Shown here one piece after another: positions 1-64,000 of a stretch of DNA of 64,000 nt. This stretch comes from an uncultured Ignavibacteriota bacterium (lineage in GTDB: Bacteria; Bacteroidota; Ignavibacteria; UBA10030; UBA8401). The position numbers and the translations under genes were made by a program. The notes beneath the pieces were generated by a model. It was not told the DNA's origin and did not search any database. It worked only from the letters and a program-made list of their open reading frames with translations. Where the stretch lies: assembly GCA_903884005.1 (NCBI GenBank), contig CAISDA010000002.1, forward strand, positions 62,001 through 126,000. Direction: 5' to 3'. Each line of letters opens with the position of its first letter. The stretch's first letter is position 1.

Positions 1-15
1 CCCTACAGCGTCCAC

Positions 16-44
16 AAACAGGCCTATTGGGCCTGTTTTTTTTT
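16..44 (+). terminator. Intrinsic terminator of a gene upstream of the window
   Basis: A 9-bp perfect stem (16-24 with 30-38, built on CAGGCC/GGCCTG) has a 5-nt loop and runs straight into nine consecutive T (36-44). This is a textbook rho-independent terminator on the plus strand. The gene it serves lies before position 1. Nothing codes between here and the hairpin at 140. Confidence 0.85.
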
Positions 45-139
45 GCTCGTCAGCCGAGCGGAGATCGCGTGAAGAAAGATTGGGACCATTTCGGCAGCTG
101 CCGGCAACAGTATTGAAGAGGCTTGGGAACTGGTGGAAC

Positions 140-182
140 ATAACAATGCCGCGCAGATATGTTCACTGCGCGGCATTGTTAT
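140..182 (-). terminator. Hairpin terminator after the glycosidase-like gene
   Basis: A perfect 16-bp stem (140-155 with 167-182, core AATGCCGCGCA) with an 11-nt loop begins 12 bp past the stop codon of the minus-strand gene at 194-2476. The U-tract on the minus strand is weak, so termination is inferred from stem strength and position. The symmetric stem could also act on the plus strand. Confidence 0.65.
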
Positions 183-193
183 ATTATCTGTAT

Positions 194-2476
194 CTATCCG
201 GCAATGTTGAATTCGATCGTGAGTGTGCCTTGTGAAGGATACGGTATTTTTATTGCTCCGTCCTTCACGACAATATTTTTTCCGTTGACGCGGGCCGATG
301 AATCACCCTTCGTCCGAACGACATGGAGTGTGACTGGAATTTTTCGGACAATGAATGTCGCGCGAAGATCGTCAATCCCCGTCAGCAAGTGGGGATTCAC
401 CACGAGGTTGTTGAGCTCGGGACGGAATCCCGCGATCTGCTGTGTGTAGAGAGCCATGATCTCGTACCAGACCCAACCCACAATACCGACGGGAGGAGCC
501 GGCGGCGTAATGCTGGATCCAAGATGCTCGAACCAGGATCCTGATTTTCCGGTGGGAAGATTCGTAAGCCAGTCCAGCACGCGCCATACCTTGTCGTCAT
601 TGCCGGCTTCCGCGTGGGCGCGGGCGACCATGACAGAGTTGAACGGCCAGGCGGCGGGCGGATCGGGCTCGCTATGGGAATTGTAGCGCGAGTATCCTCC
701 GCCTTCCCATTGCTGCCCCCACAGAGTGTCTACCGATTCCAGTGTTCTGCGGGCAAGGTCGCTTTTAGGATCGATCAAACCGAAGATGATGGGAAACATC
801 GTCACGGTGTCCGGATCAAACTCGTTCTTCTGATCGGTCGACAGGGGCGAGCCCGGAGGCATTGTGCTGCGGTTCGGCGGTGTGCAGAGCTTCTGCCACT
901 CTCCGTTCCTCCGTCTTCGTTTGATGAGCCGGCCGTCTTCGATCATTTTGAATGTCGGATCGTTGAGGAACGAGTCTTTCATTTCGCGGGATTTCGCTCT
1001 CCACTTCCGTGCCGTGGCTTTGTCGTCCAGCACATCGGCGATCTCGGCCCCTTTTTCCAGTCCCATGATGATCCAGAATTGGTACGCCATCTCAAACCCG
1101 TCTTCGATACCGTGAGTATCATTCCGTTCCCAGAATTCACGTTTATTGTGGACCATCCTCGCCCGTTTGTCGTAGAATACTTTCTGCAGAGGAAATTCGG
1201 CGCACAACTTGATCTTGTCCCAGTTTTTTCGTGCAAGTTCAAAATCGCCCGTCCAGCAGAGGTATTCCCACAGACTGTGCACGAGGCTCCCGTTCTGATT
1301 CAACTCGGTATAGTCGTACCCAAACCACCGGCTCGATTCTATGGTTCGACCGTCGAACCCGATCGCGTGCTGGAGATTATTCTCAAAGAGCAGCCGCGCT
1401 TCATCCACAAATCCGGCACGGAGAAATCCGATGGCCGCCCACATATGATCGATCACCCACTCCATGCAGTATTCCCACACACCGGCATCCATGCGGGCGT
1501 TATTGCCCAGCACCGAACGAAGGCTGGTCTTGGAAACATTCCAGAGCGCATCGAATTCCTTATTGCCGGTGACCATGCTTCCTTTCGCGTTCCAGTACCG
1601 CACCGTATTCTTCCAGAGAACGTTGTAATTTTTTTTCTTGAAAATTTTTTCGCCGTTGTTAAGACAGTAGACGTAGGTGACCTGACCCGACGCGCCGGCC
1701 GGAATGACGCCGGCATCAACGTCGACATTGTAGCGTCCCGATACAGACACATTTTTCTCCAGCGAGAAGAGCTTCATCTTTGCAAGGCCGCGCGCGTATG
1801 CCGCTTTATCTTTTTCGTCCACGAAGATCTGGTCGAAGAGGCCGAAGTTTGCATACAGCGAGAGCCCCGTTTGGATGTGGAGACTGCGGGCAGAATTGTT
1901 CTTGATCGTGGCACGCCGGAACAGGATCGATCCTTCACTCGGAGCAAAGAACTCTTCCTCAATGTCACACTCTCCTGCCTTCCAGCAAAGGGAGACGATA
2001 GGCACCGCATCGGTGTATTTCCATTGAACCGAAACAAAATTCTCGGGAGACAGCAGGTGTCCCTTCACACCGGTGTACATGCCCGCGTCTTTGTCACCAC
2101 CGGCTTTCGCAACGTCGATGTTGACGCCGAGCCGCGTGTTCGCGAATCCCCGTTCAGGATGATAGAGGTAGGTGCTCCACTTCCTGCTGAACAATCCCGG
2201 GTTCATGAACGTGAACCCCAGAAACGTTCCGCTGTTATCCTTCGGACAGTGTTGCACAACACCGGTGATATCACCGTTCCCAAAGAAAAAATATTCCACA
2301 CCCGGAAGACAGGTGATGAAATCCGGATGCAGACGCTGAAGCGTCGCCAGGTCCACGGGCTGCTGCTGTTGTTGCGGGAGGGAGGGTGCGGCCGGGGCCG
2401 CCTCGAGTAATTGGAATCCGCCGCCCAAGAGTGCACCGGCGGCAATGGGGGCTTTCAGAAAGTCTCGTCGTTTCAT
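194..2476 (-). CDS. Tat-exported six-hairpin glycosidase-like protein
   Basis: A 760-residue protein that starts MKRRDFLKAPIAAGALLGG, a clear twin-arginine (RRDFLK) signal, so it should be exported folded. The middle (about 310-640) carries the aromatic- and acid-rich helices of an (alpha/alpha)6 six-hairpin glycosidase, e.g. EWVIDHMWAAIGFLRAGF and NQNGSLVHSLWEYLCWTGD; a beta-sandwich-like N-terminal part and a short beta C-terminal part flank it. This architecture is shared by GH63, GH78, GH95 and related families; I cannot assign the family or substrate. It has its own terminator (140-182) and lies 199 bp after the T9SS-cargo operon, from which it is separated by a long palindrome (2533-2577), so it is probably transcribed separately. 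The 598-residue plus-strand frame opposite it is a shadow. Confidence 0.7.
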   Translation of the reverse strand: MKRRDFLKAPIAAGALLGGGFQLLEAAPAAPSLPQQQQQPVDLATLQRLHPDFITCLPGVEYFFFGNGDITGVVQHCPKDNSGTFLGFTFMNPGLFSRKWSTYLYHPERGFANTRLGVNIDVAKAGGDKDAGMYTGVKGHLLSPENFVSVQWKYTDAVPIVSLCWKAGECDIEEEFFAPSEGSILFRRATIKNNSARSLHIQTGLSLYANFGLFDQIFVDEKDKAAYARGLAKMKLFSLEKNVSVSGRYNVDVDAGVIPAGASGQVTYVYCLNNGEKIFKKKNYNVLWKNTVRYWNAKGSMVTGNKEFDALWNVSKTSLRSVLGNNARMDAGVWEYCMEWVIDHMWAAIGFLRAGFVDEARLLFENNLQHAIGFDGRTIESSRWFGYDYTELNQNGSLVHSLWEYLCWTGDFELARKNWDKIKLCAEFPLQKVFYDKRARMVHNKREFWERNDTHGIEDGFEMAYQFWIIMGLEKGAEIADVLDDKATARKWRAKSREMKDSFLNDPTFKMIEDGRLIKRRRRNGEWQKLCTPPNRSTMPPGSPLSTDQKNEFDPDTVTMFPIIFGLIDPKSDLARRTLESVDTLWGQQWEGGGYSRYNSHSEPDPPAAWPFNSVMVARAHAEAGNDDKVWRVLDWLTNLPTGKSGSWFEHLGSSITPPAPPVGIVGWVWYEIMALYTQQIAGFRPELNNLVVNPHLLTGIDDLRATFIVRKIPVTLHVVRTKGDSSARVNGKNIVVKDGAIKIPYPSQGTLTIEFNIAG

Positions 2477-2532
2477 GCGTGTGAGTTCCTGTCGATAGTG
2501 GTCTTCTGGGACGGTGATCTTCTACACAACCT

Positions 2533-2577
2533 GATTGCCAATATAATAAAATTCGATCATTATTATTGTGGTCAATC
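2533..2577. promoter_or_regulatory. Long imperfect AT-rich palindrome upstream of the glycosidase-like gene
   Basis: The arms GATTG-CCA-...ATAATAA (from 2533) and TTATTAT...TGG-T-CAATC (to 2577) are inverted repeats of about 17 bp with one bulge and two mismatches around a 10-nt centre. It sits 57 bp upstream of the start codon at 2476, where a promoter or operator would be. It could instead be a weak AT-rich terminator of the upstream operon; no U-run follows. Confidence 0.4.
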
Positions 2578-2644
2578 AAGAATGTCGGAGTACCTCGGCC
2601 CCAAGATTCTTCCACCGGCCGACAGTGCTGACAAGACGGAAGCC

Positions 2645-2661
2645 CACGGTTCGATCCCGTG
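2645..2661 (+). other. tRNA T-arm-like hairpin without the rest of a tRNA
   Basis: CACGG-TTCGATC-CCGTG forms a 5-bp stem with the exact 7-nt T-loop consensus (TTCRANY). I looked for a matching 7-bp acceptor strand, D-arm and anticodon arm in the 90 bp upstream and did not find them, so this is not an intact tRNA. On the minus strand the same hairpin starts 15 bp after the stop of the gene ending at 2676 and could help terminate it. Confidence 0.35.
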
Positions 2662-2675
2662 AGCGTCTGCGCAAT

Positions 2676-4955
2676 TTATTTCATGAGGATCATCTTCATT
2701 GCCGATCGGTGCAGTCCATCGGACAGCGTGCAAAAATAAACGCCGCTCCCCTGCGCCGATCCATTCCATGATGTTGTGTAGAAGCCCGGGCTCCGCACTT
2801 CATCAACCAATGTCGCGGCGTCCTGCCCGAGCGCAGTGTACACTTTCAGAATGACGTGCGACGTGTGCGGCACCGAAAACCGTATTGTTGTCGCCGGATT
2901 GAACGGATTAGGATAATTCGGGAACAGTTGAAAATCGTTCGGCACCGCGCTGCCGCTTTCATTCACTCCCGTTGAGGAAGAAATATTTTTCATCACGCGA
3001 AATCCGACATGGTACCACGGATGATTGGGATCCAAAGGCCCCCGATAGTATGAAGGATTCCGGTTCGAGACTCGTGAATGCCCGTCGTCTACCGAGTTGA
3101 CGATGTCCCCATTATACCAATTTCCACCGCGCATTCCCCTGTATCGCTTGCCGTCGGGCATGACGGACGCGGAATCGTATACGGGCCCCTTCGGATTATC
3201 GTACGGGCTCAGGCTGTAATAATTTGTCCCGTACCAGTCGTTGATCAGCTGCCACACATTGCCGGCCATATCATACAGCCCGTAGCCATTGGCACCGTTG
3301 GTTGTCTGATAACTCGCCGCGCCTCCGGGCCAATTATATTGCGACTTTAAATGGAGCGTGCCGTCATAAAAACCCGCCGGCGTGGTGTATGGATATGCGT
3401 CGGCTGTCGTTCCTTCGTATGGATCTTTAGAGGCGGGCCAGTTCGCTTTTGCAATATCCCCATCGTTGCCCCAGGGATAGTTATAGTACGGATTGGTTTG
3501 CCCGCCGCGCGCGGCGAATTCCCATTCCGCTTCTGTCGGCAGGCGATACCCGGATTTTGTGAAATCGCATACCCATGTTTTAAGGTTATAGCATTCCTGC
3601 AGCCCGTTTTGTGCGCTCAACCAATTGCAGAACGCCGCTGCACCGTTCCACATCACCCCGACCACGGGATGTGCCGACCTGAAATCGGTGATCGTGAACA
3701 CTTTTGCGCTGTAGCCGATGCTGTAATACGATGCATACTGATTTGTGTAACAATAGATGTTGGTATCCCCGACGCTATAGACGATGTTGTTCCGCACTTC
3801 GATCAATCCTTTAACCAACGATGCATTTAAATATGCCAGGTACTGTTCATTCGTTGCTGCAGTCGTTGCCATGGAAAACGCCGCCACCTTCACCGTATGC
3901 AGCGGCAGTTCATCGCTCGGATGCTTGGGGTCGACGAAGCCGATATGATCCCCCATCACAAATTCGCCTCCGGGAATTTTCACTTCATTAACATGAATGT
4001 CCGCATTATCCAGTCCACCGCGAACGAGCAGTACATTTTCTTTGAGCGTCTTGTCGCTATACGAAACGATGCCGTACTCAACGTTGAGGTCCCACGCCTT
4101 TGCTGCGGTGAGGTACATCGATGTTGAGGACCAATAATTTCCGGCGAGCACGGCGGGAAACCATGTCTTATTGAACGAGGGCTTGAGCAGGGCGGGGCTG
4201 TTCAACGATTGCAGTTCCTTGATGTTCGGCACACGCCAGTCGGTTTTGCCGGCAAGCGCGGTGCTCTTGCTGTAAGCGAGGGCTTGTTCCCACGTCAGGC
4301 TGTCCGGCGATTGAAATTTCTGCCAGACGAGCCCCGTGTAATGATCTGTAATTGTGCCGTTGCCTGCATCTGCAAAACGGGAGACGGAAAATGTTGTCGA
4401 GATGGGGTCCCGCACAGCCCGCACATGAAAATACTTTGTCCCGCCTGCGCTGATCGTTTCTGTTTTCGGATGAGCTCCGATGCCGCCTCCGGCATTCACG
4501 ACCCACACTTTTGTCGTATCATCCGCGCGCTTCTCGCTGGTCCACCAATACTCCGCGCGGGTCTTTGTGAAGTATGTCGTATCCATCGCAGGATTGAGAT
4601 GGTCGAAGGAATTAATGCTGAACAGTTCCATGCCCTGCGGTAGGCGCCAATCCCTGTATCCTCCCAGTGCCAGGTTCTTGCAGTAGGCGAGTGCGTTATC
4701 GTATATCATTTCGCCGCCATCTGTTTTTTGCCACATCAACCCGGTGGTGATGTCGGTGACTGTTCCATCCCCATTCGCGACGAACGACATCGGATTGATG
4801 ATGAAGTCCGCGTCTTCTCCCGATGTCGCCGTGTAACTGATCAATTGCCCCGTGTCCGGCAGCTTGAAGGGAACCAGCCGCTGAGCGCTCGTCGGCGAAT
4901 GGAAGAATCCCATGCAGACAAGGGCGGCGATACAGAGTTTTTTTATCAAGAGCAT
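2676..4955 (-). CDS. T9SS-secreted protein with two Lcl/DUF1566 domains and an FGE-sulfatase-type domain
   Basis: A 759-residue secreted protein: signal peptide (1-24, ending TSAQ), two successive Lcl_C/DUF1566 modules (about 55-185 and 190-310; each has the GLMWQK / YRDWRLP-type motifs), a formylglycine-generating-enzyme/SUMF1-like lectin fold (about 315-660; GGEFVMGD, YRLPTEAEWEFAARGG, GMRGGNW, VGFRVMK), and a T9SS sorting domain (LFPNYPNPFNPATTIRF to the end KMILMK). In true FGE the C-terminal segment between RGGSW and GFR holds the catalytic cysteine; here that stretch has none, so sulfatase activation is unlikely and carbohydrate or protein binding is more plausible. Last gene of the 10336-to-2676 operon, 26 bp after the metallophosphoesterase gene. 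Confidence 0.8.
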   Translation of the reverse strand: MLLIKKLCIAALVCMGFFHSPTSAQRLVPFKLPDTGQLISYTATSGEDADFIINPMSFVANGDGTVTDITTGLMWQKTDGGEMIYDNALAYCKNLALGGYRDWRLPQGMELFSINSFDHLNPAMDTTYFTKTRAEYWWTSEKRADDTTKVWVVNAGGGIGAHPKTETISAGGTKYFHVRAVRDPISTTFSVSRFADAGNGTITDHYTGLVWQKFQSPDSLTWEQALAYSKSTALAGKTDWRVPNIKELQSLNSPALLKPSFNKTWFPAVLAGNYWSSTSMYLTAAKAWDLNVEYGIVSYSDKTLKENVLLVRGGLDNADIHVNEVKIPGGEFVMGDHIGFVDPKHPSDELPLHTVKVAAFSMATTAATNEQYLAYLNASLVKGLIEVRNNIVYSVGDTNIYCYTNQYASYYSIGYSAKVFTITDFRSAHPVVGVMWNGAAAFCNWLSAQNGLQECYNLKTWVCDFTKSGYRLPTEAEWEFAARGGQTNPYYNYPWGNDGDIAKANWPASKDPYEGTTADAYPYTTPAGFYDGTLHLKSQYNWPGGAASYQTTNGANGYGLYDMAGNVWQLINDWYGTNYYSLSPYDNPKGPVYDSASVMPDGKRYRGMRGGNWYNGDIVNSVDDGHSRVSNRNPSYYRGPLDPNHPWYHVGFRVMKNISSSTGVNESGSAVPNDFQLFPNYPNPFNPATTIRFSVPHTSHVILKVYTALGQDAATLVDEVRSPGFYTTSWNGSAQGSGVYFCTLSDGLHRSAMKMILMK

Positions 4956-4981
4956 AATGGGCCTTTAGTGTCAAGCATTGA

Positions 4982-6688
4982 TTACCGTACGACGACCATT
5001 TTTCGCGACTCAGTGAATATCCGACGAGGATCCGACGACGAAACAGCTTCCAATTTCATCAGATACATCCCGCTCGCCGCGTGAGCATCCCATGTGGTGT
5101 TCCATTCTCCCGCATATTGCGTCGCATCCACCAGTCGCGCGATCGGCCGGCCGAGCACGTCGTACACATCAAGCGTGACCTTGCATTCCACGGGAAGAAA
5201 ATAGCCGATTGTCGTAGACGGATTGAAGGGATTGGGAAAATTTTGGTGAAGGACAAATGCATCGGGCGCGCGAGTCTGTCCGATCACGCTTGTTGTTGAT
5301 GCCGCAGGGGAGAGCGTATAGGAGTGGCTTACATCCTTATTGTGACGCTGCGCATTCTCTTCCGCCGCAAGATACGTCCTGATATATTGCACATTCGCGC
5401 TCGTATCGGTGACCGTGACCAGAAGATATCCCCTGTTCGGCAGTATGACGCCATTGACATACCCGTACTGCGAAGCCGAATTGGTGGTGTAACTCTTCAA
5501 TGACGGCTGGGGCACTTCCTGATACACTATTCCGTCCTTATCCTGTTTTCCGTAAAAATGGTCGTGTCCATGGAAGTAAATGTTCACATGGTTCTCCACC
5601 ATCAACTGATGGATCGTCTTCACCCAGCCGGGACGGTTTGCATCGAAGCCCCACGTGGAGTCCGCATTCCTTCCGCCCATCTCATAAAAACCTGCAAACT
5701 CCGTTCCTCCGCGCCCATCGTTGCCGCTGCCGCCGACCAATTGATGGCAGAAGACAAATTTGAATTTGGCCTGGCTTGTGGTCACCACATTCTTCAACCA
5801 ATTGTATTGCTCTGCGCCGAGCGTCCACCCCCACCCGGGTTTGGTCTTCGTATACCAATACGGATCGAGCACAACAAACAACGCGCTTCCCCATTCCCAC
5901 GCATAATAGTTCTGGCGAAGGCCGCCAAAATTTTCGGTCTTCGTATTTCCCGAATAGAAGTTATCCGGCACCGGATTGGGATAATATTTTGTTCTCGTGT
6001 TCGACGCCATCACCGCAAGATTGTTCGCCGTCCCGTCCAGGAGCCAGCCAAGCTCCCCTTCATGATTGCCGATGACCAGATACAGCGGCACACTGTGACA
6101 CACGGAATCATAGTACGAACGCAAGAGGAGGTGACGGAGCGTGATGCTGTCCTGCGTCGGTTTTTGAAGCTTTTCCGACATGAACGTGTCGCCGAGGTCG
6201 ATGAGAAAATCGGGGTTCTGCTGAAGAATATTCTGGAGCGTCAAGGCATACACTGCGGGATTTGAATTCGTGTCAAGATGCGGATCGGCCTGGATCGCAA
6301 ACGTGAATGCCGTGCCCGTCAGCTTTGCAGTCCTGAATGAATGCTCTGCGCGTGCTATAAAATCTGCTGTTTGAGTTTTCCGATATCTCACACGATAAAA
6401 ATATGTTGAATTGGGCAGCAAGCCGTCGACCACGATATTGAACGGCACACTGTTGGGATACGGTGTTATTGCCGTCTGGTTCGTATACGCATTTTTTTTT
6501 GTGCCATATTCAACATACGCATCCAGGTCCATATCCGCGCACAGATTGACCGTTATCGAAGATGTGGTCGGTCGTCCCAGCAGTTCAGTGCATATGAATC
6601 GCACCGAGTCCGCCGGCGATGCTCCATTTGCCAATACGAAGTGTGGGAGGCACAATACTGCGGCCGCCGCGATTACAGAAACTCGCAT
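4982..6688 (-). CDS. T9SS-secreted calcineurin-like metallophosphoesterase
   Basis: 568 residues with an N-terminal signal peptide (MRVSVIAAAAVLCLPHFVLA), a fibronectin-like N-terminal domain as in purple acid phosphatases (the YFYRVRYRKT strand), and a calcineurin-like catalytic domain with the complete metal-ligand series: ADPHLD, LIDLGDTF, VIGNHEGE, FVFCHQ and FHGHDHFYG. It ends in a T9SS domain (HQNFPNPFNPSTTIGY ... SRKMVVVR). It should hydrolyse phosphate esters or phosphodiesters at the cell surface; the substrate is unknown. It is a paralogue of the protein encoded at 8627-10336, same domain order, and the arylsulfotransferase-like gene sits between the two. It lies 21 bp from the upstream gene's stop, so the two are co-transcribed. 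Confidence 0.85.
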   Translation of the reverse strand: MRVSVIAAAAVLCLPHFVLANGASPADSVRFICTELLGRPTTSSITVNLCADMDLDAYVEYGTKKNAYTNQTAITPYPNSVPFNIVVDGLLPNSTYFYRVRYRKTQTADFIARAEHSFRTAKLTGTAFTFAIQADPHLDTNSNPAVYALTLQNILQQNPDFLIDLGDTFMSEKLQKPTQDSITLRHLLLRSYYDSVCHSVPLYLVIGNHEGELGWLLDGTANNLAVMASNTRTKYYPNPVPDNFYSGNTKTENFGGLRQNYYAWEWGSALFVVLDPYWYTKTKPGWGWTLGAEQYNWLKNVVTTSQAKFKFVFCHQLVGGSGNDGRGGTEFAGFYEMGGRNADSTWGFDANRPGWVKTIHQLMVENHVNIYFHGHDHFYGKQDKDGIVYQEVPQPSLKSYTTNSASQYGYVNGVILPNRGYLLVTVTDTSANVQYIRTYLAAEENAQRHNKDVSHSYTLSPAASTTSVIGQTRAPDAFVLHQNFPNPFNPSTTIGYFLPVECKVTLDVYDVLGRPIARLVDATQYAGEWNTTWDAHAASGMYLMKLEAVSSSDPRRIFTESRKMVVVR

Positions 6689-6709
6689 GAACTCCTCTTT
6701 TCGTAAATG

Positions 6710-8566
6710 TTATTTAACGAGAATAAGTTTTTTGCTCATTGACAGTGTCCCCGCCTGCAACGAATAGATATACATCCCACTGGGGAATTTCGAGGCATCC
6801 CATACCAGCGTGTATGTTCCGGCGGATTTTTTTTCTGCAACCAACACCGCTGTCTCCCTGCCTAACATGTCGTACACTTTCAAACTGACGAATCCTTCCT
6901 GCACCCCCTTATCGATGAATGCTGATGCCGGAATTTGATACTGGATCGTAGTTGACGGATTGAATGGGTTAGGATAATTCTGCAGCAATACGAACGTCTG
7001 CGGCGTGTCCATTGTCTGCGAGCCGGATGCCGACAGGAGATCGGCGGGCTTCACGTACTGCGGTATTTTTCCCGTGATCGTTCTTGTCTTCACTAGTGTT
7101 CGCCCTTTTAGCGCCGGGTGGTCGGCAGTGTATCGATACGCTCTGAAGACGGAATTATACATCGGGTACTGATCAAGAATGATCTGCTTGATGCCGTCGG
7201 TGGTCACGGGATTGATATATTCCCACACCACGCGGGGAAGATTGGCAGTGTCGCCGCTCGTCACTTCGAATAAATGGCCTTGCGTGTCCGAACAGATCAG
7301 CACATTGCCGTTCGGCAGTCTCTGTTCACTACCGCCGATCGTGCTGTAAAATCCCTGATCATTCTTTGAATTGTACATCCATACCACCTGGTTCGAAATC
7401 AACTTATTCGCCTTCATCGCGTCTTTATTCGGAAAGATCCAGGTATAATATCCCGCGGTCGGAGGATTCACATACACGCCTGTGTTCACTTTGGAGGAAT
7501 TATAATATGGATTGACTTCAAAAATATACGATTGAGAAACGCGTTCCATCAGATACTCTCCGTTGTTGAATATCTGAATATTTCCCGCCCCCGGCAAACC
7601 GGGTGCGACCCAATGGACATGATGGCTTCCGCCAATTTGTTTATTGCCGGACGACGAAGTGGTCGGCGAAGACCCTTGATTATACCGCGCAGGGTCCCCG
7701 AAACGATAGAGAAAGTCCCCGGCGCTTGTTGCTGCAAGCGCAATGCTGCCCGACGGATTACCCGCAAGAAACGTGTTGTCGTGGTCGATGATATAGAATT
7801 CTCCCTGAACGCTGTTGACAACAATATGCCCTAGGCTGTCGTTATAGTCGATCGAATTACAGTGGAGCCAATCCTTCTGCAGCGCGTTTCCCGCCATATT
7901 GATGTTGATTCGGTTGGGATAATTCGCGATCGTTTTTCCTGCCCCCACATAATTCGGCTTCGACGCATCAAAATCCTGAATAATATGATTGAAGAACCAC
8001 CATTCCCACACAATGTTACCGCTCATATCCACTTCGACGATCGCATCCATTTGAACATCGGTGTACGCGCCGCTTGCAGGGTTGGCACCGGCGGCAAGAA
8101 CGGAATCTTTTGAAATATTCTTGTTAGCGATGTATAGTGTGGTGTAGGCCTTCAATTTTTTATTATAGATCCGTATCCAATCATGATGCGGAAAATAGTT
8201 CGATCTCTTCTCTGCGTATTCCCATACAGTATTGCCATTCCAATCGAGTTCCCTGAAACCGCCGAAGCCGCTCGGATCCGATTTAGTCGCGTCGAGCAGA
8301 TCGCCGTTGTCCAGCAATCGAGGATTCGTGCCGAGGTTCCACTGATTCACAATATAGCCTTCCATGTCGAGCAGATAGGTTCTCCCCGCCGCCCCGAATA
8401 ATGTATACCCGTTATACGCATTTGGCGCATCCCAGTACCGCGCTTCAGTGATGGTGGTCATGCCTTCGGATGTGCTTTTATATGCCTGGCGTTGATCGTT
8501 CTGCGCGGTAGAGACGCCCGCACAGAAGACAGTGAGAATGGTCAGCAGACAGAGGTTTGTTTCCAT
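6710..8566 (-). CDS. T9SS-secreted arylsulfotransferase-like beta-propeller protein
   Basis: A 618-residue protein of the ASST/arylsulfotransferase propeller families. These enzymes move sulfate from one phenolic ester to another without PAPS; many members are uncharacterised. I start it at 8566 (METNLCLLTILTVFCAG...), because a GGAG Shine-Dalgarno lies 8-9 bp upstream and a signal peptide follows at once; a longer frame reaches back to the previous stop but adds no signal. Typical repeats include YLLDMEGYIVNQWNLGTNPR, FGGFRELDWNGNTVWEY followed by FPHHDW, and IVEVDMSGNIVWEWWFFNHI. The C-terminus is a T9SS domain (LLQNYPNPFNPSTTIQYQ ... KKLILVK). Flanked in the same operon by two metallophosphoesterase paralogues. 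Confidence 0.8.
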   Translation of the reverse strand: METNLCLLTILTVFCAGVSTAQNDQRQAYKSTSEGMTTITEARYWDAPNAYNGYTLFGAAGRTYLLDMEGYIVNQWNLGTNPRLLDNGDLLDATKSDPSGFGGFRELDWNGNTVWEYAEKRSNYFPHHDWIRIYNKKLKAYTTLYIANKNISKDSVLAAGANPASGAYTDVQMDAIVEVDMSGNIVWEWWFFNHIIQDFDASKPNYVGAGKTIANYPNRININMAGNALQKDWLHCNSIDYNDSLGHIVVNSVQGEFYIIDHDNTFLAGNPSGSIALAATSAGDFLYRFGDPARYNQGSSPTTSSSGNKQIGGSHHVHWVAPGLPGAGNIQIFNNGEYLMERVSQSYIFEVNPYYNSSKVNTGVYVNPPTAGYYTWIFPNKDAMKANKLISNQVVWMYNSKNDQGFYSTIGGSEQRLPNGNVLICSDTQGHLFEVTSGDTANLPRVVWEYINPVTTDGIKQIILDQYPMYNSVFRAYRYTADHPALKGRTLVKTRTITGKIPQYVKPADLLSASGSQTMDTPQTFVLLQNYPNPFNPSTTIQYQIPASAFIDKGVQEGFVSLKVYDMLGRETAVLVAEKKSAGTYTLVWDASKFPSGMYIYSLQAGTLSMSKKLILVK

Positions 8567-8626
8567 TGGTGATCTCCGGCGAATGAGAGTACAGTTATTG
8601 GATGCGCCAGCTTCTTGGAGGAACAT

Positions 8627-10336
8627 TTACTTGATGAGCATCATTATTTTTGTTAGCTGCCAGCCATTGAGACGAATCGTATAAAAATATACACCGGCAG
8701 CCAATTGGTGATCGGATGCGGAGAATTGTATGCGGTGATACCCCAATTCCTGAAATCCGTCGATGAGCGTCGCTACTTCCTTACCCAGCACGTCGAAGAC
8801 GACGAGTGAAACAATTCCTGATATCGGCAATTGGTAACTGATGACAGTACCCGGATTAAAAGGATTGGGATAATTCTGTTCGAGCCTGAAATCTAATGGC
8901 AGGGGCTGTTCGTTGGCAACGGCAGTCACATTGGGCTTGATGGAATACGAATACGCAATGGCAGCATTCCTATGTGTTGCATTTGTATCCCTCGGCATAT
9001 ACGCCGAAACATAATCGACGGTCGCGCTGTCCGGCGTGACCGTGACGCGTATGTGGCCTGTGCCATTTAAGACGACTCCCGTATACGCATCGGCGTTTGC
9101 CAGATAGCCGATCATATACGTTGAATCACTCGGCATAGGACATTCCTGGTAGACAAGCCCGTCAAGTTTTTCAACGGCAAAGAGGTGGTCGTGTCCCTGG
9201 AAAAAAACATTCACATGGTTTTTCACCATCAACTGGTGGACGGGCAGTGCCCAACCCGGCCGGTTTGTGCTGAAACCCCATGTGGTTCCGTTATTTTCGT
9301 ACCCTCCCCATTCGAAATATTTTGCCGTCGCCGCTCCGCCTCTGCCATACCCCCTGGTGTGATGTGCAAAGACAAATTTATATTTCGCAGTGCTTTTCTC
9401 AAGGGTTTCTTTGAGCCAGGAATATTGCTGCATGCCAAGCGTCCAATCCCATTGTCCCGGACTGTCGCTTGCGACCGGATACCGGTAGACATCCAGGACG
9501 ACAAACAGCGCATCGCCCCATTCCCAGGCGTAATAATTTTCCGGCCGGCCCATGCCATACCCTTCGGACGTCGTGTCACCTGAATAAAATCCATTCGGTG
9601 AAGGCAGCGGATAATAATACTTCCTTGCCAGTGTGCCGTATACTGCGATATTCTTGGGCGGTGTCTGGAGCAAATAATATCCGCTCTCGCCTTCATGGTT
9701 CCCGATTGTTAAAAAAAACGGAGCCGAGTGACAGATCATGCCTATATAGGGCATGTAATCGAGATGCAATTGATACATGTCCGACTGAGTGGTCGTGAGA
9801 GGAGTATGATCGTCCCCAAATGTATCTCCCATTTCCATATCAAAGTCCGGCGCATCGTTCGCAATATTTTGCATCGTTACTTTCATCGTTGCCGGGATCC
9901 CTTTTTTATCGTATAAGTGGGAATCGCCGGTAAGCGTGAAGGCAAACCGGCTGCCCCGCGATCTCCGTGTCATGAACGTGCATTGGTCGCCGATAGTATA
10001 GGATAGTGCCCCCGACGTTGTATAGCGGATCCGGTAGTAATACCGCGTGTTTGGCGAGAGTGTTTGCAGATCTGTCCGTACGGGCACATTCGCGGCAGAG
10101 GTAACGACAGCACTTTGATTTGTAAACGCAAGGGGCGCAGTGCCGTATTCATAATAGAGCTGCAAAATTTTCTTCGGCACTACGCTGATCGTGATGGACG
10201 AATCCGTGGGACAGCTCAGTATTGGGTTCGTGACGAACGCTGTCGTATCAATGCCGATACCGAGGGCGAAACTTGTATTCACACCTGTCACTTGCGCGAT
10301 CAATACTAATACGAAAGAGATACAACTCCGTTTCAT
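8627..10336 (-). CDS. T9SS-secreted calcineurin-like metallophosphoesterase (paralogue)
   Basis: 569 residues, first gene of the operon running to 2676. Signal peptide (MKRSCISFVLVLIAQVTGVNTSFA), fibronectin-like N-terminal domain, then a calcineurin-like phosphoesterase with TGDSHLYD, DMEMGDTFGDD, TIGNHEGESG, FAHHTRGYGRGG and FQGHDHLFAVE, and a T9SS domain (LEQNYPNPFNPGTVISYQ ... KIMMLIK). The first metal motif is GDSHLYD here and ADPHLD in the copy at 4982, so both keep the D-x-H pair. The start is supported by GGAG five bases upstream of the ATG. Substrate unknown; the pairing with an arylsulfotransferase-like protein suggests surface ester chemistry, which is inference. Confidence 0.85.
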   Translation of the reverse strand: MKRSCISFVLVLIAQVTGVNTSFALGIGIDTTAFVTNPILSCPTDSSITISVVPKKILQLYYEYGTAPLAFTNQSAVVTSAANVPVRTDLQTLSPNTRYYYRIRYTTSGALSYTIGDQCTFMTRRSRGSRFAFTLTGDSHLYDKKGIPATMKVTMQNIANDAPDFDMEMGDTFGDDHTPLTTTQSDMYQLHLDYMPYIGMICHSAPFFLTIGNHEGESGYYLLQTPPKNIAVYGTLARKYYYPLPSPNGFYSGDTTSEGYGMGRPENYYAWEWGDALFVVLDVYRYPVASDSPGQWDWTLGMQQYSWLKETLEKSTAKYKFVFAHHTRGYGRGGAATAKYFEWGGYENNGTTWGFSTNRPGWALPVHQLMVKNHVNVFFQGHDHLFAVEKLDGLVYQECPMPSDSTYMIGYLANADAYTGVVLNGTGHIRVTVTPDSATVDYVSAYMPRDTNATHRNAAIAYSYSIKPNVTAVANEQPLPLDFRLEQNYPNPFNPGTVISYQLPISGIVSLVVFDVLGKEVATLIDGFQELGYHRIQFSASDHQLAAGVYFYTIRLNGWQLTKIMMLIK

Positions 10337-10487
10337 GCAGGCTCCAAACTAAGTTATGCACCTATTCCTTCACACTATTGGACAACGTTGTTTTGTAAAA
10401 CTTGCGGCCGGCCGAAGAAATAACGGATAAAAAAATACCTTTCCTCCTGTGCGGCAGAAAAAAAGGCATCGGTCATTGATACAATTC
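10337..10487. other. Intergenic leader upstream of the T9SS-cargo operon
   Basis: Non-coding. It holds a perfect 10-bp palindrome ACAACGTTGT (10382-10391) 46 bp upstream of the start codon at 10336 and AT-rich stretches consistent with a minus-strand promoter, but no convincing -35/-10 pair. The rest of the gap to 10697 is the inverted-repeat element at 10488-10669. Confidence 0.4.
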
Positions 10488-10669
10488 TTGGAACTACTCA
10501 GTGTGCACCAAAATCATTGTCATCCTGAGCGAAGCGAAGGATCTAAAATGATAGTCGCCCGTCGCAGCACATTATCGATGCTGCCTGTTGTCGTATGTAT
10601 TTTAGATTCTTCGGTCGCTACGCTTCCTCAGAATGACAGGGATTATCGATGACGCTGAGTACTCGCCAA
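10488..10669. repeat. MITE-like imperfect inverted repeat (about 180 bp)
   Basis: The two halves are inverted copies: TTGG..TACTCAG..TGTCATCCTGAGCG-AAGCGAAGGATCTAAAAT on the left and the reverse complement, with a few changes and small insertions, on the right (10599-10669). The central 50 bp do not pair. No open frame or transposase. Elements with the GTCATyCTGAG...GAAGGATCT core are common dispersed repeats in bacterial genomes. It sits between the convergent-side end of the DUF1643 gene (10698) and the promoter region of the operon at 10336. Confidence 0.75.
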
Positions 10670-10697
10670 TTCTTTTCAGTGTAATTCATGAGGCTCG

Positions 10698-11210
10698 TCA
10701 GACACGGTACGGCTGAATGAACCCCGCGTAGCGGCCGCGCGACGGATGCATTTTCGTCTTATAGAGCCTCTTTCCCGACATTCGTTTCAGCAGGTTCAGA
10801 ACAAATTCCTTCCGCGCCTCGAAGCGATTGCCCGATCCCCAGGCGATGATGATGATCTCCGATTTTTTGATCGCGGCCTCGATCGCGTTGTTGTTCTTCG
10901 ACCCGATTTCGGAAGCGAGACCGACGAAGTCGTTCGTTTGAATGCGGGCAAACTGGTTGACGACGATCAATCGCTCCACTCCCGTAAACTCGGGCAATCC
11001 CATCAGGAACACATTCTTCTCCATGAACTGCACAGATTTATCGGCCCACGCTTCACCCGCATAACTCGGATTTTGCATGACGACGCACGCGGTCTTCGGA
11101 TGCTTTGCCGCCCCAATTTTTGTGATCTCGAGCACGTACCGATACTCGAGTCCGCCTTCGGTTGCGAATTCGGCCCTGGCCTTGACGTTTTCAATGTGTA
11201 AATGTCGCAT
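10698..11210 (-). CDS. DUF1643 domain protein
   Basis: 170 residues, start at 11210 (MRHLHIENVKARAEFAT) chosen because GAAGGGA lies 6 bp upstream; the longer frame has no ribosome site. The chain matches the DUF1643 family: CVVMQNPSYAGEAWADKSVQ (family form: VMLNPSTAD...D.T), LIVVNQFARIQTNDF, a polar N-rich turn (SEIGSKNNN) and IIIAWGSGN followed by KRLYKTKMHPSRGRYAG. The family has no established biochemical function, although it is frequently near mobile or defence genes. No partner genes here; it lies 110 bp downstream of the U32 gene on the same strand and may be read through from it. Confidence 0.75.
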   Translation of the reverse strand: MRHLHIENVKARAEFATEGGLEYRYVLEITKIGAAKHPKTACVVMQNPSYAGEAWADKSVQFMEKNVFLMGLPEFTGVERLIVVNQFARIQTNDFVGLASEIGSKNNNAIEAAIKKSEIIIIAWGSGNRFEARKEFVLNLLKRMSGKRLYKTKMHPSRGRYAGFIQPYRV

Positions 11211-11320
11211 GGTGTTCCCTTCTTGTTCAGTCGATCGAATACTATGCGCCGGAATGATGCTGAAAAATGTATTTTCCACCTCTTCTGTCTCAAGAGAGGG
11301 TGAAAGGCATTAGCCGGCGG

Positions 11321-13162
11321 CTATGTACCGTTGTAGATGATCTTCATCATGCATGCGTCGCAGTCGAACTCCAGGCTGTATTTCCGTTTACCGTCGTTTA
11401 AGAAGAGCAGCTGTTCTTTCTCGTCGTCGGTGGCGCATTCGTCCTTCTTCTTCCCTTCGCACATGCCGAATTGAAAATTCAGGCAGTGCTTTGTCGTCAT
11501 GATCACCGTGCCCTTCACATCGGACCGGAGCTCGAATGCGGGTTCGATCGTTGTCACTCCGTGCCGCCGATAAAATTCAGCTGCGCGCTTGTTGGCGACG
11601 TTCGATGTATAATCGAGCGTGCGTATCGGGTACGGCACTGTATTTTTTTCGATCATCGAGCGGAGATGGGGACGATTCTTCGCGCGCTCCGCTTCCAGAA
11701 GCACGAGCAGATCGCGTCGTATCGCGTTGAGTACCGATACGGGAAAATAATATGCGCCGTCGAGATTCACCTGCACCTCCTCCACAGCGAACACGGATGC
11801 GCCCGACTTCTTCATTTGGCCGACGATTGTTTCAACGGCACGCTCCGGATTCTGCGCGGCCGCTTTTTCGCATGGATGGTCTATGCGTGCGGTAACGCCG
11901 TCTTCGTCCACAGCCGCGGCGGCAATTCCTTCGGCCGATTCTGCAACGCTGATACGAACGGATATTTTTCGCGCGGTCTTGTCTCGCTCGAGCGCATGGA
12001 CGAATTCCTTGTCGTAGTTGCGGTAGATCACCGTGCCGACGCGTATCGTGCGCATATCCTGTGGAAATATTTTTGCGCCTTCCGCACGGTTCACATTCAC
12101 TCCCTGCAGATCGTCGTTCTCGTCGAAATAACAGATGCCGTCCCCGTTCGCAAGGCTCAATTCCGTATCGATCTCGAAATTATTCCGTCCCACGCGGGTC
12201 ACCGTGCCGATCGTTTTGCCGATCGACTTCGGCGTGTTCAAGGATGCGATGCCCTTCTTGCGGCCGCGTATGAAATACTGCGTCGTTCCCCGATTGAATG
12301 TCCGTTCTGGATCGGGAGTAAACGTGATGATGGTCGAGCCTGAAGACGCCGGGCGGATCGATTCGTCCTTCTCCATCAGTTCGTCGAGACGCAGCCGGTA
12401 GAACGCGACAACGTTCTTTACATAATCGATGTCCTTCAGGCGCCCTTCGATCTTGAACGATGTGACTCCGGCTTCCAGCAGGTCAGACAGGTGCGCGGAG
12501 AGGTTCAGATCCTTCAGCGAGAGCAGGTGTTTGTCCCGTGCGAGCACGCGGCCCGCCCCGTCTTCCAGCGAATATTTCATCCGGCAGGACTGCGCACATT
12601 CGCCGCGGTTAGCGCTTCTGCCCTGCGTTGCGTGGCTGAAATAACACTGCCCGCTGAAACTCACGCAGAGCGCGCCGTGCACGAACGATTCGATCTCGAC
12701 GTTCGTGGCACTGCGGATATCGCGGATCTGCTTCAGCGACAGTTCGCGGGCAAGAATGACTCGTTGTATGCCGACGTGTTCCAGAAATTTGATGCGTTCG
12801 ATATCCACGTTGTGCGTCTGCGTGCTGGCAAAGAGAGGGATCGGCGGCATGTCCATTTCCAGGAGCGCCATATCCTGTATGATGAGCGCGTCGGCGCCTG
12901 CATCATAGACCTCGTGAGCGAGCGTGCGGGCTTCTTCCAGTTCATTATCGAAGAGCAGCGTATTCAATGTGACGTAGACCTTGGCCCAGTAGCGGTGGGC
13001 GTAGGCGGCAAGTTCCTCTATGTCGCGCAGCGTATTTCCCGCGTTCGCACGCGCGCCGAATTTAGGCGCGCCGATATACACCGCGTCGGCGCCGTAGTTG
13101 ATGGCCGCCGTGCCGCATTCCACGTTTTTCGCCGGTGCCAATAATTCGATCTGTCTCTTCAT
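11321..13162 (-). CDS. U32 family peptidase-like protein (RlhA/YdcP type)
   Basis: 613 residues. The N-terminal half is a TIM-barrel of the peptidase U32 family: IELLAPAKNVECGTAAINYG, GADAVYIGAPKFGARANA, and the family signature ESFVHGALCVSFSGQCYFS (about 160-178), followed by RGECAQSCRMKYSL, which supplies further cysteines for the [4Fe-4S] cluster known in characterised members. Its length and long C-terminal part are as in RlhA (about 650 residues), which hydroxylates a cytidine of 23S rRNA in E. coli; UbiU/V and TrhP are shorter. The C-terminal CLNFQFGMCEGKKKDEC and FDCDACMM may bind metal. The prephenate-dependent hydroxylation role is by family analogy. AGAGG lies immediately before the ATG. 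Confidence 0.8.
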   Translation of the reverse strand: MKRQIELLAPAKNVECGTAAINYGADAVYIGAPKFGARANAGNTLRDIEELAAYAHRYWAKVYVTLNTLLFDNELEEARTLAHEVYDAGADALIIQDMALLEMDMPPIPLFASTQTHNVDIERIKFLEHVGIQRVILARELSLKQIRDIRSATNVEIESFVHGALCVSFSGQCYFSHATQGRSANRGECAQSCRMKYSLEDGAGRVLARDKHLLSLKDLNLSAHLSDLLEAGVTSFKIEGRLKDIDYVKNVVAFYRLRLDELMEKDESIRPASSGSTIITFTPDPERTFNRGTTQYFIRGRKKGIASLNTPKSIGKTIGTVTRVGRNNFEIDTELSLANGDGICYFDENDDLQGVNVNRAEGAKIFPQDMRTIRVGTVIYRNYDKEFVHALERDKTARKISVRISVAESAEGIAAAAVDEDGVTARIDHPCEKAAAQNPERAVETIVGQMKKSGASVFAVEEVQVNLDGAYYFPVSVLNAIRRDLLVLLEAERAKNRPHLRSMIEKNTVPYPIRTLDYTSNVANKRAAEFYRRHGVTTIEPAFELRSDVKGTVIMTTKHCLNFQFGMCEGKKKDECATDDEKEQLLFLNDGKRKYSLEFDCDACMMKIIYNGT

Positions 13163-13207
13163 TTCCTCTTTCGTCGTTACGCACGTACATCAATATAATT
13201 TGCTGTA

Positions 13208-13236
13208 AATATACAGATACTACTTTTCTCATACAA
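13208..13236 (-). promoter_or_regulatory. Sigma70-like promoter for the U32 gene
   Basis: On the minus strand TTGTAT (complement of 13231-13236) and TATATT (complement of 13208-13213) are separated by exactly 17 bp. The expected start site lies about 38 nt upstream of the ATG at 13162. Confidence 0.5.
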
Positions 13237-13326
13237 TATACATGCAGCGGCGCGGCTTTTTCAGATACCGTACAATCGCTTCTCGCCGCAATTCCCAAGT
13301 ACCTCACACGGCTATGCGATGCGGAC

Positions 13327-13359
13327 GAGATGCGGGCGAGATGCGGGCGAGATGCGGGC
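13327..13359 (+). repeat. Three tandem copies of an 11-bp unit (GAGATGCGGGC)
   Basis: Exact triplication of GAGATGCGGGC, with a degenerate copy before it (CGATGCGGAC, 13317-13326) and a partial one after (GAGATAC). It lies 98 bp upstream of the serine hydrolase start in the divergent gap between that gene and the U32 gene, where copy number could alter promoter spacing. Confidence 0.8.
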
Positions 13360-13457
13360 GAGATACGATCATGCCATTGGAATTCAACGAAATATTTTCT
13401 ACATTTTCACGACCATTGCGTTCGTGCATTCATCTCAGTTCATCGACAGGACTTTTT

Positions 13458-14573
13458 ATGAACATGACAGTACCAGGCTCCGTTTCCCGGTCCGCAACAC
13501 TAATGCGTCCCATCCTTGTGCTTATTTTTTGCCTGCTATCCCGCGCCTCTGCGGCGACAGTCGATGGCCATGCCGCTGCGATCGACTCGCTGCTTGCCGC
13601 CTACGACAGCACGCACGCGCCGGGAGCAAGCGTCGTTGTCATCAAGGATGGAAAGGTCATCCTTAAAAAGGGATATGGATACGAACATCTTGAGACAGGG
13701 CGGAGGGTCATCCCGTCCACAAATTTCCGGCTCGCCTCGATGACGAAGCAATTCACCGCGATGTGCATTATGATGCTGAGGGAACAGGGGAAACTCGCCT
13801 ATGCCGATCCACTCAGCCGGTTCTTTCCCGAATTTCCCGCATACGGCAAGGCCATCACCGTCCGACATCTGCTCACGCACACATCGGGCCTCATCGATTA
13901 TGAATCGCTCATCCCCGATTCTCAGACCGTGCAGATCAACGACCGCGGCGTGCTGTCTCTGCTTCTCCGGACGGACTCGACGTATTTTCCTCCGGGCACG
14001 AAGTATCTCTACAGCAATACCGGATATGCGATGCTTGCGTTGATCGTTGAACAGGCATCGGGCGAATCCTTCGCGGCATATCTGCAGAAACATATTTTTC
14101 ATCCGCTCGGCATGAATTCAACCCTCGCCTATGAACGCGGCATCTCCGAAGTGCCCGAACGGGCGTACGGATACACACGAACGGATTCAGGATTCGTCTT
14201 CGCCGATCAGAGCGTGACGAGCGCCGTGCTCGGCGATGGCGGGATCTATTCGAATGCCGACGACATGGTCCTATGGGATCGTTCGCTCTATACTCATGCG
14301 CTCGTCTCATTGACGTCACTGGAAGAGGCCTTTACCGATGCGGCGCTTACTGACGGAACACCGATCGACTACGGTTACGGCTGGCATACGGAGACATTCC
14401 TGGGAATGAAGCACCCCTTTCACACCGGCAGCACACGGGGATTCAGGAACGCGATTCTCCGCTTTCCGTCGAAAAAATTCACGGTGTTCATACTCACCAA
14501 TCGCAACGAAGGCGACCCGATCGTGATCGCGAAGAAAATTGCGGAGATGTATTTACTCGATACGGCACGGTAG
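13458..14573 (+). CDS. Secreted serine hydrolase, beta-lactamase/PBP class C fold
   Basis: 371 residues from the ATG at 13458, preceded by ACAGG; the frame extends upstream only through the tandem repeat. A signal peptide follows (hydrophobic MRPILVLIFCLLSRASA, which could itself be the start at 13503). All three active-site motifs of the class C beta-lactamase/DD-peptidase/esterase family are present: SMTK (nucleophile Ser and Lys), YSN, and HTG in place of KTG (FHTGSTRGF). The family includes esterases, D-aminopeptidases and PBP4-like enzymes, so antibiotic resistance should not be inferred. Single-gene unit ending at a strong bidirectional terminator. Confidence 0.85.
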   Translation: MNMTVPGSVSRSATLMRPILVLIFCLLSRASAATVDGHAAAIDSLLAAYDSTHAPGASVVVIKDGKVILKKGYGYEHLETGRRVIPSTNFRLASMTKQFTAMCIMMLREQGKLAYADPLSRFFPEFPAYGKAITVRHLLTHTSGLIDYESLIPDSQTVQINDRGVLSLLLRTDSTYFPPGTKYLYSNTGYAMLALIVEQASGESFAAYLQKHIFHPLGMNSTLAYERGISEVPERAYGYTRTDSGFVFADQSVTSAVLGDGGIYSNADDMVLWDRSLYTHALVSLTSLEEAFTDAALTDGTPIDYGYGWHTETFLGMKHPFHTGSTRGFRNAILRFPSKKFTVFILTNRNEGDPIVIAKKIAEMYLLDTAR

Positions 14574-14576
14574 CAG

Positions 14577-14612
14577 AAAAAAGGGCGAGATAATATCTCG
14601 CCCAACTTTTTT
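14577..14612. terminator. Bidirectional intrinsic terminator
   Basis: GGGCGAGAT-AAT-ATCTCGCCC (14583-14603) is a perfect 9-bp stem with a 3-nt loop, with six A before (14577-14582) and six T after (14607-14612). It terminates the serine hydrolase on the plus strand and the TonB receptor gene on the minus strand. The stem is nearly identical to the centre of the dispersed repeats at 41.4 and 62.3 kb. Confidence 0.85.
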
Positions 14613-14733
14613 GGTGGTAGTGCGACGCAGACAATTTTGCCATGATCATCCGCCTTCATCATCGTCGGGACCGCACGACGCGAGTATGTATTCACCGGAT
14701 GTATTATTGCCAGTCCACATCATCACACATTCG

Positions 14734-17289
14734 TTAAAATTCGGCGCTCACGCCGATGCGCGTCCGTCGGGAATCGTAATAGGCGGACGGATCATTCAGT
14801 TCTCCGCCTATCCTCCCGTTCGAATCGATCCACTGGACATTCTTTCGGTTGAAGATGTTCCGTACATCCACAGAGACCGTCAGCGACGAATGCGACCGCG
14901 CGCTCAATTCTATCTTTTTCATGAGCTTCACGTTCATGAATATGGTCGCATCCATGCGTGCGTTGTTCGGCAGGAATAATTTGTTGGGATTCTCGGCAGT
15001 GAACCCGTCCTTCGTCGGAAAAAATGTATACGGCCGGCCGGTGTTATACGATGCCGTGGCGTTCGCGCGAACGTCCCAGAGCAGGAGCGCCGAAACATCG
15101 GCCTTCACCGTGTGGCGCTGATCCCAACTCAAGGGATACGGCTGGGGATACAAGGGGAACCCCCACTGAATGTAGTTGAGCGTTTGATCGACATAATCGC
15201 TCGTCCCCTCTGTGACCATATACGTGTACGACACGCTTCCGCTCAATCGCTCATCACCTTCGCGGCTCAGCATGGCTTCGAAACCCGATATCTGCGCCTG
15301 CGCGCTGTTCACGTACGACGCGTAGCCAAAATCCCCCGCAACTTTGCTGTCGGTCGGCACGAGTGTTTTGGTATCCAGCTGGTTGCGCACGGTCTTCTGG
15401 AAATAGGCGCCCGAGGCCACCAGATTTTTGCCGATCGTATGCTTATACCCCACTTCCCACGCCATTGTTTTTTCAGGCTCCAGGTCCGGATTGCCCGCGG
15501 TCACCGGCAGCGTGCCGATCTTTATTTGTGAGGGCGTCAGTCCGGCATACAAATATTCGAACAACGGGTTCTGATAATACACGCCGAAATTGACATAGAT
15601 CATATTGGTCGGCGATGTGGGCAGCGTGACGGCGATGCGCGGACTCAACTGGCTCTTCAGTGTGGCCTTCTTTGTGCCGGTGATTGCCGCTGTGTACGAC
15701 TTGTCCTCCAATTGCGTATAGGCGATGACCGGATACGACACGGCCGGATCCAGAAAATCCCAGCGGCATCCGAAATCAAGCGTCGACCCGTCACTCGTGA
15801 ATTCGACCTTGTCCTGCACGTAGACGCTCCCCGACCATGGATGATATTGATAATCGTTCGTCGTGGCGAGCATGGGCTGATCTTCGAGCGGTTTTCCGAA
15901 ATACGAGTATTGAGGATCGAATTTTTCGAGCGTCGACGCTATGACGTACCGGTTCACCTGAACCCCGGCGGTGATCATGTGAATGCGGTCGTATAACGTG
16001 GAATAATCGGTCTTCAAGGTGAGGATGTTTTGCCGGTGATCGGCATGCCAGAATCTGTTCCCGTTCACGATGAATCGATAGTAGAAATCGTATTGAAACG
16101 GGCGCAGCGTATCGGCATCGTACTGTTCGCCGATCGTGTTCCGGACGGAATAATTGCTGAGGCTCGCGGTGAAGAACGAATTGTCGGACACGGTGCGCGA
16201 GAGGATCGCGGCGAGCCGGTACGAATCGCGCTCGCGCTTTGGCAGCCCGTTCAGATTGTAGCGCCAGCTGAATTCGTAATCGCGCCACTGGCGGACGGAA
16301 TAAATGCCCTGCACCGTGGCCCGCGTCGACTGATCCACGATGTAATCAACTTTCGATAACCCCGAAAATTCCCGCGACACGGGAGACGCAATGATATGGT
16401 CGAAATCCTGCCACCATCTCGTGTCCGTTACGGAGAACGTATTGGCGGTATAGTACATGAGTTTGTCTTTGAGGATAGGACCATTCGCCGCAAGTTCGAT
16501 TTCCTTCCAGCGGTCCGTCTGCTTATTGATGGAGGAAGGAAGCAGGTTGTCGGTTTCCACTCTCGCGAAAAATTGATGCGTGTTGGTGCCCCCGCGTGTC
16601 ACGATATTGACGATTCCCGACATGGCGTTGCCGTACTGCGCCGAGAATCCTCCGATGTACATCGTCATGGTGCCGATCGAACTTTTCGGCAGGCTTGTGC
16701 CTGCGTTTCCCGCAAAGACGTCCTGCACCGGAAGCCCGTCCACAAGATACGTGACCTCATTCGCTTTCCCGCCCCGGACGTGGCCGTCCACGGTTGTTCC
16801 CGGCTGCAGCGTCAACACCTCTTCGTATGTAGAGACGGGCAATGCCGTAAATTTGCCGGACGTGATCGAATACGCCGTGGCGGCCTGATCTTTTTGTATC
16901 AGCGGAGTCTCCGCCGTGATCTCGATCGGCTGCAGTTCCGTCATCGAGGGTTCGAGCGACACGTCGATGCGTGTCCGCAGATCGATACGCACCGTCACCT
17001 GACGGACAATCACCGTGGCATAACCAACGGCGCTGAACTTCATGTCGTACGAGCCTGCGCGGATATTTTGAAAGCGATACAACCCGTCGCGGTCGCTCGT
17101 GGTGCCGATGGTCGTTCCCGCAAGGGCAATATTGACGCCGACCAGAGCCTGGCGTGTCGCCTTGTCCAGGATTTTTCCTTCAATGCTTCCGCTGACGCCC
17201 CCCGCAGCGACGTTCGGAACGCACAGTGAACCAACGGCCACAATACGCCATATCCACCGAAAAAAAATTCTCTTCATGTCCATTCGCAT
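14734..17289 (-). CDS. TonB-dependent outer-membrane receptor with carboxypeptidase-like regulatory domain
   Basis: About 851 residues from the ATG at 17289 (AAAGG upstream; further in-frame ATGs at 17283 and 17277 precede the signal peptide MKRIFFRWIWRIVAVGSL). Order: CarboxypepD_reg-like beta-sandwich (SIEGKILDKATRQALVGVNI), plug domain (LPVSTYEEVLTLQPGT, VRGGKANEVTYLVDGLPVQD, YGNAMSGIVNIVTRGG) and a beta-barrel that ends in phenylalanine (IGVSAEF), as outer-membrane proteins do. It would import a ligand at the expense of the proton gradient through TonB. The ligand is unknown; no SusD-like partner is adjacent, only the lipoprotein gene 120 bp upstream. C-terminal to it is the shared terminator at 14577-14612. 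Confidence 0.85.
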   Translation of the reverse strand: MRMDMKRIFFRWIWRIVAVGSLCVPNVAAGGVSGSIEGKILDKATRQALVGVNIALAGTTIGTTSDRDGLYRFQNIRAGSYDMKFSAVGYATVIVRQVTVRIDLRTRIDVSLEPSMTELQPIEITAETPLIQKDQAATAYSITSGKFTALPVSTYEEVLTLQPGTTVDGHVRGGKANEVTYLVDGLPVQDVFAGNAGTSLPKSSIGTMTMYIGGFSAQYGNAMSGIVNIVTRGGTNTHQFFARVETDNLLPSSINKQTDRWKEIELAANGPILKDKLMYYTANTFSVTDTRWWQDFDHIIASPVSREFSGLSKVDYIVDQSTRATVQGIYSVRQWRDYEFSWRYNLNGLPKRERDSYRLAAILSRTVSDNSFFTASLSNYSVRNTIGEQYDADTLRPFQYDFYYRFIVNGNRFWHADHRQNILTLKTDYSTLYDRIHMITAGVQVNRYVIASTLEKFDPQYSYFGKPLEDQPMLATTNDYQYHPWSGSVYVQDKVEFTSDGSTLDFGCRWDFLDPAVSYPVIAYTQLEDKSYTAAITGTKKATLKSQLSPRIAVTLPTSPTNMIYVNFGVYYQNPLFEYLYAGLTPSQIKIGTLPVTAGNPDLEPEKTMAWEVGYKHTIGKNLVASGAYFQKTVRNQLDTKTLVPTDSKVAGDFGYASYVNSAQAQISGFEAMLSREGDERLSGSVSYTYMVTEGTSDYVDQTLNYIQWGFPLYPQPYPLSWDQRHTVKADVSALLLWDVRANATASYNTGRPYTFFPTKDGFTAENPNKLFLPNNARMDATIFMNVKLMKKIELSARSHSSLTVSVDVRNIFNRKNVQWIDSNGRIGGELNDPSAYYDSRRTRIGVSAEF

Positions 17290-17409
17290 ACTAACCTTTG
17301 ACGTACTCACTGTCGAATATTTTTTTATTGACGACAGAATAATTCCGAACACATGGATGCGGCGACACCCTGTTTGCATGACACGGCAGCCCGTACTGTC
17401 ACCGCGCGC

Positions 17410-18036
17410 CTACCCCACAACAATTAAAAATCTTGGCGCAGCCACGAACGGCTGGAGATACAACATGGGCAGTTTTTTGTAGAGATGTATGCCGGCATTC
17501 ACAATAAATGGTAATTCGTTGGTTCGTAAAATATTGGGATTGGCCGGATCCGGTGTGTATTTTACGCTTTTTCGGATGTCGGTAAGGTCATCGCTGATAA
17601 AATTCCACCGGTATTGAAATACCGCCGACTGCCCCACCGGTATCGTGAGAATTTTTGACGCGGCATTATACTCCGCTCGTGAAAAAACATTCTGCCCTGT
17701 TTTCGTATTGAAATAGGACTGCTTGAGGTCGGCCGCGGTGAGATCGACGTGTTTTTGAAACGAGGGATCGTCCTTCCAGATGAAGACGATCGTGCCATAG
17801 ACCGCAGTTGTGTCCGAAAATACTTCCGTATACGTATTGGTGACCTTGATCGTGATATAGACAGATTCTTCGTATCGGGCGAGATAATAGTCCATGGTGC
17901 ACGAGAGCACCAATACATTTTGAGGGTCATCCCGGGGAGGCAGCGATTCGTCACACGATACGAAGAGAAGTGAACACAGGGCGGTGAAAACGACACCGGC
18001 TGCGATCGACATCGATACGGACAAATTATTTTTCAT
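17410..18036 (-). CDS. Putative lipoprotein upstream of the TonB receptor
   Basis: 208 residues from the ATG at 18036; a TTG codon lies just before it. An N-terminal hydrophobic segment ends in a lipobox-like LFVSC (Cys about residue 28), so it is likely a lipoprotein of the outer membrane. The rest looks like a single beta-rich domain (FQYRWNFISDDLTDIRKS and a conserved-looking NELPFIVNAG), with no domain I recognise. The gene ends 120 bp before the TonB receptor gene on the same strand, so the pair may form a receptor plus surface lipoprotein, as SusCD does by arrangement but not by sequence. Confidence 0.6.
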   Translation of the reverse strand: MKNNLSVSMSIAAGVVFTALCSLLFVSCDESLPPRDDPQNVLVLSCTMDYYLARYEESVYITIKVTNTYTEVFSDTTAVYGTIVFIWKDDPSFQKHVDLTAADLKQSYFNTKTGQNVFSRAEYNAASKILTIPVGQSAVFQYRWNFISDDLTDIRKSVKYTPDPANPNILRTNELPFIVNAGIHLYKKLPMLYLQPFVAAPRFLIVVG

Positions 18037-18204
18037 CAACAGGGATCGTAAAATAGAGATGTGTGCCGGAACGCCGCCGGAGGACGCGTACGCTCGTTCC
18101 TTCTTCGCATGAGCCCGGACGGGGCACCAAACCGATATGGCATAGTATCAGAAATTGCCGGGATAAATTCAATCCCCTGCATCACTAATATTCCCCCCAT
18201 CGAA

Positions 18205-18240
18205 TTGACAATCGACGGCGAATTCCTTATTGTGTCACAA
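18205..18240 (+). promoter_or_regulatory. Sigma70-like promoter with overlapping palindrome, upstream of the GNAT gene
   Basis: TTGACA (18205-18210) and TATTGT (18228-18233) are 17 bp apart, a near-ideal pair, with a start site near 18240 and a leader of about 67 nt. A perfect 11-bp palindrome TTGTGTCACAA (18230-18240) overlaps the -10 element and could be an operator. Confidence 0.55.
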
Positions 18241-18306
18241 TGCGAAACGTGCGCAAGAGGTACTCCATCAATCGATTACAAATCACCAATTAGCACCCAG
18301 TACGTT

Positions 18307-19371
18307 ATGGACAGCATCACTCCGCTCGCACGCACCGACATTGCCGACGTCTCGCAGCTGTTTCAAAGATATTTTCGTCTCCCTGCGCCGGCGGCCAGTT
18401 GCGCCGTCCAACCCTATTTCGAACAACTCTATCTCAACAATCCATGGCAGAACAACGCCATTCCCTCGCTTGTCTTCAAGACCGGCGGCAGGGTCGCAGG
18501 CTTCCTGGGTATCATCACATTTCCGATGACATTTCACGGAACGGCGATTCGCGCGGCAATTTCCGGGAACGTCATTCTCGACCCTGCGCTGCCCGATCCG
18601 CTTGCGGGTCCGAGAGTACTGAAAGTATTTCTCTCCGGTCCGCAGGACGTTTCGTATACCGACATTACCGCGGATACAACCATTAAGATGTGGAAAGGCC
18701 TGGGAGGATCGTCGGTACACTCATACAGTCTGCAATGGCTGCGCATCATTCGGCCGACCACAGTACGCGCGACCATGGGAACGCGGGCTGCGGCGAGTCC
18801 GTTGTTCGCCGAGATCGCGAAGCCGCTCTCGTTCCTCATAGACACGACGCTGTCGGTGCTTCCTAAAGCACCAGTACGCCCCGAACCATCGGAACTTCAT
18901 GTTGAGGAAATATCATCGCACGATCTGTTCAACGCGGTTCATCATTTCTCGGCCCGTTACACGCTTGCGCCCACATACACGGAAGAATCGCTCACGTGGC
19001 TCCTGGCGCATGCCGAAGAGACAACCGAATACGGTCCGCTCAGAAAGATAGCACTGTTCACTCCCGAACATGCGATGCAAGGGTGGGTGCTCTATTATCC
19101 GAATGTCGGCGGCACCGGACGCGTTCTGCAGTTGGGTGTATCGGCACTGACAGCCGGCGCGGTCCTCTCGCGCCTCTTCATTGACGCAGGAGACTGCGGC
19201 ACTCTGGCGCTCACGGGACGGATGGAACCTCAATACGGCGCGGAGTTGTCTGCACAGCATTGCATCTTCACGCGCCGTAATTCGTCGCTCGCGGTTCACT
19301 CGAATCACGCGGACATCATGAATGCCTTTCATCGCGGGGAAACATTCCTCACGAGGCGTGAGGAACAGTGA
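18307..19371 (+). CDS. GNAT-like acetyltransferase
   Basis: 354 residues from the ATG at 18307 (MDSITPLARTDIADVSQLFQ), which follows a good promoter; the frame continues upstream but with no homologous-looking sequence. The first half has the layout of a GNAT N-acetyltransferase: a helix that opens with LARTDIADV, VFKTGGRVAGFLGIITFPM, and a third strand (AAISGNVILDP), and a second similar block follows (EEITSHDLFNAVHHF region, then LRKIALFTPEHAMQGWVLYY), so it may be a tandem or FemAB-like fold. Substrate unknown. It converges on the AsnB-type gene 44 bp away, which suggests a shared cell-surface polysaccharide context, though the convergence itself proves nothing. Confidence 0.55.
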   Translation: MDSITPLARTDIADVSQLFQRYFRLPAPAASCAVQPYFEQLYLNNPWQNNAIPSLVFKTGGRVAGFLGIITFPMTFHGTAIRAAISGNVILDPALPDPLAGPRVLKVFLSGPQDVSYTDITADTTIKMWKGLGGSSVHSYSLQWLRIIRPTTVRATMGTRAAASPLFAEIAKPLSFLIDTTLSVLPKAPVRPEPSELHVEEISSHDLFNAVHHFSARYTLAPTYTEESLTWLLAHAEETTEYGPLRKIALFTPEHAMQGWVLYYPNVGGTGRVLQLGVSALTAGAVLSRLFIDAGDCGTLALTGRMEPQYGAELSAQHCIFTRRNSSLAVHSNHADIMNAFHRGETFLTRREEQ

Positions 19372-19415
19372 ACCCCATGCATGTCGACGGAATATCTCGG
19401 TGTCGCCATTGAGTG

Positions 19416-21404
19416 TCAGCGCACCACATCGGTCGTCAGATGCAGCGCGTGTCCGGCCTGCGGCCGCGGGTCTGCGATCATGCGTCGATACAGAAGCTGC
19501 GCCGACAACATGCCGACGAAGGCCATGTTGTCCGTATTCGACATGACACGATCCGCAGTGCACTCCCTGCATTTTGAAAACAGGCGGCGGGCTGCGCCGG
19601 GTGCAAACATCCCCGCAGCAGCTAATGCACTTTCGGAAAATGCGTCTTCAACATAGTCCGGAATTGCACCGGTGAGGAAGCTGATTGCATCTGGAGTGCG
19701 GTACGGCTGTTTTTGACGCTGGATGATCGGCTCTGGCACGAGTCCGCGCGCTGCATCCTTCAATATCTTCTTTTCCTCCAGACCCGCCAGTTTATAGGCA
19801 GCTGGCAGAGCGTTCGAAAATTCGATCACATCCGCGTCCAGGTACGGGAATCGTCCCTCCACAGAATTGGCCATGAGCATCCGGTCTCCCTGCGCCGAAA
19901 GCAGATATCCCGAGAGCAGCGTCGTGACTTCAAGATATTGGGCGCGTGCCAGCGGATCCCATCGGCCAAAACGGTCGGGCAGAGTATCCAGTACATTTTC
20001 TGCCGGAACGTCGCGCAGGGATGCGGCGGCGGAGGATGAATAGAATTTTTTCAACGCCGACGTCGTGCGCCATCGCGGGTCGTGCGAAAATCCCGGAGCG
20101 TCTGCACGCTCAAGTCCCTGTTTCCAAAATTCAAGCGCCATGCCTTTCGTGCTTTGGGGCGACCGTGCAAGATAGGGATAGAGACGGTCGAACAAACGGG
20201 GACGGCACAGGGATTCGGGCTGGTGGGACCAGAAGAGCCTGATCTTCGCTTCTCGGAACAAGTCGTATCCGCCAAGCATCTCGTCCGCCCCCTCGCCGGT
20301 GAGCACGGCCTTGATGCCCGCTTCGCGTACGCATTTGGAGAGGAGGAACAGAGGCGCCGGTGCTGTGCGCAGTATGGGCTGTTCGGTATGCCAGATGACG
20401 TCGGGAAATATTCGCGCAATGTCTCCGCGTGTCACGACGATCTCGCCGTGATCGCTGTCCAGCGTCGATGCCATCATACGTTGAAAAGGCGTCTCGTCGA
20501 ATTCCGCGTCGTCGAAGCGGAGAGAAAACGTGCGGAAGACACCGTCCTTAGCCATGCGTCCCATTTTCGCAACGAGCGAACTGTCCAGCCCGCCTGAAAG
20601 ATAGCTGCCCACAGGAACATCCGCCCTGACCATACGAAGGCGTGTAGCCTGCGCGAGGCGCTCGCGGAGACGATCGGCGGCATCACGCGCCGTGTGAAAG
20701 GACGGCTCCGTGAGCGCGTCGGGGAATGACATCTGCCAGCAGACTTCGTCGCGATGCGACCCGTCGCGTTGATACGTGCGGACAGTACCGGGAACAATGG
20801 CCTGGATCTCGTCGAACATCGTCGTCGGTGCAACCGGTGCCCAATACGTGAATGTCTGGTCGAGACCCCGGCAGTCGATGCGGCGCGGCACCTTCACATC
20901 GGCAAACAACGCTTTCACTTCGCTGGCGAAAAGAATGCGGCCGCCTCCTTCGTACACATAGAGCGGACGGACGCCGACGCGGTCGCGCGCGAGCACAAGC
21001 GTCCGGTCGCGGGAATTCCATAATGCGAGCGCCCATTGGCCGTTGAATTTTTTGAAGCAGCCGCTCCCCCATGCTTCATACGCATGGATGATCACCTCGG
21101 TGTCCGAGTGCGTACGAAACCGGTGACCGAGCTGTTCCAGCTCCTGACGGAGTTCGATGTAATTGAAGATCTCGCCGTTGAAGACGATCCAGAGCGTCTC
21201 ATCTTCGTTCGCCATCGGCTGCTGCCCTGTGGCAAGATCGATCAGCGAAAGTCGTGCGTGCGCGAGGCCTGCGTATGAATCGCGATACATGCCGAATTCA
21301 TCGGGCCCCCGGTGGCGAATGGCGTGAACCATTGTTTCGAGCGCTTCCCGCGCGGGAGCCTCGGGTTGATGGGATAACGCAACGATACCGACAATTCCGC
21401 ACAT
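19416..21404 (-). CDS. asnB: Asparagine synthase (glutamine-hydrolysing), AsnB/AsnO type
   Basis: 662 residues with two domains. The N-terminal class II glutamine amidotransferase begins MCGIVGIVAL, whose Cys2 becomes the N-terminal nucleophile; ARLSLIDLATGQQPMANED and the glutamine-binding FNGEIFNY follow. The C-terminal synthetase domain has the pyrophosphate-loop motif SYLSGGLDSSLVAK and LTGEGADEMLGGY. It could convert aspartate to asparagine with glutamine and ATP. Enzymes of this length and type are also common in surface polysaccharide clusters, where they amidate other carboxylates, so asparagine production is a family-level guess. The gene is convergent with the GNAT gene and divergent from proBA. 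Confidence 0.85.
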   Translation of the reverse strand: MCGIVGIVALSHQPEAPAREALETMVHAIRHRGPDEFGMYRDSYAGLAHARLSLIDLATGQQPMANEDETLWIVFNGEIFNYIELRQELEQLGHRFRTHSDTEVIIHAYEAWGSGCFKKFNGQWALALWNSRDRTLVLARDRVGVRPLYVYEGGGRILFASEVKALFADVKVPRRIDCRGLDQTFTYWAPVAPTTMFDEIQAIVPGTVRTYQRDGSHRDEVCWQMSFPDALTEPSFHTARDAADRLRERLAQATRLRMVRADVPVGSYLSGGLDSSLVAKMGRMAKDGVFRTFSLRFDDAEFDETPFQRMMASTLDSDHGEIVVTRGDIARIFPDVIWHTEQPILRTAPAPLFLLSKCVREAGIKAVLTGEGADEMLGGYDLFREAKIRLFWSHQPESLCRPRLFDRLYPYLARSPQSTKGMALEFWKQGLERADAPGFSHDPRWRTTSALKKFYSSSAAASLRDVPAENVLDTLPDRFGRWDPLARAQYLEVTTLLSGYLLSAQGDRMLMANSVEGRFPYLDADVIEFSNALPAAYKLAGLEEKKILKDAARGLVPEPIIQRQKQPYRTPDAISFLTGAIPDYVEDAFSESALAAAGMFAPGAARRLFSKCRECTADRVMSNTDNMAFVGMLSAQLLYRRMIADPRPQAGHALHLTTDVVR

Positions 21405-21530
21405 AGTTTCCCCCGGCGGTATGACTCTGTGAAGCGGGAATGGACATGCTGTGGTGGCGCCCTGACGTCAATATAAAAATAATTGTTGTCTAAATAAACA
21501 CTCTATTTTTTTACTATTTTTACCATGCCC

Positions 21531-21558
21531 TTGAATTGAATCGATTATTTCTTATACT
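21531..21558 (+). promoter_or_regulatory. Sigma70-like promoter of proBA, transcript near-leaderless
   Basis: TTGAAT (21531-21536), a 16-bp spacer and TATACT (21553-21558) lie just before the proB start codon at 21567. The predicted start site is about 21565, which would leave almost no leader, and no Shine-Dalgarno is present in the AT-rich bases before the ATG. Confidence 0.55.
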
Positions 21559-21566
21559 ATTATATT

Positions 21567-22703
21567 ATGCAGAGAATTAAGCACCTCCTTCAGACACACC
21601 ATACGATCGTCGTAAAGATCGGCACCAATCTTCTTGCCGACAAGACGAAGGGAATCAATTTACAGCAGATCGATGCGATCGCGCGGAATGTCGCGCTGCT
21701 TTCTTCCTTCGGACATCGGGTGGTGATCGTCACATCGGGCGCCATCGGCGCAGGCGTGGCAGCGTTAAAATTGAAAGTCAGGCCGACGACGATCCCTGAA
21801 AAACAGGCCACGGCCTCCATCGGCCAGCCGCTCCTGATGGAAGCATACGAGAATGCATTCAGAAAACACTCCCGGATCATCGCCCAGATACTGCTGACGA
21901 AGGACGATTTTGTGAACAGGACCCGGTACGTAAATGCCAAGAACACATTCACCGTACTCCTGAACAAAGGCGTCATTCCGATCATCAACGAGAACGATAC
22001 CGTGGCCGTGGATGAAATCAAACTCGGCGATAATGACAATCTCTCTGCGATGGTCGCAAACCTCATCGAAGCCGACCTGCTCATCATCCTGAGCGACATC
22101 GACGGACTGTTCTCGGACGATCCAACGAAAAACCCGGACGCGGTGCTCATCCCCGTCGTCGAAAAAATCACGCCGCAGATCGAACGGCTCGCCAAAAGCA
22201 GCAGGAGCGAACTCAGCACCGGCGGCATGGCCACGAAGATCCAGGCGGCAAAGCGCTGCGTCTCGTCCGGCATTGCTATGATCATCGCCAACGGCAAGAA
22301 CCACGAAGTGCTCAACGAAATTTTTTCGGGCACCTCTGCCGGCACGATCTTCCTTCCCGCCACAAAGGCCTTGACCGTGAAAAAAAAATGGATCGGTTTC
22401 GTCTCCCATGCCAGGGGCTCGATCGTCATCGACGACGGGGCTGCAAGCGCGCTCATGCACAGGAATAAGAGCCTCCTGCCCTCGGGCATCACGGAAGTGC
22501 ACGGAGATTTTCTCGCGAACGATACGATCTCGGTGAGGGATATGCACGGCCGCGAGATCGCACGGGGCGTTTCTGCATATTCGTCCGTTGATCTCGGCAA
22601 GATCAAGGGAAAAAAAACAAACGCCATCGAAAAGATACTGAGCCGGAAATCCTCCGGCGAAGTGATCCATAAAGATAATCTTGTCGTGATCGGAGAAAAA
22701 TAA
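21567..22703 (+). CDS. proB: Glutamate 5-kinase
   Basis: 378 residues. The amino acid kinase domain (1-260) phosphorylates the gamma-carboxylate of glutamate, the first step of proline synthesis. Visible motifs: VVKIGTNLLAD near the start, VIVTSGAIGAGVAALKL, FVNRTRYVNAKNTF, NENDTVAVDEIKLGDNDNLS and LSTGGMATKIQAAKRC. The C-terminal about 100 residues form the PUA domain (GFVSHARGSIVIDDGAASA ... LLPSGITEVHGDF) present in most bacterial ProB. The stop codon overlaps the proA start by one base (TAATG), so the pair is translationally coupled, and ProB and ProA pass the labile gamma-glutamyl phosphate between them. Confidence 0.95.
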   Translation: MQRIKHLLQTHHTIVVKIGTNLLADKTKGINLQQIDAIARNVALLSSFGHRVVIVTSGAIGAGVAALKLKVRPTTIPEKQATASIGQPLLMEAYENAFRKHSRIIAQILLTKDDFVNRTRYVNAKNTFTVLLNKGVIPIINENDTVAVDEIKLGDNDNLSAMVANLIEADLLIILSDIDGLFSDDPTKNPDAVLIPVVEKITPQIERLAKSSRSELSTGGMATKIQAAKRCVSSGIAMIIANGKNHEVLNEIFSGTSAGTIFLPATKALTVKKKWIGFVSHARGSIVIDDGAASALMHRNKSLLPSGITEVHGDFLANDTISVRDMHGREIARGVSAYSSVDLGKIKGKKTNAIEKILSRKSSGEVIHKDNLVVIGEK

Positions 22704-23956
22704 TGCTTGAGGATGTCATCAAACGAAAGGCGCGGTCGGCAAAAGCAGCGAGCACGGTGCTTTCCGGTACGTCGCTGCAGAAGCGCAATGCGCTGCTCAA
22801 GGCAATCGCCGCCCGTCTTGCGAGCGAGACCCAGGCAATTCTTTCGGCGAACGGCAAGGATCTGAGACTGGCGGCGCGTACCGGCCTGTCGAAGGTGCTC
22901 ACCGAACGGTTGACGCTTGACGAAAAGCGCATTGGGCAGATGATCAACGGAGTGAAGGACATCATGGCGCTTCCCGATGCGATCGGCCGCATTCTGGAAA
23001 CGGTGGACCGGCCGAACGGCCTGCACATCGAAAAACAAAGCGTGCCGCTGGGAGTGGTGGGAATCATTTATGAATCCCGCCCCAATGTGACCATCGATGC
23101 GTCGGCGCTCTGCCTCAGATCAGGCAATGCCGTGCTGCTGCGCGGCGGATCCGAGGCGATCCATACCAATAAAGCGCTCGTCAGGATCATCGCCATGGCA
23201 GTGAAAGACATGAACCTGCCTTCGGGCTGTGTGGAGTTCATAGATACGACGGACAGGAAGGCGGTGCTCGCAATGATCCACCAGGATGATGCGATCGATG
23301 TCATCATCCCCCGCGGCGGCGGCCGGCTCATCAGTTTTATCCGTGCCAACAGCACCGTCCCCGTGATCGCCCACGGCGAAGGCAACTGTCACGTGTATGT
23401 GGACCGCAGCGCCGATCTCCCGATGGCCGAAGAGATCGTATTCAACGCCAAAGTGCAGCGCCCGTCCGTATGCAATGCAGCCGAAAAATTATTAGTGCAC
23501 GAGACAGTCGCACGTGCGTTCCTTCCGCGCATGGCCGCGCGCCTGCGCGGCGCCGGTGTCGCGATCAAAGGAGACCAGCGCGCGCGCGCACTCGTCGCCG
23601 GCATCGTGCCGGCCGGTCCACACGACTGGCCGAAGGAATATCTCGACCTCGTCATCGCCATTAAAGTAGTGAAAAATGTGGCCGAGGCGATCGCACATAT
23701 CGGCAGGTTCGGGTCGCATCACTCAGACGCCATTGTGACGCGGAGCGGAAAAAATGCAGCCCGGTTCCTTCGCGAGGTCGATTCGGCAGCCGTCTATGTC
23801 AATGCCTCCACGCGCTTCACGGACGGATTCGAATTCGGGCTTGGGGCAGAGATGGGCATCAGCACGCAAAAGATTCATGCGCGCGGACCAATGGGACTTG
23901 CAGAACTGACAACGGTGAAATATGTGATCCGCGGAACCGGACAGATCAGGGTGTAA
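22703..23956 (+). CDS. proA: Gamma-glutamyl phosphate reductase
   Basis: 417 residues, the full length of the family. It reduces glutamyl-5-phosphate with NADPH to glutamate-5-semialdehyde, which cyclises on the way to proline. The sequence has LGVVGIIYESRPNVTIDASA, LRSGNAVLLRGGSEAIHTN, VIIPRGGGRLISFIRAN, VPVIAHGEGNCHVYVDRSAD, the catalytic-cysteine region NAKVQRPSVCNAAEKLLVH and the closing FTDGFEFGLGAEMGISTQKI. It starts within the proB stop codon. No proC is present in the window. The gene ends 7 bp before the convergent zinc-ribbon gene. Confidence 0.95.
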   Translation: MLEDVIKRKARSAKAASTVLSGTSLQKRNALLKAIAARLASETQAILSANGKDLRLAARTGLSKVLTERLTLDEKRIGQMINGVKDIMALPDAIGRILETVDRPNGLHIEKQSVPLGVVGIIYESRPNVTIDASALCLRSGNAVLLRGGSEAIHTNKALVRIIAMAVKDMNLPSGCVEFIDTTDRKAVLAMIHQDDAIDVIIPRGGGRLISFIRANSTVPVIAHGEGNCHVYVDRSADLPMAEEIVFNAKVQRPSVCNAAEKLLVHETVARAFLPRMAARLRGAGVAIKGDQRARALVAGIVPAGPHDWPKEYLDLVIAIKVVKNVAEAIAHIGRFGSHHSDAIVTRSGKNAARFLREVDSAAVYVNASTRFTDGFEFGLGAEMGISTQKIHARGPMGLAELTTVKYVIRGTGQIRV

Positions 23957-23962
23957 CAGAGC

Positions 23963-24130
23963 CTATTTCATTCCGCGCTTCTTTTTTTCTATGATCACTT
24001 GGATGTCGACCGGCGCCGCGCAGAGCGAACACACGTACCGGCGTGTCGTGTCGTTGAAGTCCGGTTCGCGCGTCTGGCTGCAGTTCGGACATTTGACCTC
24101 GAACGGTTTTTCTTTTTTTTGCTTTGCCAT
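23963..24130 (-). CDS. Small zinc-ribbon protein
   Basis: 55 residues from the ATG at 24130 (MAKQKKEKPFEVKCPNCSQT), chosen because GGAA is 7 bp upstream and the longer frame lacks a site. Two Cys pairs, CPNC and CSLC, are spaced 18-20 residues apart and form a typical zinc ribbon; both termini are lysine-rich, which suggests nucleic acid binding. No family recognised. It sits between proA (convergent) and the propeller sensor gene, 117 bp downstream of it. Confidence 0.6.
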   Translation of the reverse strand: MAKQKKEKPFEVKCPNCSQTREPDFNDTTRRYVCSLCAAPVDIQVIIEKKKRGMK

Positions 24131-24247
24131 GAATTCCGGGAACTTGATGGTGATTGATAGCGCACGGTCAGTATGTGACCTGCGGATGGGGCGCATGTAT
24201 GGTGCAACGTCCATGTACCCGACGCCGGCGTGTGGAGGCGCGCATGG

Positions 24248-27151
24248 TCAACTGGAATCCCGCGCCTTCTTTTCCATTTTGGCTGTGTATTCGGGATAGA
24301 GCGATTTCGCACAGTCGGGACATATACCGTGTGAGAATTTCGCATCGGAGTGTTTCACCAGATACGATTCGAGAATATTCCAGTATCCCTCGTCGTCGCG
24401 TATTTTCTTGCACGATGAACAGATCGGGATCAGGCCGCCCAACGTTTTGACTTCGGCTAGGGCGGTCGTGAGTTCATTCAAGATCCGCTCCCGCTCCTCG
24501 ATCCGTGTTGTCAACTCGGTGTTGGCGTGTTCTATTTCTCCGTTCCGTTCCTTTAAGATTTCCTGCTGCCGCAAAATTTCATCATTCGCTTCTTTCAATT
24601 TACTGTTTTTTTGGCGGACAACTTCCGCTTCGTGCTGCTGCTGTTTGTTTTCAAGTTGTATCCGCTGCCGTTGTTGCGCATACGCCAAACTTCCCGCCGC
24701 AATGCCGGTGAACCCGATCACATAGAACGCGTATGCCCACCACGTTTGCCAGAATGGAGGGGTCACAATGATCCGGATCGACGCGCCGGTCATGTTCCAG
24801 ACATTATCGTTATTCGCACCGAGCACGCGAAAGACATACTCTCCAGGCCGAAGGTTCGTATACGATGCCTTCCGGGATGTTCCGGCGGGGCTCCACTCTG
24901 TTTCGAATCCCTCCATTTTGTATTTATAGAGATTCAATTCCGACTTGCGGTAATTCAGTGCAACGAAGTCGAACGAGATGGAATTTTCGTCATGCGACAG
25001 GACGATGAGTTTCTTCATTGCTGCGGCAGTATCAAAACGGACGGGCTTATTGAAGACGCTCATCGATGTGATGTAGACGGGCGGAACGAATGTATTGTCG
25101 TGTACTTTCTCCGGATGGAACATATTGAAACCGGAATTTCCTCCAAATAATATCGTCCCGTCTTTCGCCTTGAATGAGCTGTTTAAATTAAATTCTTCAT
25201 CCTGCAAGCCGGCGGCGGTGGAATAGTTTCTGAACTTCTGCGATGTCTGATCGAAGCGGGAAATTCCGTGCATTGTGGATGCCCACAGGTTTCCGTTCCC
25301 GTCAACCTCAAGTCCGAAAATTGTGTTGTTCGTCAGGCCATCGGCTTCTGTGTATGCCGTGAATGTTTCAGTGACCGGATCAAATTTATTGAGGCCATGC
25401 CAATACGTTCCGATCCAGATCGTGCCGTTGTTGTCCTCCCGAATCGGCGCGGCTAGATTTTCACTCAGGCTGTTGGGTGAAGCGGGGTCGTGCAAATATC
25501 GTTTGAACGTTCCGGTTGCCCGGTCGAATTTGTTGATCCCGCCTCCGTATGTGCCGACCCAGATCGTTCCGTTATGGTCTTCAAGGATGGCCCGAACGCT
25601 GGCGTCGCTGAGTAGGGTTGTGTCGGTCTTACTATAGGCATACACGGTGTAGCGCTTCGTCCGCCGATCGAACGAGGTTAAACCGCCGGACGCGCCGATC
25701 CATAGAATGCCATGTTTGTCTTCGACGATCGTCCTCGTGATGGATGTCAGTACGTTTGCCGAGGGGGGACCGTCGCCTTTACACACGGTGAACCGTTTCG
25801 AAGGCCTGTCGAATTGCATCAATCCGCCGCGCGATCCGATCCAGAATTTCCCTTCGCTGTCCTCGAAAATCACCGTGATCACGTTGTCGATCAGACTATA
25901 CCGGTCATCAGACCGATGTTGGTAGTGTTCACAGAGCCCGGATGTCGGATCGAAAATATTAAGCCCTTTTGGCGTGCCGGCCCAGATGCTCCCCTTGGCA
26001 TCCTTGTACAGCGAACGGAAGTTGTTGTCCGTGAACAATGTCGTCCGCGGATTTTCATTGCGATAGGTCTGGAAATGTTCTCCTTCGGGATCGTATTTAC
26101 TGATGCCGCTCGCATACGTCCCCAGCCACAGATTGTCCATGTTGTCTCGGTACTGTGCGATGATCTCGTTGCCGGCCAGGCTCTTCGGGTCGCGGATATC
26201 GTTCATCCAGGCGGTGGTCTCGCCTGTTTCCGGTACCAGAAATTTCACACCTGCTCCGTACGTTCCATACACGATCCTTCCCATTTTGTCTTCGGAGATC
26301 GTCATCACAGACAGCGAGTCCAATCGCGGCTCCCCGACGGCGGACCCGCGATTGTATCTCGTGAACGTCCCCGTTGCACGGTCCATGAGCACGAGGCCAT
26401 CGGACAGAGTTCCGATCCAGAACCGCCCCTTCGTGTCTTCATAGAATGACCGGATATAATTATCGGACAATGAACCCTTGGTCTGCGGATCGTGACGATA
26501 CACGGAGAACGTTCCGGTGGCTTCGTTGTACACATCGATGCCGCCGCCTTGAGTTCCGATCCACAACGTACCGGTCCTGTCGATGTAGAGCGACGCGATC
26601 GAATTCATGCTCAGACTCTTTGCATTAAGCGGATCGTGCACGAACCATCGGCTTCTTTTGCTATCGCGGTCGATCCGGTAGATGCCGTTGCGCAGCGTGC
26701 CGATCCAGATGTTCCCGTGTCGATCCTCGACGATTCCGACCACATTCCACGGATTGGGACCTGCCGTAGTCTCTCCTTCAGGCCGGTAGACACTGAACCG
26801 GTCAGCGACCAGATCGTACACATCCACGCCTTCCGATGTTCCGACCCACATCTTGCCCGTTCTGTCGCGAAGCAGCGCACGAACCGAATTATGGGAAAGC
26901 GACGTCGCATCGTTGTCGCTGTGGCGATACACGCGGAACGAGTATCCGTCATATTTGGCCAGTCCGTCATCGGTGCCGAACCAAAGAAATCCCTGATTGT
27001 CGCATTGGATGGACCACACCGAATTCTGGGGCAGGCCATGCACAACCGAGAGATTGGTAAATTTAATCGGCATCTCAGCGCGGAGCAACCCCGCAGCAAT
27101 GATAACGAGAACGGACAGCAGACGATATTGTAACAGCGACATTTTACGCAT
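24248..27151 (-). CDS. Two-component-type propeller sensor ending in a Cys-rich module without a kinase
   Basis: About 967 residues. Signal peptide or N-anchor (LLQYRLLSVLVIIAAGLL), then about 14 Reg_prop repeats (each close to IxEDxxGxIWIGTxxGGIxxFD), enough for two seven-bladed propellers; a Y_Y_Y immunoglobulin-like domain (LRPGEYVFRVLGANND); one transmembrane helix (WQTWWAYAFYVIGFTGIAAG); and a long coiled coil (about 825-905). In HTCS-type proteins a histidine kinase follows here. Instead the C-terminus is a short module, LIPICSSCKKIRDDEGYW ... FSHGICPDCAKSLYPEY, with CxxC and CxxC pairs, probably binding zinc or iron. Such modules recur after PAS and REC domains in bacteria but have no known function. 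The start could be 27181, 27151 or 27142. Confidence 0.8.
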   Translation of the reverse strand: MRKMSLLQYRLLSVLVIIAAGLLRAEMPIKFTNLSVVHGLPQNSVWSIQCDNQGFLWFGTDDGLAKYDGYSFRVYRHSDNDATSLSHNSVRALLRDRTGKMWVGTSEGVDVYDLVADRFSVYRPEGETTAGPNPWNVVGIVEDRHGNIWIGTLRNGIYRIDRDSKRSRWFVHDPLNAKSLSMNSIASLYIDRTGTLWIGTQGGGIDVYNEATGTFSVYRHDPQTKGSLSDNYIRSFYEDTKGRFWIGTLSDGLVLMDRATGTFTRYNRGSAVGEPRLDSLSVMTISEDKMGRIVYGTYGAGVKFLVPETGETTAWMNDIRDPKSLAGNEIIAQYRDNMDNLWLGTYASGISKYDPEGEHFQTYRNENPRTTLFTDNNFRSLYKDAKGSIWAGTPKGLNIFDPTSGLCEHYQHRSDDRYSLIDNVITVIFEDSEGKFWIGSRGGLMQFDRPSKRFTVCKGDGPPSANVLTSITRTIVEDKHGILWIGASGGLTSFDRRTKRYTVYAYSKTDTTLLSDASVRAILEDHNGTIWVGTYGGGINKFDRATGTFKRYLHDPASPNSLSENLAAPIREDNNGTIWIGTYWHGLNKFDPVTETFTAYTEADGLTNNTIFGLEVDGNGNLWASTMHGISRFDQTSQKFRNYSTAAGLQDEEFNLNSSFKAKDGTILFGGNSGFNMFHPEKVHDNTFVPPVYITSMSVFNKPVRFDTAAAMKKLIVLSHDENSISFDFVALNYRKSELNLYKYKMEGFETEWSPAGTSRKASYTNLRPGEYVFRVLGANNDNVWNMTGASIRIIVTPPFWQTWWAYAFYVIGFTGIAAGSLAYAQQRQRIQLENKQQQHEAEVVRQKNSKLKEANDEILRQQEILKERNGEIEHANTELTTRIEERERILNELTTALAEVKTLGGLIPICSSCKKIRDDEGYWNILESYLVKHSDAKFSHGICPDCAKSLYPEYTAKMEKKARDSS

Positions 27152-27307
27152 CAGACCGTTGTAATGGGATTGAATTAACATTCGAGCGTATGGAACCCAA
27201 TGACTACTTATATGGCAATATAATGGTTTTTTGATCGGTTTACCATGCGCCGGAAATGGTTTGCACTATTTATCTCGCAACTATTGAATGCACCGGGATG
27301 CGCCGCG

Positions 27308-28735
27308 TCAACGCACAAGCACCATTTTTTTCGTCTCATTGAACGAACCCGCCCGCATACGATAAATATAGACGCCGCTTGAATACGCGGCTCCGTCGAA
27401 AACAATGGTGTGATGGCCCGCCGATTGTTCTTCGCTCACCAATTCTTTCACACAGCGGCCAAAGACGTCATAGATCGCGAGCGTCACCGGGGACGAGCGC
27501 GGAAGGCTGTATCGTATTGTTGTTGAAGGATTGAACGGATTCGGATAATTTTGATCGAGCGTAAATCCGGATACGAGGGCGGTGCTGCTCACCGATGACA
27601 CCGCGCTTCCTCTTCTCATCGGGAATCGGTATATCCTGTAACTATACACATCTTTGGGAAATGTCATCTCAAACACTGTGTTCCCCGCCGGATCCACCTC
27701 AGTTGCAGCGATGCCGGCATACCCCCAGCCGATGAGCGTGTTCCCGTTGCTGAGCCTCTGAGCATTTCCCCAGAAGATGCTCGCCACATCGGGAGTGTTC
27801 CGGTAGGACCAGACGAGTCTCGCCGTGTGATTGGCCGCATCGAGCGTATATTCGAGCGCCCGCGAAAAGGGCGTATCGCGATAGACCCCGTTATCGAACA
27901 AGAGCAGATTCCCGTTCGGCAGTATGCATGCCGAATGCTGGCCGCTGAATCCCAGCGTATCATTGGTGAACGTAAACTGGTTTTTTTTTCCTCCGAATCG
28001 CCACACGACCGCCCCCGTTTTCCGATCGACCTTGGTGATCTCATCCATGTGCCTCACCGAAATGATGAGACCGCCGTCGCGATCCACATCGATGGAATTG
28101 ATGTGAGTGAACTCGAAGGATTCATCCAGCAGATTCACCTCGGGCCCGACGTCCGTATACGCGTAATGTTCGTCCGCCTTCCATTCGAACACCACACGCT
28201 TATATTCGTCCAGTTCCTGGATTGCGTTGACAATAACACGGGCATTGCGGCTTCCTCCCGGAACGATCACGCTCATGTCCACCGTTATATACGCATACCC
28301 GATCACGAGCACATGGCCGTTCTCGAGGATCTTCAGATCGTGTTCATCGGTCGTATACCCGTTCTGCGCCGAAAAGCTGTCGACAATGGCGAGCGTTGAA
28401 TCCAGAAGGAAAAATTTTTTCGCGTCGTAATCATAGTATGTCAGAAAGCCGTTCGCCTGCATTTTGAAATCGGTGCATGCAGAAGACACTTTTTTGTACA
28501 TGACAGGCCTCCCGCCATTGTCGTACGCGACGAGGTAAGAGCTTCCCGTGCCCCAGTATGGCACGGCGGCAAAGATGTACCCGTCGCCGGTAGTTTTCAG
28601 GACACGGATGGTGGGAAGAGGCAGATCGGAAGGGAGACTGTCTGAAACGTTCCACGCGTAATGCTGCTGCGCATGCATCATCGTGCATGTGAACAGAACG
28701 ATGGCCGCCCCCATGCATGCCACCAGCGTTCTCAT
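27308..28735 (-). CDS. T9SS-secreted arylsulfotransferase-like protein
   Basis: 475 residues: signal peptide (MRTLVACMGAAIVLFTCTMM, then HAQ), an ASST-type propeller (MDEITKVDRKTGAVVWRFGG, GQHSACILPNGNLLLFDNG, TLIGWGYAG) and a T9SS domain (LDQNYPNPFNPSTTIRYSLP ... KKMVLVR). The ATG overlaps the stop of the upstream gene by four bases (ATGA), so it is translated as part of the 36566-to-27308 surface operon. A PAPS-independent sulfotransfer role is by family analogy; I did not verify the catalytic histidines. It is shorter than its neighbour and paralogue at 28732-31620 and has no added domains. Confidence 0.8.
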   Translation of the reverse strand: MRTLVACMGAAIVLFTCTMMHAQQHYAWNVSDSLPSDLPLPTIRVLKTTGDGYIFAAVPYWGTGSSYLVAYDNGGRPVMYKKVSSACTDFKMQANGFLTYYDYDAKKFFLLDSTLAIVDSFSAQNGYTTDEHDLKILENGHVLVIGYAYITVDMSVIVPGGSRNARVIVNAIQELDEYKRVVFEWKADEHYAYTDVGPEVNLLDESFEFTHINSIDVDRDGGLIISVRHMDEITKVDRKTGAVVWRFGGKKNQFTFTNDTLGFSGQHSACILPNGNLLLFDNGVYRDTPFSRALEYTLDAANHTARLVWSYRNTPDVASIFWGNAQRLSNGNTLIGWGYAGIAATEVDPAGNTVFEMTFPKDVYSYRIYRFPMRRGSAVSSVSSTALVSGFTLDQNYPNPFNPSTTIRYSLPRSSPVTLAIYDVFGRCVKELVSEEQSAGHHTIVFDGAAYSSGVYIYRMRAGSFNETKKMVLVR

Positions 28736-31620
28736 TTCACCACGACCAGTTTCTTCGATTGGATGAAATGCCCCGCCTTCAATACGTAGAAGTACACGCC
28801 ACTCGCCAAGCCACTCGCGTCGAAGCGCAGGATTTTAGACCCGGGCTCCATCATGTCGTCGAAGAGCGTCGCTGCCTCTCGGCCAAGTACGGTAAACACC
28901 GTGAGCGTGACATGCGCGCGAATCGGAATGCGAAAACTGATCGCCGTCGAAGGGTTGAACGGATTGGGGTAATTTTGGTCCAGTCCGAATTCCGCCGGCA
29001 CCTGATGCAGATCGTCAACCACACCCGCAGCTGCGGAAGGGATGGCGAACGTGCGCGGACTCATACCGAAGAGCGCACTGTCTGCAACGCTGGCGATTCG
29101 TATTTTGTACGCGGTGTCCGCCGCCATCGATGAAGGAATGGTCCAGGTGTATGTTCCGGTATTCGACACCGAATCCTTGATAAGTAGAAATCGGGCCGGG
29201 CCTTTGAACAGATCTATCCTGACCCTGTCCGTACTGTTGCTCGCCCAGCGAATGAAATATTGATACCCACGCGGCCACGCCTCTGCGCCTGCCGGTGCGG
29301 TAACGGAAATATATGGTGCGGCGGCGGTGAATCGGCGCACGTCCGACCACGCGCCTGTTGCGGTGAAATTGCGGGCCCTAACCCTCCAAAAATATTTCGC
29401 TCCGGGCTTGACGATCCTCAGTGTATCAGATGCCGTGGTTAACAGCGAATCGTTCACGACGAGCGACCGGAAGAGAGAATCGGTTGCAGCCTGCAGATGA
29501 TATCCTGTCGCGTATCCCCTCGGCCTCCAGAGAAAACCGACCGGACGCCGCTCATTCACACTGTCGCCCTGCACGGGCAGGACCGTGATGGGAGTGCCCG
29601 CAAGCGTATCTGCGTCGCTCCAGCAAAAAATAAATTCACCGAAGGCTGTCGTGTTCGCCGTTAGTTCATTGGTCACGGAATTATAGTCTGTCGGCAAGGC
29701 CGTGAAATATCCGCTCCCGGCAGTGTCACGGCGGAATACCCTCACCAGATTCGGGTCAGGAATTCCCGTGAGCTGCGCCGCGTCGAAGATCAGGTCTGCA
29801 TCTATCGTTTCCATGCCCATCTGTGAAAGAACAATGCGCTGAGATGCCATCCACGGCGCCCGGCCGGCAAATTGAGGCATGAGCGGAGCCTGAGCGATTT
29901 TTTGAACCGTCGCAATATTATAAAAGAAGGGAGCAAGAACGTTGAACCTGATCTTCACACCGGTTTGTGTGGAGGCGGATGTCCCATTGAACGAATACGT
30001 ATTGCGCTCAAGCAGCCTGTCGCGGGTGAAGACACCAACCGGCCTGCCCGACCTGTAGGGAAGCCGGTAGACCTGCATGCTCCTGTTCCCCTTGGGAAGC
30101 GTGAGCTCGAATGCGGTCGACTTATCGGGATGCACTTCAGTGATCGAGGGGCTGCCGTCAATACCGGCGTCCCCCCATCCGATCAGCGTATTCCCGTTGG
30201 CAAGCCGCTGCACGCATCCCTGCGCCGACGCGTAGATATCGGGCGTGTGCCTGTACTCCCACACCAGCTGCACTGTTTTTTTCACTTCATCGATCTTGTA
30301 TTCCACAGCCCGCGAATAATGCAGGCTCTTCTGATTTCCATTATCGAAGAACGTGATGTTGCCGTTCGCAAGGCGTTGTATGTGATGCTGGTAGGAAAAA
30401 AAGAGGGGAGCGTTTTCCTGATGCTCGTTCAGAAATGTAAATTCGTTGTGCTTCCCGCCGAGCCGCCATATGATCTCGCCCGTGTTCCTGTCTATTTTCG
30501 TGATCTCAGACAAATGCCGGTTCGAGAGCAATATATTCCCGTCCGTGTCGAGTGTGACGTTGTTCGCGTGCGAATAGTCGATCGCCGCCAACAGGATATC
30601 TTCGTATGTATCGGTGATCGCCTGGTAATCGAAGCTGCTCCATTGGAACACCACATTCTTCTGGAGGTCGAATTCCTGAACGAGCGTTCCCTGCACGCTT
30701 GCGGCCGGATTGCCGCCTTTGACGATCAGGCTCATGTCGATCGTCTTCTTGTCGAAATACAAGACAAGGGCGTGTCCGTTCGGAAGGAGATGAAAATCCG
30801 CATGGCTCATTGCGGCAGGATCGCCTTTGGGGTACGTGTCCGTCACGGTGAAGAGCGTATCGAGAATTTTTACGCTTGTTGTCGTCGGCGTCCGGTCGAT
30901 GTATGAATACACGCCGTTCGGCTCCGCCTTGAACATGTACGGAAACGGATTGATGCCGAGCCCGATCCGTTTGATTGCAAGCGGCTTGCCGGCATTATCG
31001 AGAACCGCCAAATAATTTGCGTTCGTAACCGGCACCCCCGCGCCGATGAACGGAGCCATGAAGAGCTCTCCCGGAGCGGGATTGTCGAGTGCGTTGATCG
31101 TGATCGATGGAAAATCGGCGGGCAGCGAATCGAGAACGGCAGTCATCGACTGCTGCCGGGCGCGGCTTTCTTCTCCACCAGGCAGTGAAGATTCCACCGC
31201 CGCCGCGGCCGATGCCGAAATGGTCCCTTGCGCCGATGTCCGGAATTCAAATCTGTACCCGTCGATACTCGCGCCGTCAACCGTGCGCAGGCCGGCGGAC
31301 ACCGTCACGATGATCCGTTCATTTTCCATGAACGGCCGATCCGGATTAAAGACAATCGTCTTGTGGTCATCGGACAGTATCGTCCGTCCGCTGTGCGTAC
31401 CGCTCACTGCGCCCTCGACAGCAACGGCGGACGGTCCCGACATACTCGACACGTCGATCGGCTTCCCGGGTCGGAGTATGATGTTGGCCCCGGCCGAAAC
31501 AAAATGTGAATTGGGTTTCGGGAAAATATATTCGTAGCGGTGCGGCTCCTGTGCAGCGACACACTGGATCACTCCGATGAACAGATACAGCACCGCCCGA
31601 AACATGGTGACCGATCTCAT
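28732..31620 (-). CDS. T9SS-secreted multidomain arylsulfotransferase-like protein
   Basis: About 962 residues from the ATG at 31620 (MRSVTMFRAVLYLFIGVIQC); the upstream extension of the frame overlaps the previous gene and is ignored, because ATG at 31620 overlaps that gene's TGA by four bases. Order: signal peptide; SbsA-type Ig-like domain (about 20-125; the VFNPDRPFMENERIIVTVSA segment); ASST propeller (about 160-560; HLSEITKIDRNTGEIIWRLG, YQHHIQRLANGNITFFDNG, TLIGWGDAG); linker; fibronectin type III (GAKYFWRVRARNF); a Ser-Thr-rich Kre9/Knh1-like domain (VTAPAGAEAWPRGYQYFIRW); T9SS domain (LDQNYPNPFNPSTAISFRIP ... KKLVVVK). Central gene of the three-gene coupled operon. Confidence 0.8.
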   Translation of the reverse strand: MRSVTMFRAVLYLFIGVIQCVAAQEPHRYEYIFPKPNSHFVSAGANIILRPGKPIDVSSMSGPSAVAVEGAVSGTHSGRTILSDDHKTIVFNPDRPFMENERIIVTVSAGLRTVDGASIDGYRFEFRTSAQGTISASAAAAVESSLPGGEESRARQQSMTAVLDSLPADFPSITINALDNPAPGELFMAPFIGAGVPVTNANYLAVLDNAGKPLAIKRIGLGINPFPYMFKAEPNGVYSYIDRTPTTTSVKILDTLFTVTDTYPKGDPAAMSHADFHLLPNGHALVLYFDKKTIDMSLIVKGGNPAASVQGTLVQEFDLQKNVVFQWSSFDYQAITDTYEDILLAAIDYSHANNVTLDTDGNILLSNRHLSEITKIDRNTGEIIWRLGGKHNEFTFLNEHQENAPLFFSYQHHIQRLANGNITFFDNGNQKSLHYSRAVEYKIDEVKKTVQLVWEYRHTPDIYASAQGCVQRLANGNTLIGWGDAGIDGSPSITEVHPDKSTAFELTLPKGNRSMQVYRLPYRSGRPVGVFTRDRLLERNTYSFNGTSASTQTGVKIRFNVLAPFFYNIATVQKIAQAPLMPQFAGRAPWMASQRIVLSQMGMETIDADLIFDAAQLTGIPDPNLVRVFRRDTAGSGYFTALPTDYNSVTNELTANTTAFGEFIFCWSDADTLAGTPITVLPVQGDSVNERRPVGFLWRPRGYATGYHLQAATDSLFRSLVVNDSLLTTASDTLRIVKPGAKYFWRVRARNFTATGAWSDVRRFTAAAPYISVTAPAGAEAWPRGYQYFIRWASNSTDRVRIDLFKGPARFLLIKDSVSNTGTYTWTIPSSMAADTAYKIRIASVADSALFGMSPRTFAIPSAAAGVVDDLHQVPAEFGLDQNYPNPFNPSTAISFRIPIRAHVTLTVFTVLGREAATLFDDMMEPGSKILRFDASGLASGVYFYVLKAGHFIQSKKLVVVK

Positions 31621-34600
31621 TTTAATAGTAATAATTTTCGGACCTCCGAAAATGCACCTGACTGCATGCGGCAATAATAGACGCCGCTCGAGAAACCGGA
31701 CGCCAGCCATTGCACCCGGTATGATCCCGGATTCATCACGCCGTTGACCAATGTCGCTGTTTCCTGCCCTATCGCATTATAAATTTTTATCGACACATCA
31801 CCTGCTGCGGGAATCGAAAATTCGATCGTCGTGGCCGGATTGAACGGATTCGGATAATTCTGACTCAGCGAATACGTTTCGGGCAGTACTTCTACTTTTT
31901 CGATCCCGTTCGTCGCATCGGTGGTGATGACGGCCGGCCTGATGGATTCCACATTCCCGACAAAATCTTTTGCCAGCGAATAAAATGAATACTTATGCAC
32001 TCCCGTTTGGGAGGGCACAACGAGCGAATCGGCATTTGTCGTGCCCACCGCGGTGTATGGGCCGCCATCCATCGACGCATAGAGTGTGACGGACTCTACG
32101 CCCGACCCGTTTGCTTCATCGGCCGATTGCCATTTGACAACGATTGTTTTTCCAATGACCTTTTGCGACAGCGGCTTCATCTGCGTGACCGGCGCTTGAA
32201 AATCCAATGTGTTTTGATACGTATTTGTTCGTATGGCCGGATTCATATCGAATATGACCGTCGCCGTATTGATCAATGGTGTGCCCGACGCCAGCCCCGT
32301 TTTCGGCGATACGGTGAATGCGACCCAGCCTTCACCTTCCGGCGGAGTGACGTTCGGCGGCAGTTCGATGCCTTCGATGGACCAGGTGAGTATGTTGCCC
32401 ACCCTTGTTTTTTTCCATGCATACTGCGCGCCGTCGTGGCTGGTTTTCCCAAATTCAACAGTTTCCGGATCGTATTCGGGCTTCAGCGTATCCACAATGA
32501 CCACTTTATAGGCGGGGGCGGTCGCTTCTTTTTTGTTTTCAAAAAGAATTTGATACATCATTTTTCCGGCAGAGGTGATGAATTTTTTATCGCCGAAGCC
32601 TTCCGGGCCGACTTTTTCATTCGGATCCCATGACCGAACCAATGTGCCTTTTTTTTGCGTGGCTGTCGAGACGGTGTTCTCGTATTGGTTCCCATCCTGT
32701 GTTTCTTCTACACCATACAGACCGGTCTCTTTATAGAACCAGTTGAAGATGCGCTGCCTCAGGTTGGGGGCGATCTTTTTCACATTCGCTGTTGTTGCAG
32801 CTGCGATACTTAATGCCGATTCTCCCGCAGGCGCCAGGGTCAGCAATTTTTTTGCGATGTAGCCGCCGACAATTTTCCCGCCGAACACTTTCGCCTTTCC
32901 CGGCTGCTGCTCGAGTTCAGTGGGGATGCCACCTTTGACCATGGCGTCGTATCGAGCCTGTTCTGCCGGCGTCAGTTTAAGATTTTCCTCCACTTTATCG
33001 CCGATATAATCCATCGCTTTGGTGACAACGAACGTGCCCGCCTTCCATGCCGCCCAGGTGATGACCGCTCCGGCCGTGATCGTGATCGGATCGAAGAACG
33101 CCGCCTTCTTGAGCGAGGACAGCTTCGATAGTGGTGCATCGCCATAGACAACGATATCGAATGATCGTTCCTCACGCGGAGCCATCTTCAGCACATAAAA
33201 GAAAGCGGATGTATCTTCGCTCGCAGTATAAAAAAGACTGTCCCTCGTCAAGACCATTTTAGTTCCATCGATCAGGGGTATTTCTGCCGAATTTATATGG
33301 ACCATTGATCCGGTATTCACGGTCATCAAAAAATCATCCACAAAGAGATCGCTGTTATTCACAAAATGGAGAGTGAACCGGCTGGGCGCCCCGATCCGTA
33401 TGGCCGTTCGTCCGATAATGTCCGTGATGATGGAGGGACGGACGGAAACCGCGTCGCTGCTGGACGAGAGAAGATAATCGCCGCTGGACGGAGCATCGAT
33501 GATCGTGATCGAATTATTCGCGAGATCCCGGGTCGTATTCGTCAACGTTGATAATTGTATCCAGGTCTTTCCGCTGTCCTGGGAATTAAAGATCTGTAAT
33601 GCCGCTTCACCATTGCTGCCCAACAGATCGTGATCATAGATCATTGTGAAGGATGACAATGATTTATACGGCGTCTTTGCATATGTCGTGATGCGCCAAT
33701 AACTTTTTACCGCATTGGCGAATGTCTGCGGCACCTGCCTGCCGAACGATTGAACGATGACCGAGTCGATGGTGTTCGTGGATAACACGTTCACCCGCGA
33801 CCTGAAGAATGAATAATTCTGGGCGGAACTGAATTTTCTTTTCGTGATGATCGTCCCATGGTTATCCAATTTTTCATCGAGCAGGGTTTCCGGAGTATAA
33901 ATATTCGATCCGAACGCCGCCTGGCACACCGACTTGGCATCAACCGTCAGGTTCGTCAAATAGTTGTCTCCGGCTAAAACAACATTTTCACCGGCCGAGT
34001 GTATCGGACAGGTGATGAGACTGCCGAGTACTGTTCGTTCGCCTGATCCCGTTAAATAAATGTTCCCCGCGTCCCATTTCACGGAACTCGATATGTTTCC
34101 CGTCACATACATGTTGCCGCTGATGACCTTGTTATTGACAAGGCTGCCGGCAATATTGTTGTAACTGTTTCTGATGGTGCCGTTGTTGGTCAGGCTGCCG
34201 GACACGGTGAGCGTGAGGGCTCTTGAATAATACGCCTCGTAGTTCATAATGAGGCCGTTATTGACGAGATTTCCGGTGACGATCAATCGTCCGTCGGGAT
34301 ATGAGACCGATCGGAGCGTATCGGTGAGCGTCACGGTGCCTTCCATAACGACGTTTAAGTTGATGTTCACGATACTCTTCAGGTTAATATTCCCTTTATA
34401 CGTAATATTGTTTAACGATGCATCTCCCTTGCTGATCAGGTCTGCCGTGTTGATCACCGTTCCGTATGTAAGGCTGCCGGCGCCATCGAGGGTCAACGCG
34501 TTGGCCTGCATATTTAAAGAGCCGCCTTTGAGATCGAACGAATTTTTAAAATACAATGGAGAGATCGCAGTGAATGATGCAAGCGTGTCGGAGGCGGCGA

Positions 34601-36566
34601 ATCGCGTCAGAAAATATTTTCCGGCTCCAAGCGCAATCTTATGGTCTGACTTCCCCTTGAAATACGTCAGGTTATTTCGCATGACGCCGTTGTTCGTGAT
34701 GTTGCCGGACACGGTAAGAGTGAGAGTCTTCCAATAATACGCCTCATAATCCATGATGAGACCGTTGTTCACCAGATTCCCGGTTACGATCAATCTCCCG
34801 TCGGGTGACGAGATCGATCGCAGCGTATCGGTGACGGTGACAGTGCCTTCAAACACAACGTTCGAGTTGATGATCACGATACTCTTCACATTGATGTTGC
34901 CCTTGTACGTGATATTATTCAGCGAAGCGTCTCCCTTACCGATCAGGTCGCCGGTATTGATCACGGTGCCGCCATAAATATTCCCGCCGCCTTCAAGTGT
35001 CAGCGCGTATGACTGCATATTCAACGTTGCGCCTTTTAAATACATGAACCCCCTAAAATACAGAGACGAAGACGCAGTCAACGCGGCAAGGGTATCGAGT
35101 GAGGTAAAATTCGTTTCAAATGTTTTTCCGGCGCCGAGCGATAGTTTATGCTCCGCGGTGCCCTTGAAATTCGTGTAACTGTTTCTCATGATGCCGTTGT
35201 TTGTGATGTTGCCCGTCACATACAGCGTCAGGATCTTCCCGTAATACGCTTCATAATTTTTGATGAGGCCGTTGTTGACTAAATTCCCGTTTATCGTCAG
35301 GCTCCCGTCCGGATAGGAGATCGATTGCAGCGTATCGGTGACCGTCACCGTTCCTTCAAAAACTACATTTGTCGAAACGATCACGATGCTTTTCAGGTTG
35401 ATGGCCCCTTTATACGTAATGTTCGCCAATGCAGCACCGGCCTTTCCCGTCAAGTCTGCAGTATTGGTGACCGATCCGTTATATATATTTCCACCCGCCT
35501 CGAGCGTCAGCGCGTACGACTGCATATTCAATGCGGCGCCTTTTAAATTAAATGCCCCTCGGAAATACAGCGGCGATATCGCCGTGAACGTGCTGAGCGT
35601 GTCGAGCGACGTGAAATTCGTTTCAAACGTTTTCCCTGCGCCGAGTGATACTTTATGTTCCGCAGTGCCTTTAAAATTGGTATAACTGTTTCTCATGATG
35701 CCGTTGTTCGTAATGTTGCCCGTCACATACAGCGTCAGGATCTTCCCGTAATACGCTTCATAGTTTTTTATGAGGCCGTTATTGACCAAACTGCCGGTGA
35801 TCGTGACGCTTCCGTCCGGATAGGAGATCGATTGCAATGTATCGGTGACCGTCACCGTTCCCTCAAAAACAACGTTGGTTGAAACGATCACAACGCTTTT
35901 AAGGTTGATCGTTCCCTTGTAGGTAATATTCCCCAATGCAGCGTTGCCCTTCCCGGTCAGGTCCGCAGTATTGGTCACCGAGCCGTTATAAATATTCCCG
36001 CTCCCCTCGAGTGTCAATGCGTATGACTGCATGTTCAAGGCTGCACCTTTTAAATTAAAGGCGCCCCGAAAATATAAGAACGAATACGCAGTGAACGTGC
36101 CAAGCGTATCGAGCGACGCAAAATTCGTTTCAAATGTTTTCCCGGAAGCGAGCGAGAGCCTGTGCTCCGCGGTGCCCTTAAAATTCGTATAACTGTTCCG
36201 TATGGTACCGTTATTGGTAATGTTTCCCGTTACATTCAGCGTCAGGGCCTTCCCATAATATCCCTCATAATTTTTTATGAGGCCGTTATTAACGAGACTG
36301 CCGGAGATCGTCAAACTTCCTTCTGGATAGGTGACCGATTCCAGCGATCCATTGACAGTAATGTTTCTGCAGACTGCGCCCGCGGTAACACTTACCGGTC
36401 CCTCGATTACAACATCGCTGCTTTGGATCGGCACGACGCCGCCCACCCACGTTGTGACATCCGTCCAACTTCCTCCGGTCGCTTTTGATGTAATAGTCTG
36501 GGATTGTGCCGCTGAAAATCCCAACAGCATGCCGATAACGCAGAAGAATATTTTCAAGGGATTCAT
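31617..36566 (-). CDS. Giant T9SS-secreted surface protein with five tandem 169-residue repeats
   Basis: 1649 residues. Signal peptide (MNPLKIFFCVIGMLLGFSAA, then QSQ) and a GGSWTDVTTWVGGVVPIQSSD opening typical of large FCB adhesins. Residues about 55-860 are five tandem beta-helix-like repeats of 169 residues (each with LVNNGLIxNYEAYY, TGNITNNGxxRNSYTNFKG and NMQSYALTLEGGGNIY), the last incomplete. Then a beta-rich region, an AARYDAMVKGGIP-like helical linker around 1130-1230, a conserved repeat-type domain with RSWDPNEKVGPEGFGDK, a further Ig-like domain (TGVHKYSFYSLAKDFVGN) and a T9SS domain (LSQNYPNPFNPATTIEFSIP to KLLLLK). It starts with AAGGAG seven bases upstream of the ATG. Function unknown; a surface scaffold or adhesin is likely. 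Stop overlaps the next start (ATGA). Confidence 0.8.
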   Translation of the reverse strand: MNPLKIFFCVIGMLLGFSAAQSQTITSKATGGSWTDVTTWVGGVVPIQSSDVVIEGPVSVTAGAVCRNITVNGSLESVTYPEGSLTISGSLVNNGLIKNYEGYYGKALTLNVTGNITNNGTIRNSYTNFKGTAEHRLSLASGKTFETNFASLDTLGTFTAYSFLYFRGAFNLKGAALNMQSYALTLEGSGNIYNGSVTNTADLTGKGNAALGNITYKGTINLKSVVIVSTNVVFEGTVTVTDTLQSISYPDGSVTITGSLVNNGLIKNYEAYYGKILTLYVTGNITNNGIMRNSYTNFKGTAEHKVSLGAGKTFETNFTSLDTLSTFTAISPLYFRGAFNLKGAALNMQSYALTLEAGGNIYNGSVTNTADLTGKAGAALANITYKGAINLKSIVIVSTNVVFEGTVTVTDTLQSISYPDGSLTINGNLVNNGLIKNYEAYYGKILTLYVTGNITNNGIMRNSYTNFKGTAEHKLSLGAGKTFETNFTSLDTLAALTASSSLYFRGFMYLKGATLNMQSYALTLEGGGNIYGGTVINTGDLIGKGDASLNNITYKGNINVKSIVIINSNVVFEGTVTVTDTLRSISSPDGRLIVTGNLVNNGLIMDYEAYYWKTLTLTVSGNITNNGVMRNNLTYFKGKSDHKIALGAGKYFLTRFAASDTLASFTAISPLYFKNSFDLKGGSLNMQANALTLDGAGSLTYGTVINTADLISKGDASLNNITYKGNINLKSIVNINLNVVMEGTVTLTDTLRSVSYPDGRLIVTGNLVNNGLIMNYEAYYSRALTLTVSGSLTNNGTIRNSYNNIAGSLVNNKVISGNMYVTGNISSSVKWDAGNIYLTGSGERTVLGSLITCPIHSAGENVVLAGDNYLTNLTVDAKSVCQAAFGSNIYTPETLLDEKLDNHGTIITKRKFSSAQNYSFFRSRVNVLSTNTIDSVIVQSFGRQVPQTFANAVKSYWRITTYAKTPYKSLSSFTMIYDHDLLGSNGEAALQIFNSQDSGKTWIQLSTLTNTTRDLANNSITIIDAPSSGDYLLSSSSDAVSVRPSIITDIIGRTAIRIGAPSRFTLHFVNNSDLFVDDFLMTVNTGSMVHINSAEIPLIDGTKMVLTRDSLFYTASEDTSAFFYVLKMAPREERSFDIVVYGDAPLSKLSSLKKAAFFDPITITAGAVITWAAWKAGTFVVTKAMDYIGDKVEENLKLTPAEQARYDAMVKGGIPTELEQQPGKAKVFGGKIVGGYIAKKLLTLAPAGESALSIAAATTANVKKIAPNLRQRIFNWFYKETGLYGVEETQDGNQYENTVSTATQKKGTLVRSWDPNEKVGPEGFGDKKFITSAGKMMYQILFENKKEATAPAYKVVIVDTLKPEYDPETVEFGKTSHDGAQYAWKKTRVGNILTWSIEGIELPPNVTPPEGEGWVAFTVSPKTGLASGTPLINTATVIFDMNPAIRTNTYQNTLDFQAPVTQMKPLSQKVIGKTIVVKWQSADEANGSGVESVTLYASMDGGPYTAVGTTNADSLVVPSQTGVHKYSFYSLAKDFVGNVESIRPAVITTDATNGIEKVEVLPETYSLSQNYPNPFNPATTIEFSIPAAGDVSIKIYNAIGQETATLVNGVMNPGSYRVQWLASGFSSGVYYCRMQSGAFSEVRKLLLLK
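33990..36405 (-). repeat. Tandem coding repeats, period about 507 bp
   Basis: The five repeats of the giant surface protein are also visible as DNA: the phrase for LVNNGLI recurs near 34250, 34755, 35262, 35770 and 36280, with spacings of 505-510 bp. The second and third units are nearly identical at nucleotide level (long stretches around 35200-35800), while the last two diverge, which suggests recent duplication or gene conversion in the middle. Confidence 0.85.
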
Positions 36567-36637
36567 TATTATACTCCTTGTAAAAGTAGTTGTGAGGCCG
36601 TAGTGATGTGTGCTGCGATGAATGTAAATATCATAAG

Positions 36638-36666
36638 AAAATAGAAGAAGTCCTAATGAGAGTCAA
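36638..36666 (-). promoter_or_regulatory. Sigma70-like promoter of the surface operon
   Basis: On the minus strand TTGACT (complement of 36661-36666) and TATTTT (complement of 36638-36643) are 17 bp apart. The leader to the ATG at 36566 is about 65 nt and ends in a strong AAGGAG ribosome site. Confidence 0.55.
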
Positions 36667-36718
36667 GTCGAATCGATACATGCAGCGTCATTGCAGTCTT
36701 CCAAGCGGATTGAATGCA

Positions 36719-36764
36719 GCAGTGCCCGAACCTGAACCTGTTCGGGCACTGTAGTCCCCCCCCC
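36719..36764. terminator. Stem-loop and C9 tract after the J-domain gene
   Basis: AGTGCCCGAAC (36721-36731) pairs with GTTCGGGCACT (36740-36750), extended by one or two pairs, over an 8-nt loop, followed on the plus strand by GTAGT and nine C (36756-36764). It lies 52-97 bp past the J-domain stop (36816) and before the surface-operon promoter. It has no U-tract, so terminator is a positional inference. Confidence 0.5.
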
Positions 36765-36815
36765 CACGATCGCAAGCAATTCTGTGCCGGGATGCAGAGA
36801 CACGGCACGCTGCGC

Positions 36816-37325
36816 CTAGACCCCATATTTATGCTGAAAATATGCGAAAGCGCGATTTATTTCCTTCATTTTTTCTGTCGCCATGTTCTGTATATCGGGG
36901 GCCAGATGCGCAACCTTGTCGGGATGGTACAGACTGGCCTGTTCCCTGTATGCGCATTTGATATCCCATTTCGTCACTTTTCCCCGCAAGCCAAGGAGCC
37001 GGGCATACCGGATTTCATCGGTCGGATAGTGCCACGTTTGAGCGAACGCATCAGGATCGCGCTCGCTGTGATGATCGTGCTCCGTGCGGCGGTCATGCGG
37101 CTGACGGGATTCTTCTTCCGCATGCCCGGCGCGGTAATCGAGCCTGCACGGCCAGTCGAAATGCTCGATGACGTCCCTGCAGAATCCGCAATTGGTGCAC
37201 GTATCATTCTTGTATTGATGCTGGATAGACCGGCCGTTGCACGCCCAGCCGAAATATTCGATTGCATACGAATCGCATCCGCACTGTGTGCAGACCCCTT
37301 TGTGAATTCTATGAGTGTTCATCAT
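36816..37325 (-). CDS. Small J-domain protein with two N-terminal Cys repeats
   Basis: 169 residues. The N-terminus has two similar modules, CTQCGCDSYAIEYFGWAC (12-29) and CTNCGFCRDVIEHFDWPC (43-60), with the common frame CTxCG-x5/6-IExF-x-W-x-C, likely metal-binding. A polar His/Asp/Glu-rich linker (about 65-95) leads to a C-terminal J domain (about 104-169; ARLLGLRGKVTKWDIKCAYR, the HPD triad in SLYHPDKV, and INRAFAYFQHKYG). J proteins recruit and activate Hsp70; the Cys modules would be the client-binding part. This arrangement (metal-binding repeats first, J domain last) is unlike DnaJ. The start is either of two adjacent ATG codons. Divergent from the acyl-CoA synthetase. Confidence 0.75.
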   Translation of the reverse strand: MMNTHRIHKGVCTQCGCDSYAIEYFGWACNGRSIQHQYKNDTCTNCGFCRDVIEHFDWPCRLDYRAGHAEEESRQPHDRRTEHDHHSERDPDAFAQTWHYPTDEIRYARLLGLRGKVTKWDIKCAYREQASLYHPDKVAHLAPDIQNMATEKMKEINRAFAYFQHKYGV

Positions 37326-37512
37326 TGTTCACCCGTTTTTGTGGACGAACAGCGCATTCGCGTACGTCGGCGGCGCACGGCTCTCAACAGGGTCGCCCGC
37401 CGCTTCAAGACTGAAAGACTGCCTTCGACGCCCCCATGTGCCCGTTCACGATCATGGGAAATTCAGTGTATGTGCATAGGACAACATACTGTGATCGTGT
37501 AAAAGACACCAG

Positions 37513-37541
37513 TTAGAATTTTCTTAATAAGAATATTCTAA
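37513..37541. promoter_or_regulatory. 29-bp near-perfect palindrome, probable operator
   Basis: TTAGAAT-T-TTCTTA-A-TAAGAA-T-ATTCTAA: thirteen of fourteen symmetric positions pair around the central A at 37527; only 37520/37534 mismatch. It lies in the 250-bp gap between the divergent J-domain and acyl-CoA synthetase genes, 30 bp upstream of a perfect TATAAT (37572-37577). The size and symmetry fit a dimeric repressor (TetR or FadR type control of fatty acid genes is the natural guess). No regulator gene is adjacent. Confidence 0.6.
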
Positions 37542-37575
37542 TATAGACAGTGATTTGAAGTTTTTTTTTGCTATA

Positions 37576-39402
37576 ATGAAATCTATGCTGTCCGTATTCA
37601 CCATAGCGGTGAAGGGAACATGGGGGCGGATGCTTGCGCCCACACACCGTTCTCCCGCTGTGATGCTATCGTCATCCATCATTCGCCACCATTTCAACGG
37701 GACTTTTGTGACGCCACTCTCTTCTCTCACGCTTGCAGCGCTCCTTGAACGGAGCACTCGCGAATATGCCGATATGCCCGCCCTCGGATTCGCCGGTGAA
37801 TCACCCTACACCTATAAAGAATTCGGCGAGCAGGTTCATCTCTGTTCCGATGTGCTGCGAGACCGCGGCGTGCAGCCGGGAGATCGCGTCGCCATCATCG
37901 GCGAGAGTTCGCCGCACTGGGGCATTGCCTACTTTGCAGTAACAACCATGGGCTGCACTGCGGTACCGGTGCTCCCCGATTTTCACGCGAGCGAAATGCA
38001 TCACATCCTCCGTCATTCGGAATGCAGAGCAGTCTTCGTCTCGGAACGCTCCGCCGCCAAACTCGACGATTTTGACCGGACACCGTTCGCCGCATTCATC
38101 CTTCTGGACACATTGTCGCTTGTGGAGGAACACAATCACGGAACCTCGCTGAAACAATTGATCGCCAACGGAAGCCGCGAACTGCGGAAGGTCCGCTCGA
38201 TGGCGCTGCAGTTCGTCGGTCTCCAGCTGGCGGTGCCAAAGGAGGATGATCTCGCCGTCATCATCTATACATCCGGCACCACCGGACACTCGAAGGGTGT
38301 GATGCTGACGCACAAAAACATCGTATGGAATGTCCAGGCATCTCAGCATATACCGCCGATGATTGCGGGCGACAGATTGCTCTCGATCCTTCCCCTGGCG
38401 CATGTGTATGAATGTTCGCTCGTGCTCGTGATGCCGATAATGGTCGGCGCATCCGTTTCGTATTTGAGAAAACCGCCGACCGCCGCGGTGCTGCTGCCGG
38501 CGCTTGCCATCGTGCGGCCGACGGTAATGTTGATCGTGCCGTTGATCATCGAAAAGATCTATAAGTCGAAGATACTTCCTCAGATCCGCAAAAAATTGGT
38601 CGGACGCATGCTTGTGGGTGTTCCCTTCTTCCGAAAAAAATTTCATGGCATCGCCGGCAAGAAGCTCAAGGAGATGTTCGGCGGCGAGATAAAATTTTTC
38701 GGCATCGGCGGAGCGGCAGTGGCGCCCGAGGTGGAGCAGTTTTTGCGCGAGGCGCACTTCCCCTATTCCATCGGGTACGGCATGACCGAAACGTCCCCCC
38801 TCATTGCCGGTTCGATGCCGAAGATACAGCGCTACCGCGCGATCGGGCCGATAGTGCCCGGTCTTGAAGTGCACATCGATGCTCCGGATCCGACTACAAA
38901 CATCGGCGAGATCGTGGTGCGGGGGCCGAGCGTAATGAAAGGATATTACAAGGATCCGGAACGCACGGCCGAAGTGCTCTCGAGCGACGGATGGCTGCAT
39001 ACCGGCGATCTGGGATTTTTTGACGAGGACGGACATCTCTCGATACGCGGACGACTGAAGAATGTCATACTCGGGTCGAGCGGAGAAAACATCTACCCCG
39101 AAGCCATAGAATCCATCATCAACCGGGCAGACTATGTGCTCGAATCGCTCGTGTATCAGGAAGGCGGTGTGCTGGTCGCGCGCGTCTTTATGGATTATGA
39201 ATCTCTCGAGCGCGATGCGGCCGATTCGGGCAATGAGGCGAAAACGCGCGAGCAGATCGCACGACTACTCGATGACCTGAAGCACACGGTCAATTCGCAG
39301 GTATCGGCGTTTTCAAAACTCTCGCGCGTGATCGAACAGGTGGAGCCGTTCGAAAAAACGCCGACACAGAAGATCAAACGCTATCTCTACATCTCCCGAT
39401 AG
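37576..39402 (+). CDS. Long-chain acyl-CoA synthetase (AMP-binding)
   Basis: About 608 residues counted from the ATG at 37576. The start is uncertain: TATAAT at 37572-37577 looks like the promoter -10 box, so translation may begin at 37585 or 37663 (MLSSSIIRHHF), and homology to the family seems to begin only near LTLAALLERSTREYADMPAL. The ANL-superfamily core is complete: IIYTSGTTGHSKGVMLTHKN (P-loop), YGMTETSPLIAGS, GWLHTGDLGFFDEDG, the RLKNVILGSSGENIYPEAIE hinge, and the C-terminal KTPTQKIKRYL with the acyl-transfer lysine. It joins fatty acids and CoA with ATP, feeding the Etf/acyl-CoA dehydrogenase operon at 58.3-62.0 kb. Preceded by the palindrome at 37513. Confidence 0.9.
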   Translation: MKSMLSVFTIAVKGTWGRMLAPTHRSPAVMLSSSIIRHHFNGTFVTPLSSLTLAALLERSTREYADMPALGFAGESPYTYKEFGEQVHLCSDVLRDRGVQPGDRVAIIGESSPHWGIAYFAVTTMGCTAVPVLPDFHASEMHHILRHSECRAVFVSERSAAKLDDFDRTPFAAFILLDTLSLVEEHNHGTSLKQLIANGSRELRKVRSMALQFVGLQLAVPKEDDLAVIIYTSGTTGHSKGVMLTHKNIVWNVQASQHIPPMIAGDRLLSILPLAHVYECSLVLVMPIMVGASVSYLRKPPTAAVLLPALAIVRPTVMLIVPLIIEKIYKSKILPQIRKKLVGRMLVGVPFFRKKFHGIAGKKLKEMFGGEIKFFGIGGAAVAPEVEQFLREAHFPYSIGYGMTETSPLIAGSMPKIQRYRAIGPIVPGLEVHIDAPDPTTNIGEIVVRGPSVMKGYYKDPERTAEVLSSDGWLHTGDLGFFDEDGHLSIRGRLKNVILGSSGENIYPEAIESIINRADYVLESLVYQEGGVLVARVFMDYESLERDAADSGNEAKTREQIARLLDDLKHTVNSQVSAFSKLSRVIEQVEPFEKTPTQKIKRYLYISR

Positions 39403-39438
39403 CAGGGCACCAAGGAAAGGCAGCGGCACTGAATTCGA

Positions 39439-39469
39439 CGGGGGAGACCGCATCAGGCGATCTCCCCCG
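39439..39469. terminator. Bidirectional hairpin between convergent genes
   Basis: CGGGGGAGA (39439-39447) pairs with TCTCCCCCG (39461-39469), 9 bp, with an inner CGC/GCG pairing and a small loop. It sits midway between the acyl-CoA synthetase stop (39402) and the M20 gene stop (39578). It lacks T-runs on either side. Confidence 0.55.
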
Positions 39470-39577
39470 CTTCGTTCGCGCCTCTGTTCAGTAACAAAAC
39501 ACTATGTTTCGAATGGCGGACTCCGGCAGAGACTGCAGGGCTCCGGGGCTGTCATGCCGTCTGCACAGCGATGCAGA

Positions 39578-40705
39578 TCATGTCGTCAGGAGTGCGGTGA
39601 TGATCGCAGCGGCCTGTTCGAGCTGGAGGATGTCGATGAATTCCCCCGTCGTATGCGCCTGCGCAATATTGCCTGGTCCGAAGACGACGCTTGGGATGCC
39701 GGCCCTGTTGTACTGGCCGGCGTCCGTGCCGTAGGGAGCGGATTCGACGACAACCCCGCCGATAATTTTCGTCACCGCATCGGACAAGAGCGTAACGATC
39801 GGCGCGTGCTCCGATACTTCCATTCCCGCCGCCGATAGATACGGCGGATCGAATTTCCAGTCCGGCATTCCACTAAGCGCATCGGCAGCGAGACGAAGCG
39901 CGTCCGCTGCCGATTCACCGGGCATCATCCGCCGGTCGATCTCAATGACGCACCCATCCGGAACAACATTCACGACCTGCCCGCCTTCGATCGTACCGAC
40001 ATTCAATGTCGGTGCTCCAAGCAGCGGGTGCGGCGCCTGAGTCTGCAGCCAGCGAGCGTGTTCTTCAAGCCGTGTAATGACGTGAGCCATTGCATAGATG
40101 GCATTGCGTCCCCGTGATGGAAAGGCGGAGTGGGCCGCAAGTCCCGCCGTGCGCAGTTTCCACCTCAGCACGCCCTTGTGAGCGCGCACGATGCGAAGCT
40201 GCGTCGGCTCTCCGACGATCGCCATATCTGCAGCGAGCCCGCGGGCAACGAGGGCTTCCGCGCCCGTGAAACCGAACTCCTCATCGGCAACCGCAGCGAG
40301 TATGATATTGTATTTTGGTTTCTTGCCGGCGGTCGTCATCGAACAGACTGCGTGCATGAATGCCGCAAGCGATCCTTTTGTGTCGCACGATCCCCGGCCG
40401 TAGAGCCTCCCCTGATCGATTGTCGCGCCAAACGGATCGATCGTCATGCCCTCAACGAACACCGTATCGAGGTGCGCTTCGAGCATGAGCGTTTCTTTCG
40501 CACCGGCGTCGATAAACCCGACGACATTCGGCCGGTTGGGCGATACATCATACTGTTCCAGATCGATGCCGCAGCGTTTCATCGTGCCGGCAACAAACGA
40601 GGCGATATCCTTTTCGCAAAAATTTCCCGAAGCCTCCACCTTCCCCATCGGATTGATGCTGGGGATCGCCACGAGTTCCTTCAGAATATCGACGCACGAT
40701 TTCAT
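39578..40705 (-). CDS. M20 family metallohydrolase (ArgE/DapE-like deacylase)
   Basis: 375 residues from the ATG at 40705 (MKSCVDILKELVAIPSINPM), which overlaps the upstream stop by ATGA; the frame extends further only as an artefact. The M20 di-zinc signature is complete: EAHLDTVFVEG (His78, Asp80), GRGSCDTKGSLAAF (Asp108) and ADEEFGFTGAE (Glu142/143), plus GTDAGQYNRAGIPSVVFGPG near the end. Family members remove acetyl, succinyl or carbamoyl groups from amino acids or open peptide-like bonds. Last gene of the catabolic cluster, just after the cyclase gene. Adjacent NSAR-type enolase (43723) makes an N-acyl amino acid a candidate substrate, which is inference. Confidence 0.85.
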   Translation of the reverse strand: MKSCVDILKELVAIPSINPMGKVEASGNFCEKDIASFVAGTMKRCGIDLEQYDVSPNRPNVVGFIDAGAKETLMLEAHLDTVFVEGMTIDPFGATIDQGRLYGRGSCDTKGSLAAFMHAVCSMTTAGKKPKYNIILAAVADEEFGFTGAEALVARGLAADMAIVGEPTQLRIVRAHKGVLRWKLRTAGLAAHSAFPSRGRNAIYAMAHVITRLEEHARWLQTQAPHPLLGAPTLNVGTIEGGQVVNVVPDGCVIEIDRRMMPGESAADALRLAADALSGMPDWKFDPPYLSAAGMEVSEHAPIVTLLSDAVTKIIGGVVVESAPYGTDAGQYNRAGIPSVVFGPGNIAQAHTTGEFIDILQLEQAAAIITALLTT

Positions 40706-41325
40706 GACACGCCCTCCACAAGGGCGAAGACACGGGCCGGAGCGCCGTCTCCGTGCTCGATCAGCAGCGGGGCGGAGATGAGCATCACGTTCCCTTCGCT
40801 CAACTTCGAAGTGTTGTTCAGATTTGTGACCAACGGAATACCCTTCTTCAAAAAAATATAATGGACATCGAGCGTGTACGGCGTATCCGCGGCAATGAGG
40901 GGAACTCCGAGCTGCACAAGGTACTCCGCCGCATCGTTGGTGAGCGGCGGATATGTTTTGTAATACTCCGCATCGCCGAAGCGGGCATCCCATCCCGTTT
41001 TCAGTATCACGGCGCTCCCGCGCGGTATCGGCAGCGACTGCAATTCGTCGGCCGTGATGCCTTTCTGCGCTTCGCGCGGCGAAAGGTCGCAGACGAATGC
41101 TTCGAGCATCCAGAGCCGCGTATCGTATTCGTCGATGCCGCGTCCGCCTTCGAGCACGTGCCGGGGCGCGTCGATGTGCGTGCCGGTATGCGTGCCGATG
41201 GTGATGGCAGTGACAATGCAACGGTGCTCTTCGTAGTTCGCCGTCTGTGTCACCTCGGTCGCCGGATGCCATGGGAAATACACGGGAATGCGCGGCGTAA
41301 TCGGATGTGTCAGGTCAATGAGCAT
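40702..41325 (-). CDS. Cyclase family metal-dependent hydrolase (kynurenine formamidase-like)
   Basis: 207 residues from the ATG at 41325 (MLIDLTHPITPRIPVYFPWH). The N-terminal extension of the frame is only translated repeat DNA (41391-41475). Family signature HTGTHIDAPRH (HxGTHxDxP) gives the metal ligands, followed by IDEYDTRLWMLEAFVCDL and RGSAVILKTGWDARF. Characterised relatives include KynB arylformamidase and isatin hydrolase, which open formyl or lactam bonds; this one is unassigned. It overlaps the M20 gene by ATGA, and the dispersed repeat separates it from the Gfo/Idh gene. Confidence 0.85.
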   Translation of the reverse strand: MLIDLTHPITPRIPVYFPWHPATEVTQTANYEEHRCIVTAITIGTHTGTHIDAPRHVLEGGRGIDEYDTRLWMLEAFVCDLSPREAQKGITADELQSLPIPRGSAVILKTGWDARFGDAEYYKTYPPLTNDAAEYLVQLGVPLIAADTPYTLDVHYIFLKKGIPLVTNLNNTSKLSEGNVMLISAPLLIEHGDGAPARVFALVEGVS

Positions 41326-41390
41326 ATGAGTATTTTTTCCTGTCGGCATTGCATGGTAACATTTCGTCTGCGGCGAACTTTTTTTCCCCC

Positions 41391-41475
41391 GGTAACTCAC
41401 TGCCGTTGCATCTGCGCACATGTAGGGCGAGCTGTCAGCTCGCCCACGCCGCGAAGCAGTGCGAGTTTCCATTAG
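41391..41475. repeat. Dispersed palindromic repeat, copy A
   Basis: Shares about 70 bp with the copy at 62244-62330: TGCCGTTGCAT, then GYGC-CATGTAGGGCGAG, a 9-bp stem hairpin (GGGCGAGCT-GTC-AGCTCGCCC, 41425-41445), then GCGAAGC-GTGC-AGTTT. Flanks match weakly further out. It lies in the 154-bp gap between the Gfo/Idh and cyclase genes, i.e. inside the catabolic cluster. No open frame. Confidence 0.85.
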
Positions 41476-41479
41476 TCAC

Positions 41480-42466
41480 TTATGAGATGTCGCTGGGCGG
41501 TCGATTTTTTACACAGCCTTGCAGAATGCTGCCGCATATCGCCTGTGCCTGGAGCCCGTCGATACCCGTCGACCACAGAGACGTGCCATGCTCGAGATGC
41601 GAAAACACATTGTCCGCGGCGCATGCGAGGGCGTTCAGGTGACCGGTTGCTATGGTTGCAACCGGGCGGAGGTCGCGGAATCCGGGATACATCGCATTGT
41701 CCCTCACCTCGTACATTTCTATCGCCAACCCGGAATCGACAATGCGCACTCTCTGCCGTTCAAACACAAGATCCATCTCGAAGATGGTGAACGCGCGGCT
41801 GTCCACCGCATGCATGAAAAATTGCGAGCCGCCGGTGAGCGTCAGCACCGCCGAGCACGACGGATCATCGTCGCGCCAATCCTGCACGGACGACACGGTC
41901 CGGACATCGTCGATCTTCCCGAGCAGAAAATGTATCAGGTCGATGAGATGCGAACCGTTATGCATCGTCCCCTTGCCGTACCAGCCGCTTCCGGACAAGC
42001 AGCGCCCGAATTCGCCCGAGGCGATCCGTGTTCTCAGGTCTTGCACTTCAGGCACGAACCGCCGCGAAAAATTCACCGCTAAAGAAATTGAACGCTCTCG
42101 ATACAACCGAACGATCTCCTCTGCTTCGTCCTCTGTGCCGGTCATCGGCTTCTCGGCAAAGACAAGCCGAAGCGGGCGATCGGACAGCGTCTTCAGCAGA
42201 CGATAATGCGTCTCATCGGGCGCCGCGATAACGGCAACATCTATCCTCTCTTCGTGAAATGCCTCGGGGATCGATGCGAATGCCTTCCCGCCCCAGATCT
42301 CGGCGGCCCTGGCCGCCCGGTCAGGGCGCGCATCCACAAAACCAACCAGCGAAAACCCCGGATGTGCCGAAAAGGCATGGGCATGAGTCTGTACAGAGGA
42401 ACTCTGCGGCAGATCAAGGAATGCGCCTATGCGGCCGGCACCTATGATGAGAACTGTGCAACTCAT
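41480..42466 (-). CDS. Gfo/Idh/MocA family NAD(P)-dependent oxidoreductase
   Basis: 328 residues from the ATG at 42466 (MSCTVLIIGAGRIGAFLD), which overlaps the ferredoxin stop (ATGA). The Rossmann nucleotide-binding motif GAGRIG is at the start, AVIAAPDETHYR follows, then FAEKPMTGTEDEAEE with the catalytic lysine region (EKP) of the family. The C-terminal domain has HNGSHLIDLIHFLLG, where the His takes part in catalysis. Substrates in the family are sugars, inositols and their acids, so it may oxidise or reduce a cyclic alcohol intermediate of the cluster. It ends 5 bp after the repeat copy A. Confidence 0.85.
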   Translation of the reverse strand: MSCTVLIIGAGRIGAFLDLPQSSSVQTHAHAFSAHPGFSLVGFVDARPDRAARAAEIWGGKAFASIPEAFHEERIDVAVIAAPDETHYRLLKTLSDRPLRLVFAEKPMTGTEDEAEEIVRLYRERSISLAVNFSRRFVPEVQDLRTRIASGEFGRCLSGSGWYGKGTMHNGSHLIDLIHFLLGKIDDVRTVSSVQDWRDDDPSCSAVLTLTGGSQFFMHAVDSRAFTIFEMDLVFERQRVRIVDSGLAIEMYEVRDNAMYPGFRDLRPVATIATGHLNALACAADNVFSHLEHGTSLWSTGIDGLQAQAICGSILQGCVKNRPPSDIS

Positions 42467-42738
42467 GGCGTTGTATCGGCGATCCACTTGATCGCATCGA
42501 CCGGACATGCCTCGAAGCAGAGGCCGCATCCGGTACAATTGTTCGCAACAACGATCGCGGTCTGTCCGAATGTATTCTTGCCGGTCTGCTCCATGACGAG
42601 CGCATCGAAGAAACACACAGGCACGCACCTGTCGCATGCGATGCACTCTTCTTGCGCAACGATGGCGATCGGCGCGTACGCGCCGCCGAGGTCGGGCGGG
42701 AATGGTGTCAATCCTTTATAGCGTTTATTTCCAGACAT
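42463..42738 (-). CDS. Two-[4Fe-4S]-cluster ferredoxin
   Basis: 91 residues. Two complete clusters: CIACDRCVPVC (CxxCxxCxxxC) and CTGCGLCFEACP (CxxCxxCxxxCP). The N-terminus overlaps the end of the dihydroorotate-dehydrogenase-like gene by 14 bp and the C-terminus overlaps the Gfo/Idh start (ATGA), so it is made along with them. In NAD-dependent dihydropyrimidine dehydrogenase (PreA) a homologous flavoprotein domain carries a two-cluster ferredoxin domain in the same chain; here the two are separate genes. It most likely carries electrons to or from the flavoprotein. Confidence 0.85.
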   Translation of the reverse strand: MSGNKRYKGLTPFPPDLGGAYAPIAIVAQEECIACDRCVPVCFFDALVMEQTGKNTFGQTAIVVANNCTGCGLCFEACPVDAIKWIADTTP

Positions 42739-43726
42739 TGCGCGCCCCCGATTTCGGTTCGCCCGGCCAGCGCTGGATCTTCTCCGGTTTGGTCATCTGC
42801 CTGAGCGCCTTGCCGCGAATGTCGTCCAGCGATTGAATCTGTTTTCGCTGCATATACGATTCAATGTCCCGGTTCATTGCCGCTACCGCATCCCAGCCGT
42901 TGACCATGACCGCAGACAGCACCTGCACCGTCGTGGCTCCCAGAAGAATATACTTTATGACGTCCTCGCCGGTCATCGTCCCGCCTGTTGCGCTGATCGG
43001 TATCGAAAGATGCTGCGCAGCTTCCGCGACGTGCATCATCGTATAATATTTTGCCCATGGTCCTCCGATCCCTCCGTAGTACCCGTGAAGGATCGGCTTT
43101 TGTTCCTCGATGTCGATATCGATGCCGCGCATGCGGTTGCATAATGTGACGGCAGACGCGCCGCACTGCTCGGAGACGATGCATTGATGGAGCAGATCCG
43201 GCGTCGATGCCAGTTTCACAAGCACGGGGATCTTCACCGATGCCACAACGGCCTGAATGCCGGCCACGAATGTCGTCTCGAATTCGAGCGACCCCGGCCG
43301 GTGGGGTGAGGAGATATCCATTTCGATGGCGTCTGCGCCGCATCGTTCAATGTTCGCCGCCAGGTACGCCCAATCTTCGGCCGAGTCTGCAAATGCGCTC
43401 CCGATGATCGGCACATGCGCATGCTTCTTCGCTTCCTCAATGAACGTCCAGTAATCCGCCAGAGTGCCGCTGTATCCCTGTTCAAACGCGAAGAGCGTGA
43501 ACTGCTTCGATCGCCCGCCGATCTGCTTGTCCCAGTCGAGCAGCTTGTACCGGGGACGGGGCCATTGGCGCATGTAGGCGAATTTGTCGGAACAGACGGT
43601 CTTCAGCACGATCGCTCCGGCGCCGTGTTCCTCCGCCGATGCGATCTGATTGACGTCATGACTCGCCGGCCCGGATGCGATCATGACCGGACTGCGAAGG
43701 CTGGCCCCGAGAAAAGATGTGGTCAT
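42725..43726 (-). CDS. Dihydroorotate-dehydrogenase-like flavoprotein (PreA-related)
   Basis: 333 residues from the ATG at 43726 (MTTSFLGASLRSPVMIASGP), overlapping the upstream stop (ATGA). TIM barrel of the DHOD/PreA family with FMN-site segments LVKLASTPDLL and ISATGGTMTGEDVIKYILLG. Members of this family use a Cys in a NxSCPH motif in PreA and class 1 DHODs; here the equivalent is DISSPH (Ser140), as class 2 enzymes use serine, so it is not simply a dihydropyrimidine dehydrogenase. Partner is the ferredoxin at 42463-42738. It probably reduces or oxidises a C=C bond of a catabolic intermediate with electrons from the ferredoxin. Confidence 0.8.
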   Translation of the reverse strand: MTTSFLGASLRSPVMIASGPASHDVNQIASAEEHGAGAIVLKTVCSDKFAYMRQWPRPRYKLLDWDKQIGGRSKQFTLFAFEQGYSGTLADYWTFIEEAKKHAHVPIIGSAFADSAEDWAYLAANIERCGADAIEMDISSPHRPGSLEFETTFVAGIQAVVASVKIPVLVKLASTPDLLHQCIVSEQCGASAVTLCNRMRGIDIDIEEQKPILHGYYGGIGGPWAKYYTMMHVAEAAQHLSIPISATGGTMTGEDVIKYILLGATTVQVLSAVMVNGWDAVAAMNRDIESYMQRKQIQSLDDIRGKALRQMTKPEKIQRWPGEPKSGARNVWK

Positions 43727-44832
43727 AGGCATGGGAACACCATTTCCTGCACTTTGAATGGTTGCATCGCGGCGGCATCGACCAGGTGGCAATTGCCAAG
43801 CCCTTCAGCGATCTCGATCATGCCGCTGCGCACTTCGATCAACGGCCGTATGATGTCGCCGGTGAACCACCGCTGTGACGATTCCACATCCGTCGGGTAG
43901 AGAAAATTAGGCAGCATCGCCAGATGCGCGGTTTGTATGCCGCCGATCCCGAGTTCAGGCATCGTTCCTGCCCACACGGGAATCCCCGCGTCGGCGCAGA
44001 GGTCGTGCATCGCCTTCGCATGCTGCAATCCGCCGACGCGCTGAATCTTGATGTTCACGATCTTACAGCTCTTCATTCTGATCGCCTCACGCACGGTCGC
44101 ACAATTGTTCGCGCTCTCGTCGAGACAAATGGGCGTGGCCATCGCGGCTTGCAGCGCAGCATGCCCTTCGAGATCGTCTTTGTGCAGCGGCTGTTCGATC
44201 ATCATCATACCGAACTCGTCGAGGCGTTTCAAGTGACCAATGTCGTTGCGCGAATACGCGCAGTTTGCATCGACCATCAACGGAATGTCTCCGAACACAC
44301 GCCGCACGTGCGTCAGCGGCTCAACGTCCCACCCCGGCTGAATCTTGATCTTCAGGCGTTTGTACCCTTCCACCATGAAGCGTTCGATGGCTGCAAGCAG
44401 ATCAGGAATCGCAGGATAGATGCCCACGGCGAGCCCCGACTCAACCGGGCGGCGCACTGCGCCGAGCTCGGCATACAGGGGACGGCCGTTCTTCTGCGAT
44501 TCTATATCCCACAGTGCCGTCTCGATTCCCGCGCTCGCAAACGGGCTCCGGCTGCGCGCGTCGAGCATATGGTTTGCCGAATCGATCGATACATCGCCCA
44601 TGCCAAGGAGCGCCGGCACGAGTTCAGCAACAAGCATTGCCCACACGGACTCCGGCGTGTCGTCCGAGTAGAAGCCGCCCGACATCGGCGAAGCCTCGCC
44701 GTATCCGGTCAGTCCGCCGGAGGTCACACCGATGATGATGCCGTCCTTCTCGCTCACCGAGCCGTTGCTGATCCGGAACGGCTCCACCAGCGGCACTCGA
44801 ACATGCGTCAATGTAATTCGTTCAATGGTCAT
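43723..44832 (-). CDS. Enolase-superfamily MR/MLE enzyme (OSBS/NSAR-like)
   Basis: 369 residues. The barrel shows the muconate-lactonising subgroup: KIKIQPG (Lys161/163, the K-x-K pair), VDANCAY (Asp188), IEQPL (Glu213), CLDES (Asp238) and NIKIQRVGG (Lys262). The capping domain begins with RVPLVEPFRISNGSVSEKDG and contains GYGEASPMSGGFY. This residue set is that of o-succinylbenzoate synthase/N-succinylamino acid racemase and dipeptide epimerases, all of which take a proton alpha to a carboxylate. It is followed after 10 bp gap by nothing but the overlap to the flavoprotein; the M20 enzyme of the same cluster would suit an N-acyl amino acid substrate. Menaquinone synthesis is unlikely in this context. 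Confidence 0.85.
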   Translation of the reverse strand: MTIERITLTHVRVPLVEPFRISNGSVSEKDGIIIGVTSGGLTGYGEASPMSGGFYSDDTPESVWAMLVAELVPALLGMGDVSIDSANHMLDARSRSPFASAGIETALWDIESQKNGRPLYAELGAVRRPVESGLAVGIYPAIPDLLAAIERFMVEGYKRLKIKIQPGWDVEPLTHVRRVFGDIPLMVDANCAYSRNDIGHLKRLDEFGMMMIEQPLHKDDLEGHAALQAAMATPICLDESANNCATVREAIRMKSCKIVNIKIQRVGGLQHAKAMHDLCADAGIPVWAGTMPELGIGGIQTAHLAMLPNFLYPTDVESSQRWFTGDIIRPLIEVRSGMIEIAEGLGNCHLVDAAAMQPFKVQEMVFPCL

Positions 44833-44839
44833 TGGATGA

Positions 44840-45736
44840 TTATTTTCTGCGGACCGGATTTTTCAATTCGCCGATGCGCTCGATCCTGCACGACACAATG
44901 TCGCCGTCCTTGATTTCCTGGATTCCATGCGGCGTCCCTGTCGATATGACATCGCAGGGCTCCAGCACGATGTCCTTCGAGATGAATTCGATGAGCGTCG
45001 GTATGTCGAACACGAGATGCTCCGTATTCGATTTCTGTCTGCTCTTGCCGTTGACCTTGCATTCAATGCCGAGGCGCACCGGCGCCGGTATTTCATCGCT
45101 CGTCACGATCCACGGCCCGAGCGGTGTAAATGTATCGAAACTCTTCGAACGGAACCACGGGTGATTCTTCTCGAGATCCTTCGTCTGCAGTTCGCGCGCG
45201 GTGACGTCGTTGATGATCGAATAGCCGGCGATGTATTTATGCGCGTCCTTCTTTTTAATGTTCGATGCCCTCCGCCCGATGACGACGGCAAGTTCCACTT
45301 CATGATCTATCCTCCCCTTGTCGCGCGGAAGAAGAATGGCTTCGCCGGGACCGATGACGGATGAGCCCGCCTTCATGAAGAGGATCGGTTCCGTGGGCAC
45401 ATCGAAGTTGCCTTCCTTTGCGTGCAGCCTGTAGTTCAGTCCGAGCGCGACGATCTTCGGCGGACAGCCGATCGGCGCCTTCATCACTGCAGATGCCGGC
45501 ACGGCAAGGTGCTTGAGCAAGGTATGATCCTTCGCAAACGCGACAACGGCGGAGATTTCCTCCGCGTCGAATCGCTGAGCATTGATCAATTGGCTGATAG
45601 TACAAAAACGCATTGCCGGCTTTTTGGTGACAAGCCATTGATAGGCAATGAGAGCATCCGTATAGTTGATCCATTTCCCCGCGCAGTCTACGCCGATCAT
45701 GGATGTTCCTGAAACAACAAATTGTGCGATTTTCAT
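44840..45736 (-). CDS. Fumarylacetoacetate hydrolase (FAH) family protein
   Basis: 298 residues. The FAH fold is plain: KIVALGLNYRLHAKEGN, EPILFMKAGSSVIGPGEA, the metal-ligand segment IDHEVELAVVIGRRA, GYSIINDVTARELQ, KSFDTFTPLGPWIV and a STGTPHGIQEIKDGD end. Family members hydrolyse C-C bonds of acylpyruvates, hydrate 2-oxo-alkenoates or decarboxylate oxaloacetate, so the reaction is not fixed. It starts 7 bp upstream of the enolase gene's start codon and is probably the first gene of its sub-operon; the gap upstream (45737-45959) contains a short inverted repeat GATGTA-TACATC. Confidence 0.85.
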   Translation of the reverse strand: MKIAQFVVSGTSMIGVDCAGKWINYTDALIAYQWLVTKKPAMRFCTISQLINAQRFDAEEISAVVAFAKDHTLLKHLAVPASAVMKAPIGCPPKIVALGLNYRLHAKEGNFDVPTEPILFMKAGSSVIGPGEAILLPRDKGRIDHEVELAVVIGRRASNIKKKDAHKYIAGYSIINDVTARELQTKDLEKNHPWFRSKSFDTFTPLGPWIVTSDEIPAPVRLGIECKVNGKSRQKSNTEHLVFDIPTLIEFISKDIVLEPCDVISTGTPHGIQEIKDGDIVSCRIERIGELKNPVRRK

Positions 45737-45795
45737 TGGTGCCTGCTCCCGTCATTGTTGAGTGTCGATACCGCGTCCGCCAGAATGATTGACAA

Positions 45796-45817
45796 CGATG
45801 TACGTAAAATTACATCA
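45796..45817. promoter_or_regulatory. Short inverted repeat upstream of the FAH-family gene
   Basis: GATGTA (45797-45802) and TACATC (45811-45816) form 6-bp inverted arms around CGTAAAAT in the 223-bp gap between the symporter and the FAH-family gene, 60-80 bp upstream of the latter. An operator is possible but short arms like these occur by chance. Confidence 0.25.
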
Positions 45818-45959
45818 CGTTTCCTGGACGGAAGCCTTGAGCGTTATATATTTTTTTTGCAACTACTCACCGCCCTCTCTCGTCCATGTCCGAAGGAGCT
45901 CGAGCGGCTGAAGAAACCAGGCGCACAGTGTTTGCCGATTGACGCAGCTCCCGAATTGT

Positions 45960-47726
45960 TCATGAGGGTTTGGATTTTTTCCGGCTGTACTGCAGCAGCA
46001 CCGCGCCGATCGCGAGCAAGACGGCTCCCGCTACGACGTTGATCGATGCCGGGGCGATTGCCGTACCCGGAACCGCGATGCACAGCACAAGAACGACTCC
46101 CAGCACACAACACACCTGCCCTAGAAGCTGAAACACTTTAAATGCCGCCGGATCAAATTTCACATCGGTTTCGATCACGGGTATCCTCAAATCCGCATCG
46201 AGTCTGGCGAGTTCCTCATGCCGCGGGTCTTCAGCGCGGAACCAGTATGCGGAGCCGAAAAAAACGACCGAAGAGACGATCGATTCAGACAACATATTAC
46301 GAACAAACGCGTATTCTTTCCAGACCCCCAAGGTCATCAATGTTATCGCGACGATGATCGCGGCGGAGCACGACGCGATGCCGGACCACCACGGCGTTTT
46401 CCTGTACATCATACCCAGCGCCACGGGCATCGAGAACGCAGCCACAAGGGAATAATACTCGAGCGCAAAATTAAACGCTCCTCCAAACCGCGGTATGTAC
46501 CATGCGACCGTCACTCCCATCACGCCCACAACGAGCATGGTGATCCTGGCAACATTCATTTGCTTCTTTTCCGACGGCCCCGTTCCGGCATACCGCTTGT
46601 ACACGGGCACATAAATATCGCGTGTTGTGGTGATGGCAAGCCAGTTGAACGTGTCGTTCGCATGCCCCAGCGTGGCCGAAAGGATCGCTGAAATGACAAA
46701 GCCGATCATCCCATGCGGCAACAGCAGCAGCGCAAGACTGACGAACGACGCCTCGGCCGGCACCGCAAACGACGGCCACAGAAGAGTGATATTCGGAAAA
46801 ATGATGCGCGACGCCATCACGGGAAGTATCCACAGCAGCGGTCCGATGAGGCACAACACGGCGCAGAGGAGCGCCATTTTTTGCGCGCCCTTTTCATCCG
46901 GCACACTATGATACCGCTGTATCTGTCCCCAGGCGACATTATATCCGAGCATCGCAGACATCAGATAACAGAAGAGGAAGAGCGGACTCGCCACCTGACC
47001 TGCGAATGCAAAGTATCCTTTCGGCGCATCATTCCAGAGACGCACTGCGCCGGCCAGGAACCCGCCGCCCTGTCCCAGATACATAAAGGACACCGGAAAG
47101 ATGATGACTGTCATCACAATGATGATGACGGATTGAACGGCATCGGACAACACAGCCGCCCAGATGCCGCCGATCACCGTGTAGAGGATCATCACCGCAC
47201 CGACGATGAGGATCGAGAGCTGAAATCCGGTCACTTCAAAACCGTTCCATGAAAATATCTGTCCGCTGAAACCGAGCGCGGTCGAGACGAAGATGCAGAG
47301 AATGTACAGTCCCTGCCCGATCCCCACCGTTTGCGGAATGATCGCGGTGACGGAATAGAAGTATGTCGTCGATGGAGAGAACCGCCGTGTGAGGAATTGC
47401 AAGGGCGAATTGATCCGCGCGCGTCGCCATCGTTTGGCAAAATAAAAATAGCCGACAACGTACGCCCAAAATGCGGACGTGAAGATAGGCACCGCAGTGA
47501 TCCCGTTCACATACGTGAACCCGGCGGCGGCCACAAACATGAATGCCGAAAATCCGGAGATCCAATTTGAAAATCCGGCGAGCACCCAGGGAATTCTTCC
47601 GCCCCCTTTGAAAAATTCATCGGTGTTTTTATTTTTCCTCGCCGAAAATATTCCGACCCAGATGATAATAATAAAATAGAATGCAATCAGTATATAGTCG
47701 ATGGCGTTCGCCGTGTTGAATATCAT
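45960..47726 (-). CDS. Sodium:solute symporter (SSS family)
   Basis: 588 residues with about 13 transmembrane helices from the N-terminal YILIAFYFIIIIWVGIFSA onward. The family pattern of the first loop, KNKNTDEFFKGGGRIPWVLAG, and the helix FSNWISGFSAFMFV that follows are as in SSS transporters (PF00474), which move sugars, amino acids, carboxylates or nucleosides with sodium. The cytoplasmic C-terminal tail of about 100 residues holds two more hydrophobic stretches. As the only transporter of the cluster it most likely imports its substrate. It begins 118 bp after the amidohydrolase gene's stop. Confidence 0.9.
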   Translation of the reverse strand: MIFNTANAIDYILIAFYFIIIIWVGIFSARKNKNTDEFFKGGGRIPWVLAGFSNWISGFSAFMFVAAAGFTYVNGITAVPIFTSAFWAYVVGYFYFAKRWRRARINSPLQFLTRRFSPSTTYFYSVTAIIPQTVGIGQGLYILCIFVSTALGFSGQIFSWNGFEVTGFQLSILIVGAVMILYTVIGGIWAAVLSDAVQSVIIIVMTVIIFPVSFMYLGQGGGFLAGAVRLWNDAPKGYFAFAGQVASPLFLFCYLMSAMLGYNVAWGQIQRYHSVPDEKGAQKMALLCAVLCLIGPLLWILPVMASRIIFPNITLLWPSFAVPAEASFVSLALLLLPHGMIGFVISAILSATLGHANDTFNWLAITTTRDIYVPVYKRYAGTGPSEKKQMNVARITMLVVGVMGVTVAWYIPRFGGAFNFALEYYSLVAAFSMPVALGMMYRKTPWWSGIASCSAAIIVAITLMTLGVWKEYAFVRNMLSESIVSSVVFFGSAYWFRAEDPRHEELARLDADLRIPVIETDVKFDPAAFKVFQLLGQVCCVLGVVLVLCIAVPGTAIAPASINVVAGAVLLAIGAVLLQYSRKKSKPS

Positions 47727-47844
47727 CTGTTCACTATCCGATCGTCGTATGTGATGGGCAGCTGTTTCATGCTATGGTGTTCCTGCTCCTCGCTGCATGC
47801 TTTCGCTCCGTCGTTGCCGCGGCAGCCGATGCGCAGTATCGAGT

Positions 47845-49470
47845 CTAGAGTTTTCTCACGCGTCGTATGATCTTCTGCATGTTCAGTCCGAGGATCTTCG
47901 TTTTCTCCTCTGCAGTGCAGTGTGAATACGTCACCCATCCGAACTGCGGGATCGGATCGCGCATCGGCTGATCCGTTCCGAAGAGCACCCGATCGGCCCC
48001 GACCTGCTTCACCATGAATTCGATGATCTTGAACGTGACGGAGGTCAATGTGATCTCGAGTGCGATGTTGGGATGTTTGAGCGCAGCCTCGATCGCGACG
48101 CGCGCGTCGCGATACGATCCGCCACAGTGCGCAAGGATGAACATGATGTTCGGATATCGCGCCGCCAGATCGTCGATCTCCACTGCAAAGTTCGGCGAGG
48201 GATGCATCAGCGCGAACGCGTTCATGCGGTTGCCGTATTCGTACCACGGATCCCAGAGCTTATCGTTATAGGCAAGGCCCGTCATCGGATTATAGGGCTT
48301 GATGCCCTTGAAGCCGTATCCTTCATAGATTTTTTTGAGTTCCCGCTGCCAATCCTTCACATACTGCGGCTGCAGTGTCGCGTAGCCGCAATAGAATTTT
48401 GGAAATTGTGTGATCGCATCGTGCACGATCTCATTGCCTTCCTCATAATCGGCCCAGAGGCCGAGCCAGGAACTGATGCAGACCTTGCTGATCCCCATGG
48501 TCTTTGCGCGTTCCTTCATGCCCGCCGCATCGGAATGCGGCTGGTACATGAAGCCGACGCCGTTGCCGCCATTATGCGAGATGTGCGCATGCGCATCGAT
48601 CACGAGCACATCGCGCAACGGCTTGCCTTCCTTCGACAATTCAAGGATCGGATCGCGCAATGCCCGCTTCTTGTACGCGCGTGGAAGCGCCGGCAGTTTC
48701 AGCAGGCGCGCGAGATTGCCGCCGGCGATCAACGCTTTGTCCTCGTCCGCGATCACGGAATAGTCGACAAGCGATTTCGCCGCACCAGGCGATTTGCTCA
48801 GGGCTCCGGTGCCGAAGAGAAGGCGCTCCGGACCGAAGCGGCCGACGAAATCCTCCAGGATCCGATTGCCCTGATGGGCCGAAAATTCAATATGCAGACC
48901 CGGGTGTTTGGACATCAGCGTGATGAGGTACCGCGTGGCATCCCATCGGGATCCCTGCAGCAGCACATTGAGCCGCGGATGGAGCGTCAGCATCCGATCG
49001 AGGTCCGTCAACAGCACCTGGTTGAACGGTTCGGTGATGTCCGGCGCGTACATGTTTCCGCCTTCGAGCAGTAACGGGATCTCGCATTCCTCGAGCTCTT
49101 TCAGGAGCGCCCCGCATGTGTATTCGTCGAAGAAGTAGTGCTGTATGCGCGGAGACATTCTGGCCGCGCAAATGCCGTGTGCCCGCATCTCTCCGACGAT
49201 CACATTCGGTTCGGGCATCTCCCCTGTCATGTGAGGCATCACAGACCAGACGCCGAACAAGCGCGGGCTTTTTTTCAGTTCCCGGAGAAGCATCTGGTTG
49301 CCATAGGCAGGGTCGTATTCTTTTCCCGCGGCATGCGAGATGAGCGCGCCGTGTATGCCGCACCACTCCATTTCGTCCAGGAGCGCTTCTGTCGTATACT
49401 CGTTCTCAACATCCTTCCGGCCGTATTTGCCGACCATGGCATAACTGTCAATATAGATGCGGGAATTCAT
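47845..49470 (-). CDS. Tandem amidohydrolase: N-terminal half without metal ligands, C-terminal half intact
   Basis: 541 residues from the ATG at 49470 (AAAGGAT at 6 bp). Two amidohydrolase_2-type barrels follow one another. The second (about 285-541) has a full set of metal ligands: IDAHAH (His294, His296), FALMHP, FILAHCGG and LFGTDQPMRD. The first (1-265) aligns well but its ligands are gone: DSYAM for DAHAH, VLLQGSRW for ILAHCGG, and LFGTGALSKS for LFGTDQPMRD. The C-terminal half should hydrolyse an amide, ester or lactone, or decarboxylate an acid; the first is probably structural or regulatory. Follows the aminotransferase gene by 52 bp. Confidence 0.85.
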   Translation of the reverse strand: MNSRIYIDSYAMVGKYGRKDVENEYTTEALLDEMEWCGIHGALISHAAGKEYDPAYGNQMLLRELKKSPRLFGVWSVMPHMTGEMPEPNVIVGEMRAHGICAARMSPRIQHYFFDEYTCGALLKELEECEIPLLLEGGNMYAPDITEPFNQVLLTDLDRMLTLHPRLNVLLQGSRWDATRYLITLMSKHPGLHIEFSAHQGNRILEDFVGRFGPERLLFGTGALSKSPGAAKSLVDYSVIADEDKALIAGGNLARLLKLPALPRAYKKRALRDPILELSKEGKPLRDVLVIDAHAHISHNGGNGVGFMYQPHSDAAGMKERAKTMGISKVCISSWLGLWADYEEGNEIVHDAITQFPKFYCGYATLQPQYVKDWQRELKKIYEGYGFKGIKPYNPMTGLAYNDKLWDPWYEYGNRMNAFALMHPSPNFAVEIDDLAARYPNIMFILAHCGGSYRDARVAIEAALKHPNIALEITLTSVTFKIIEFMVKQVGADRVLFGTDQPMRDPIPQFGWVTYSHCTAEEKTKILGLNMQKIIRRVRKL

Positions 49471-49522
49471 GGGTGATCCTTTGTATGTCGTGTAAAATAA
49501 ATTAGTGCGCTGCAGCGATTCG

Positions 49523-50770
49523 TCAATGATAGAACGGCACCGTTGTCGACCGTTCGTTCGGCTCGCACTCGAGCGCCCGATGCAGGGCTCTTCGCGCTTT
49601 TTCCGCCGCCTCGTGAATATCCGATTCCTTGTGCGAGTAACAGATGAACCATCGGAGATTTGCAAAGATCCCTTCGCGGTACAATTCCCGCTGCCACAGA
49701 TACGCGAGCCGTTCATTGAACTGGATGTCGGGCGTCGTGAATTTCAGCCACGAAGCCACAGGCAGTCCCATTGCCTTACCTTCCACGCCGATCTCTTTCG
49801 CCATCGCATCGAAATGCTCCATGAGCAGCGTTCCCATCGCCCACAGATGCTCGTGCACCTTCTCGCGTTTCATGATTTTCATTGTCGCGATCGCGGCCGC
49901 TATGGAGAGCGTCTCGCCGGCATAGGTGGTCGTCATTTTGAACCGGTCGAGCGTCTGCATATATTCACGCTTGCCGACATACGTCGAGAGTGGATACCCG
50001 TTGGCAATCGCCTTCGCATAGCTCGCAAGGTCCGCGTCCACGCCGAAAAATTCCTGCGCTCCACCTAGCGCAAGCCTGAATCCGGTCAGCACCTCATCCA
50101 TCACCAGCAGGATGCCGTGTTCGCGCGTAAGCGTACGCAGATAGCGGATATACGATCCGCTCGTGTCTTCGTTGAAATCGTACGGAATGGAAATGATGCA
50201 GGCGATCCGTTCTCCGTATCGGCGCACCAGGCGTTCAGCTTCTTCACAATCGCCCCACGGGATCACTTTCACATACTCTTTCATGAACTCAGGCACGCCG
50301 TTGTTCGGACTGTCTTCAGTTGCGAACCAGTCCGGATAGCCGTGGTAGCCGCTCATCAGTATCATATCGCGCTTGGTGTACGCCCGCGCGATACGGACAT
50401 TGCTCAGGTTCGCATCCTCTCCCGTCTTCATGAACCGGCACATCTCCGCGTTCGGCACTGTGGAGCGGATCATCTCCGCCAGTTCAAGCTCGCGCGGACT
50501 CGCCATGCTGAAGAGCACGCCTTTCTGCATCTGTTCGCGCACGGCGTCATCGACCTCGTCATAGCAATAGCCGAGCGTCACGGGACCGAGGGAGAGACGA
50601 AAGTCGATGTATTCTTTCCCGTCCATATCCCAGAGCCTGCACCCTTTGCCGCGCTCGATGAACTTCGGCATCGTCTCGTTGAAGAACGGGATCGGCCGCT
50701 TCGCATTTGTTTGCGTCCCCCACGGTATGAGCGAGAGGGCCCGGTCAAAATACTGGTCTGAGAGTTTCAT
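49523..50770 (-). CDS. Class III aminotransferase, glutamate-1-semialdehyde aminomutase-like
   Basis: 415 residues from the ATG at 50770; the frame runs further upstream into the lyase gene but that part is not real. Fold type I PLP enzyme: KFIERGKGCRLWDMDGKEYID at the start (a stretch typical of GSA aminotransferases), LMSGYHGYPDW, LLVMDEVLTGFR (Asp225 of the cofactor site) and YAKAIANGYP with the PLP lysine (Lys253). This family includes GSAM (haem synthesis), but several catabolic and sugar-acid aminotransferases share it; the catabolic neighbours argue against a haem role. It starts 28 bp past the lyase stop. Confidence 0.8.
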   Translation of the reverse strand: MKLSDQYFDRALSLIPWGTQTNAKRPIPFFNETMPKFIERGKGCRLWDMDGKEYIDFRLSLGPVTLGYCYDEVDDAVREQMQKGVLFSMASPRELELAEMIRSTVPNAEMCRFMKTGEDANLSNVRIARAYTKRDMILMSGYHGYPDWFATEDSPNNGVPEFMKEYVKVIPWGDCEEAERLVRRYGERIACIISIPYDFNEDTSGSYIRYLRTLTREHGILLVMDEVLTGFRLALGGAQEFFGVDADLASYAKAIANGYPLSTYVGKREYMQTLDRFKMTTTYAGETLSIAAAIATMKIMKREKVHEHLWAMGTLLMEHFDAMAKEIGVEGKAMGLPVASWLKFTTPDIQFNERLAYLWQRELYREGIFANLRWFICYSHKESDIHEAAEKARRALHRALECEPNERSTTVPFYH

Positions 50771-50798
50771 GATAGTCGTAAATAAAGTAATGGGTGCA

Positions 50799-52811
50799 TT
50801 ATGCCACTGTAAATATCGGAATGTCCCCGGCGGTTTCGATGGAGACATTAATCTCCTTCGCATTGTGTTTCCCTTCAACTCTCCATACCGTTCCTTCGCG
50901 GCGTGCAGAGATCCGTCCGTGCAATGGCTCTCCCTTCTGCGCGGTGCAGACCGTGAGAATGTCGTGCGCCGTCGCAGATGACGATTCCAATTCCGCATAC
51001 GGATAGATCCCGAGGTCTTCGGCAAGAGCAAGCGTTCCGGCCCTCACCACACAGTCGTGCGATGAAAAAACTCTGCCGTTCAAACTCACACCGGGACGGT
51101 CGATGTAAAATTCATTCCCCTCGGTTCTCACCTTTCCGTTCTTGTCGTCGTTGAACACCTGGAATCTCGCCTGCACGGCGGCCTTCCCCGCACTCATCTC
51201 AACCGTATCGAGAACGAGAAACACGTCGGGTTTAAGGAACAGCACGGAGCGAAAAACTTTTTTAACGTCCGGGATCACCAGCTGATACGCGTCTGTGGCA
51301 TCGCTCGACAAGGTAACGCGTCCAGGAGATGCGTTGTATGCCAGGATGCGTGCGAATGCCCACGACGCATTGGTCCCCTCTTTTCCGTCATGATACTGAT
51401 GCCCCTTGCCGTCGATGAGCAGTGCGGTATGGGCCTCCGTTGTTCGCAGCAGCCAGCGCGGCTGCGTGTGTGAATAGGCGGCGTTGAACGGGTCATGGAG
51501 CAGCCGCTGCCCGTGGGCGGCGAAGATGATGCTGTTCCTGTCCGCATGTTCATGATTGGCGGGCGGCCCGCTCCTGAACGCAAGCACTGAACTGTCTTTG
51601 TCCCATCCGCTGCGCGAGACAATAATGCCGGTGCCGAACCTCACATCGAGAAGATCATTGCCCGGCTGCTTTGGTTTGACCGCAGCATCGAACCACACCA
51701 GGCCGGAATAATGTTTCGGCTCGCTGACGTTCAAGGCGACGTATTGTGCGATCGGATCGCGAAGTTTTTTTGCGGCCCATGCGGCCACCGAAATATCCCC
51801 AATGCCGTGCGCATCGCTGAAATTCACGGCATCGGCGGGTTCATGATCGGTCGGCATTGTCATTTGCAGCGCATAGCGAACGCCGCCGGGATAATTGATC
51901 AGACTCCGCTCATCGATTCCGGTTTTCCGATAGAGCACTTCGAGAAAAAGTGTCAGATAGAGTGCGGTGTATCCCCAATAGCCGACGCCTTCGTCATAGC
52001 TCCCGTCGGTATGGAACATCGGCGCGAAACTCTTCGCGCTCTGCAGCGCCATGTCCAGCCACTGCTCCGCCAGCGGGTGTCTGCCCCGCAGGTGACACGC
52101 GGCAATGCCGAGTCCGGCAATGGGGATCACCTTGAGATTCGTCGAATTCAGAATCAGCGGCCAACGGCTGAGGTCGAAGCGGAACGTATAGTCCGATTCG
52201 GGGTCGATCCCCCATCCGCGCACACGGTCGGGATATTTCAATCCGTAGAGCGTCAGGTAGCATGCGGGTGCTCCCTTCTCTCCGATCTGGCGTTCGATCT
52301 CGGCAAGCATCGCCGGCTCGATCGAATCTTTAAGCCAGTCGCAGGCAAACGACATCGCAACGCTCATCTCCGATGCGCGCTGGAGCCCGATCGTCTGCTT
52401 TCCGCCTTCCTGAAAATAATCCCACTTCTTGTATTCCAGCAGCTTTGTGATCGCCAATTTTGCGACCTCCAGCTGCAAGGGATCACCGGCCACAGCATAC
52501 GCGAACGATGTCCGTTCCAGGATCATTCGCGCATTATTTAGATGCAGCACATGATTGTTCAAGCGGAGGTCTTCGGTCAGGAATTTTTTGTCCGCCTGTA
52601 AGTCTGCTTCGGAAAAAGTTTTCCACAGCGGTGAAAAACGCGGATGCGCCAGCGTGCGCTTGATGCGCGGAACGTCGGCCGCATCGAACAAGAGCGAGTG
52701 CGAACCGGTGTGTGTTCCGGCGGCCGCGGCGGGACTATCGATGAGGGATAATAAGGGAAGAGAGAGTGCGGAAACCGCTCCCGCCTGCAGGAATTTTCTG
52801 CGCGTGATCAT
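50799..52811 (-). CDS. Tat-exported heparinase II/III-family lyase
   Basis: 670 residues. Twin-arginine signal (MITRRKFLQAGAVSALSLPL) for export of the folded protein; the N-terminal about 330 residues form an (alpha/alpha) toroid (YAVAGDPLQLEVAKLAITKL) and the C-terminal beta-sandwich carries the family hallmark NHEHADRNSIIFAAHGQRLL, then RTTEAHTALLIDGKGHQYHDG. These lyases cleave uronate-containing polysaccharides (heparin, alginate, others) to unsaturated oligosaccharides. First gene of the catabolic cluster; a TATAAT (complement of 52904-52909) lies about 90 bp upstream and AAAGGA near the ATG. The start codon is at the beginning of a divergent gap with DUF2723. Confidence 0.8.
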   Translation of the reverse strand: MITRRKFLQAGAVSALSLPLLSLIDSPAAAAGTHTGSHSLLFDAADVPRIKRTLAHPRFSPLWKTFSEADLQADKKFLTEDLRLNNHVLHLNNARMILERTSFAYAVAGDPLQLEVAKLAITKLLEYKKWDYFQEGGKQTIGLQRASEMSVAMSFACDWLKDSIEPAMLAEIERQIGEKGAPACYLTLYGLKYPDRVRGWGIDPESDYTFRFDLSRWPLILNSTNLKVIPIAGLGIAACHLRGRHPLAEQWLDMALQSAKSFAPMFHTDGSYDEGVGYWGYTALYLTLFLEVLYRKTGIDERSLINYPGGVRYALQMTMPTDHEPADAVNFSDAHGIGDISVAAWAAKKLRDPIAQYVALNVSEPKHYSGLVWFDAAVKPKQPGNDLLDVRFGTGIIVSRSGWDKDSSVLAFRSGPPANHEHADRNSIIFAAHGQRLLHDPFNAAYSHTQPRWLLRTTEAHTALLIDGKGHQYHDGKEGTNASWAFARILAYNASPGRVTLSSDATDAYQLVIPDVKKVFRSVLFLKPDVFLVLDTVEMSAGKAAVQARFQVFNDDKNGKVRTEGNEFYIDRPGVSLNGRVFSSHDCVVRAGTLALAEDLGIYPYAELESSSATAHDILTVCTAQKGEPLHGRISARREGTVWRVEGKHNAKEINVSIETAGDIPIFTVA

Positions 52812-53162
52812 TGCAGGTTATCCTTTCAGAAGTTGGTCGGATGTGTGCGTCTGCTCACAGGCGTGCGTGTCTCCCCGCCGGCAGATGTATTTCACATTTC
52901 GAAATTATAATACTGATCTTGGTGAACAAATGCCATAGGTGATATTTAATTTTATCTATGAAACGCAGAAGCAGTCTGTAAAGTGCGCCGCCGCACTCAC
53001 CCGCATGCGATAACCTTGCCGTTGTCCGGTTCGAGGCCGGGAACAACGGTGCTTCGGAAGTCGTCTGTATTTAAATATATATGCAGTGACGATGGAATTT
53101 TGACAATAATATCGTATTTTTAAATCTACCATTGTATTTCCATTATCCTCGACACAATACTC
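52812..53162. other. Divergent intergenic region with two hairpins
   Basis: Non-coding 351 bp between the lyase (minus) and the DUF2723 gene (plus). A minus-strand TATAAT lies at 52904-52909 next to a 10-bp palindrome ATTTCGAAAT (52896-52905). Two stem-loops follow: AGTGCG/CGCACT (52982-52997) and a longer one (CCGTTGT...ACAACGG, 53019-53049, with inner CCGG/CCGG and a loop TTCGAGG). The last 100 bp are AT-rich and contain TTGACA at 53100, but no well-spaced -10. Confidence 0.5.
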
Positions 53163-55856
53163 ATGAGCCATCAAAAAACAAATCGTCTTGCAGCGTTCGC
53201 TGTTTTCATCATTTCCATCCTGACCTATCTCTACACGCTGCCGCCGACAGTCGTTTTTTGGGATGTGCCGGAACACAGCGCCGCATCGTATCTTCTCCAG
53301 GTGCAGCATCCGCCCGGATCGCCGCTGCTTGTGCTCGTGATGCACATCGCGTCCATGATCCCGCTCTTTGCCGACATCGCCGTCCGTATGGTGTTCGTCA
53401 ATGCGCTGGCCAGCGCGCTGGTTGTCACATTCTTGTATCTGATCACCGTCCGTTTGATCCTGATGCGGCATCATGTTCCGGTATCGGCGTTCGACAAGAT
53501 CGCCGTCTACGGCTCGTCAGCCATCGGCGCACTCGCGTTGACGTTCAGTACGACGTTCTGGTTCAATGCCATCGAATTGGAAACGCGAAACACCAGTCTG
53601 CTTTTTACGGCAATGATCATCTGGCTCGTCCTCCGCTGGCACGAAAAGTACGACAAGCCGAAGAGCGATGTCTATCTGCTGCTCATCACGTTTCTTGTCG
53701 GTTTGACAACGGGGATACACATTCACGGACTCCTTGGATTCTTCGTCGTGATCCTTGTGGTGTATTTTCGATTTTATAAACATTCGCTCAAACACTTTTT
53801 GTTCTCGGCCGATATCATCAAATTCGGAGCCGTGGCCGGACTGATCTTTTTCAGCGTCTATCCCGGCATCGTAAAATGGTATCCGTCCATGCTCGACGGC
53901 GAAGTGTTCGGCCAGCAGTCTGAACTGTGGATACTGCTCGCCATCGTGCTGCCTGTCGCTGCGCTCATTCTCGTGTACGTCTCCATCAAGCAGAAGAAAC
54001 GGATTCTCAACATCGCCGCGCTCTCGTTCCTGTTCATCCTTCTCGGATATTCCGTCTATGCCGTGGTCTATATCCGCTCCAACGCAAACACGCCGATGAA
54101 TGAAGACAATCCGAACACGATCAAACGTCTTGTGCAATATTTGGAACGCGAGCAGTATGGCGAAACGCCTCTCCTCAAACGGCGGTGGTCCAACGAACCT
54201 GATAAAGTGCAGCACTTCCAGGAATACACCAGCGACACCGACTATCTCTGGCGCTATCAGATCGATCATATGTATCTCCGGTATTTCGGATGGAATTTCA
54301 TCGGCAAGATCGATGACGTCCAGGGCGCCGGTGTCCGTTTCGGGCAGTTGTTCGGAATACCGCTTCTCATCGGATTGATCGGCTTCTATTACCACTGGAA
54401 GAAGGATCCGACGATGGCATTCATCATGACGATCTATTTTGTGCTCACCGGTCTTGCGCTCGCGCTCTATTTCAACATGCAGCAGGAGCAGCCCCGTGAG
54501 CGCGACTATTTCTTCGTCTACTCATTCTTCGGCTTCTGCCTGTGGATCGGCATGGGAGCGTTTGCTCTCGTGAAATATCTCGAACAGGCGCTGAAAGGAA
54601 CCTCCGGCCGCATCGCCGCCTACGGCGCCCTTGGCACAGTCCTCCTGTTTGTTCCGCTGAATATGCTGCGGACGAACGTTCATCCGTCGAGCCGTTCGGG
54701 ACATTACGTTGCGTGGGATTATGCGTACAATCTTCTTCAGAGCACGGAAAAGGACGCGGTGCTCATCACCAACGGTGACAACGATACGTTCCCGCTCTGG
54801 TATCTGCAGGATGTGGAAGGCATACGCCGCGACGTGCGCGTCATCTGCCTGAGCCTCGCCAATACCGATTGGTACATCAAGCAACTGAAGAACAACGAAC
54901 CGTACGGCGCAAAAAAAGTGCCCATCAGCATGACCGACGAACAGATCAGCGGCATACAGCCTATTCAATATGAAGCGCAAACCTTCGCGCTTCCCGTGAC
55001 GCGCAATGCGGCCGAAGGATGGGATGCATCCAATACGGATCCCCGCGGATTGGACGTGGTCGATACGCTGAAATTCCTGATGCCCGCTACGCTTCATTTC
55101 GGCGAGATCAGCGCATTACGCGTTCAGGACATTCTGGTGTTCGACATCGTCCGCACTGCGAACTGGCAGCGCCCGATCTACTTCGCTGCAACCGGCGGCG
55201 AAGAAAGTCAGATCGGCCTGCAGAACCATATGGAGATGCGCGGCCTTGCCATGAAACTTGTTCCGCGCACGAATCGCTCCTTCCTGGAAGCGATGAATGA
55301 GAATATTCTGCGAAAGCAGCTGATGACGGATGTACAGCAGCCGTCCCAAACAGCACAATACGGATTTCGATGGAGGGGACTGAACAACCCGGGGGTCCAC
55401 TTCGACGAAAATCAGCGGCGGCTCGTTACCAACTATCGCCAGGTGTTTCTCACGTATGCCGCATACCTGACGAACGTCAAGCATGAACCGCCGACGACGC
55501 TCGCCGTGCTGAACAGAATGGAGCAGCTGGTCCCCCGATCCATCATTCCCATGGATTATCGGGGTAAAAACGAGATCGTGCAGATGTACGAAATGAACGG
55601 AGATACGCTGACCGCACGGCAGTATGCGACCGAGATCGTCGGCGAGCTGCAATGGTCGTTGACCGGCCCGATCACCGAACGGCTGGATCAGTCCCATCCC
55701 CTTCTCATTCTGGCTCAGGCATATGAAACTTGCAAAGAGTACGACAAGGCGATAGCGGCGTTGACCCGTCTGGGAGAAATGTACGGCACCACAAGCGGTG
55801 TGACCGCGTACGTCGGCCAAAGAGTCGCCCAGTTGACCACGCTGAAATCACGGTGA
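53163..55856 (+). CDS. DUF2723 membrane protein, GT117-like glycosyltransferase
   Basis: 897 residues. The first half holds about 12 transmembrane helices, beginning AAFAVFIISILTYLYTL, with the DUF2723 signature PPTVVFWDVPEHSAASYLLQ followed by HPPGSPLLVLVM (acidic Asp/Glu at the first periplasmic loop as in other GT-C enzymes). A large soluble C-terminal part follows (about 540-897; ends with TPR-like helices AYETCKEYDKAIAALTRLGE). The family has been classed as GT117 and proposed to add sugars to proteins or surface polymers. Divergent from the catabolic cluster and followed 147 bp later by tatA. Substrate unknown. Confidence 0.8.
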   Translation: MSHQKTNRLAAFAVFIISILTYLYTLPPTVVFWDVPEHSAASYLLQVQHPPGSPLLVLVMHIASMIPLFADIAVRMVFVNALASALVVTFLYLITVRLILMRHHVPVSAFDKIAVYGSSAIGALALTFSTTFWFNAIELETRNTSLLFTAMIIWLVLRWHEKYDKPKSDVYLLLITFLVGLTTGIHIHGLLGFFVVILVVYFRFYKHSLKHFLFSADIIKFGAVAGLIFFSVYPGIVKWYPSMLDGEVFGQQSELWILLAIVLPVAALILVYVSIKQKKRILNIAALSFLFILLGYSVYAVVYIRSNANTPMNEDNPNTIKRLVQYLEREQYGETPLLKRRWSNEPDKVQHFQEYTSDTDYLWRYQIDHMYLRYFGWNFIGKIDDVQGAGVRFGQLFGIPLLIGLIGFYYHWKKDPTMAFIMTIYFVLTGLALALYFNMQQEQPRERDYFFVYSFFGFCLWIGMGAFALVKYLEQALKGTSGRIAAYGALGTVLLFVPLNMLRTNVHPSSRSGHYVAWDYAYNLLQSTEKDAVLITNGDNDTFPLWYLQDVEGIRRDVRVICLSLANTDWYIKQLKNNEPYGAKKVPISMTDEQISGIQPIQYEAQTFALPVTRNAAEGWDASNTDPRGLDVVDTLKFLMPATLHFGEISALRVQDILVFDIVRTANWQRPIYFAATGGEESQIGLQNHMEMRGLAMKLVPRTNRSFLEAMNENILRKQLMTDVQQPSQTAQYGFRWRGLNNPGVHFDENQRRLVTNYRQVFLTYAAYLTNVKHEPPTTLAVLNRMEQLVPRSIIPMDYRGKNEIVQMYEMNGDTLTARQYATEIVGELQWSLTGPITERLDQSHPLLILAQAYETCKEYDKAIAALTRLGEMYGTTSGVTAYVGQRVAQLTTLKSR

Positions 55857-56003
55857 CGATGTGCGCGGGAAAACCGGAGGGGGAACGATTATGCCGCTGG
55901 GAACGTCTTAATAGGAACACGAAGGAGCATCGGAGACACCGGCGGCCTCAAGTTCAACCACGATGTGAGCGTTCCTCACATTCAGTGAAAGGAGCAAGCA
56001 ACA

Positions 56004-56264
56004 ATGTTTGAAGGTCTTGGAATGCCAGAACTTATTCTCATCGTCGTCGTGTTCCTCATTTTCTTCGGGCCAAAAAAAATACCGGAAATGGCGCAGGGAC
56101 TCGGCAAAGGCATTAGAGAATTTCGCAAGAGCATGAAAGAAGTAAGCAGCGACATCGAACACCATATCGAAGCGCCGCCGGACCGCGAGCAGGAATTGGT
56201 CAGGCGGGAATTGGAACTGGCCAGGCGTGAACAGGAGCTTGGCAAGGCAACCGAAAAAAGTTGA
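56004..56264 (+). CDS. tatA: TatA/E-type twin-arginine translocase subunit
   Basis: 86 residues. A short N-terminal transmembrane helix (LGMPELILIVVVFLIFF) ends at the family hinge FGPKKIPEMAQGLGKGIREF, then an amphipathic helix and a charged, coiled-coil tail rich in Glu/Arg. TatA multimers form the pore of the Tat export pathway. AAAGGAG lies 9-10 bases before the ATG, and a small hairpin (TGTGAG/CTCACA, 55965-55981) just before that. The window encodes two likely Tat substrates, at 194 and 50799, but tatB/C are not present. It converges on the response regulator gene 26 bp away. Confidence 0.9.
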   Translation: MFEGLGMPELILIVVVFLIFFGPKKIPEMAQGLGKGIREFRKSMKEVSSDIEHHIEAPPDREQELVRRELELARREQELGKATEKS

Positions 56265-56290
56265 TCTCTCGCCCGAGGGGGTTACTCTCC

Positions 56291-57457
56291 TCACGCAGCG
56301 GTTGTGCCTAGGGTGTGAATTTTTAGAATTTCGAGAATAGTCGCATCGTCATCCAGAAGCGTTGACGATGAAAAGCGAAGAGACTCCGAATAGATCGCTT
56401 CCAGGAGGTTCGGGTCGTCGCGGTGGGCGTAAATAGTACCAAGTATGGCTTCTTCACCGTATCCGTTGCCATTGCGATCGCTGGCCTCGGTGATGCCATC
56501 GGTCATGAGGAGGATGCGGTCGCCCTCGGCCATCGTGATCGCCCGATTGTGATACTCCGATCCAGGACGGAACCCGATGGGCGCTCCCGAATGCTGCAAC
56601 GTGACGACTTTTCCGGATTCATGCCTGCAAAAGAGAGCGGGAATATGAGCCGCAGTTGCATAGAGGATCTCAGGGGAGGTCGAACACAATTGTACGATCG
56701 ACACAGTGCAGAGCACTTCTGCCGTCGACGCATCGTTGCACATCATGGTGTTCAGACGGCGGAGTATCTCCGCAGGCGTCACGGTGCGGTCTTCAATTGA
56801 GGCAAGGGAACGGATCGCTGAGCGAACATACGCCATATACGCATGAGCAAACATCCATGCGCTCCATTTTTTTCCCATCACATCGCCCAGTACGATAATG
56901 AGCGTCGTTTCATCGAATCGGATATAGTCGAAAAAATCCCCGCCCGGTATTTCCCGATACGGCTTATGATAGTGCGAGATGGAATATCCGTTGAATAAGG
57001 GCGGGCGTTCGCACAGCAGCTGCACTCCGGTATCGACAGAGGCTCGCGCGAGGTCGGCGGTTGCGGCCTTGCGCTCGGCACGATGCCGTTTGATGACAGT
57101 GTCAATTTTCTTGATCAGCACCGCCTGCGTCGTGTTCTTAGAGAGATAATCATCCGGTTCAAGATCCAATCCTCGCAGCACTTCCTCTTCAGAGTCGCGC
57201 GCAGTGAGAAAAAGGAAGGGAATGGATTGGAAGAGCTCGTCAGCCTGGAGTTTCGTCCGCAGTTCCAGTCCGTCCATGAGCGGCATTGTCACGTCACAAA
57301 TGATCGCATCGGGCACGCAGCCCTCCAGTACATGGAGTGCTTCGATTCCGTCCCCGGCTTCGATGACGTCAAACCCCGCGCCTTTCAGACAGCGGGCAAG
57401 CGTTGAACGTATGAGTTCGTAATCGTCCACGAGCAGTATGCGCATCTGGCTGTTCAT
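56291..57457 (-). CDS. Response regulator with PP2C (SpoIIE/RsbU) phosphatase output
   Basis: 388 residues from the ATG at 57457, which overlaps the VanZ gene stop (ATGA). N-terminal receiver domain (1-120; LLVDDYEL, phosphoacceptor in IICDVTMPLMDG, LTARDS, DYLSKN, where the usual KP is KN). Short linker helix, then a SpoIIE-type PP2C phosphatase (about 160-380) with EIPGGDFFDY, IVLGDVMGKK, LMTDGITEAS and LLDDDATILEI, the full set of metal-binding aspartates. In partner-switching systems it dephosphorylates an anti-anti-sigma factor upon phosphorylation of the receiver. Neither a cognate kinase nor an anti-sigma gene is present. Confidence 0.85.
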   Translation of the reverse strand: MNSQMRILLVDDYELIRSTLARCLKGAGFDVIEAGDGIEALHVLEGCVPDAIICDVTMPLMDGLELRTKLQADELFQSIPFLFLTARDSEEEVLRGLDLEPDDYLSKNTTQAVLIKKIDTVIKRHRAERKAATADLARASVDTGVQLLCERPPLFNGYSISHYHKPYREIPGGDFFDYIRFDETTLIIVLGDVMGKKWSAWMFAHAYMAYVRSAIRSLASIEDRTVTPAEILRRLNTMMCNDASTAEVLCTVSIVQLCSTSPEILYATAAHIPALFCRHESGKVVTLQHSGAPIGFRPGSEYHNRAITMAEGDRILLMTDGITEASDRNGNGYGEEAILGTIYAHRDDPNLLEAIYSESLRFSSSTLLDDDATILEILKIHTLGTTAA

Positions 57458-57909
57458 ACGGCATCCGATGCGCGGCGGCGGCGATGCCACAGAAGACACG
57501 CGCTCTGGGAAAGAAATCCACCGAAGGCGTCGATGCTCACGTCGACAAGAGAAGCGGTTCTCGATATGACGAACGATTGGTGAAATTCGTCGGTCAATGC
57601 AAAGCCGACGATAACCAGCATGGAAACAACAGCGCGTGACATTATCTTGCGGTTATCCGATTCATTGCGAAACGAGTGGTACACGAGCAGACCGAGAATA
57701 AAATATTCCGTCACGTGCGCGCATTTTCGAATGATGCCGTGGAGTAATTGAAGCGTCTCATTGGAGAGGGTCGGCATAAAAAACCTCAGCAGCGGTTCGA
57801 TGATTTTCGATGTGTTCGCTGCCGAAAATTCGCCTGTCGACATCCAGAAAATAAATCCCATCCAGAGCACGATTGAAAATCGATATTTGACCAACGTATT
57901 GTCTGTCAT
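57454..57909 (-). CDS. VanZ family membrane protein
   Basis: 151 residues with four predicted transmembrane helices. Family landmarks: an early FIFWMSTGEFS, RKCAHVTEYFILGLLVYHSF and the C-terminal FALTDEFHQSFV ... ASLVDVSIDAFGGF. VanZ proteins are named after teicoplanin resistance but most members are general membrane proteins with no known role, so resistance should not be inferred. The stop overlaps the start of the response regulator gene (ATGA), so the two are translated together and their functions may be linked. Confidence 0.8.
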   Translation of the reverse strand: MTDNTLVKYRFSIVLWMGFIFWMSTGEFSAANTSKIIEPLLRFFMPTLSNETLQLLHGIIRKCAHVTEYFILGLLVYHSFRNESDNRKIMSRAVVSMLVIVGFALTDEFHQSFVISRTASLVDVSIDAFGGFLSQSACLLWHRRRRASDAV

Positions 57910-58319
57910 GGTTCCTGTTTCTTAGATGTATGTTCCCCTGATTCGTCGGACCAACCGCAGGACGGCATGAGCGTGCTCAGCCGGTTCACCAGGTTCTGTC
58001 TTCACAGGTCCGTCCGTGTTGTCGAGTCCATTGGACCAATGAGACGCCGGGGTTCCACACGCATCCCGGGTATTTCAATGACAACGCTATAAAATATCGA
58101 AGATTACCATGAATATCAAAACATTTGTCAGACTATTTATCGCGGAGCCCATTTCCCCCGGTGTGAGGGCAGAACGCTGCGATTACACGATCATGAAATT
58201 TCCTTTGCCTGAAATTTTCCTTGCCCCTCGGCTTCACTTTTCGTATTATACCTCGATAAAAATTCAATGGACAATGCTTTCACGACCGACTGCACGGCAG
58301 CACACTCTTCAGGAATTTT
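57910..58319. other. Divergent intergenic region upstream of etfB
   Basis: Non-coding 410 bp. Contains a perfect 13-bp palindrome CATTGGACCAATG (58029-58041), about 120 bp upstream of the VanZ start, and the etf promoter at 58223-58251. An 85-codon plus frame at 58109 overlaps etfB out of frame and is not a gene. Confidence 0.5.
58223..58251 (+). promoter_or_regulatory. Sigma70-like promoter of the etf operon
   Basis: TTGCCC (58223-58228) and TATTAT (58246-58251) are 17 bp apart, with a predicted start near 58258 and a leader of about 60 nt to the etfB ATG. The -35 box is only partly conserved. Confidence 0.45.
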
Positions 58320-59207
58320 ATGCACAATTCGATTGTCTTGGTGAAACAGGTTCCCGACACGTCTAATATTTCGGGAAAGGTGATGAAAGATGATGGAACG
58401 GTCAACCGCTCCAAACTTTCTGCGATCTTCAATTTTGAAGACAAGGTCGCGCTCGAGTTTGCGCTCCAGATCAAAGACGAATGCGGCGGCAAGGTGACCG
58501 CAGTCACCATGGGTCCCCCTCGGGCATCGGATATTCTCCGCGAATGCCTCTACATGGGGGCCGACGAGGCGTTTCTCATTACAGACCGGAAGTTCGCCGG
58601 TGCCGACACATTGGCGACATCGTACGTACTTGCCGAAGCGATCAAAAAAATCGGCAGCTATAGTTTTATCTTCGCAGGGCGGCAGGCCATTGACGGAGAC
58701 ACGGCTCAGGTCGGTCCGCAGACCGCGGAAAAATTAAACATCCCCCAGATCACCTACGCCGAAGAGATCATCGGCGTGAGCGACGATCGCGTGAAGGTGA
58801 AGAAAAAGATCGACGGCGGATTCGAGATACTCGAAAGCCGCCTGCCGGTGATGATCACCGTGCTGAAAGATGCGGCCCAGCCGCGGCCTTTTAGTGCCAA
58901 GCGCGTTATGGCGTATAAAGGCGCGAAATCGCTACTTGAGCTCGAAAAAATGGCCGAAGGCAACTCGCTGCTCTATGTTGATAAATTGGTCTACGAATAC
59001 AAAAACCGTTCGCTCTTCATTCCGACATTAACAGCTGAAGATCTTCAGATCGATTTTGCCCGGTGCGGCGTTAAAGGATCGCCGACGAAAGTGTACGCCA
59101 TCGAATCGGTCGTGCTGAGCGGCAACGACCCCGAACGGATCGAAAATTCGAGGCAGGGAATGAATTCACTGATCGACAAACTCTTGGAAGACCGCATATT
59201 AGGATAA
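58320..59207 (+). CDS. etfB: Electron transfer flavoprotein, beta subunit
   Basis: 295 residues from the ATG at 58320 with AGGA at 6 bp. The family opening IVLVKQVPDTSNISGKVMKD, then VTAVTMGPPRASDILRE, FAGRQAIDGDTAQVGPQTAE and the IQIDF region near the C-terminus are present. It binds AMP or FAD and, with EtfA, takes electrons from acyl-CoA dehydrogenases. It is about 40 residues longer than the typical 250, mostly in the C-terminal segment. First gene of etfB-etfA-acd, only 5 bp from etfA. Confidence 0.95.
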   Translation: MHNSIVLVKQVPDTSNISGKVMKDDGTVNRSKLSAIFNFEDKVALEFALQIKDECGGKVTAVTMGPPRASDILRECLYMGADEAFLITDRKFAGADTLATSYVLAEAIKKIGSYSFIFAGRQAIDGDTAQVGPQTAEKLNIPQITYAEEIIGVSDDRVKVKKKIDGGFEILESRLPVMITVLKDAAQPRPFSAKRVMAYKGAKSLLELEKMAEGNSLLYVDKLVYEYKNRSLFIPTLTAEDLQIDFARCGVKGSPTKVYAIESVVLSGNDPERIENSRQGMNSLIDKLLEDRILG

Positions 59208-59212
59208 CGATT

Positions 59213-60232
59213 ATGGACGAATTCTCGAACGATATCTGGGTATTCATTGAACAGCACGGCGGCAAGCCTGCCGATGTCAGTTTCGAATTGCTGAGCAAGG
59301 GACGAAAGCTCGCCGATACCATGAAGTGCGCGTTGAAATCCGTGGTCATCGGAGACGATGTGAAGTCCCTCGCCATCGAGACGTTTCGCTATGGCGCCGA
59401 TGAGTCGTATGTTATCGACCACCACGACCTTCACCATTATGCAACGCTCCCGTACAGCCGGATCTTAAACGAGCTCGTCGACGAGCACAAACCGCGGGTC
59501 TTTCTCTTCGGCGCCACGATCGTGGGCAGAGATCTTGCGCCGCGCGTTGCGTCGCATACGCGCAGCGGACTGACTGCCGACTGCACCGACCTGCAAATTT
59601 CGAACGTGACGTACCTGGGCACCGAATTCAAGGACCTGCTCTTGCAGATCCGTCCGGCATTCGGCGGCAACATCGTTGCAACGATCATCGCACCCGATAC
59701 GCAGACGCAAATGGCGACAGTGCGTGAAGGCGTCATGGAAATGCATCCCCTTCCCCTTCCCCATGCGGTCAAGCTCGTCGAGATCCCGTACATCCCCGCC
59801 GAGTTCGACCAGCTGATCACGATCATCGAGCAGCATCGACAAGAGAGCAAAGTCAATTTGAAAGGCGCGCCGATCATTGTCGCCGGCGGCTACGGCATGC
59901 AGACGAAGGAAAAATTCAAACTCATACAGGACCTCGCCCATACCCTTGGCGGCGAAGTGGCAGGCAGCCGCGCCGCCGTGGATGCGGGCTTCATCCTCCA
60001 CGAACGCCAGGTCGGCCAAACGGGAGTGACCGTCCGTCCTAAACTGTATTTCGCCATCGGCATCTCGGGCGCCATCCAGCATCGCGCCGGCATGCAGGAG
60101 GCAAAAAAAATCATTGCCATCAACACCGACCCCGAAGCGCCGATCTTCGATATTGCGCACTACAGCATTGTCGGCGACGCGGCGGACGTCATACCCAAAT
60201 TCATCGATGCATATAAAAGCAAATTGAAGTGA
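59213..60232 (+). CDS. etfA: Electron transfer flavoprotein, alpha subunit
   Basis: 339 residues. N-terminal part with VFLFGATIVGRDLAPRVASH and TADCTDL; C-terminal FAD domain with VAGSRAAVDAGF, QVGQTGVTVRP (the RQxGQTG type flavin loop), YFAIGISGAIQHRAGM and IAINTDPEAPIFDIAHYSIV. It carries FAD and docks with the dehydrogenase encoded next. It starts 5 bp after the etfB stop and ends 7 bp before the dehydrogenase gene. No ETF:quinone oxidoreductase or FixCX-like partner is present in the window, so the electron destination is unknown. Confidence 0.95.
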   Translation: MDEFSNDIWVFIEQHGGKPADVSFELLSKGRKLADTMKCALKSVVIGDDVKSLAIETFRYGADESYVIDHHDLHHYATLPYSRILNELVDEHKPRVFLFGATIVGRDLAPRVASHTRSGLTADCTDLQISNVTYLGTEFKDLLLQIRPAFGGNIVATIIAPDTQTQMATVREGVMEMHPLPLPHAVKLVEIPYIPAEFDQLITIIEQHRQESKVNLKGAPIIVAGGYGMQTKEKFKLIQDLAHTLGGEVAGSRAAVDAGFILHERQVGQTGVTVRPKLYFAIGISGAIQHRAGMQEAKKIIAINTDPEAPIFDIAHYSIVGDAADVIPKFIDAYKSKLK

Positions 60233-60239
60233 GCGCCTC

Positions 60240-61961
60240 ATGCCAAATTTCTTTATAGATAATCCGGACATCCAGTTCCACTTTACCAACATCGATCTGA
60301 AAGAAGTTGTCTCGCTCATGGAGGACGACTACGAACAGTCGAAAGAGTTCAACTACGCTCCGATCAATTATGAGGACGCACAGGAAAATTACAGGAAAGT
60401 GCTCGAGGTGACGGGCGATATCGCGGGCAATTACGTCGCGCCGCGCTCTGCCGGCATCGATCACGACGGTGCGACATTCTCCGAGGGGAAGGTGACGTAC
60501 GCCGAGGGCACGCAGCACAATATGCACGAGCTGTCGCAAACCGATCTCATGGGATTGATCCTGCCCCGCAAATACGGCGGCTTGAATTTCCCCTTCGTCT
60601 ATTACATGATGTCGGTTGAAGTGATGGCGCGTGCCGACGCATCGTTGATGAATATTTTTGGGCTCCAGGACATCGGCGATACGATACGAAAATTCGGCAA
60701 CGAGGATCAACGCCTGGAATTTCTTCCGAAAATGGCCACGGGCGAACATACCGGCGCAATGGTGCTCACCGAACCCGATGCGGGATCGGACCTTCAGGCA
60801 GTGAAAATGCACGCATACCAAAACGACCAGGGCCAGTGGCTCCTGCGCGGCGTCAAGCGCTTCATCACCAACGGCAACGCCCAGGTGCTCCTGGTGCTGG
60901 CGCGGTCCGAAGCGGGCACCAAAGACGGCCGCGGCCTCAGCCTCTTTGTCTGCAATGGCGGCCCCACCGTGGTCATACGGCGCATCGAAAACAAGCTGGG
61001 GATCCACGGTTCCCCTACGTGTGAAATGCAATTCAACGACACGCCTGCACAGCTTGTCGGCGTGCGGAGATACGGGCTCATCAAATATGTGTTGGACCTC
61101 ATGTTCCGCGCACGGATGGGCGTGTCTGGTCAGGCGTTGGGCATCTCGCAGGCCGCATACGAGGAGGCTCTCAAATATGCCCGCGCGCGTCGCCAGTTCG
61201 GAAAAGCCATTGCCGAGATCCCCATGGTCTCCAACATGCTCATCGATATGCGCGTCATGCTCGAAAGCAACCGGTCTCTTTTTTACAGTGTGGCAAAATG
61301 GGTGGATGAAAAAGAGCGGATCGACGATCAGATCGAAAAGCTCAAGGCGGAAGGGAAATCGACGGTTGAAGAGACGGCCCGGTTGAAACAGTTGACCAAG
61401 ATCGCGAACTTGCTCACGCCGATCACAAAATACACATTAACCGAAAGCGCCAACAAGATTACATACGACGCCCTGCAAATACACGGCGGCACGGGCTATA
61501 TGAAGGAATTTCGCGTCGAACAGCTCGCCCGCGATGCGCGCATCACGAACATCTACGAAGGGACATCGCAATTGCAGATCGTTGCGGCTGCGGGAGGCAC
61601 CATCAACGATGTGCTCGGGTATCACTTCGATGAATGCGAAACGAAAGTGTACAAAGGCGGGTTGACCAAATTATCCGATCACCTGAAAGAGATCCGCCAG
61701 TTGTTTTTACAAAGCCTGAAATACGTGGTCGAGAAGAAAGACATCGGTTTCCAGGAGGTCGCGTCCATAGATCTTGTTCAGATGTATAGTTACTTGTATA
61801 TAGGCTATCTGCTGCTGGCAGAAGCCGAGATCGAACCGCGCAAGGTCTTTATTGCGAACAGATACATTGTACATTCGCTTGCAAACGCCCGAAAAAATTC
61901 CGAAGCGATCAGGAGTGAGCTGTTCGGCGATCTTTTACATGCGGACAAAATTCTTCAATAA
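60240..61961 (+). CDS. Acyl-CoA dehydrogenase
   Basis: 573 residues, longer than the usual 380-400 because of C-terminal additions. Family segments: LILPRKYGGLNFPFVYYMM, VLTEPDAGSDLQAVKMHA, FITNGNAQVLLVLARSEAGT, GVSGQALGISQAAYEEALKY with ARARRQFGKAI, and ITYDALQIHGGTGYMKEFR with YEGTSQLQ, whose Glu corresponds to the catalytic base of many members. It oxidises an acyl-CoA to the trans-2-enoyl-CoA and passes electrons to EtfAB, encoded in the same operon 7 bp before. The helical insertion at about 360-395 (VDEKERIDDQIEKLKAEGKS) is charged. The extra C-terminal domain of 90 residues is helical. Confidence 0.9.
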   Translation: MPNFFIDNPDIQFHFTNIDLKEVVSLMEDDYEQSKEFNYAPINYEDAQENYRKVLEVTGDIAGNYVAPRSAGIDHDGATFSEGKVTYAEGTQHNMHELSQTDLMGLILPRKYGGLNFPFVYYMMSVEVMARADASLMNIFGLQDIGDTIRKFGNEDQRLEFLPKMATGEHTGAMVLTEPDAGSDLQAVKMHAYQNDQGQWLLRGVKRFITNGNAQVLLVLARSEAGTKDGRGLSLFVCNGGPTVVIRRIENKLGIHGSPTCEMQFNDTPAQLVGVRRYGLIKYVLDLMFRARMGVSGQALGISQAAYEEALKYARARRQFGKAIAEIPMVSNMLIDMRVMLESNRSLFYSVAKWVDEKERIDDQIEKLKAEGKSTVEETARLKQLTKIANLLTPITKYTLTESANKITYDALQIHGGTGYMKEFRVEQLARDARITNIYEGTSQLQIVAAAGGTINDVLGYHFDECETKVYKGGLTKLSDHLKEIRQLFLQSLKYVVEKKDIGFQEVASIDLVQMYSYLYIGYLLLAEAEIEPRKVFIANRYIVHSLANARKNSEAIRSELFGDLLHADKILQ

Positions 61962-61990
61962 ATTTATAACTCAGAAAAGGGAGTCCGACA

Positions 61991-62206
61991 ATGGCGGCAA
62001 AAACAAAATACTTTTACTACAGGATCTACGACGACGAAGAACAGTCGAACAACTTCAAGAGCACGCTTGAAGAAAAAAAGATCAGACGTTTGCTCAAAGC
62101 GTACGAGAAGACCAATGAAGGGTACCACAACATAGAATTCGTGAAGTTTCTGAAAAAGCACGACCCCAAGGCCGAATTCATTGAAGTGACGTATATTTCC
62201 TATTAA
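61991..62206 (+). CDS. Small hypothetical protein of the etf operon
   Basis: 71 residues, YYRIYDDEEQSNNFKSTLEE and IEFVKFLKKHDPKAEFIEV. Charged, without signal or transmembrane segments; probably a mixed alpha/beta fold. AAAGGGAG lies 9 bases before the ATG and it begins 30 bp after the dehydrogenase gene, followed at once by a strong intrinsic terminator, so it is a real gene of the etf operon. I do not recognise the family. Confidence 0.7.
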   Translation: MAAKTKYFYYRIYDDEEQSNNFKSTLEEKKIRRLLKAYEKTNEGYHNIEFVKFLKKHDPKAEFIEVTYISY

Positions 62207-62215
62207 GCGTAGTCA

Positions 62216-62239
62216 GCGCGCCTGCCGCGCATTTTTTTT
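62216..62239 (+). terminator. Intrinsic terminator of the etf operon
   Basis: GCGCG (62216-62220) pairs with CGCGC (62226-62230) over a 5-nt loop and eight T follow at 62232-62239, ten bases past the small gene's stop codon. Stem is short but GC only. Confidence 0.8.
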
Positions 62240-62243
62240 ACGA

Positions 62244-62330
62244 AGTGACACGCTGCCGTTGCATTGGTGCGCATGTAGGGCGAGATGTTATCTCGCCCGC
62301 TCGAGCGAAGCGGTGCAAGTTTTTGTGAGT
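62244..62330. repeat. Dispersed palindromic repeat, copy B
   Basis: Matches copy A (41391-41475) over about 70 bp: GCTGCCGTTGCAT, GTGCGCATGTAGGGCGAG, the 9-bp hairpin GGGCGAGAT-GTT-ATCTCGCCC (62278-62298), then GAGCGAAGCGGTGCAAGTTT. It lies between the etf-operon terminator and the 3' end of the methyltransferase gene. The central stem is the same as that of the terminator at 14583-14603. Confidence 0.85.
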
Positions 62331-62446
62331 CACGAGGGAGCCGGTTCGCCTGCGGGCGTTGTGACATGGCCCGGACACACCGTCCGGGCTGATCAATGAC
62401 CACCGATCTTCCGCAAGAAACGCCTTTTCTCTCTGCAGTGCATGCA

Positions 62447-63817
62447 TCAAAGCCCGTATTCCGACGGAATAAATTTCCCTTCCAGCGTCGGCAGCATCTC
62501 TTCCACAAATGCGCTTTCGTCAAACGGGATCGTCGAGATCTCTTCACGGATCCGTGTGATCCATCCCGCTTCAGTCTCCGGCACAAGCAATTGCTTCTCC
62601 TTCACTGCAGTCTCGATGATATCCAGCGCCTTCATGCAGCCTCTCACCGTCCGTTCTATGTATGTGCTGCCATTGATCAGTTCCTGTGAAATTGCAATCA
62701 CATTGTCCGGCGCAAGGATCAATGCCTGCGGGTCATGATACCGGTCCGAATTGACAAAGAGGCGCTGCAGCATGTGCGCGGTGGCGTCTCCGCCTTTGAT
62801 CGCTTCGTTCATCAGGCGTGTATCGTATTCGAGCTGTTCCATATACACCGTGGGCGCCATGCCTGCGAGCAGTTTGATGTTCTGCACCGACTCATTGCTC
62901 CACAGATCGGCGCACGCCGACGCAATATTGCCAAGCGGCGAGGAGTGGGCGCACGCCGATGTCTTTCCTTCCATCGAAATCGGAATCCCAGCGATCGCTT
63001 TCAGGAACGGTCCTTCGTACCCGCAATCCTTATCTGGTCCGAGCGCCCCCATCTCGCATGCAACGAGCGTGCGCGGCGCCGTTGCCACACGGACAATCGC
63101 TGCAACCACTTTGGGGATGTATCGTTTTTCGGCAAGCACCATTGCCGTATTGCCGAATCCACATGCGGTATCGCCGCCGGGGATCTTGCCATTTTTATTG
63201 GCAATCGCGACGATTTTCCCCCACAGCATGCGCATGTCGCGCACACCGAGGACCGAAAGCGAAAATATGATTTCTCGGAAATTGCACATCATCAGTCCGT
63301 CGTCGCACACTTCCTTTCCGCCGGTGCTCTCGATCGAGAGCAGGTCGCCCCCGGCCTGGGCGCCCTCGTCGAACAACTGCAGCATTGTATCGAGCAATGC
63401 CGATGTGCGCTGGCGCGGCGGATGTTCAAAATCACGGATGTCGTTCGGCGTCAGGCGTATCTCGGATTTCAATCCGTGCCGGATGTAATATTCTTCGCAT
63501 ACCTCGTTCATCGCTTCTACAAGCCCCACGCCGATGCTCGGGTTCTGTGTCATTTCGATCAGCGTCTCAAACTCAAAAATGATGCCCGGCGATTCCAACG
63601 CGAGTGCGCGTTCGAGCGCATCCCTGACGATCGACGCGTATTCGATTCGGAGCGCCGGCAGCGATCCGAGCGTGATCTTCGTGGGTGCAAGCGTAAAATT
63701 CAATTCGGGATACACACATCCGCCGCCGATGACAATACCGCGTCTGGTTGTGACCGGATGGGGAGCAGTTCCGAAGACAAGGTCATACGGATTGTTTATC
63801 GCTAAGGAAGTGTACAT
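62447..63817 (-). CDS. mtaB: Methanol:corrinoid methyltransferase
   Basis: 456 residues from the ATG at 63817 (MYTSLAINNPYDLVFGTAPH), like the family start; the frame runs open to the window edge (64000) but that part is not homologous-looking. MtaB transfers the methyl of methanol to the corrinoid protein MtaC. Zinc ligands are all visible: LSIESTGGKEV (Glu163), GGDTACGFGNTAM (Cys219) and GPDKDCGYEGP (Cys265), closely matching Glu164, Cys220 and Cys269 of Methanosarcina barkeri MtaB. MSSPLGNIASACADL follows in the C-terminal region. Partners (mtaC, mtaA) are not present and would lie beyond 64000, upstream of this gene. In bacteria MtaB is known from acetogens; in an FCB organism it would be unusual. 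Confidence 0.85.
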   Translation of the reverse strand: MYTSLAINNPYDLVFGTAPHPVTTRRGIVIGGGCVYPELNFTLAPTKITLGSLPALRIEYASIVRDALERALALESPGIIFEFETLIEMTQNPSIGVGLVEAMNEVCEEYYIRHGLKSEIRLTPNDIRDFEHPPRQRTSALLDTMLQLFDEGAQAGGDLLSIESTGGKEVCDDGLMMCNFREIIFSLSVLGVRDMRMLWGKIVAIANKNGKIPGGDTACGFGNTAMVLAEKRYIPKVVAAIVRVATAPRTLVACEMGALGPDKDCGYEGPFLKAIAGIPISMEGKTSACAHSSPLGNIASACADLWSNESVQNIKLLAGMAPTVYMEQLEYDTRLMNEAIKGGDATAHMLQRLFVNSDRYHDPQALILAPDNVIAISQELINGSTYIERTVRGCMKALDIIETAVKEKQLLVPETEAGWITRIREEISTIPFDESAFVEEMLPTLEGKFIPSEYGL

Positions 63818-64000
63818 GATTGTCGGGCTCGCTCTTAAGTGTGTCATCACAGGCTGCGCATTCGGGATGCTGCCAGTCCGCAATGAAAGATCATTGTATT
63901 CAACTTTGAATATCTCAATAAATTCAATCATTTTCAATAACTTCGCTGCACTATTTAAATTTCCCGGAATAGAGTTCTTATTAATGGAAACAACGGGCAA

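Follow-up and report, generated by a model that had tools for sequence, protein, structure and literature searches.

The eleven genes at 39578-52811 of the window, the 64-kb stretch of DNA analysed here, are read, tentatively and at a little under an even chance, as a conserved catabolic module that continues where glycan depolymerization ends. On the best reading of the data, a uronate released by a lyase, probably one bearing an amide or amino group, would be catabolized by the encoded enzymes.

Layout of the cluster

All eleven open reading frames were confirmed on the minus strand (Table 1), as the preliminary description had stated, and the families named there were borne out by profile matches, whereas its account of the junctions held only in part. 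With the starts chosen here, 4-bp ATGA overlaps are found at two junctions (FD/GFO and CYC/M20) rather than five, and longer overlaps at two others (ENOL/PREA, 10 bp; PREA/FD, 14 bp). The six remaining junctions are gaps of 28, 52, 118, 223, 7 and 154 bp, three of them exceeding 100 bp, and 'mostly without gaps' was thus a generous wording. The 154-bp gap, between GFO and CYC, holds a single copy of a palindromic repeat that occurs at 146 sites in the genome (control, 0); in the same-genus genome G001 this gap is about 27 bp, as measured from the ORF ends, and no copy of the repeat was found at two G001 loci. Where SSS and FAH are separated here by the 223-bp gap, a carbon-nitrogen hydrolase gene is located in G001, and its protein gave no tblastn match in the 64-kb window. 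No regulator is encoded among the eleven genes, as had been noted, and the IclR regulator of the relatives' cluster has a homologue (55%) on contig C35 of the same genome.

Table 1. Features of the eleven-gene cluster, in window coordinates.
Feature	Positions	Strand	Length (aa)	Assignment
HEP	50799..52811	-	670	exported heparinase II/III-fold polysaccharide lyase (PL15/PL35-like), Tat-like signal motif; PF07940, 58 bits
AT3	49523..50770	-	415	class III aminotransferase, nearest glutamate-1-semialdehyde aminomutase type; PF00202, 150 bits
AMIDOH	47845..49470	-	541	tandem amidohydrolase_2 (PF04909)
SSS	45960..47726	-	588	sodium/solute symporter; PF00474, 96 bits
FAH	44840..45736	-	298	fumarylacetoacetate-hydrolase family; PF01557, 238 bits
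ENOL	43723..44832	-	369	enolase superfamily, NSAR/OSBS type
PREA	42725..43732	-	335	dihydroorotate-dehydrogenase-superfamily flavoprotein; PF01180, 108 bits
FD	42463..42738	-	91	2[4Fe-4S] ferredoxin; Fer4 families
GFO	41480..42466	-	328	Gfo/Idh/MocA oxidoreductase; PF01408, 63 bits
palindromic repeat	41425..41445	.		REP-like
CYC	40702..41325	-	207	cyclase-family metal hydrolase; PF04199, 108 bits
M20	39578..40705	-	375	ArgE/DapE-type M20 deacylase; PF01546

Conservation and the wider glycan cluster

Co-occurrence was surveyed in 98 genomes of the order, among which AMIDOH is present in 27, M20 in 26 (25 of them shared with AMIDOH), ENOL in 21, CYC in 18 and PREA in 17. All 17 PREA-positive genomes are AMIDOH-positive (Fisher P = 1.8e-12) and M20 is present in 25 of the 27 AMIDOH-positive genomes (Fisher P = 6.5e-20), both P values being optimistic because the genomes share descent. 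In a scan of the collection, AT3 lies directly upstream of AMIDOH at 21 of the 24 readable loci of the order, and also in one KSB1-labelled genome, while AT3-AMIDOH and PREA-FD are located on one contig in eight genomes from three families. This co-occurrence, together with a gene order kept at about 60-70% identity, points to joint conservation beyond chance. At the thresholds used, AMIDOH, ENOL, PREA, CYC and M20 have one match each in the genome of the window itself. The genomes of the order that carry the module are metagenome-assembled, and their isolate names suggest fen, groundwater and sediment as sources.

Exceptions are found within the order: in three genomes of one genus (G088, G089 and G090; loci L141, L122 and L134) the 12-22 kb around AMIDOH contain no match to AT3, HEP or M20, and the cluster including M20 is present on other contigs. 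FAH is absent from the stretches read of G002, G088, G090 and G092. Outside the order linkage is rare. At nine loci of distant AMIDOH relatives, mostly from other phyla and two of them shorter than 8 kb, AT3 was found at two, HEP at two, and M20, FAH, ENOL and PREA at none; an Opitutales MAG has HEP, AT3 and AMIDOH together with SSS. Distant parallel loci in two genomes combine a split pair of dead and live amidohydrolases with SSS, IclR, a class III aminotransferase and M20, and the one that was Pfam-scanned also contains a KDPG aldolase and a PfkB kinase. Of the refuting outcomes named in the preliminary description, that of genes not conserved together is opposed by the data from the order, where the set is conserved, and less so by those from outside it.

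In relatives, the module genes are carried inside a 25-40-kb glycan cluster, with the HEP-AT3-AMIDOH-SSS half and the FAH-to-M20 half 10-20 kb apart. In the genome of the window, other parts of this cluster are located on contigs C35 (from IclR to Gfo16 to propellers) and C24 (propeller-GH38-ROK-c26), both lacking the genes found in the window, which suggests that the window holds a detachable module. Neither the wider cluster nor the complementary loci had been seen in the preliminary description. The cluster resembles Bacteroidota polysaccharide utilization loci in that a regulator is clustered with genes for lyases, glycosidases, sugar kinases and aldolases, but differs from them in encoding aminotransferases, deacylases and corrinoid methyltransferases and, in some members, an SSS symporter; no Pfam match to SusC/SusD was found among the cluster proteins scanned, which are a subset of all cluster proteins.

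Predicted enzymes and competing readings

Modelling gives HEP the fold of a PL15/PL35-type lyase over its full length, while its match to the Pfam family PF07940 is low at 58 bits. Its AF2 model (pLDDT 88) matches the PL15 exo-oligoalginate lyase Atu3025 (3afl) over 603 residues (Z 30.2, rmsd 3.9) and the PL35-type GAGase VII with Z 28.8, and R4, R5, F7 and the HxHxD residues H420, H422 and D424 are invariant in all 18 aligned sequences. Although the fold and the conserved HxHxD are common to Atu3025, the PL35-type GAGases and HEP, the latter has a Tat-like signal motif, is 17-21% identical to PL15/PL35 structures and adjoins AMIDOH rather than an alginate or GAG pathway. Wherever HEP was read beside AMIDOH, AT3 is also there in all but one locus (L136). 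At five of the 20 loci where the position is visible (L115, L117, L127, L132, which is G002, and L139), AT3 is not immediately preceded by HEP, and the lyase is thus not indispensable.

The best NCBIfam models for AT3, glutamate-1-semialdehyde aminomutase and GntE, both stay below cut-off, the aminomutase equivalog scores being 235.6 against 527.3 (TIGR00713) and 295.4 against 486; the motif YAKxxANG, the lysine of which is presumably the PLP lysine, is present in 15 of 15 sequences. The description of AMIDOH as a double amidohydrolase stands in so far as each half resembles an amidohydrolase/ACMSD-type barrel (Z 20-25), but the N-terminal half is degenerate, without the HxH motif, and only the C-terminal domain is intact (H294, H296, H423, H448 and D500 invariant in 18 of 18). 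SSS scores 113 bits against TIGR00813, under the cut-off of that model.

The same families might serve an ordinary, non-phosphorylating catabolism of uronates or sugar acids (a lactonase, an enolase-superfamily dehydratase and an FAH hydrolase), the nitrogen-linked families having been co-opted for non-nitrogen chemistry, and we regard this as rather unlikely. Amidohydrolase_2, enolase-superfamily and FAH proteins co-occur in L-rhamnose/L-fucose-type pathways, as they do here; the nearest NCBIfam models of FAH are HpaG C-term and then 2,4-didehydro-3-deoxy-L-rhamnonate hydrolase; KdgR is the third-best model, below cut-off, for the relatives' IclR; AMIDOH occurs without AT3 in G088-G090 and at most loci outside the order; and in G049 ENOL is surrounded by genes for sugar kinase and aldolase, without M20 or AMIDOH, which argues for a sugar-acid role. 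However, both FAH models remain below cut-off, the hydrolase by far (203 against 500 bits), the subfamilies differ from those of the known acid pathways, and ENOL is nearest to NSAR/OSBS (TIGR01928, 260.8 bits, cut-off 200.65), with the sugar-acid dehydratase models below cut-off. Moreover, the aminotransferase AT3 and the deacylase M20 accompany AMIDOH within the order, which is hard to explain without nitrogen.

A salvage of N-acyl amino acids, in which ENOL would racemize N-acyl (N-succinyl) amino acids, M20 would deacylate them and the other enzymes would serve the amino acid or the acyl part, appears distinctly unlikely. The NSAR/desuccinylase pathway consists of an N-succinylamino acid racemase and an N-acyl amino acid deacylase, and an N-succinyltransferase is expected with them. 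Aligned with the Amycolatopsis NSAR/OSBS, ENOL keeps the catalytic Lys pair, the metal ligands and the NIKxxR Arg, which we take to be the functional residues of NSAR/OSBS (of 13 rows, all have NIKxxR and 12 have the first catalytic Lys). M20 likewise passes the ArgE/DapE cut-off (TIGR01910, 266.3 bits against 217.6), with the motifs HxDT, GxCDTK, DEE and GEPT in 15 of 15 rows and a C-terminal His motif in the rows displayed, and ENOL directly adjoins M20 in G058, G088 and G090. Nevertheless, the two part in both directions: M20 is present in 19 of the 21 ENOL-positive genomes and an ENOL orthologue in 19 of the 26 M20-positive genomes, some misses falling at contig gaps. M20 occurs without an ENOL orthologue in G025, G092, G093, G094 and G097 (and in the contig-gap cases G001 and G082), and ENOL without M20 in G049, in the sugar context described above, and in G072 (a contig-end case). 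The context is that of a glycan, and no N-acyltransferase or N-succinyltransferase was found among the eleven genes. The N-acyl-amino-acid step suggested earlier thus retains an NSAR-like enolase, whereas an obligatory NSAR-M20 pair is weakened. A role of ENOL as MenC was rejected: the genome has no menD over cut-off (its two matches reach 72.5 and 65.1 bits, the cut-off being 244.2), so that ENOL does not serve the classical menaquinone route.

That HEP-AT3-AMIDOH-SSS and FAH-to-M20 are two unrelated, abutting operons is improbable. The 223-bp gap, the separation of the halves in relatives and the location of AMIDOH away from the M20 cluster in G088-G090 are in keeping with it, but PREA is confined to AMIDOH-positive genomes, M20 is present in nearly all of these, the halves share a contig in eight genomes, and both lie apart from the remaining glycan cluster in their own genome.

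PREA, FD and CYC come and go as a block across genomes, with exceptions only at contig ends, and constitute an accessory block that was overlooked earlier. Four genomes (G025, G093, G094 and G097) have none of the three, FAH being the next cluster gene before M20, and since these four and G092 lack orthologues of PREA, CYC and ENOL alike, these genes are not essential to the core. In all 15 PREA orthologues DISSPH takes the NxSCPN position, with two changes (Ser for Cys, Asp for Asn) against the aligned NISCPN of dihydroorotate dehydrogenase B; the C=C reduction proposed earlier is a candidate reaction of PREA-FD. The four-Cys motifs of FD are kept in the variants displayed, which account for 13 of 15 rows (first motif) and 15 of 15 (second), and CYC has HxGTHxD in 13 of 14 rows and HxATHxD in one. 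As in PreTA and dihydroorotate dehydrogenase B, a DHOD-superfamily flavoprotein stands beside a dicluster ferredoxin, but the motif is changed, the ferredoxin gene is separate, PreT is missing and the partner is a cyclase-family hydrolase. A reductive pyrimidine-like or tryptophan-like breakdown, to which this DHOD/DPD-superfamily pairing and the sole NCBIfam match of CYC (arylformamidase) might point, is extremely unlikely: PREA scores 139.9 bits against the PreA equivalog cut-off of 335 and lacks NxSC(P)(N/H), taken here as the PreA-type active-site motif, neither PreT nor dihydropyrimidinase was found among the eleven genes scanned, and CYC reaches 67.1 bits against the KynB cut-off of 223.05; PreTA-type pyrimidine catabolism and the kynurenine pathway were rejected on these grounds. 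GFO occupies its position in this genus only (also in G001) and is missing from that position in the other maps.

Proposed route for a lyase-released uronate

In the preferred reading, the catabolism of a lyase-released uronate, HEP, probably exported by Tat, would cut a uronate-containing polysaccharide or oligosaccharide via beta-elimination, and SSS would take up the product. Inside the cell, M20 may strip an N-acyl or amide substituent, AT3 may deaminate the resulting amino-aldehyde or amino-keto acid or shift its amino group, and AMIDOH, through its active C-terminal domain, may hydrolyse or decarboxylate the product of AT3, after which FAH would cleave the 2,4-diketo or 2-keto-3-deoxy acid so formed, yielding pyruvate and a small fragment. 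Among the accessory enzymes, ENOL could enolize, racemize or dehydrate one intermediate, and PREA with FD could perform a flavin/ferredoxin redox step, the product of which CYC would then hydrolyse; this order is drawn by analogy with pyrimidine breakdown ('reduce ring, then hydrolyse'), but here the hydrolase belongs to another family and the active site of the flavoenzyme is changed. GFO would be a genus-specific addition. The reactions named for AT3, FAH and CYC are guesses from distant relatives, because all of the NCBIfam scores shown for them are below cut-off. The data themselves concern gene content, co-occurrence and conservation, the nesting in the glycan cluster, and predicted folds and active-site residues; the amino- or amide-bearing uronate, the sequence of steps and all of the reactions are inferred from these.

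A more specific version, which we consider unlikely, is a dedicated route for uronates that bear an amide, either N-acylated aminouronates or uronates joined to amino acids through an amide bond, released from the surface glycans of bacteria or archaea. It would include the Ser/Asp-type flavoenzyme-ferredoxin-cyclase trio, acting on a non-pyrimidine ring in the manner of DPD and dihydropyrimidinase, and, from the wider cluster, the cobalamin methyltransferase, capturing methanol from methylated sugars. Of the interpretation first put forward, one conserved set with its symporter and no recognized pathway still stands, none having matched in the tests or the literature searched, and the uronate side is upheld by the full-length lyase model and the glycan cluster of the relatives; the obligatory N-acyl pair is what has lost ground.

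If the proposed route is true, an acidic glycan component that had no described pathway in the literature searched would gain, in these Ignavibacteria-related bacteria, a set of enzymes for its breakdown and a clear order in which to test them. PREA-FD-CYC would then be a defined three-gene unit that joins ferredoxin-linked flavin chemistry to a hydrolase in a setting other than pyrimidine metabolism, and the natural split in this genome between genes that 'depolymerise' and genes that 'catabolise' makes the boundary of the pathway testable.

Gene layout and the encoded enzymes

The cluster consists of eleven minus-strand ORFs, transcribed in the order HEP (heparinase II/III-fold lyase), AT3 (class III aminotransferase), AMIDOH (tandem amidohydrolase), SSS (symporter), FAH (fumarylacetoacetate-hydrolase family), ENOL (NSAR/OSBS-type enolase superfamily), PREA (DHOD-superfamily flavoprotein), FD (2[4Fe-4S] ferredoxin), GFO (Gfo/Idh/MocA family), CYC (cyclase-family hydrolase) and M20 (deacylase), and the family names given to them in the preliminary description are borne out by family matches. 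Overlaps of 4 bp occur only at FD/GFO and CYC/M20, ENOL/PREA and PREA/FD overlap by 10 and 14 bp, respectively, and the six remaining junctions are gaps of 28, 52, 118, 223, 7 and 154 bp. Both flanking genes lie on the opposite strand; among the mapped loci, the AMP-binding gene is shared only with G001, a genome of the same genus, and the TMEM260-like gene with none. In G001, SSS and FAH are separated by a carbon–nitrogen hydrolase gene, and G026 likewise carries one beside SSS; the window has no such gene, and no remnant of it was found in the SSS/FAH gap.

The GFO/CYC gap holds one copy of the palindromic repeat GGGCGAG-N7-CTCGCCC, of which the window has three copies (chance expectation 0.02) and the source genome as a whole 146 sites, against none for the reversed control pattern; it is a REP-like family, and the two G001 loci checked hold no copy. 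Scanning the window with Rfam (gathering threshold) and for tRNAs gave no match. A regulatory motif common to the region upstream of HEP and the intergenic regions of contig C35 of the same genome was rejected, the best 18-mer matching at 14 of 18 positions compared with 13 to 15 in 15 shuffles.

Coordinates of the cluster and of related features
Feature	Sequence	Position	Strand
Eleven-gene cluster	window	39578-52811	-
Flanking AMP-binding gene	window	37555	+
Flanking TMEM260-like gene	window	53163	+
Palindromic repeat, copy 1	window	14583-14603	
Palindromic repeat, copy in GFO/CYC gap	window	41425-41445	
Palindromic repeat, copy 3	window	62278-62298	
Exported 760-aa protein	window	194-2476	-
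MtaB-type methyltransferase gene	window	62447-64000	-
Carbon–nitrogen hydrolase gene (G001)	L016	429-1331	-
Distant parallel cluster	L025	8407-18623	
Distant parallel cluster	L026	8610-18540	
c11	L103	11394-13673	
c26	L103	17909-19996	
c13	L017	11304-13694	
Opitutales locus	L143	2708-18520	

HEP scores 58 bits against Hepar_II_III_C, and its AlphaFold2 model (18 sequences, pLDDT 88) matches the PL15 lyase Atu3025 over 603 residues (Z 30.2), followed by GAGase VII (28.8), dermatan sulfate epimerase (28.6) and heparinase II (26.9); a Tat-like motif (R4, R5, F7) and H420, H422 and D424 are invariant in 18/18 sequences. Each half of AMIDOH resembles the barrels of amidohydrolases, ACMSD-type decarboxylases and lactonases; in the C-terminal domain H294, H296, H423, H448 and D500 are retained in 18/18 sequences, and the N-terminal domain is without the HxH motif. 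In two distant parallel clusters, L025 and L026, a degenerate and a live amidohydrolase are encoded as two genes, the degenerate one first, adjoining SSS, IclR, class III aminotransferase and M20 genes. L025, the one scanned against Pfam, has additional genes for KDPG aldolase, PfkB kinase and 2-hydroxyacid dehydrogenase; here the same set of partners recurs independently, in a 2-keto-3-deoxy-acid context.

ENOL exceeds the NSAR/OSBS-type cut-off with all catalytic residues aligned in the window protein; among the orthologues NIKxxR is kept in 13/13 rows and the first catalytic Lys in 12/13. In the DHOD-like PREA, DISSPH, invariant in 15/15, occupies the position of the N-x-S-C-P motif of dihydroorotate and dihydropyrimidine dehydrogenases, a motif with an active-site Cys. 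In the alignment rows inspected, CYC, M20 and FD retain their metal motifs, apart from one variant of CYC.

Occurrence and linkage within the order

Full-length AMIDOH was found in 10 of 60 relatives, the source genome included, the nine others being 60–88% identical. A search of 98 genomes from the order finds AMIDOH in 27, M20 in 26 (E ≤ 1e-70), PREA in 17 (E ≤ 1e-40), CYC in 18 and ENOL in 21 (at least 57% identity, counting one 152-residue fragment in G043), and in the source genome each of the five has a single match at the thresholds used. All 17 PREA-positive genomes are AMIDOH-positive (Fisher P 1.8e-12), and AMIDOH and M20 occur together in 25 genomes, with AMIDOH alone in G047 and G072 and M20 alone in G092 (Fisher P 6.5e-20); both P values are optimistic as the genomes share descent, and G072 is scored PREA-negative with a contig end falling within its PREA match. 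In a sample of the phylum, a PREA-type protein (E ≤ 1e-60) was found in 3 of 395 genomes, all three of the same order. A profile search of a public genome collection with AMIDOH returned 38 loci, mostly in metagenome-assembled genomes labelled Bacteroidota or Ignavibacteria, with others in KSB1, Latescibacterota, Rhodothermaceae, Zipacnadia (two), Opitutales and 'BMS3Bbin03', and weaker matches in Akkermansiaceae, a planctomycete and an uncultured bacterium.

In the first maps, made from fetched loci (15 of the 27 AMIDOH-positive and 15 of the 17 PREA-positive genomes, with G088, G089 and G090 left out), AT3 lay immediately upstream of AMIDOH in 15/15 loci, preceded by HEP in 14 (not in G002). 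The scan of all 38 loci, which overlap those 15, corrected this figure: of 24 loci from the order that could be read upstream, 21 have AT3 immediately before AMIDOH, or 22 of 25 with the KSB1-labelled L139, a further four loci from the order (L133, L140, L144, L150) beginning inside AMIDOH. The exceptions, all from one genus (L122 in G089, L134 in G090, L141 in G088), carry AMIDOH at about 64% identity without AT3, HEP or M20 in the 12–22 kb read. These three genomes have M20 clusters, on contigs other than that of AMIDOH. Of the 20 loci in which the gene before AT3 could be read (L114 and L126 begin inside AT3), 15 have HEP there; it lies 8 kb downstream in L127 and was not seen in the stretches of L115, L117, L132 and L139. 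In nine other loci the AMIDOH relative is more distant (L135–L138, L142, L143, L147–L149; two under 8 kb); of these, two have AT3 (opposite strand in L137, adjacent in L143), two have HEP (L136, L143) and none has M20, FAH, ENOL or PREA. Tight linkage is therefore a property of this order. A partial echo outside it is seen in the Opitutales locus, where SSS, AT3 and AMIDOH are surrounded by three HEP homologues; a 1173-aa protein encoded there resembles, by eye, an outer-membrane receptor.

FD follows PREA in all 15 mapped PREA loci, an extra called ORF between them in G086 being treated as spurious; the in-house ORF caller may miss or mis-start genes and omitted CYC and GFO in the window itself. 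Apparent breaks within PREA-FD-CYC occur only at contig ends (G043, where the contig stops just past FD, G055 and G072). ENOL adjoins M20 with PREA-FD-CYC absent in G058, G088 and G090; in G025, G093, G094 and G097, FAH is the next cluster gene before M20, and an ENOL orthologue, PREA, FD and CYC are absent, as they are from the stretch read in G092. More distant ENOL paralogues (36% identity) occur in G025 and G093, and FAH is absent from the stretches read in G002, G088, G090 and G092. Within the order, AT3, AMIDOH and M20 therefore form the core, FAH is common, ENOL is optional and PREA-FD-CYC is one optional unit.

The wider glycan cluster and its probable split in the source genome

AT3-AMIDOH and PREA-FD lie on one contig in eight genomes of three families (G000, G002, G050, G055, G078, G084, G085 and G087), and in all of these except the window both pairs fall inside one 25–40-kb cluster. 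Its pooled membership, of which some genomes lack some members, comprises by Pfam and NCBIfam AP_endonuc_2, a weakly GH15-like protein (c27), an OYE-family protein, DUF4432, two Gfo/Idh proteins, beta-propellers, PfkB kinases, a GH38-type protein (nearest model mannosylglycerate hydrolase, below cut-off), DeoC/LacD aldolases, GH3, a ROK kinase, a DUF455 protein, URO-D, a corrinoid protein, MtaB (methanol:cobalamin methyltransferase), glycerate kinase, LarA and an IclR regulator whose nearest named models are PcaR/PcaU, BhcR and KdgR, each scoring below its cut-off. The exported 760-aa protein, encoded at the far end of the window from the eleven genes, is 39% identical to c27.

Three large conserved proteins of this cluster, c26, c11 and c13, have no family above the Pfam cut-off and are candidate new glycan-active enzymes. 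Outside the order c26 lies beside HEP (L136) or AT3 (L137); c11 is heparinase-N-like (E 0.0064) and c13 weakly matches GH76, pectic-lyase, GH88 and C5-epimerase families, all below cut-off. By sequence, no relative of solved structure was found for c26, and one weak heparinase III match (E 0.017) for c11.

MtaB in the glycan cluster of several relatives hints at methanol release from the substrate. The window's own MtaB-type gene, the only copy in its genome and about 10 kb from the cluster, was rejected as part of the module, being 43% identical to the cluster MtaB with unrelated genes intervening.

The source genome carries homologues of the cluster IclR (55%) and c26 (64%) on contigs C35 and C24. 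C35 reads SSS, SSS, IclR, AP_endonuc, c27, OYE, Gfo16, propellers and the contig end, with HEP, AT3 and AMIDOH absent from their usual position after Gfo16; C24 reads propeller fragment, GH38, ROK and c26, with the FAH-to-M20 genes absent from theirs between GH38 and ROK. Nine of the window's eleven genes thus complement the part remaining on these contigs; of the other two, GFO is specific to the genus and relatives of SSS occur in G001 and G026. The C35 and C24 stretches showed no PfkB10, c13, c11, aldolases or PfkB15. The window may thus represent the natural separation of one functional module from its glycan cluster.

Proposed pathway and competing explanations

In the proposed scheme, HEP would cleave a polymer outside the cell and SSS would import the product, M20 would take off an amide or acyl group ahead of transamination by AT3, AMIDOH would hydrolyse or decarboxylate the product and FAH would cleave it to give pyruvate, with ENOL and PREA-FD-CYC perhaps acting on a variant of the substrate. 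A uronate is suggested by the lyase fold, the heparinase-N-like c11, the weak matches of c13 and the KDPG-aldolase parallel, and nitrogen in the substrate by the association of AT3 and M20 with AMIDOH within the order. Several observations count against the scheme. AMIDOH is separated from AT3 in G088–G090 and in the majority of loci from other orders, G049 has ENOL but no M20, and AT3-AMIDOH stands without HEP in G002 and elsewhere; AT3, FAH and CYC also score weakly against their families.

An N-acyl-amino-acid pathway, with an NSAR and a desuccinylase, is weakened as a reading and keeps a low probability. That two unrelated operons merely abut here is improbable; it gains from the separation of AMIDOH and AT3 in G088–G090, because of which its small probability was raised slightly and that of a module catabolising a lyase-released uronate, probably amide- or amino-bearing, was lowered from an even chance to slightly below that. 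Pyrimidine, tryptophan and menaquinone readings each fail their defining tests; for ENOL as MenC of classical menaquinone synthesis, the best menD match in the genome reaches 72.5 bits against a cut-off of 244.2.

No described pathway with this gene set was recognised in searches confined to open-access papers. No SusC/SusD turned up among the proteins scanned, so the cluster may not be a PUL in the narrow sense. We rate it as a module for glycan catabolism with a core route so far undescribed, and the Opitutales locus is a candidate as a good place for seeking the substrate.
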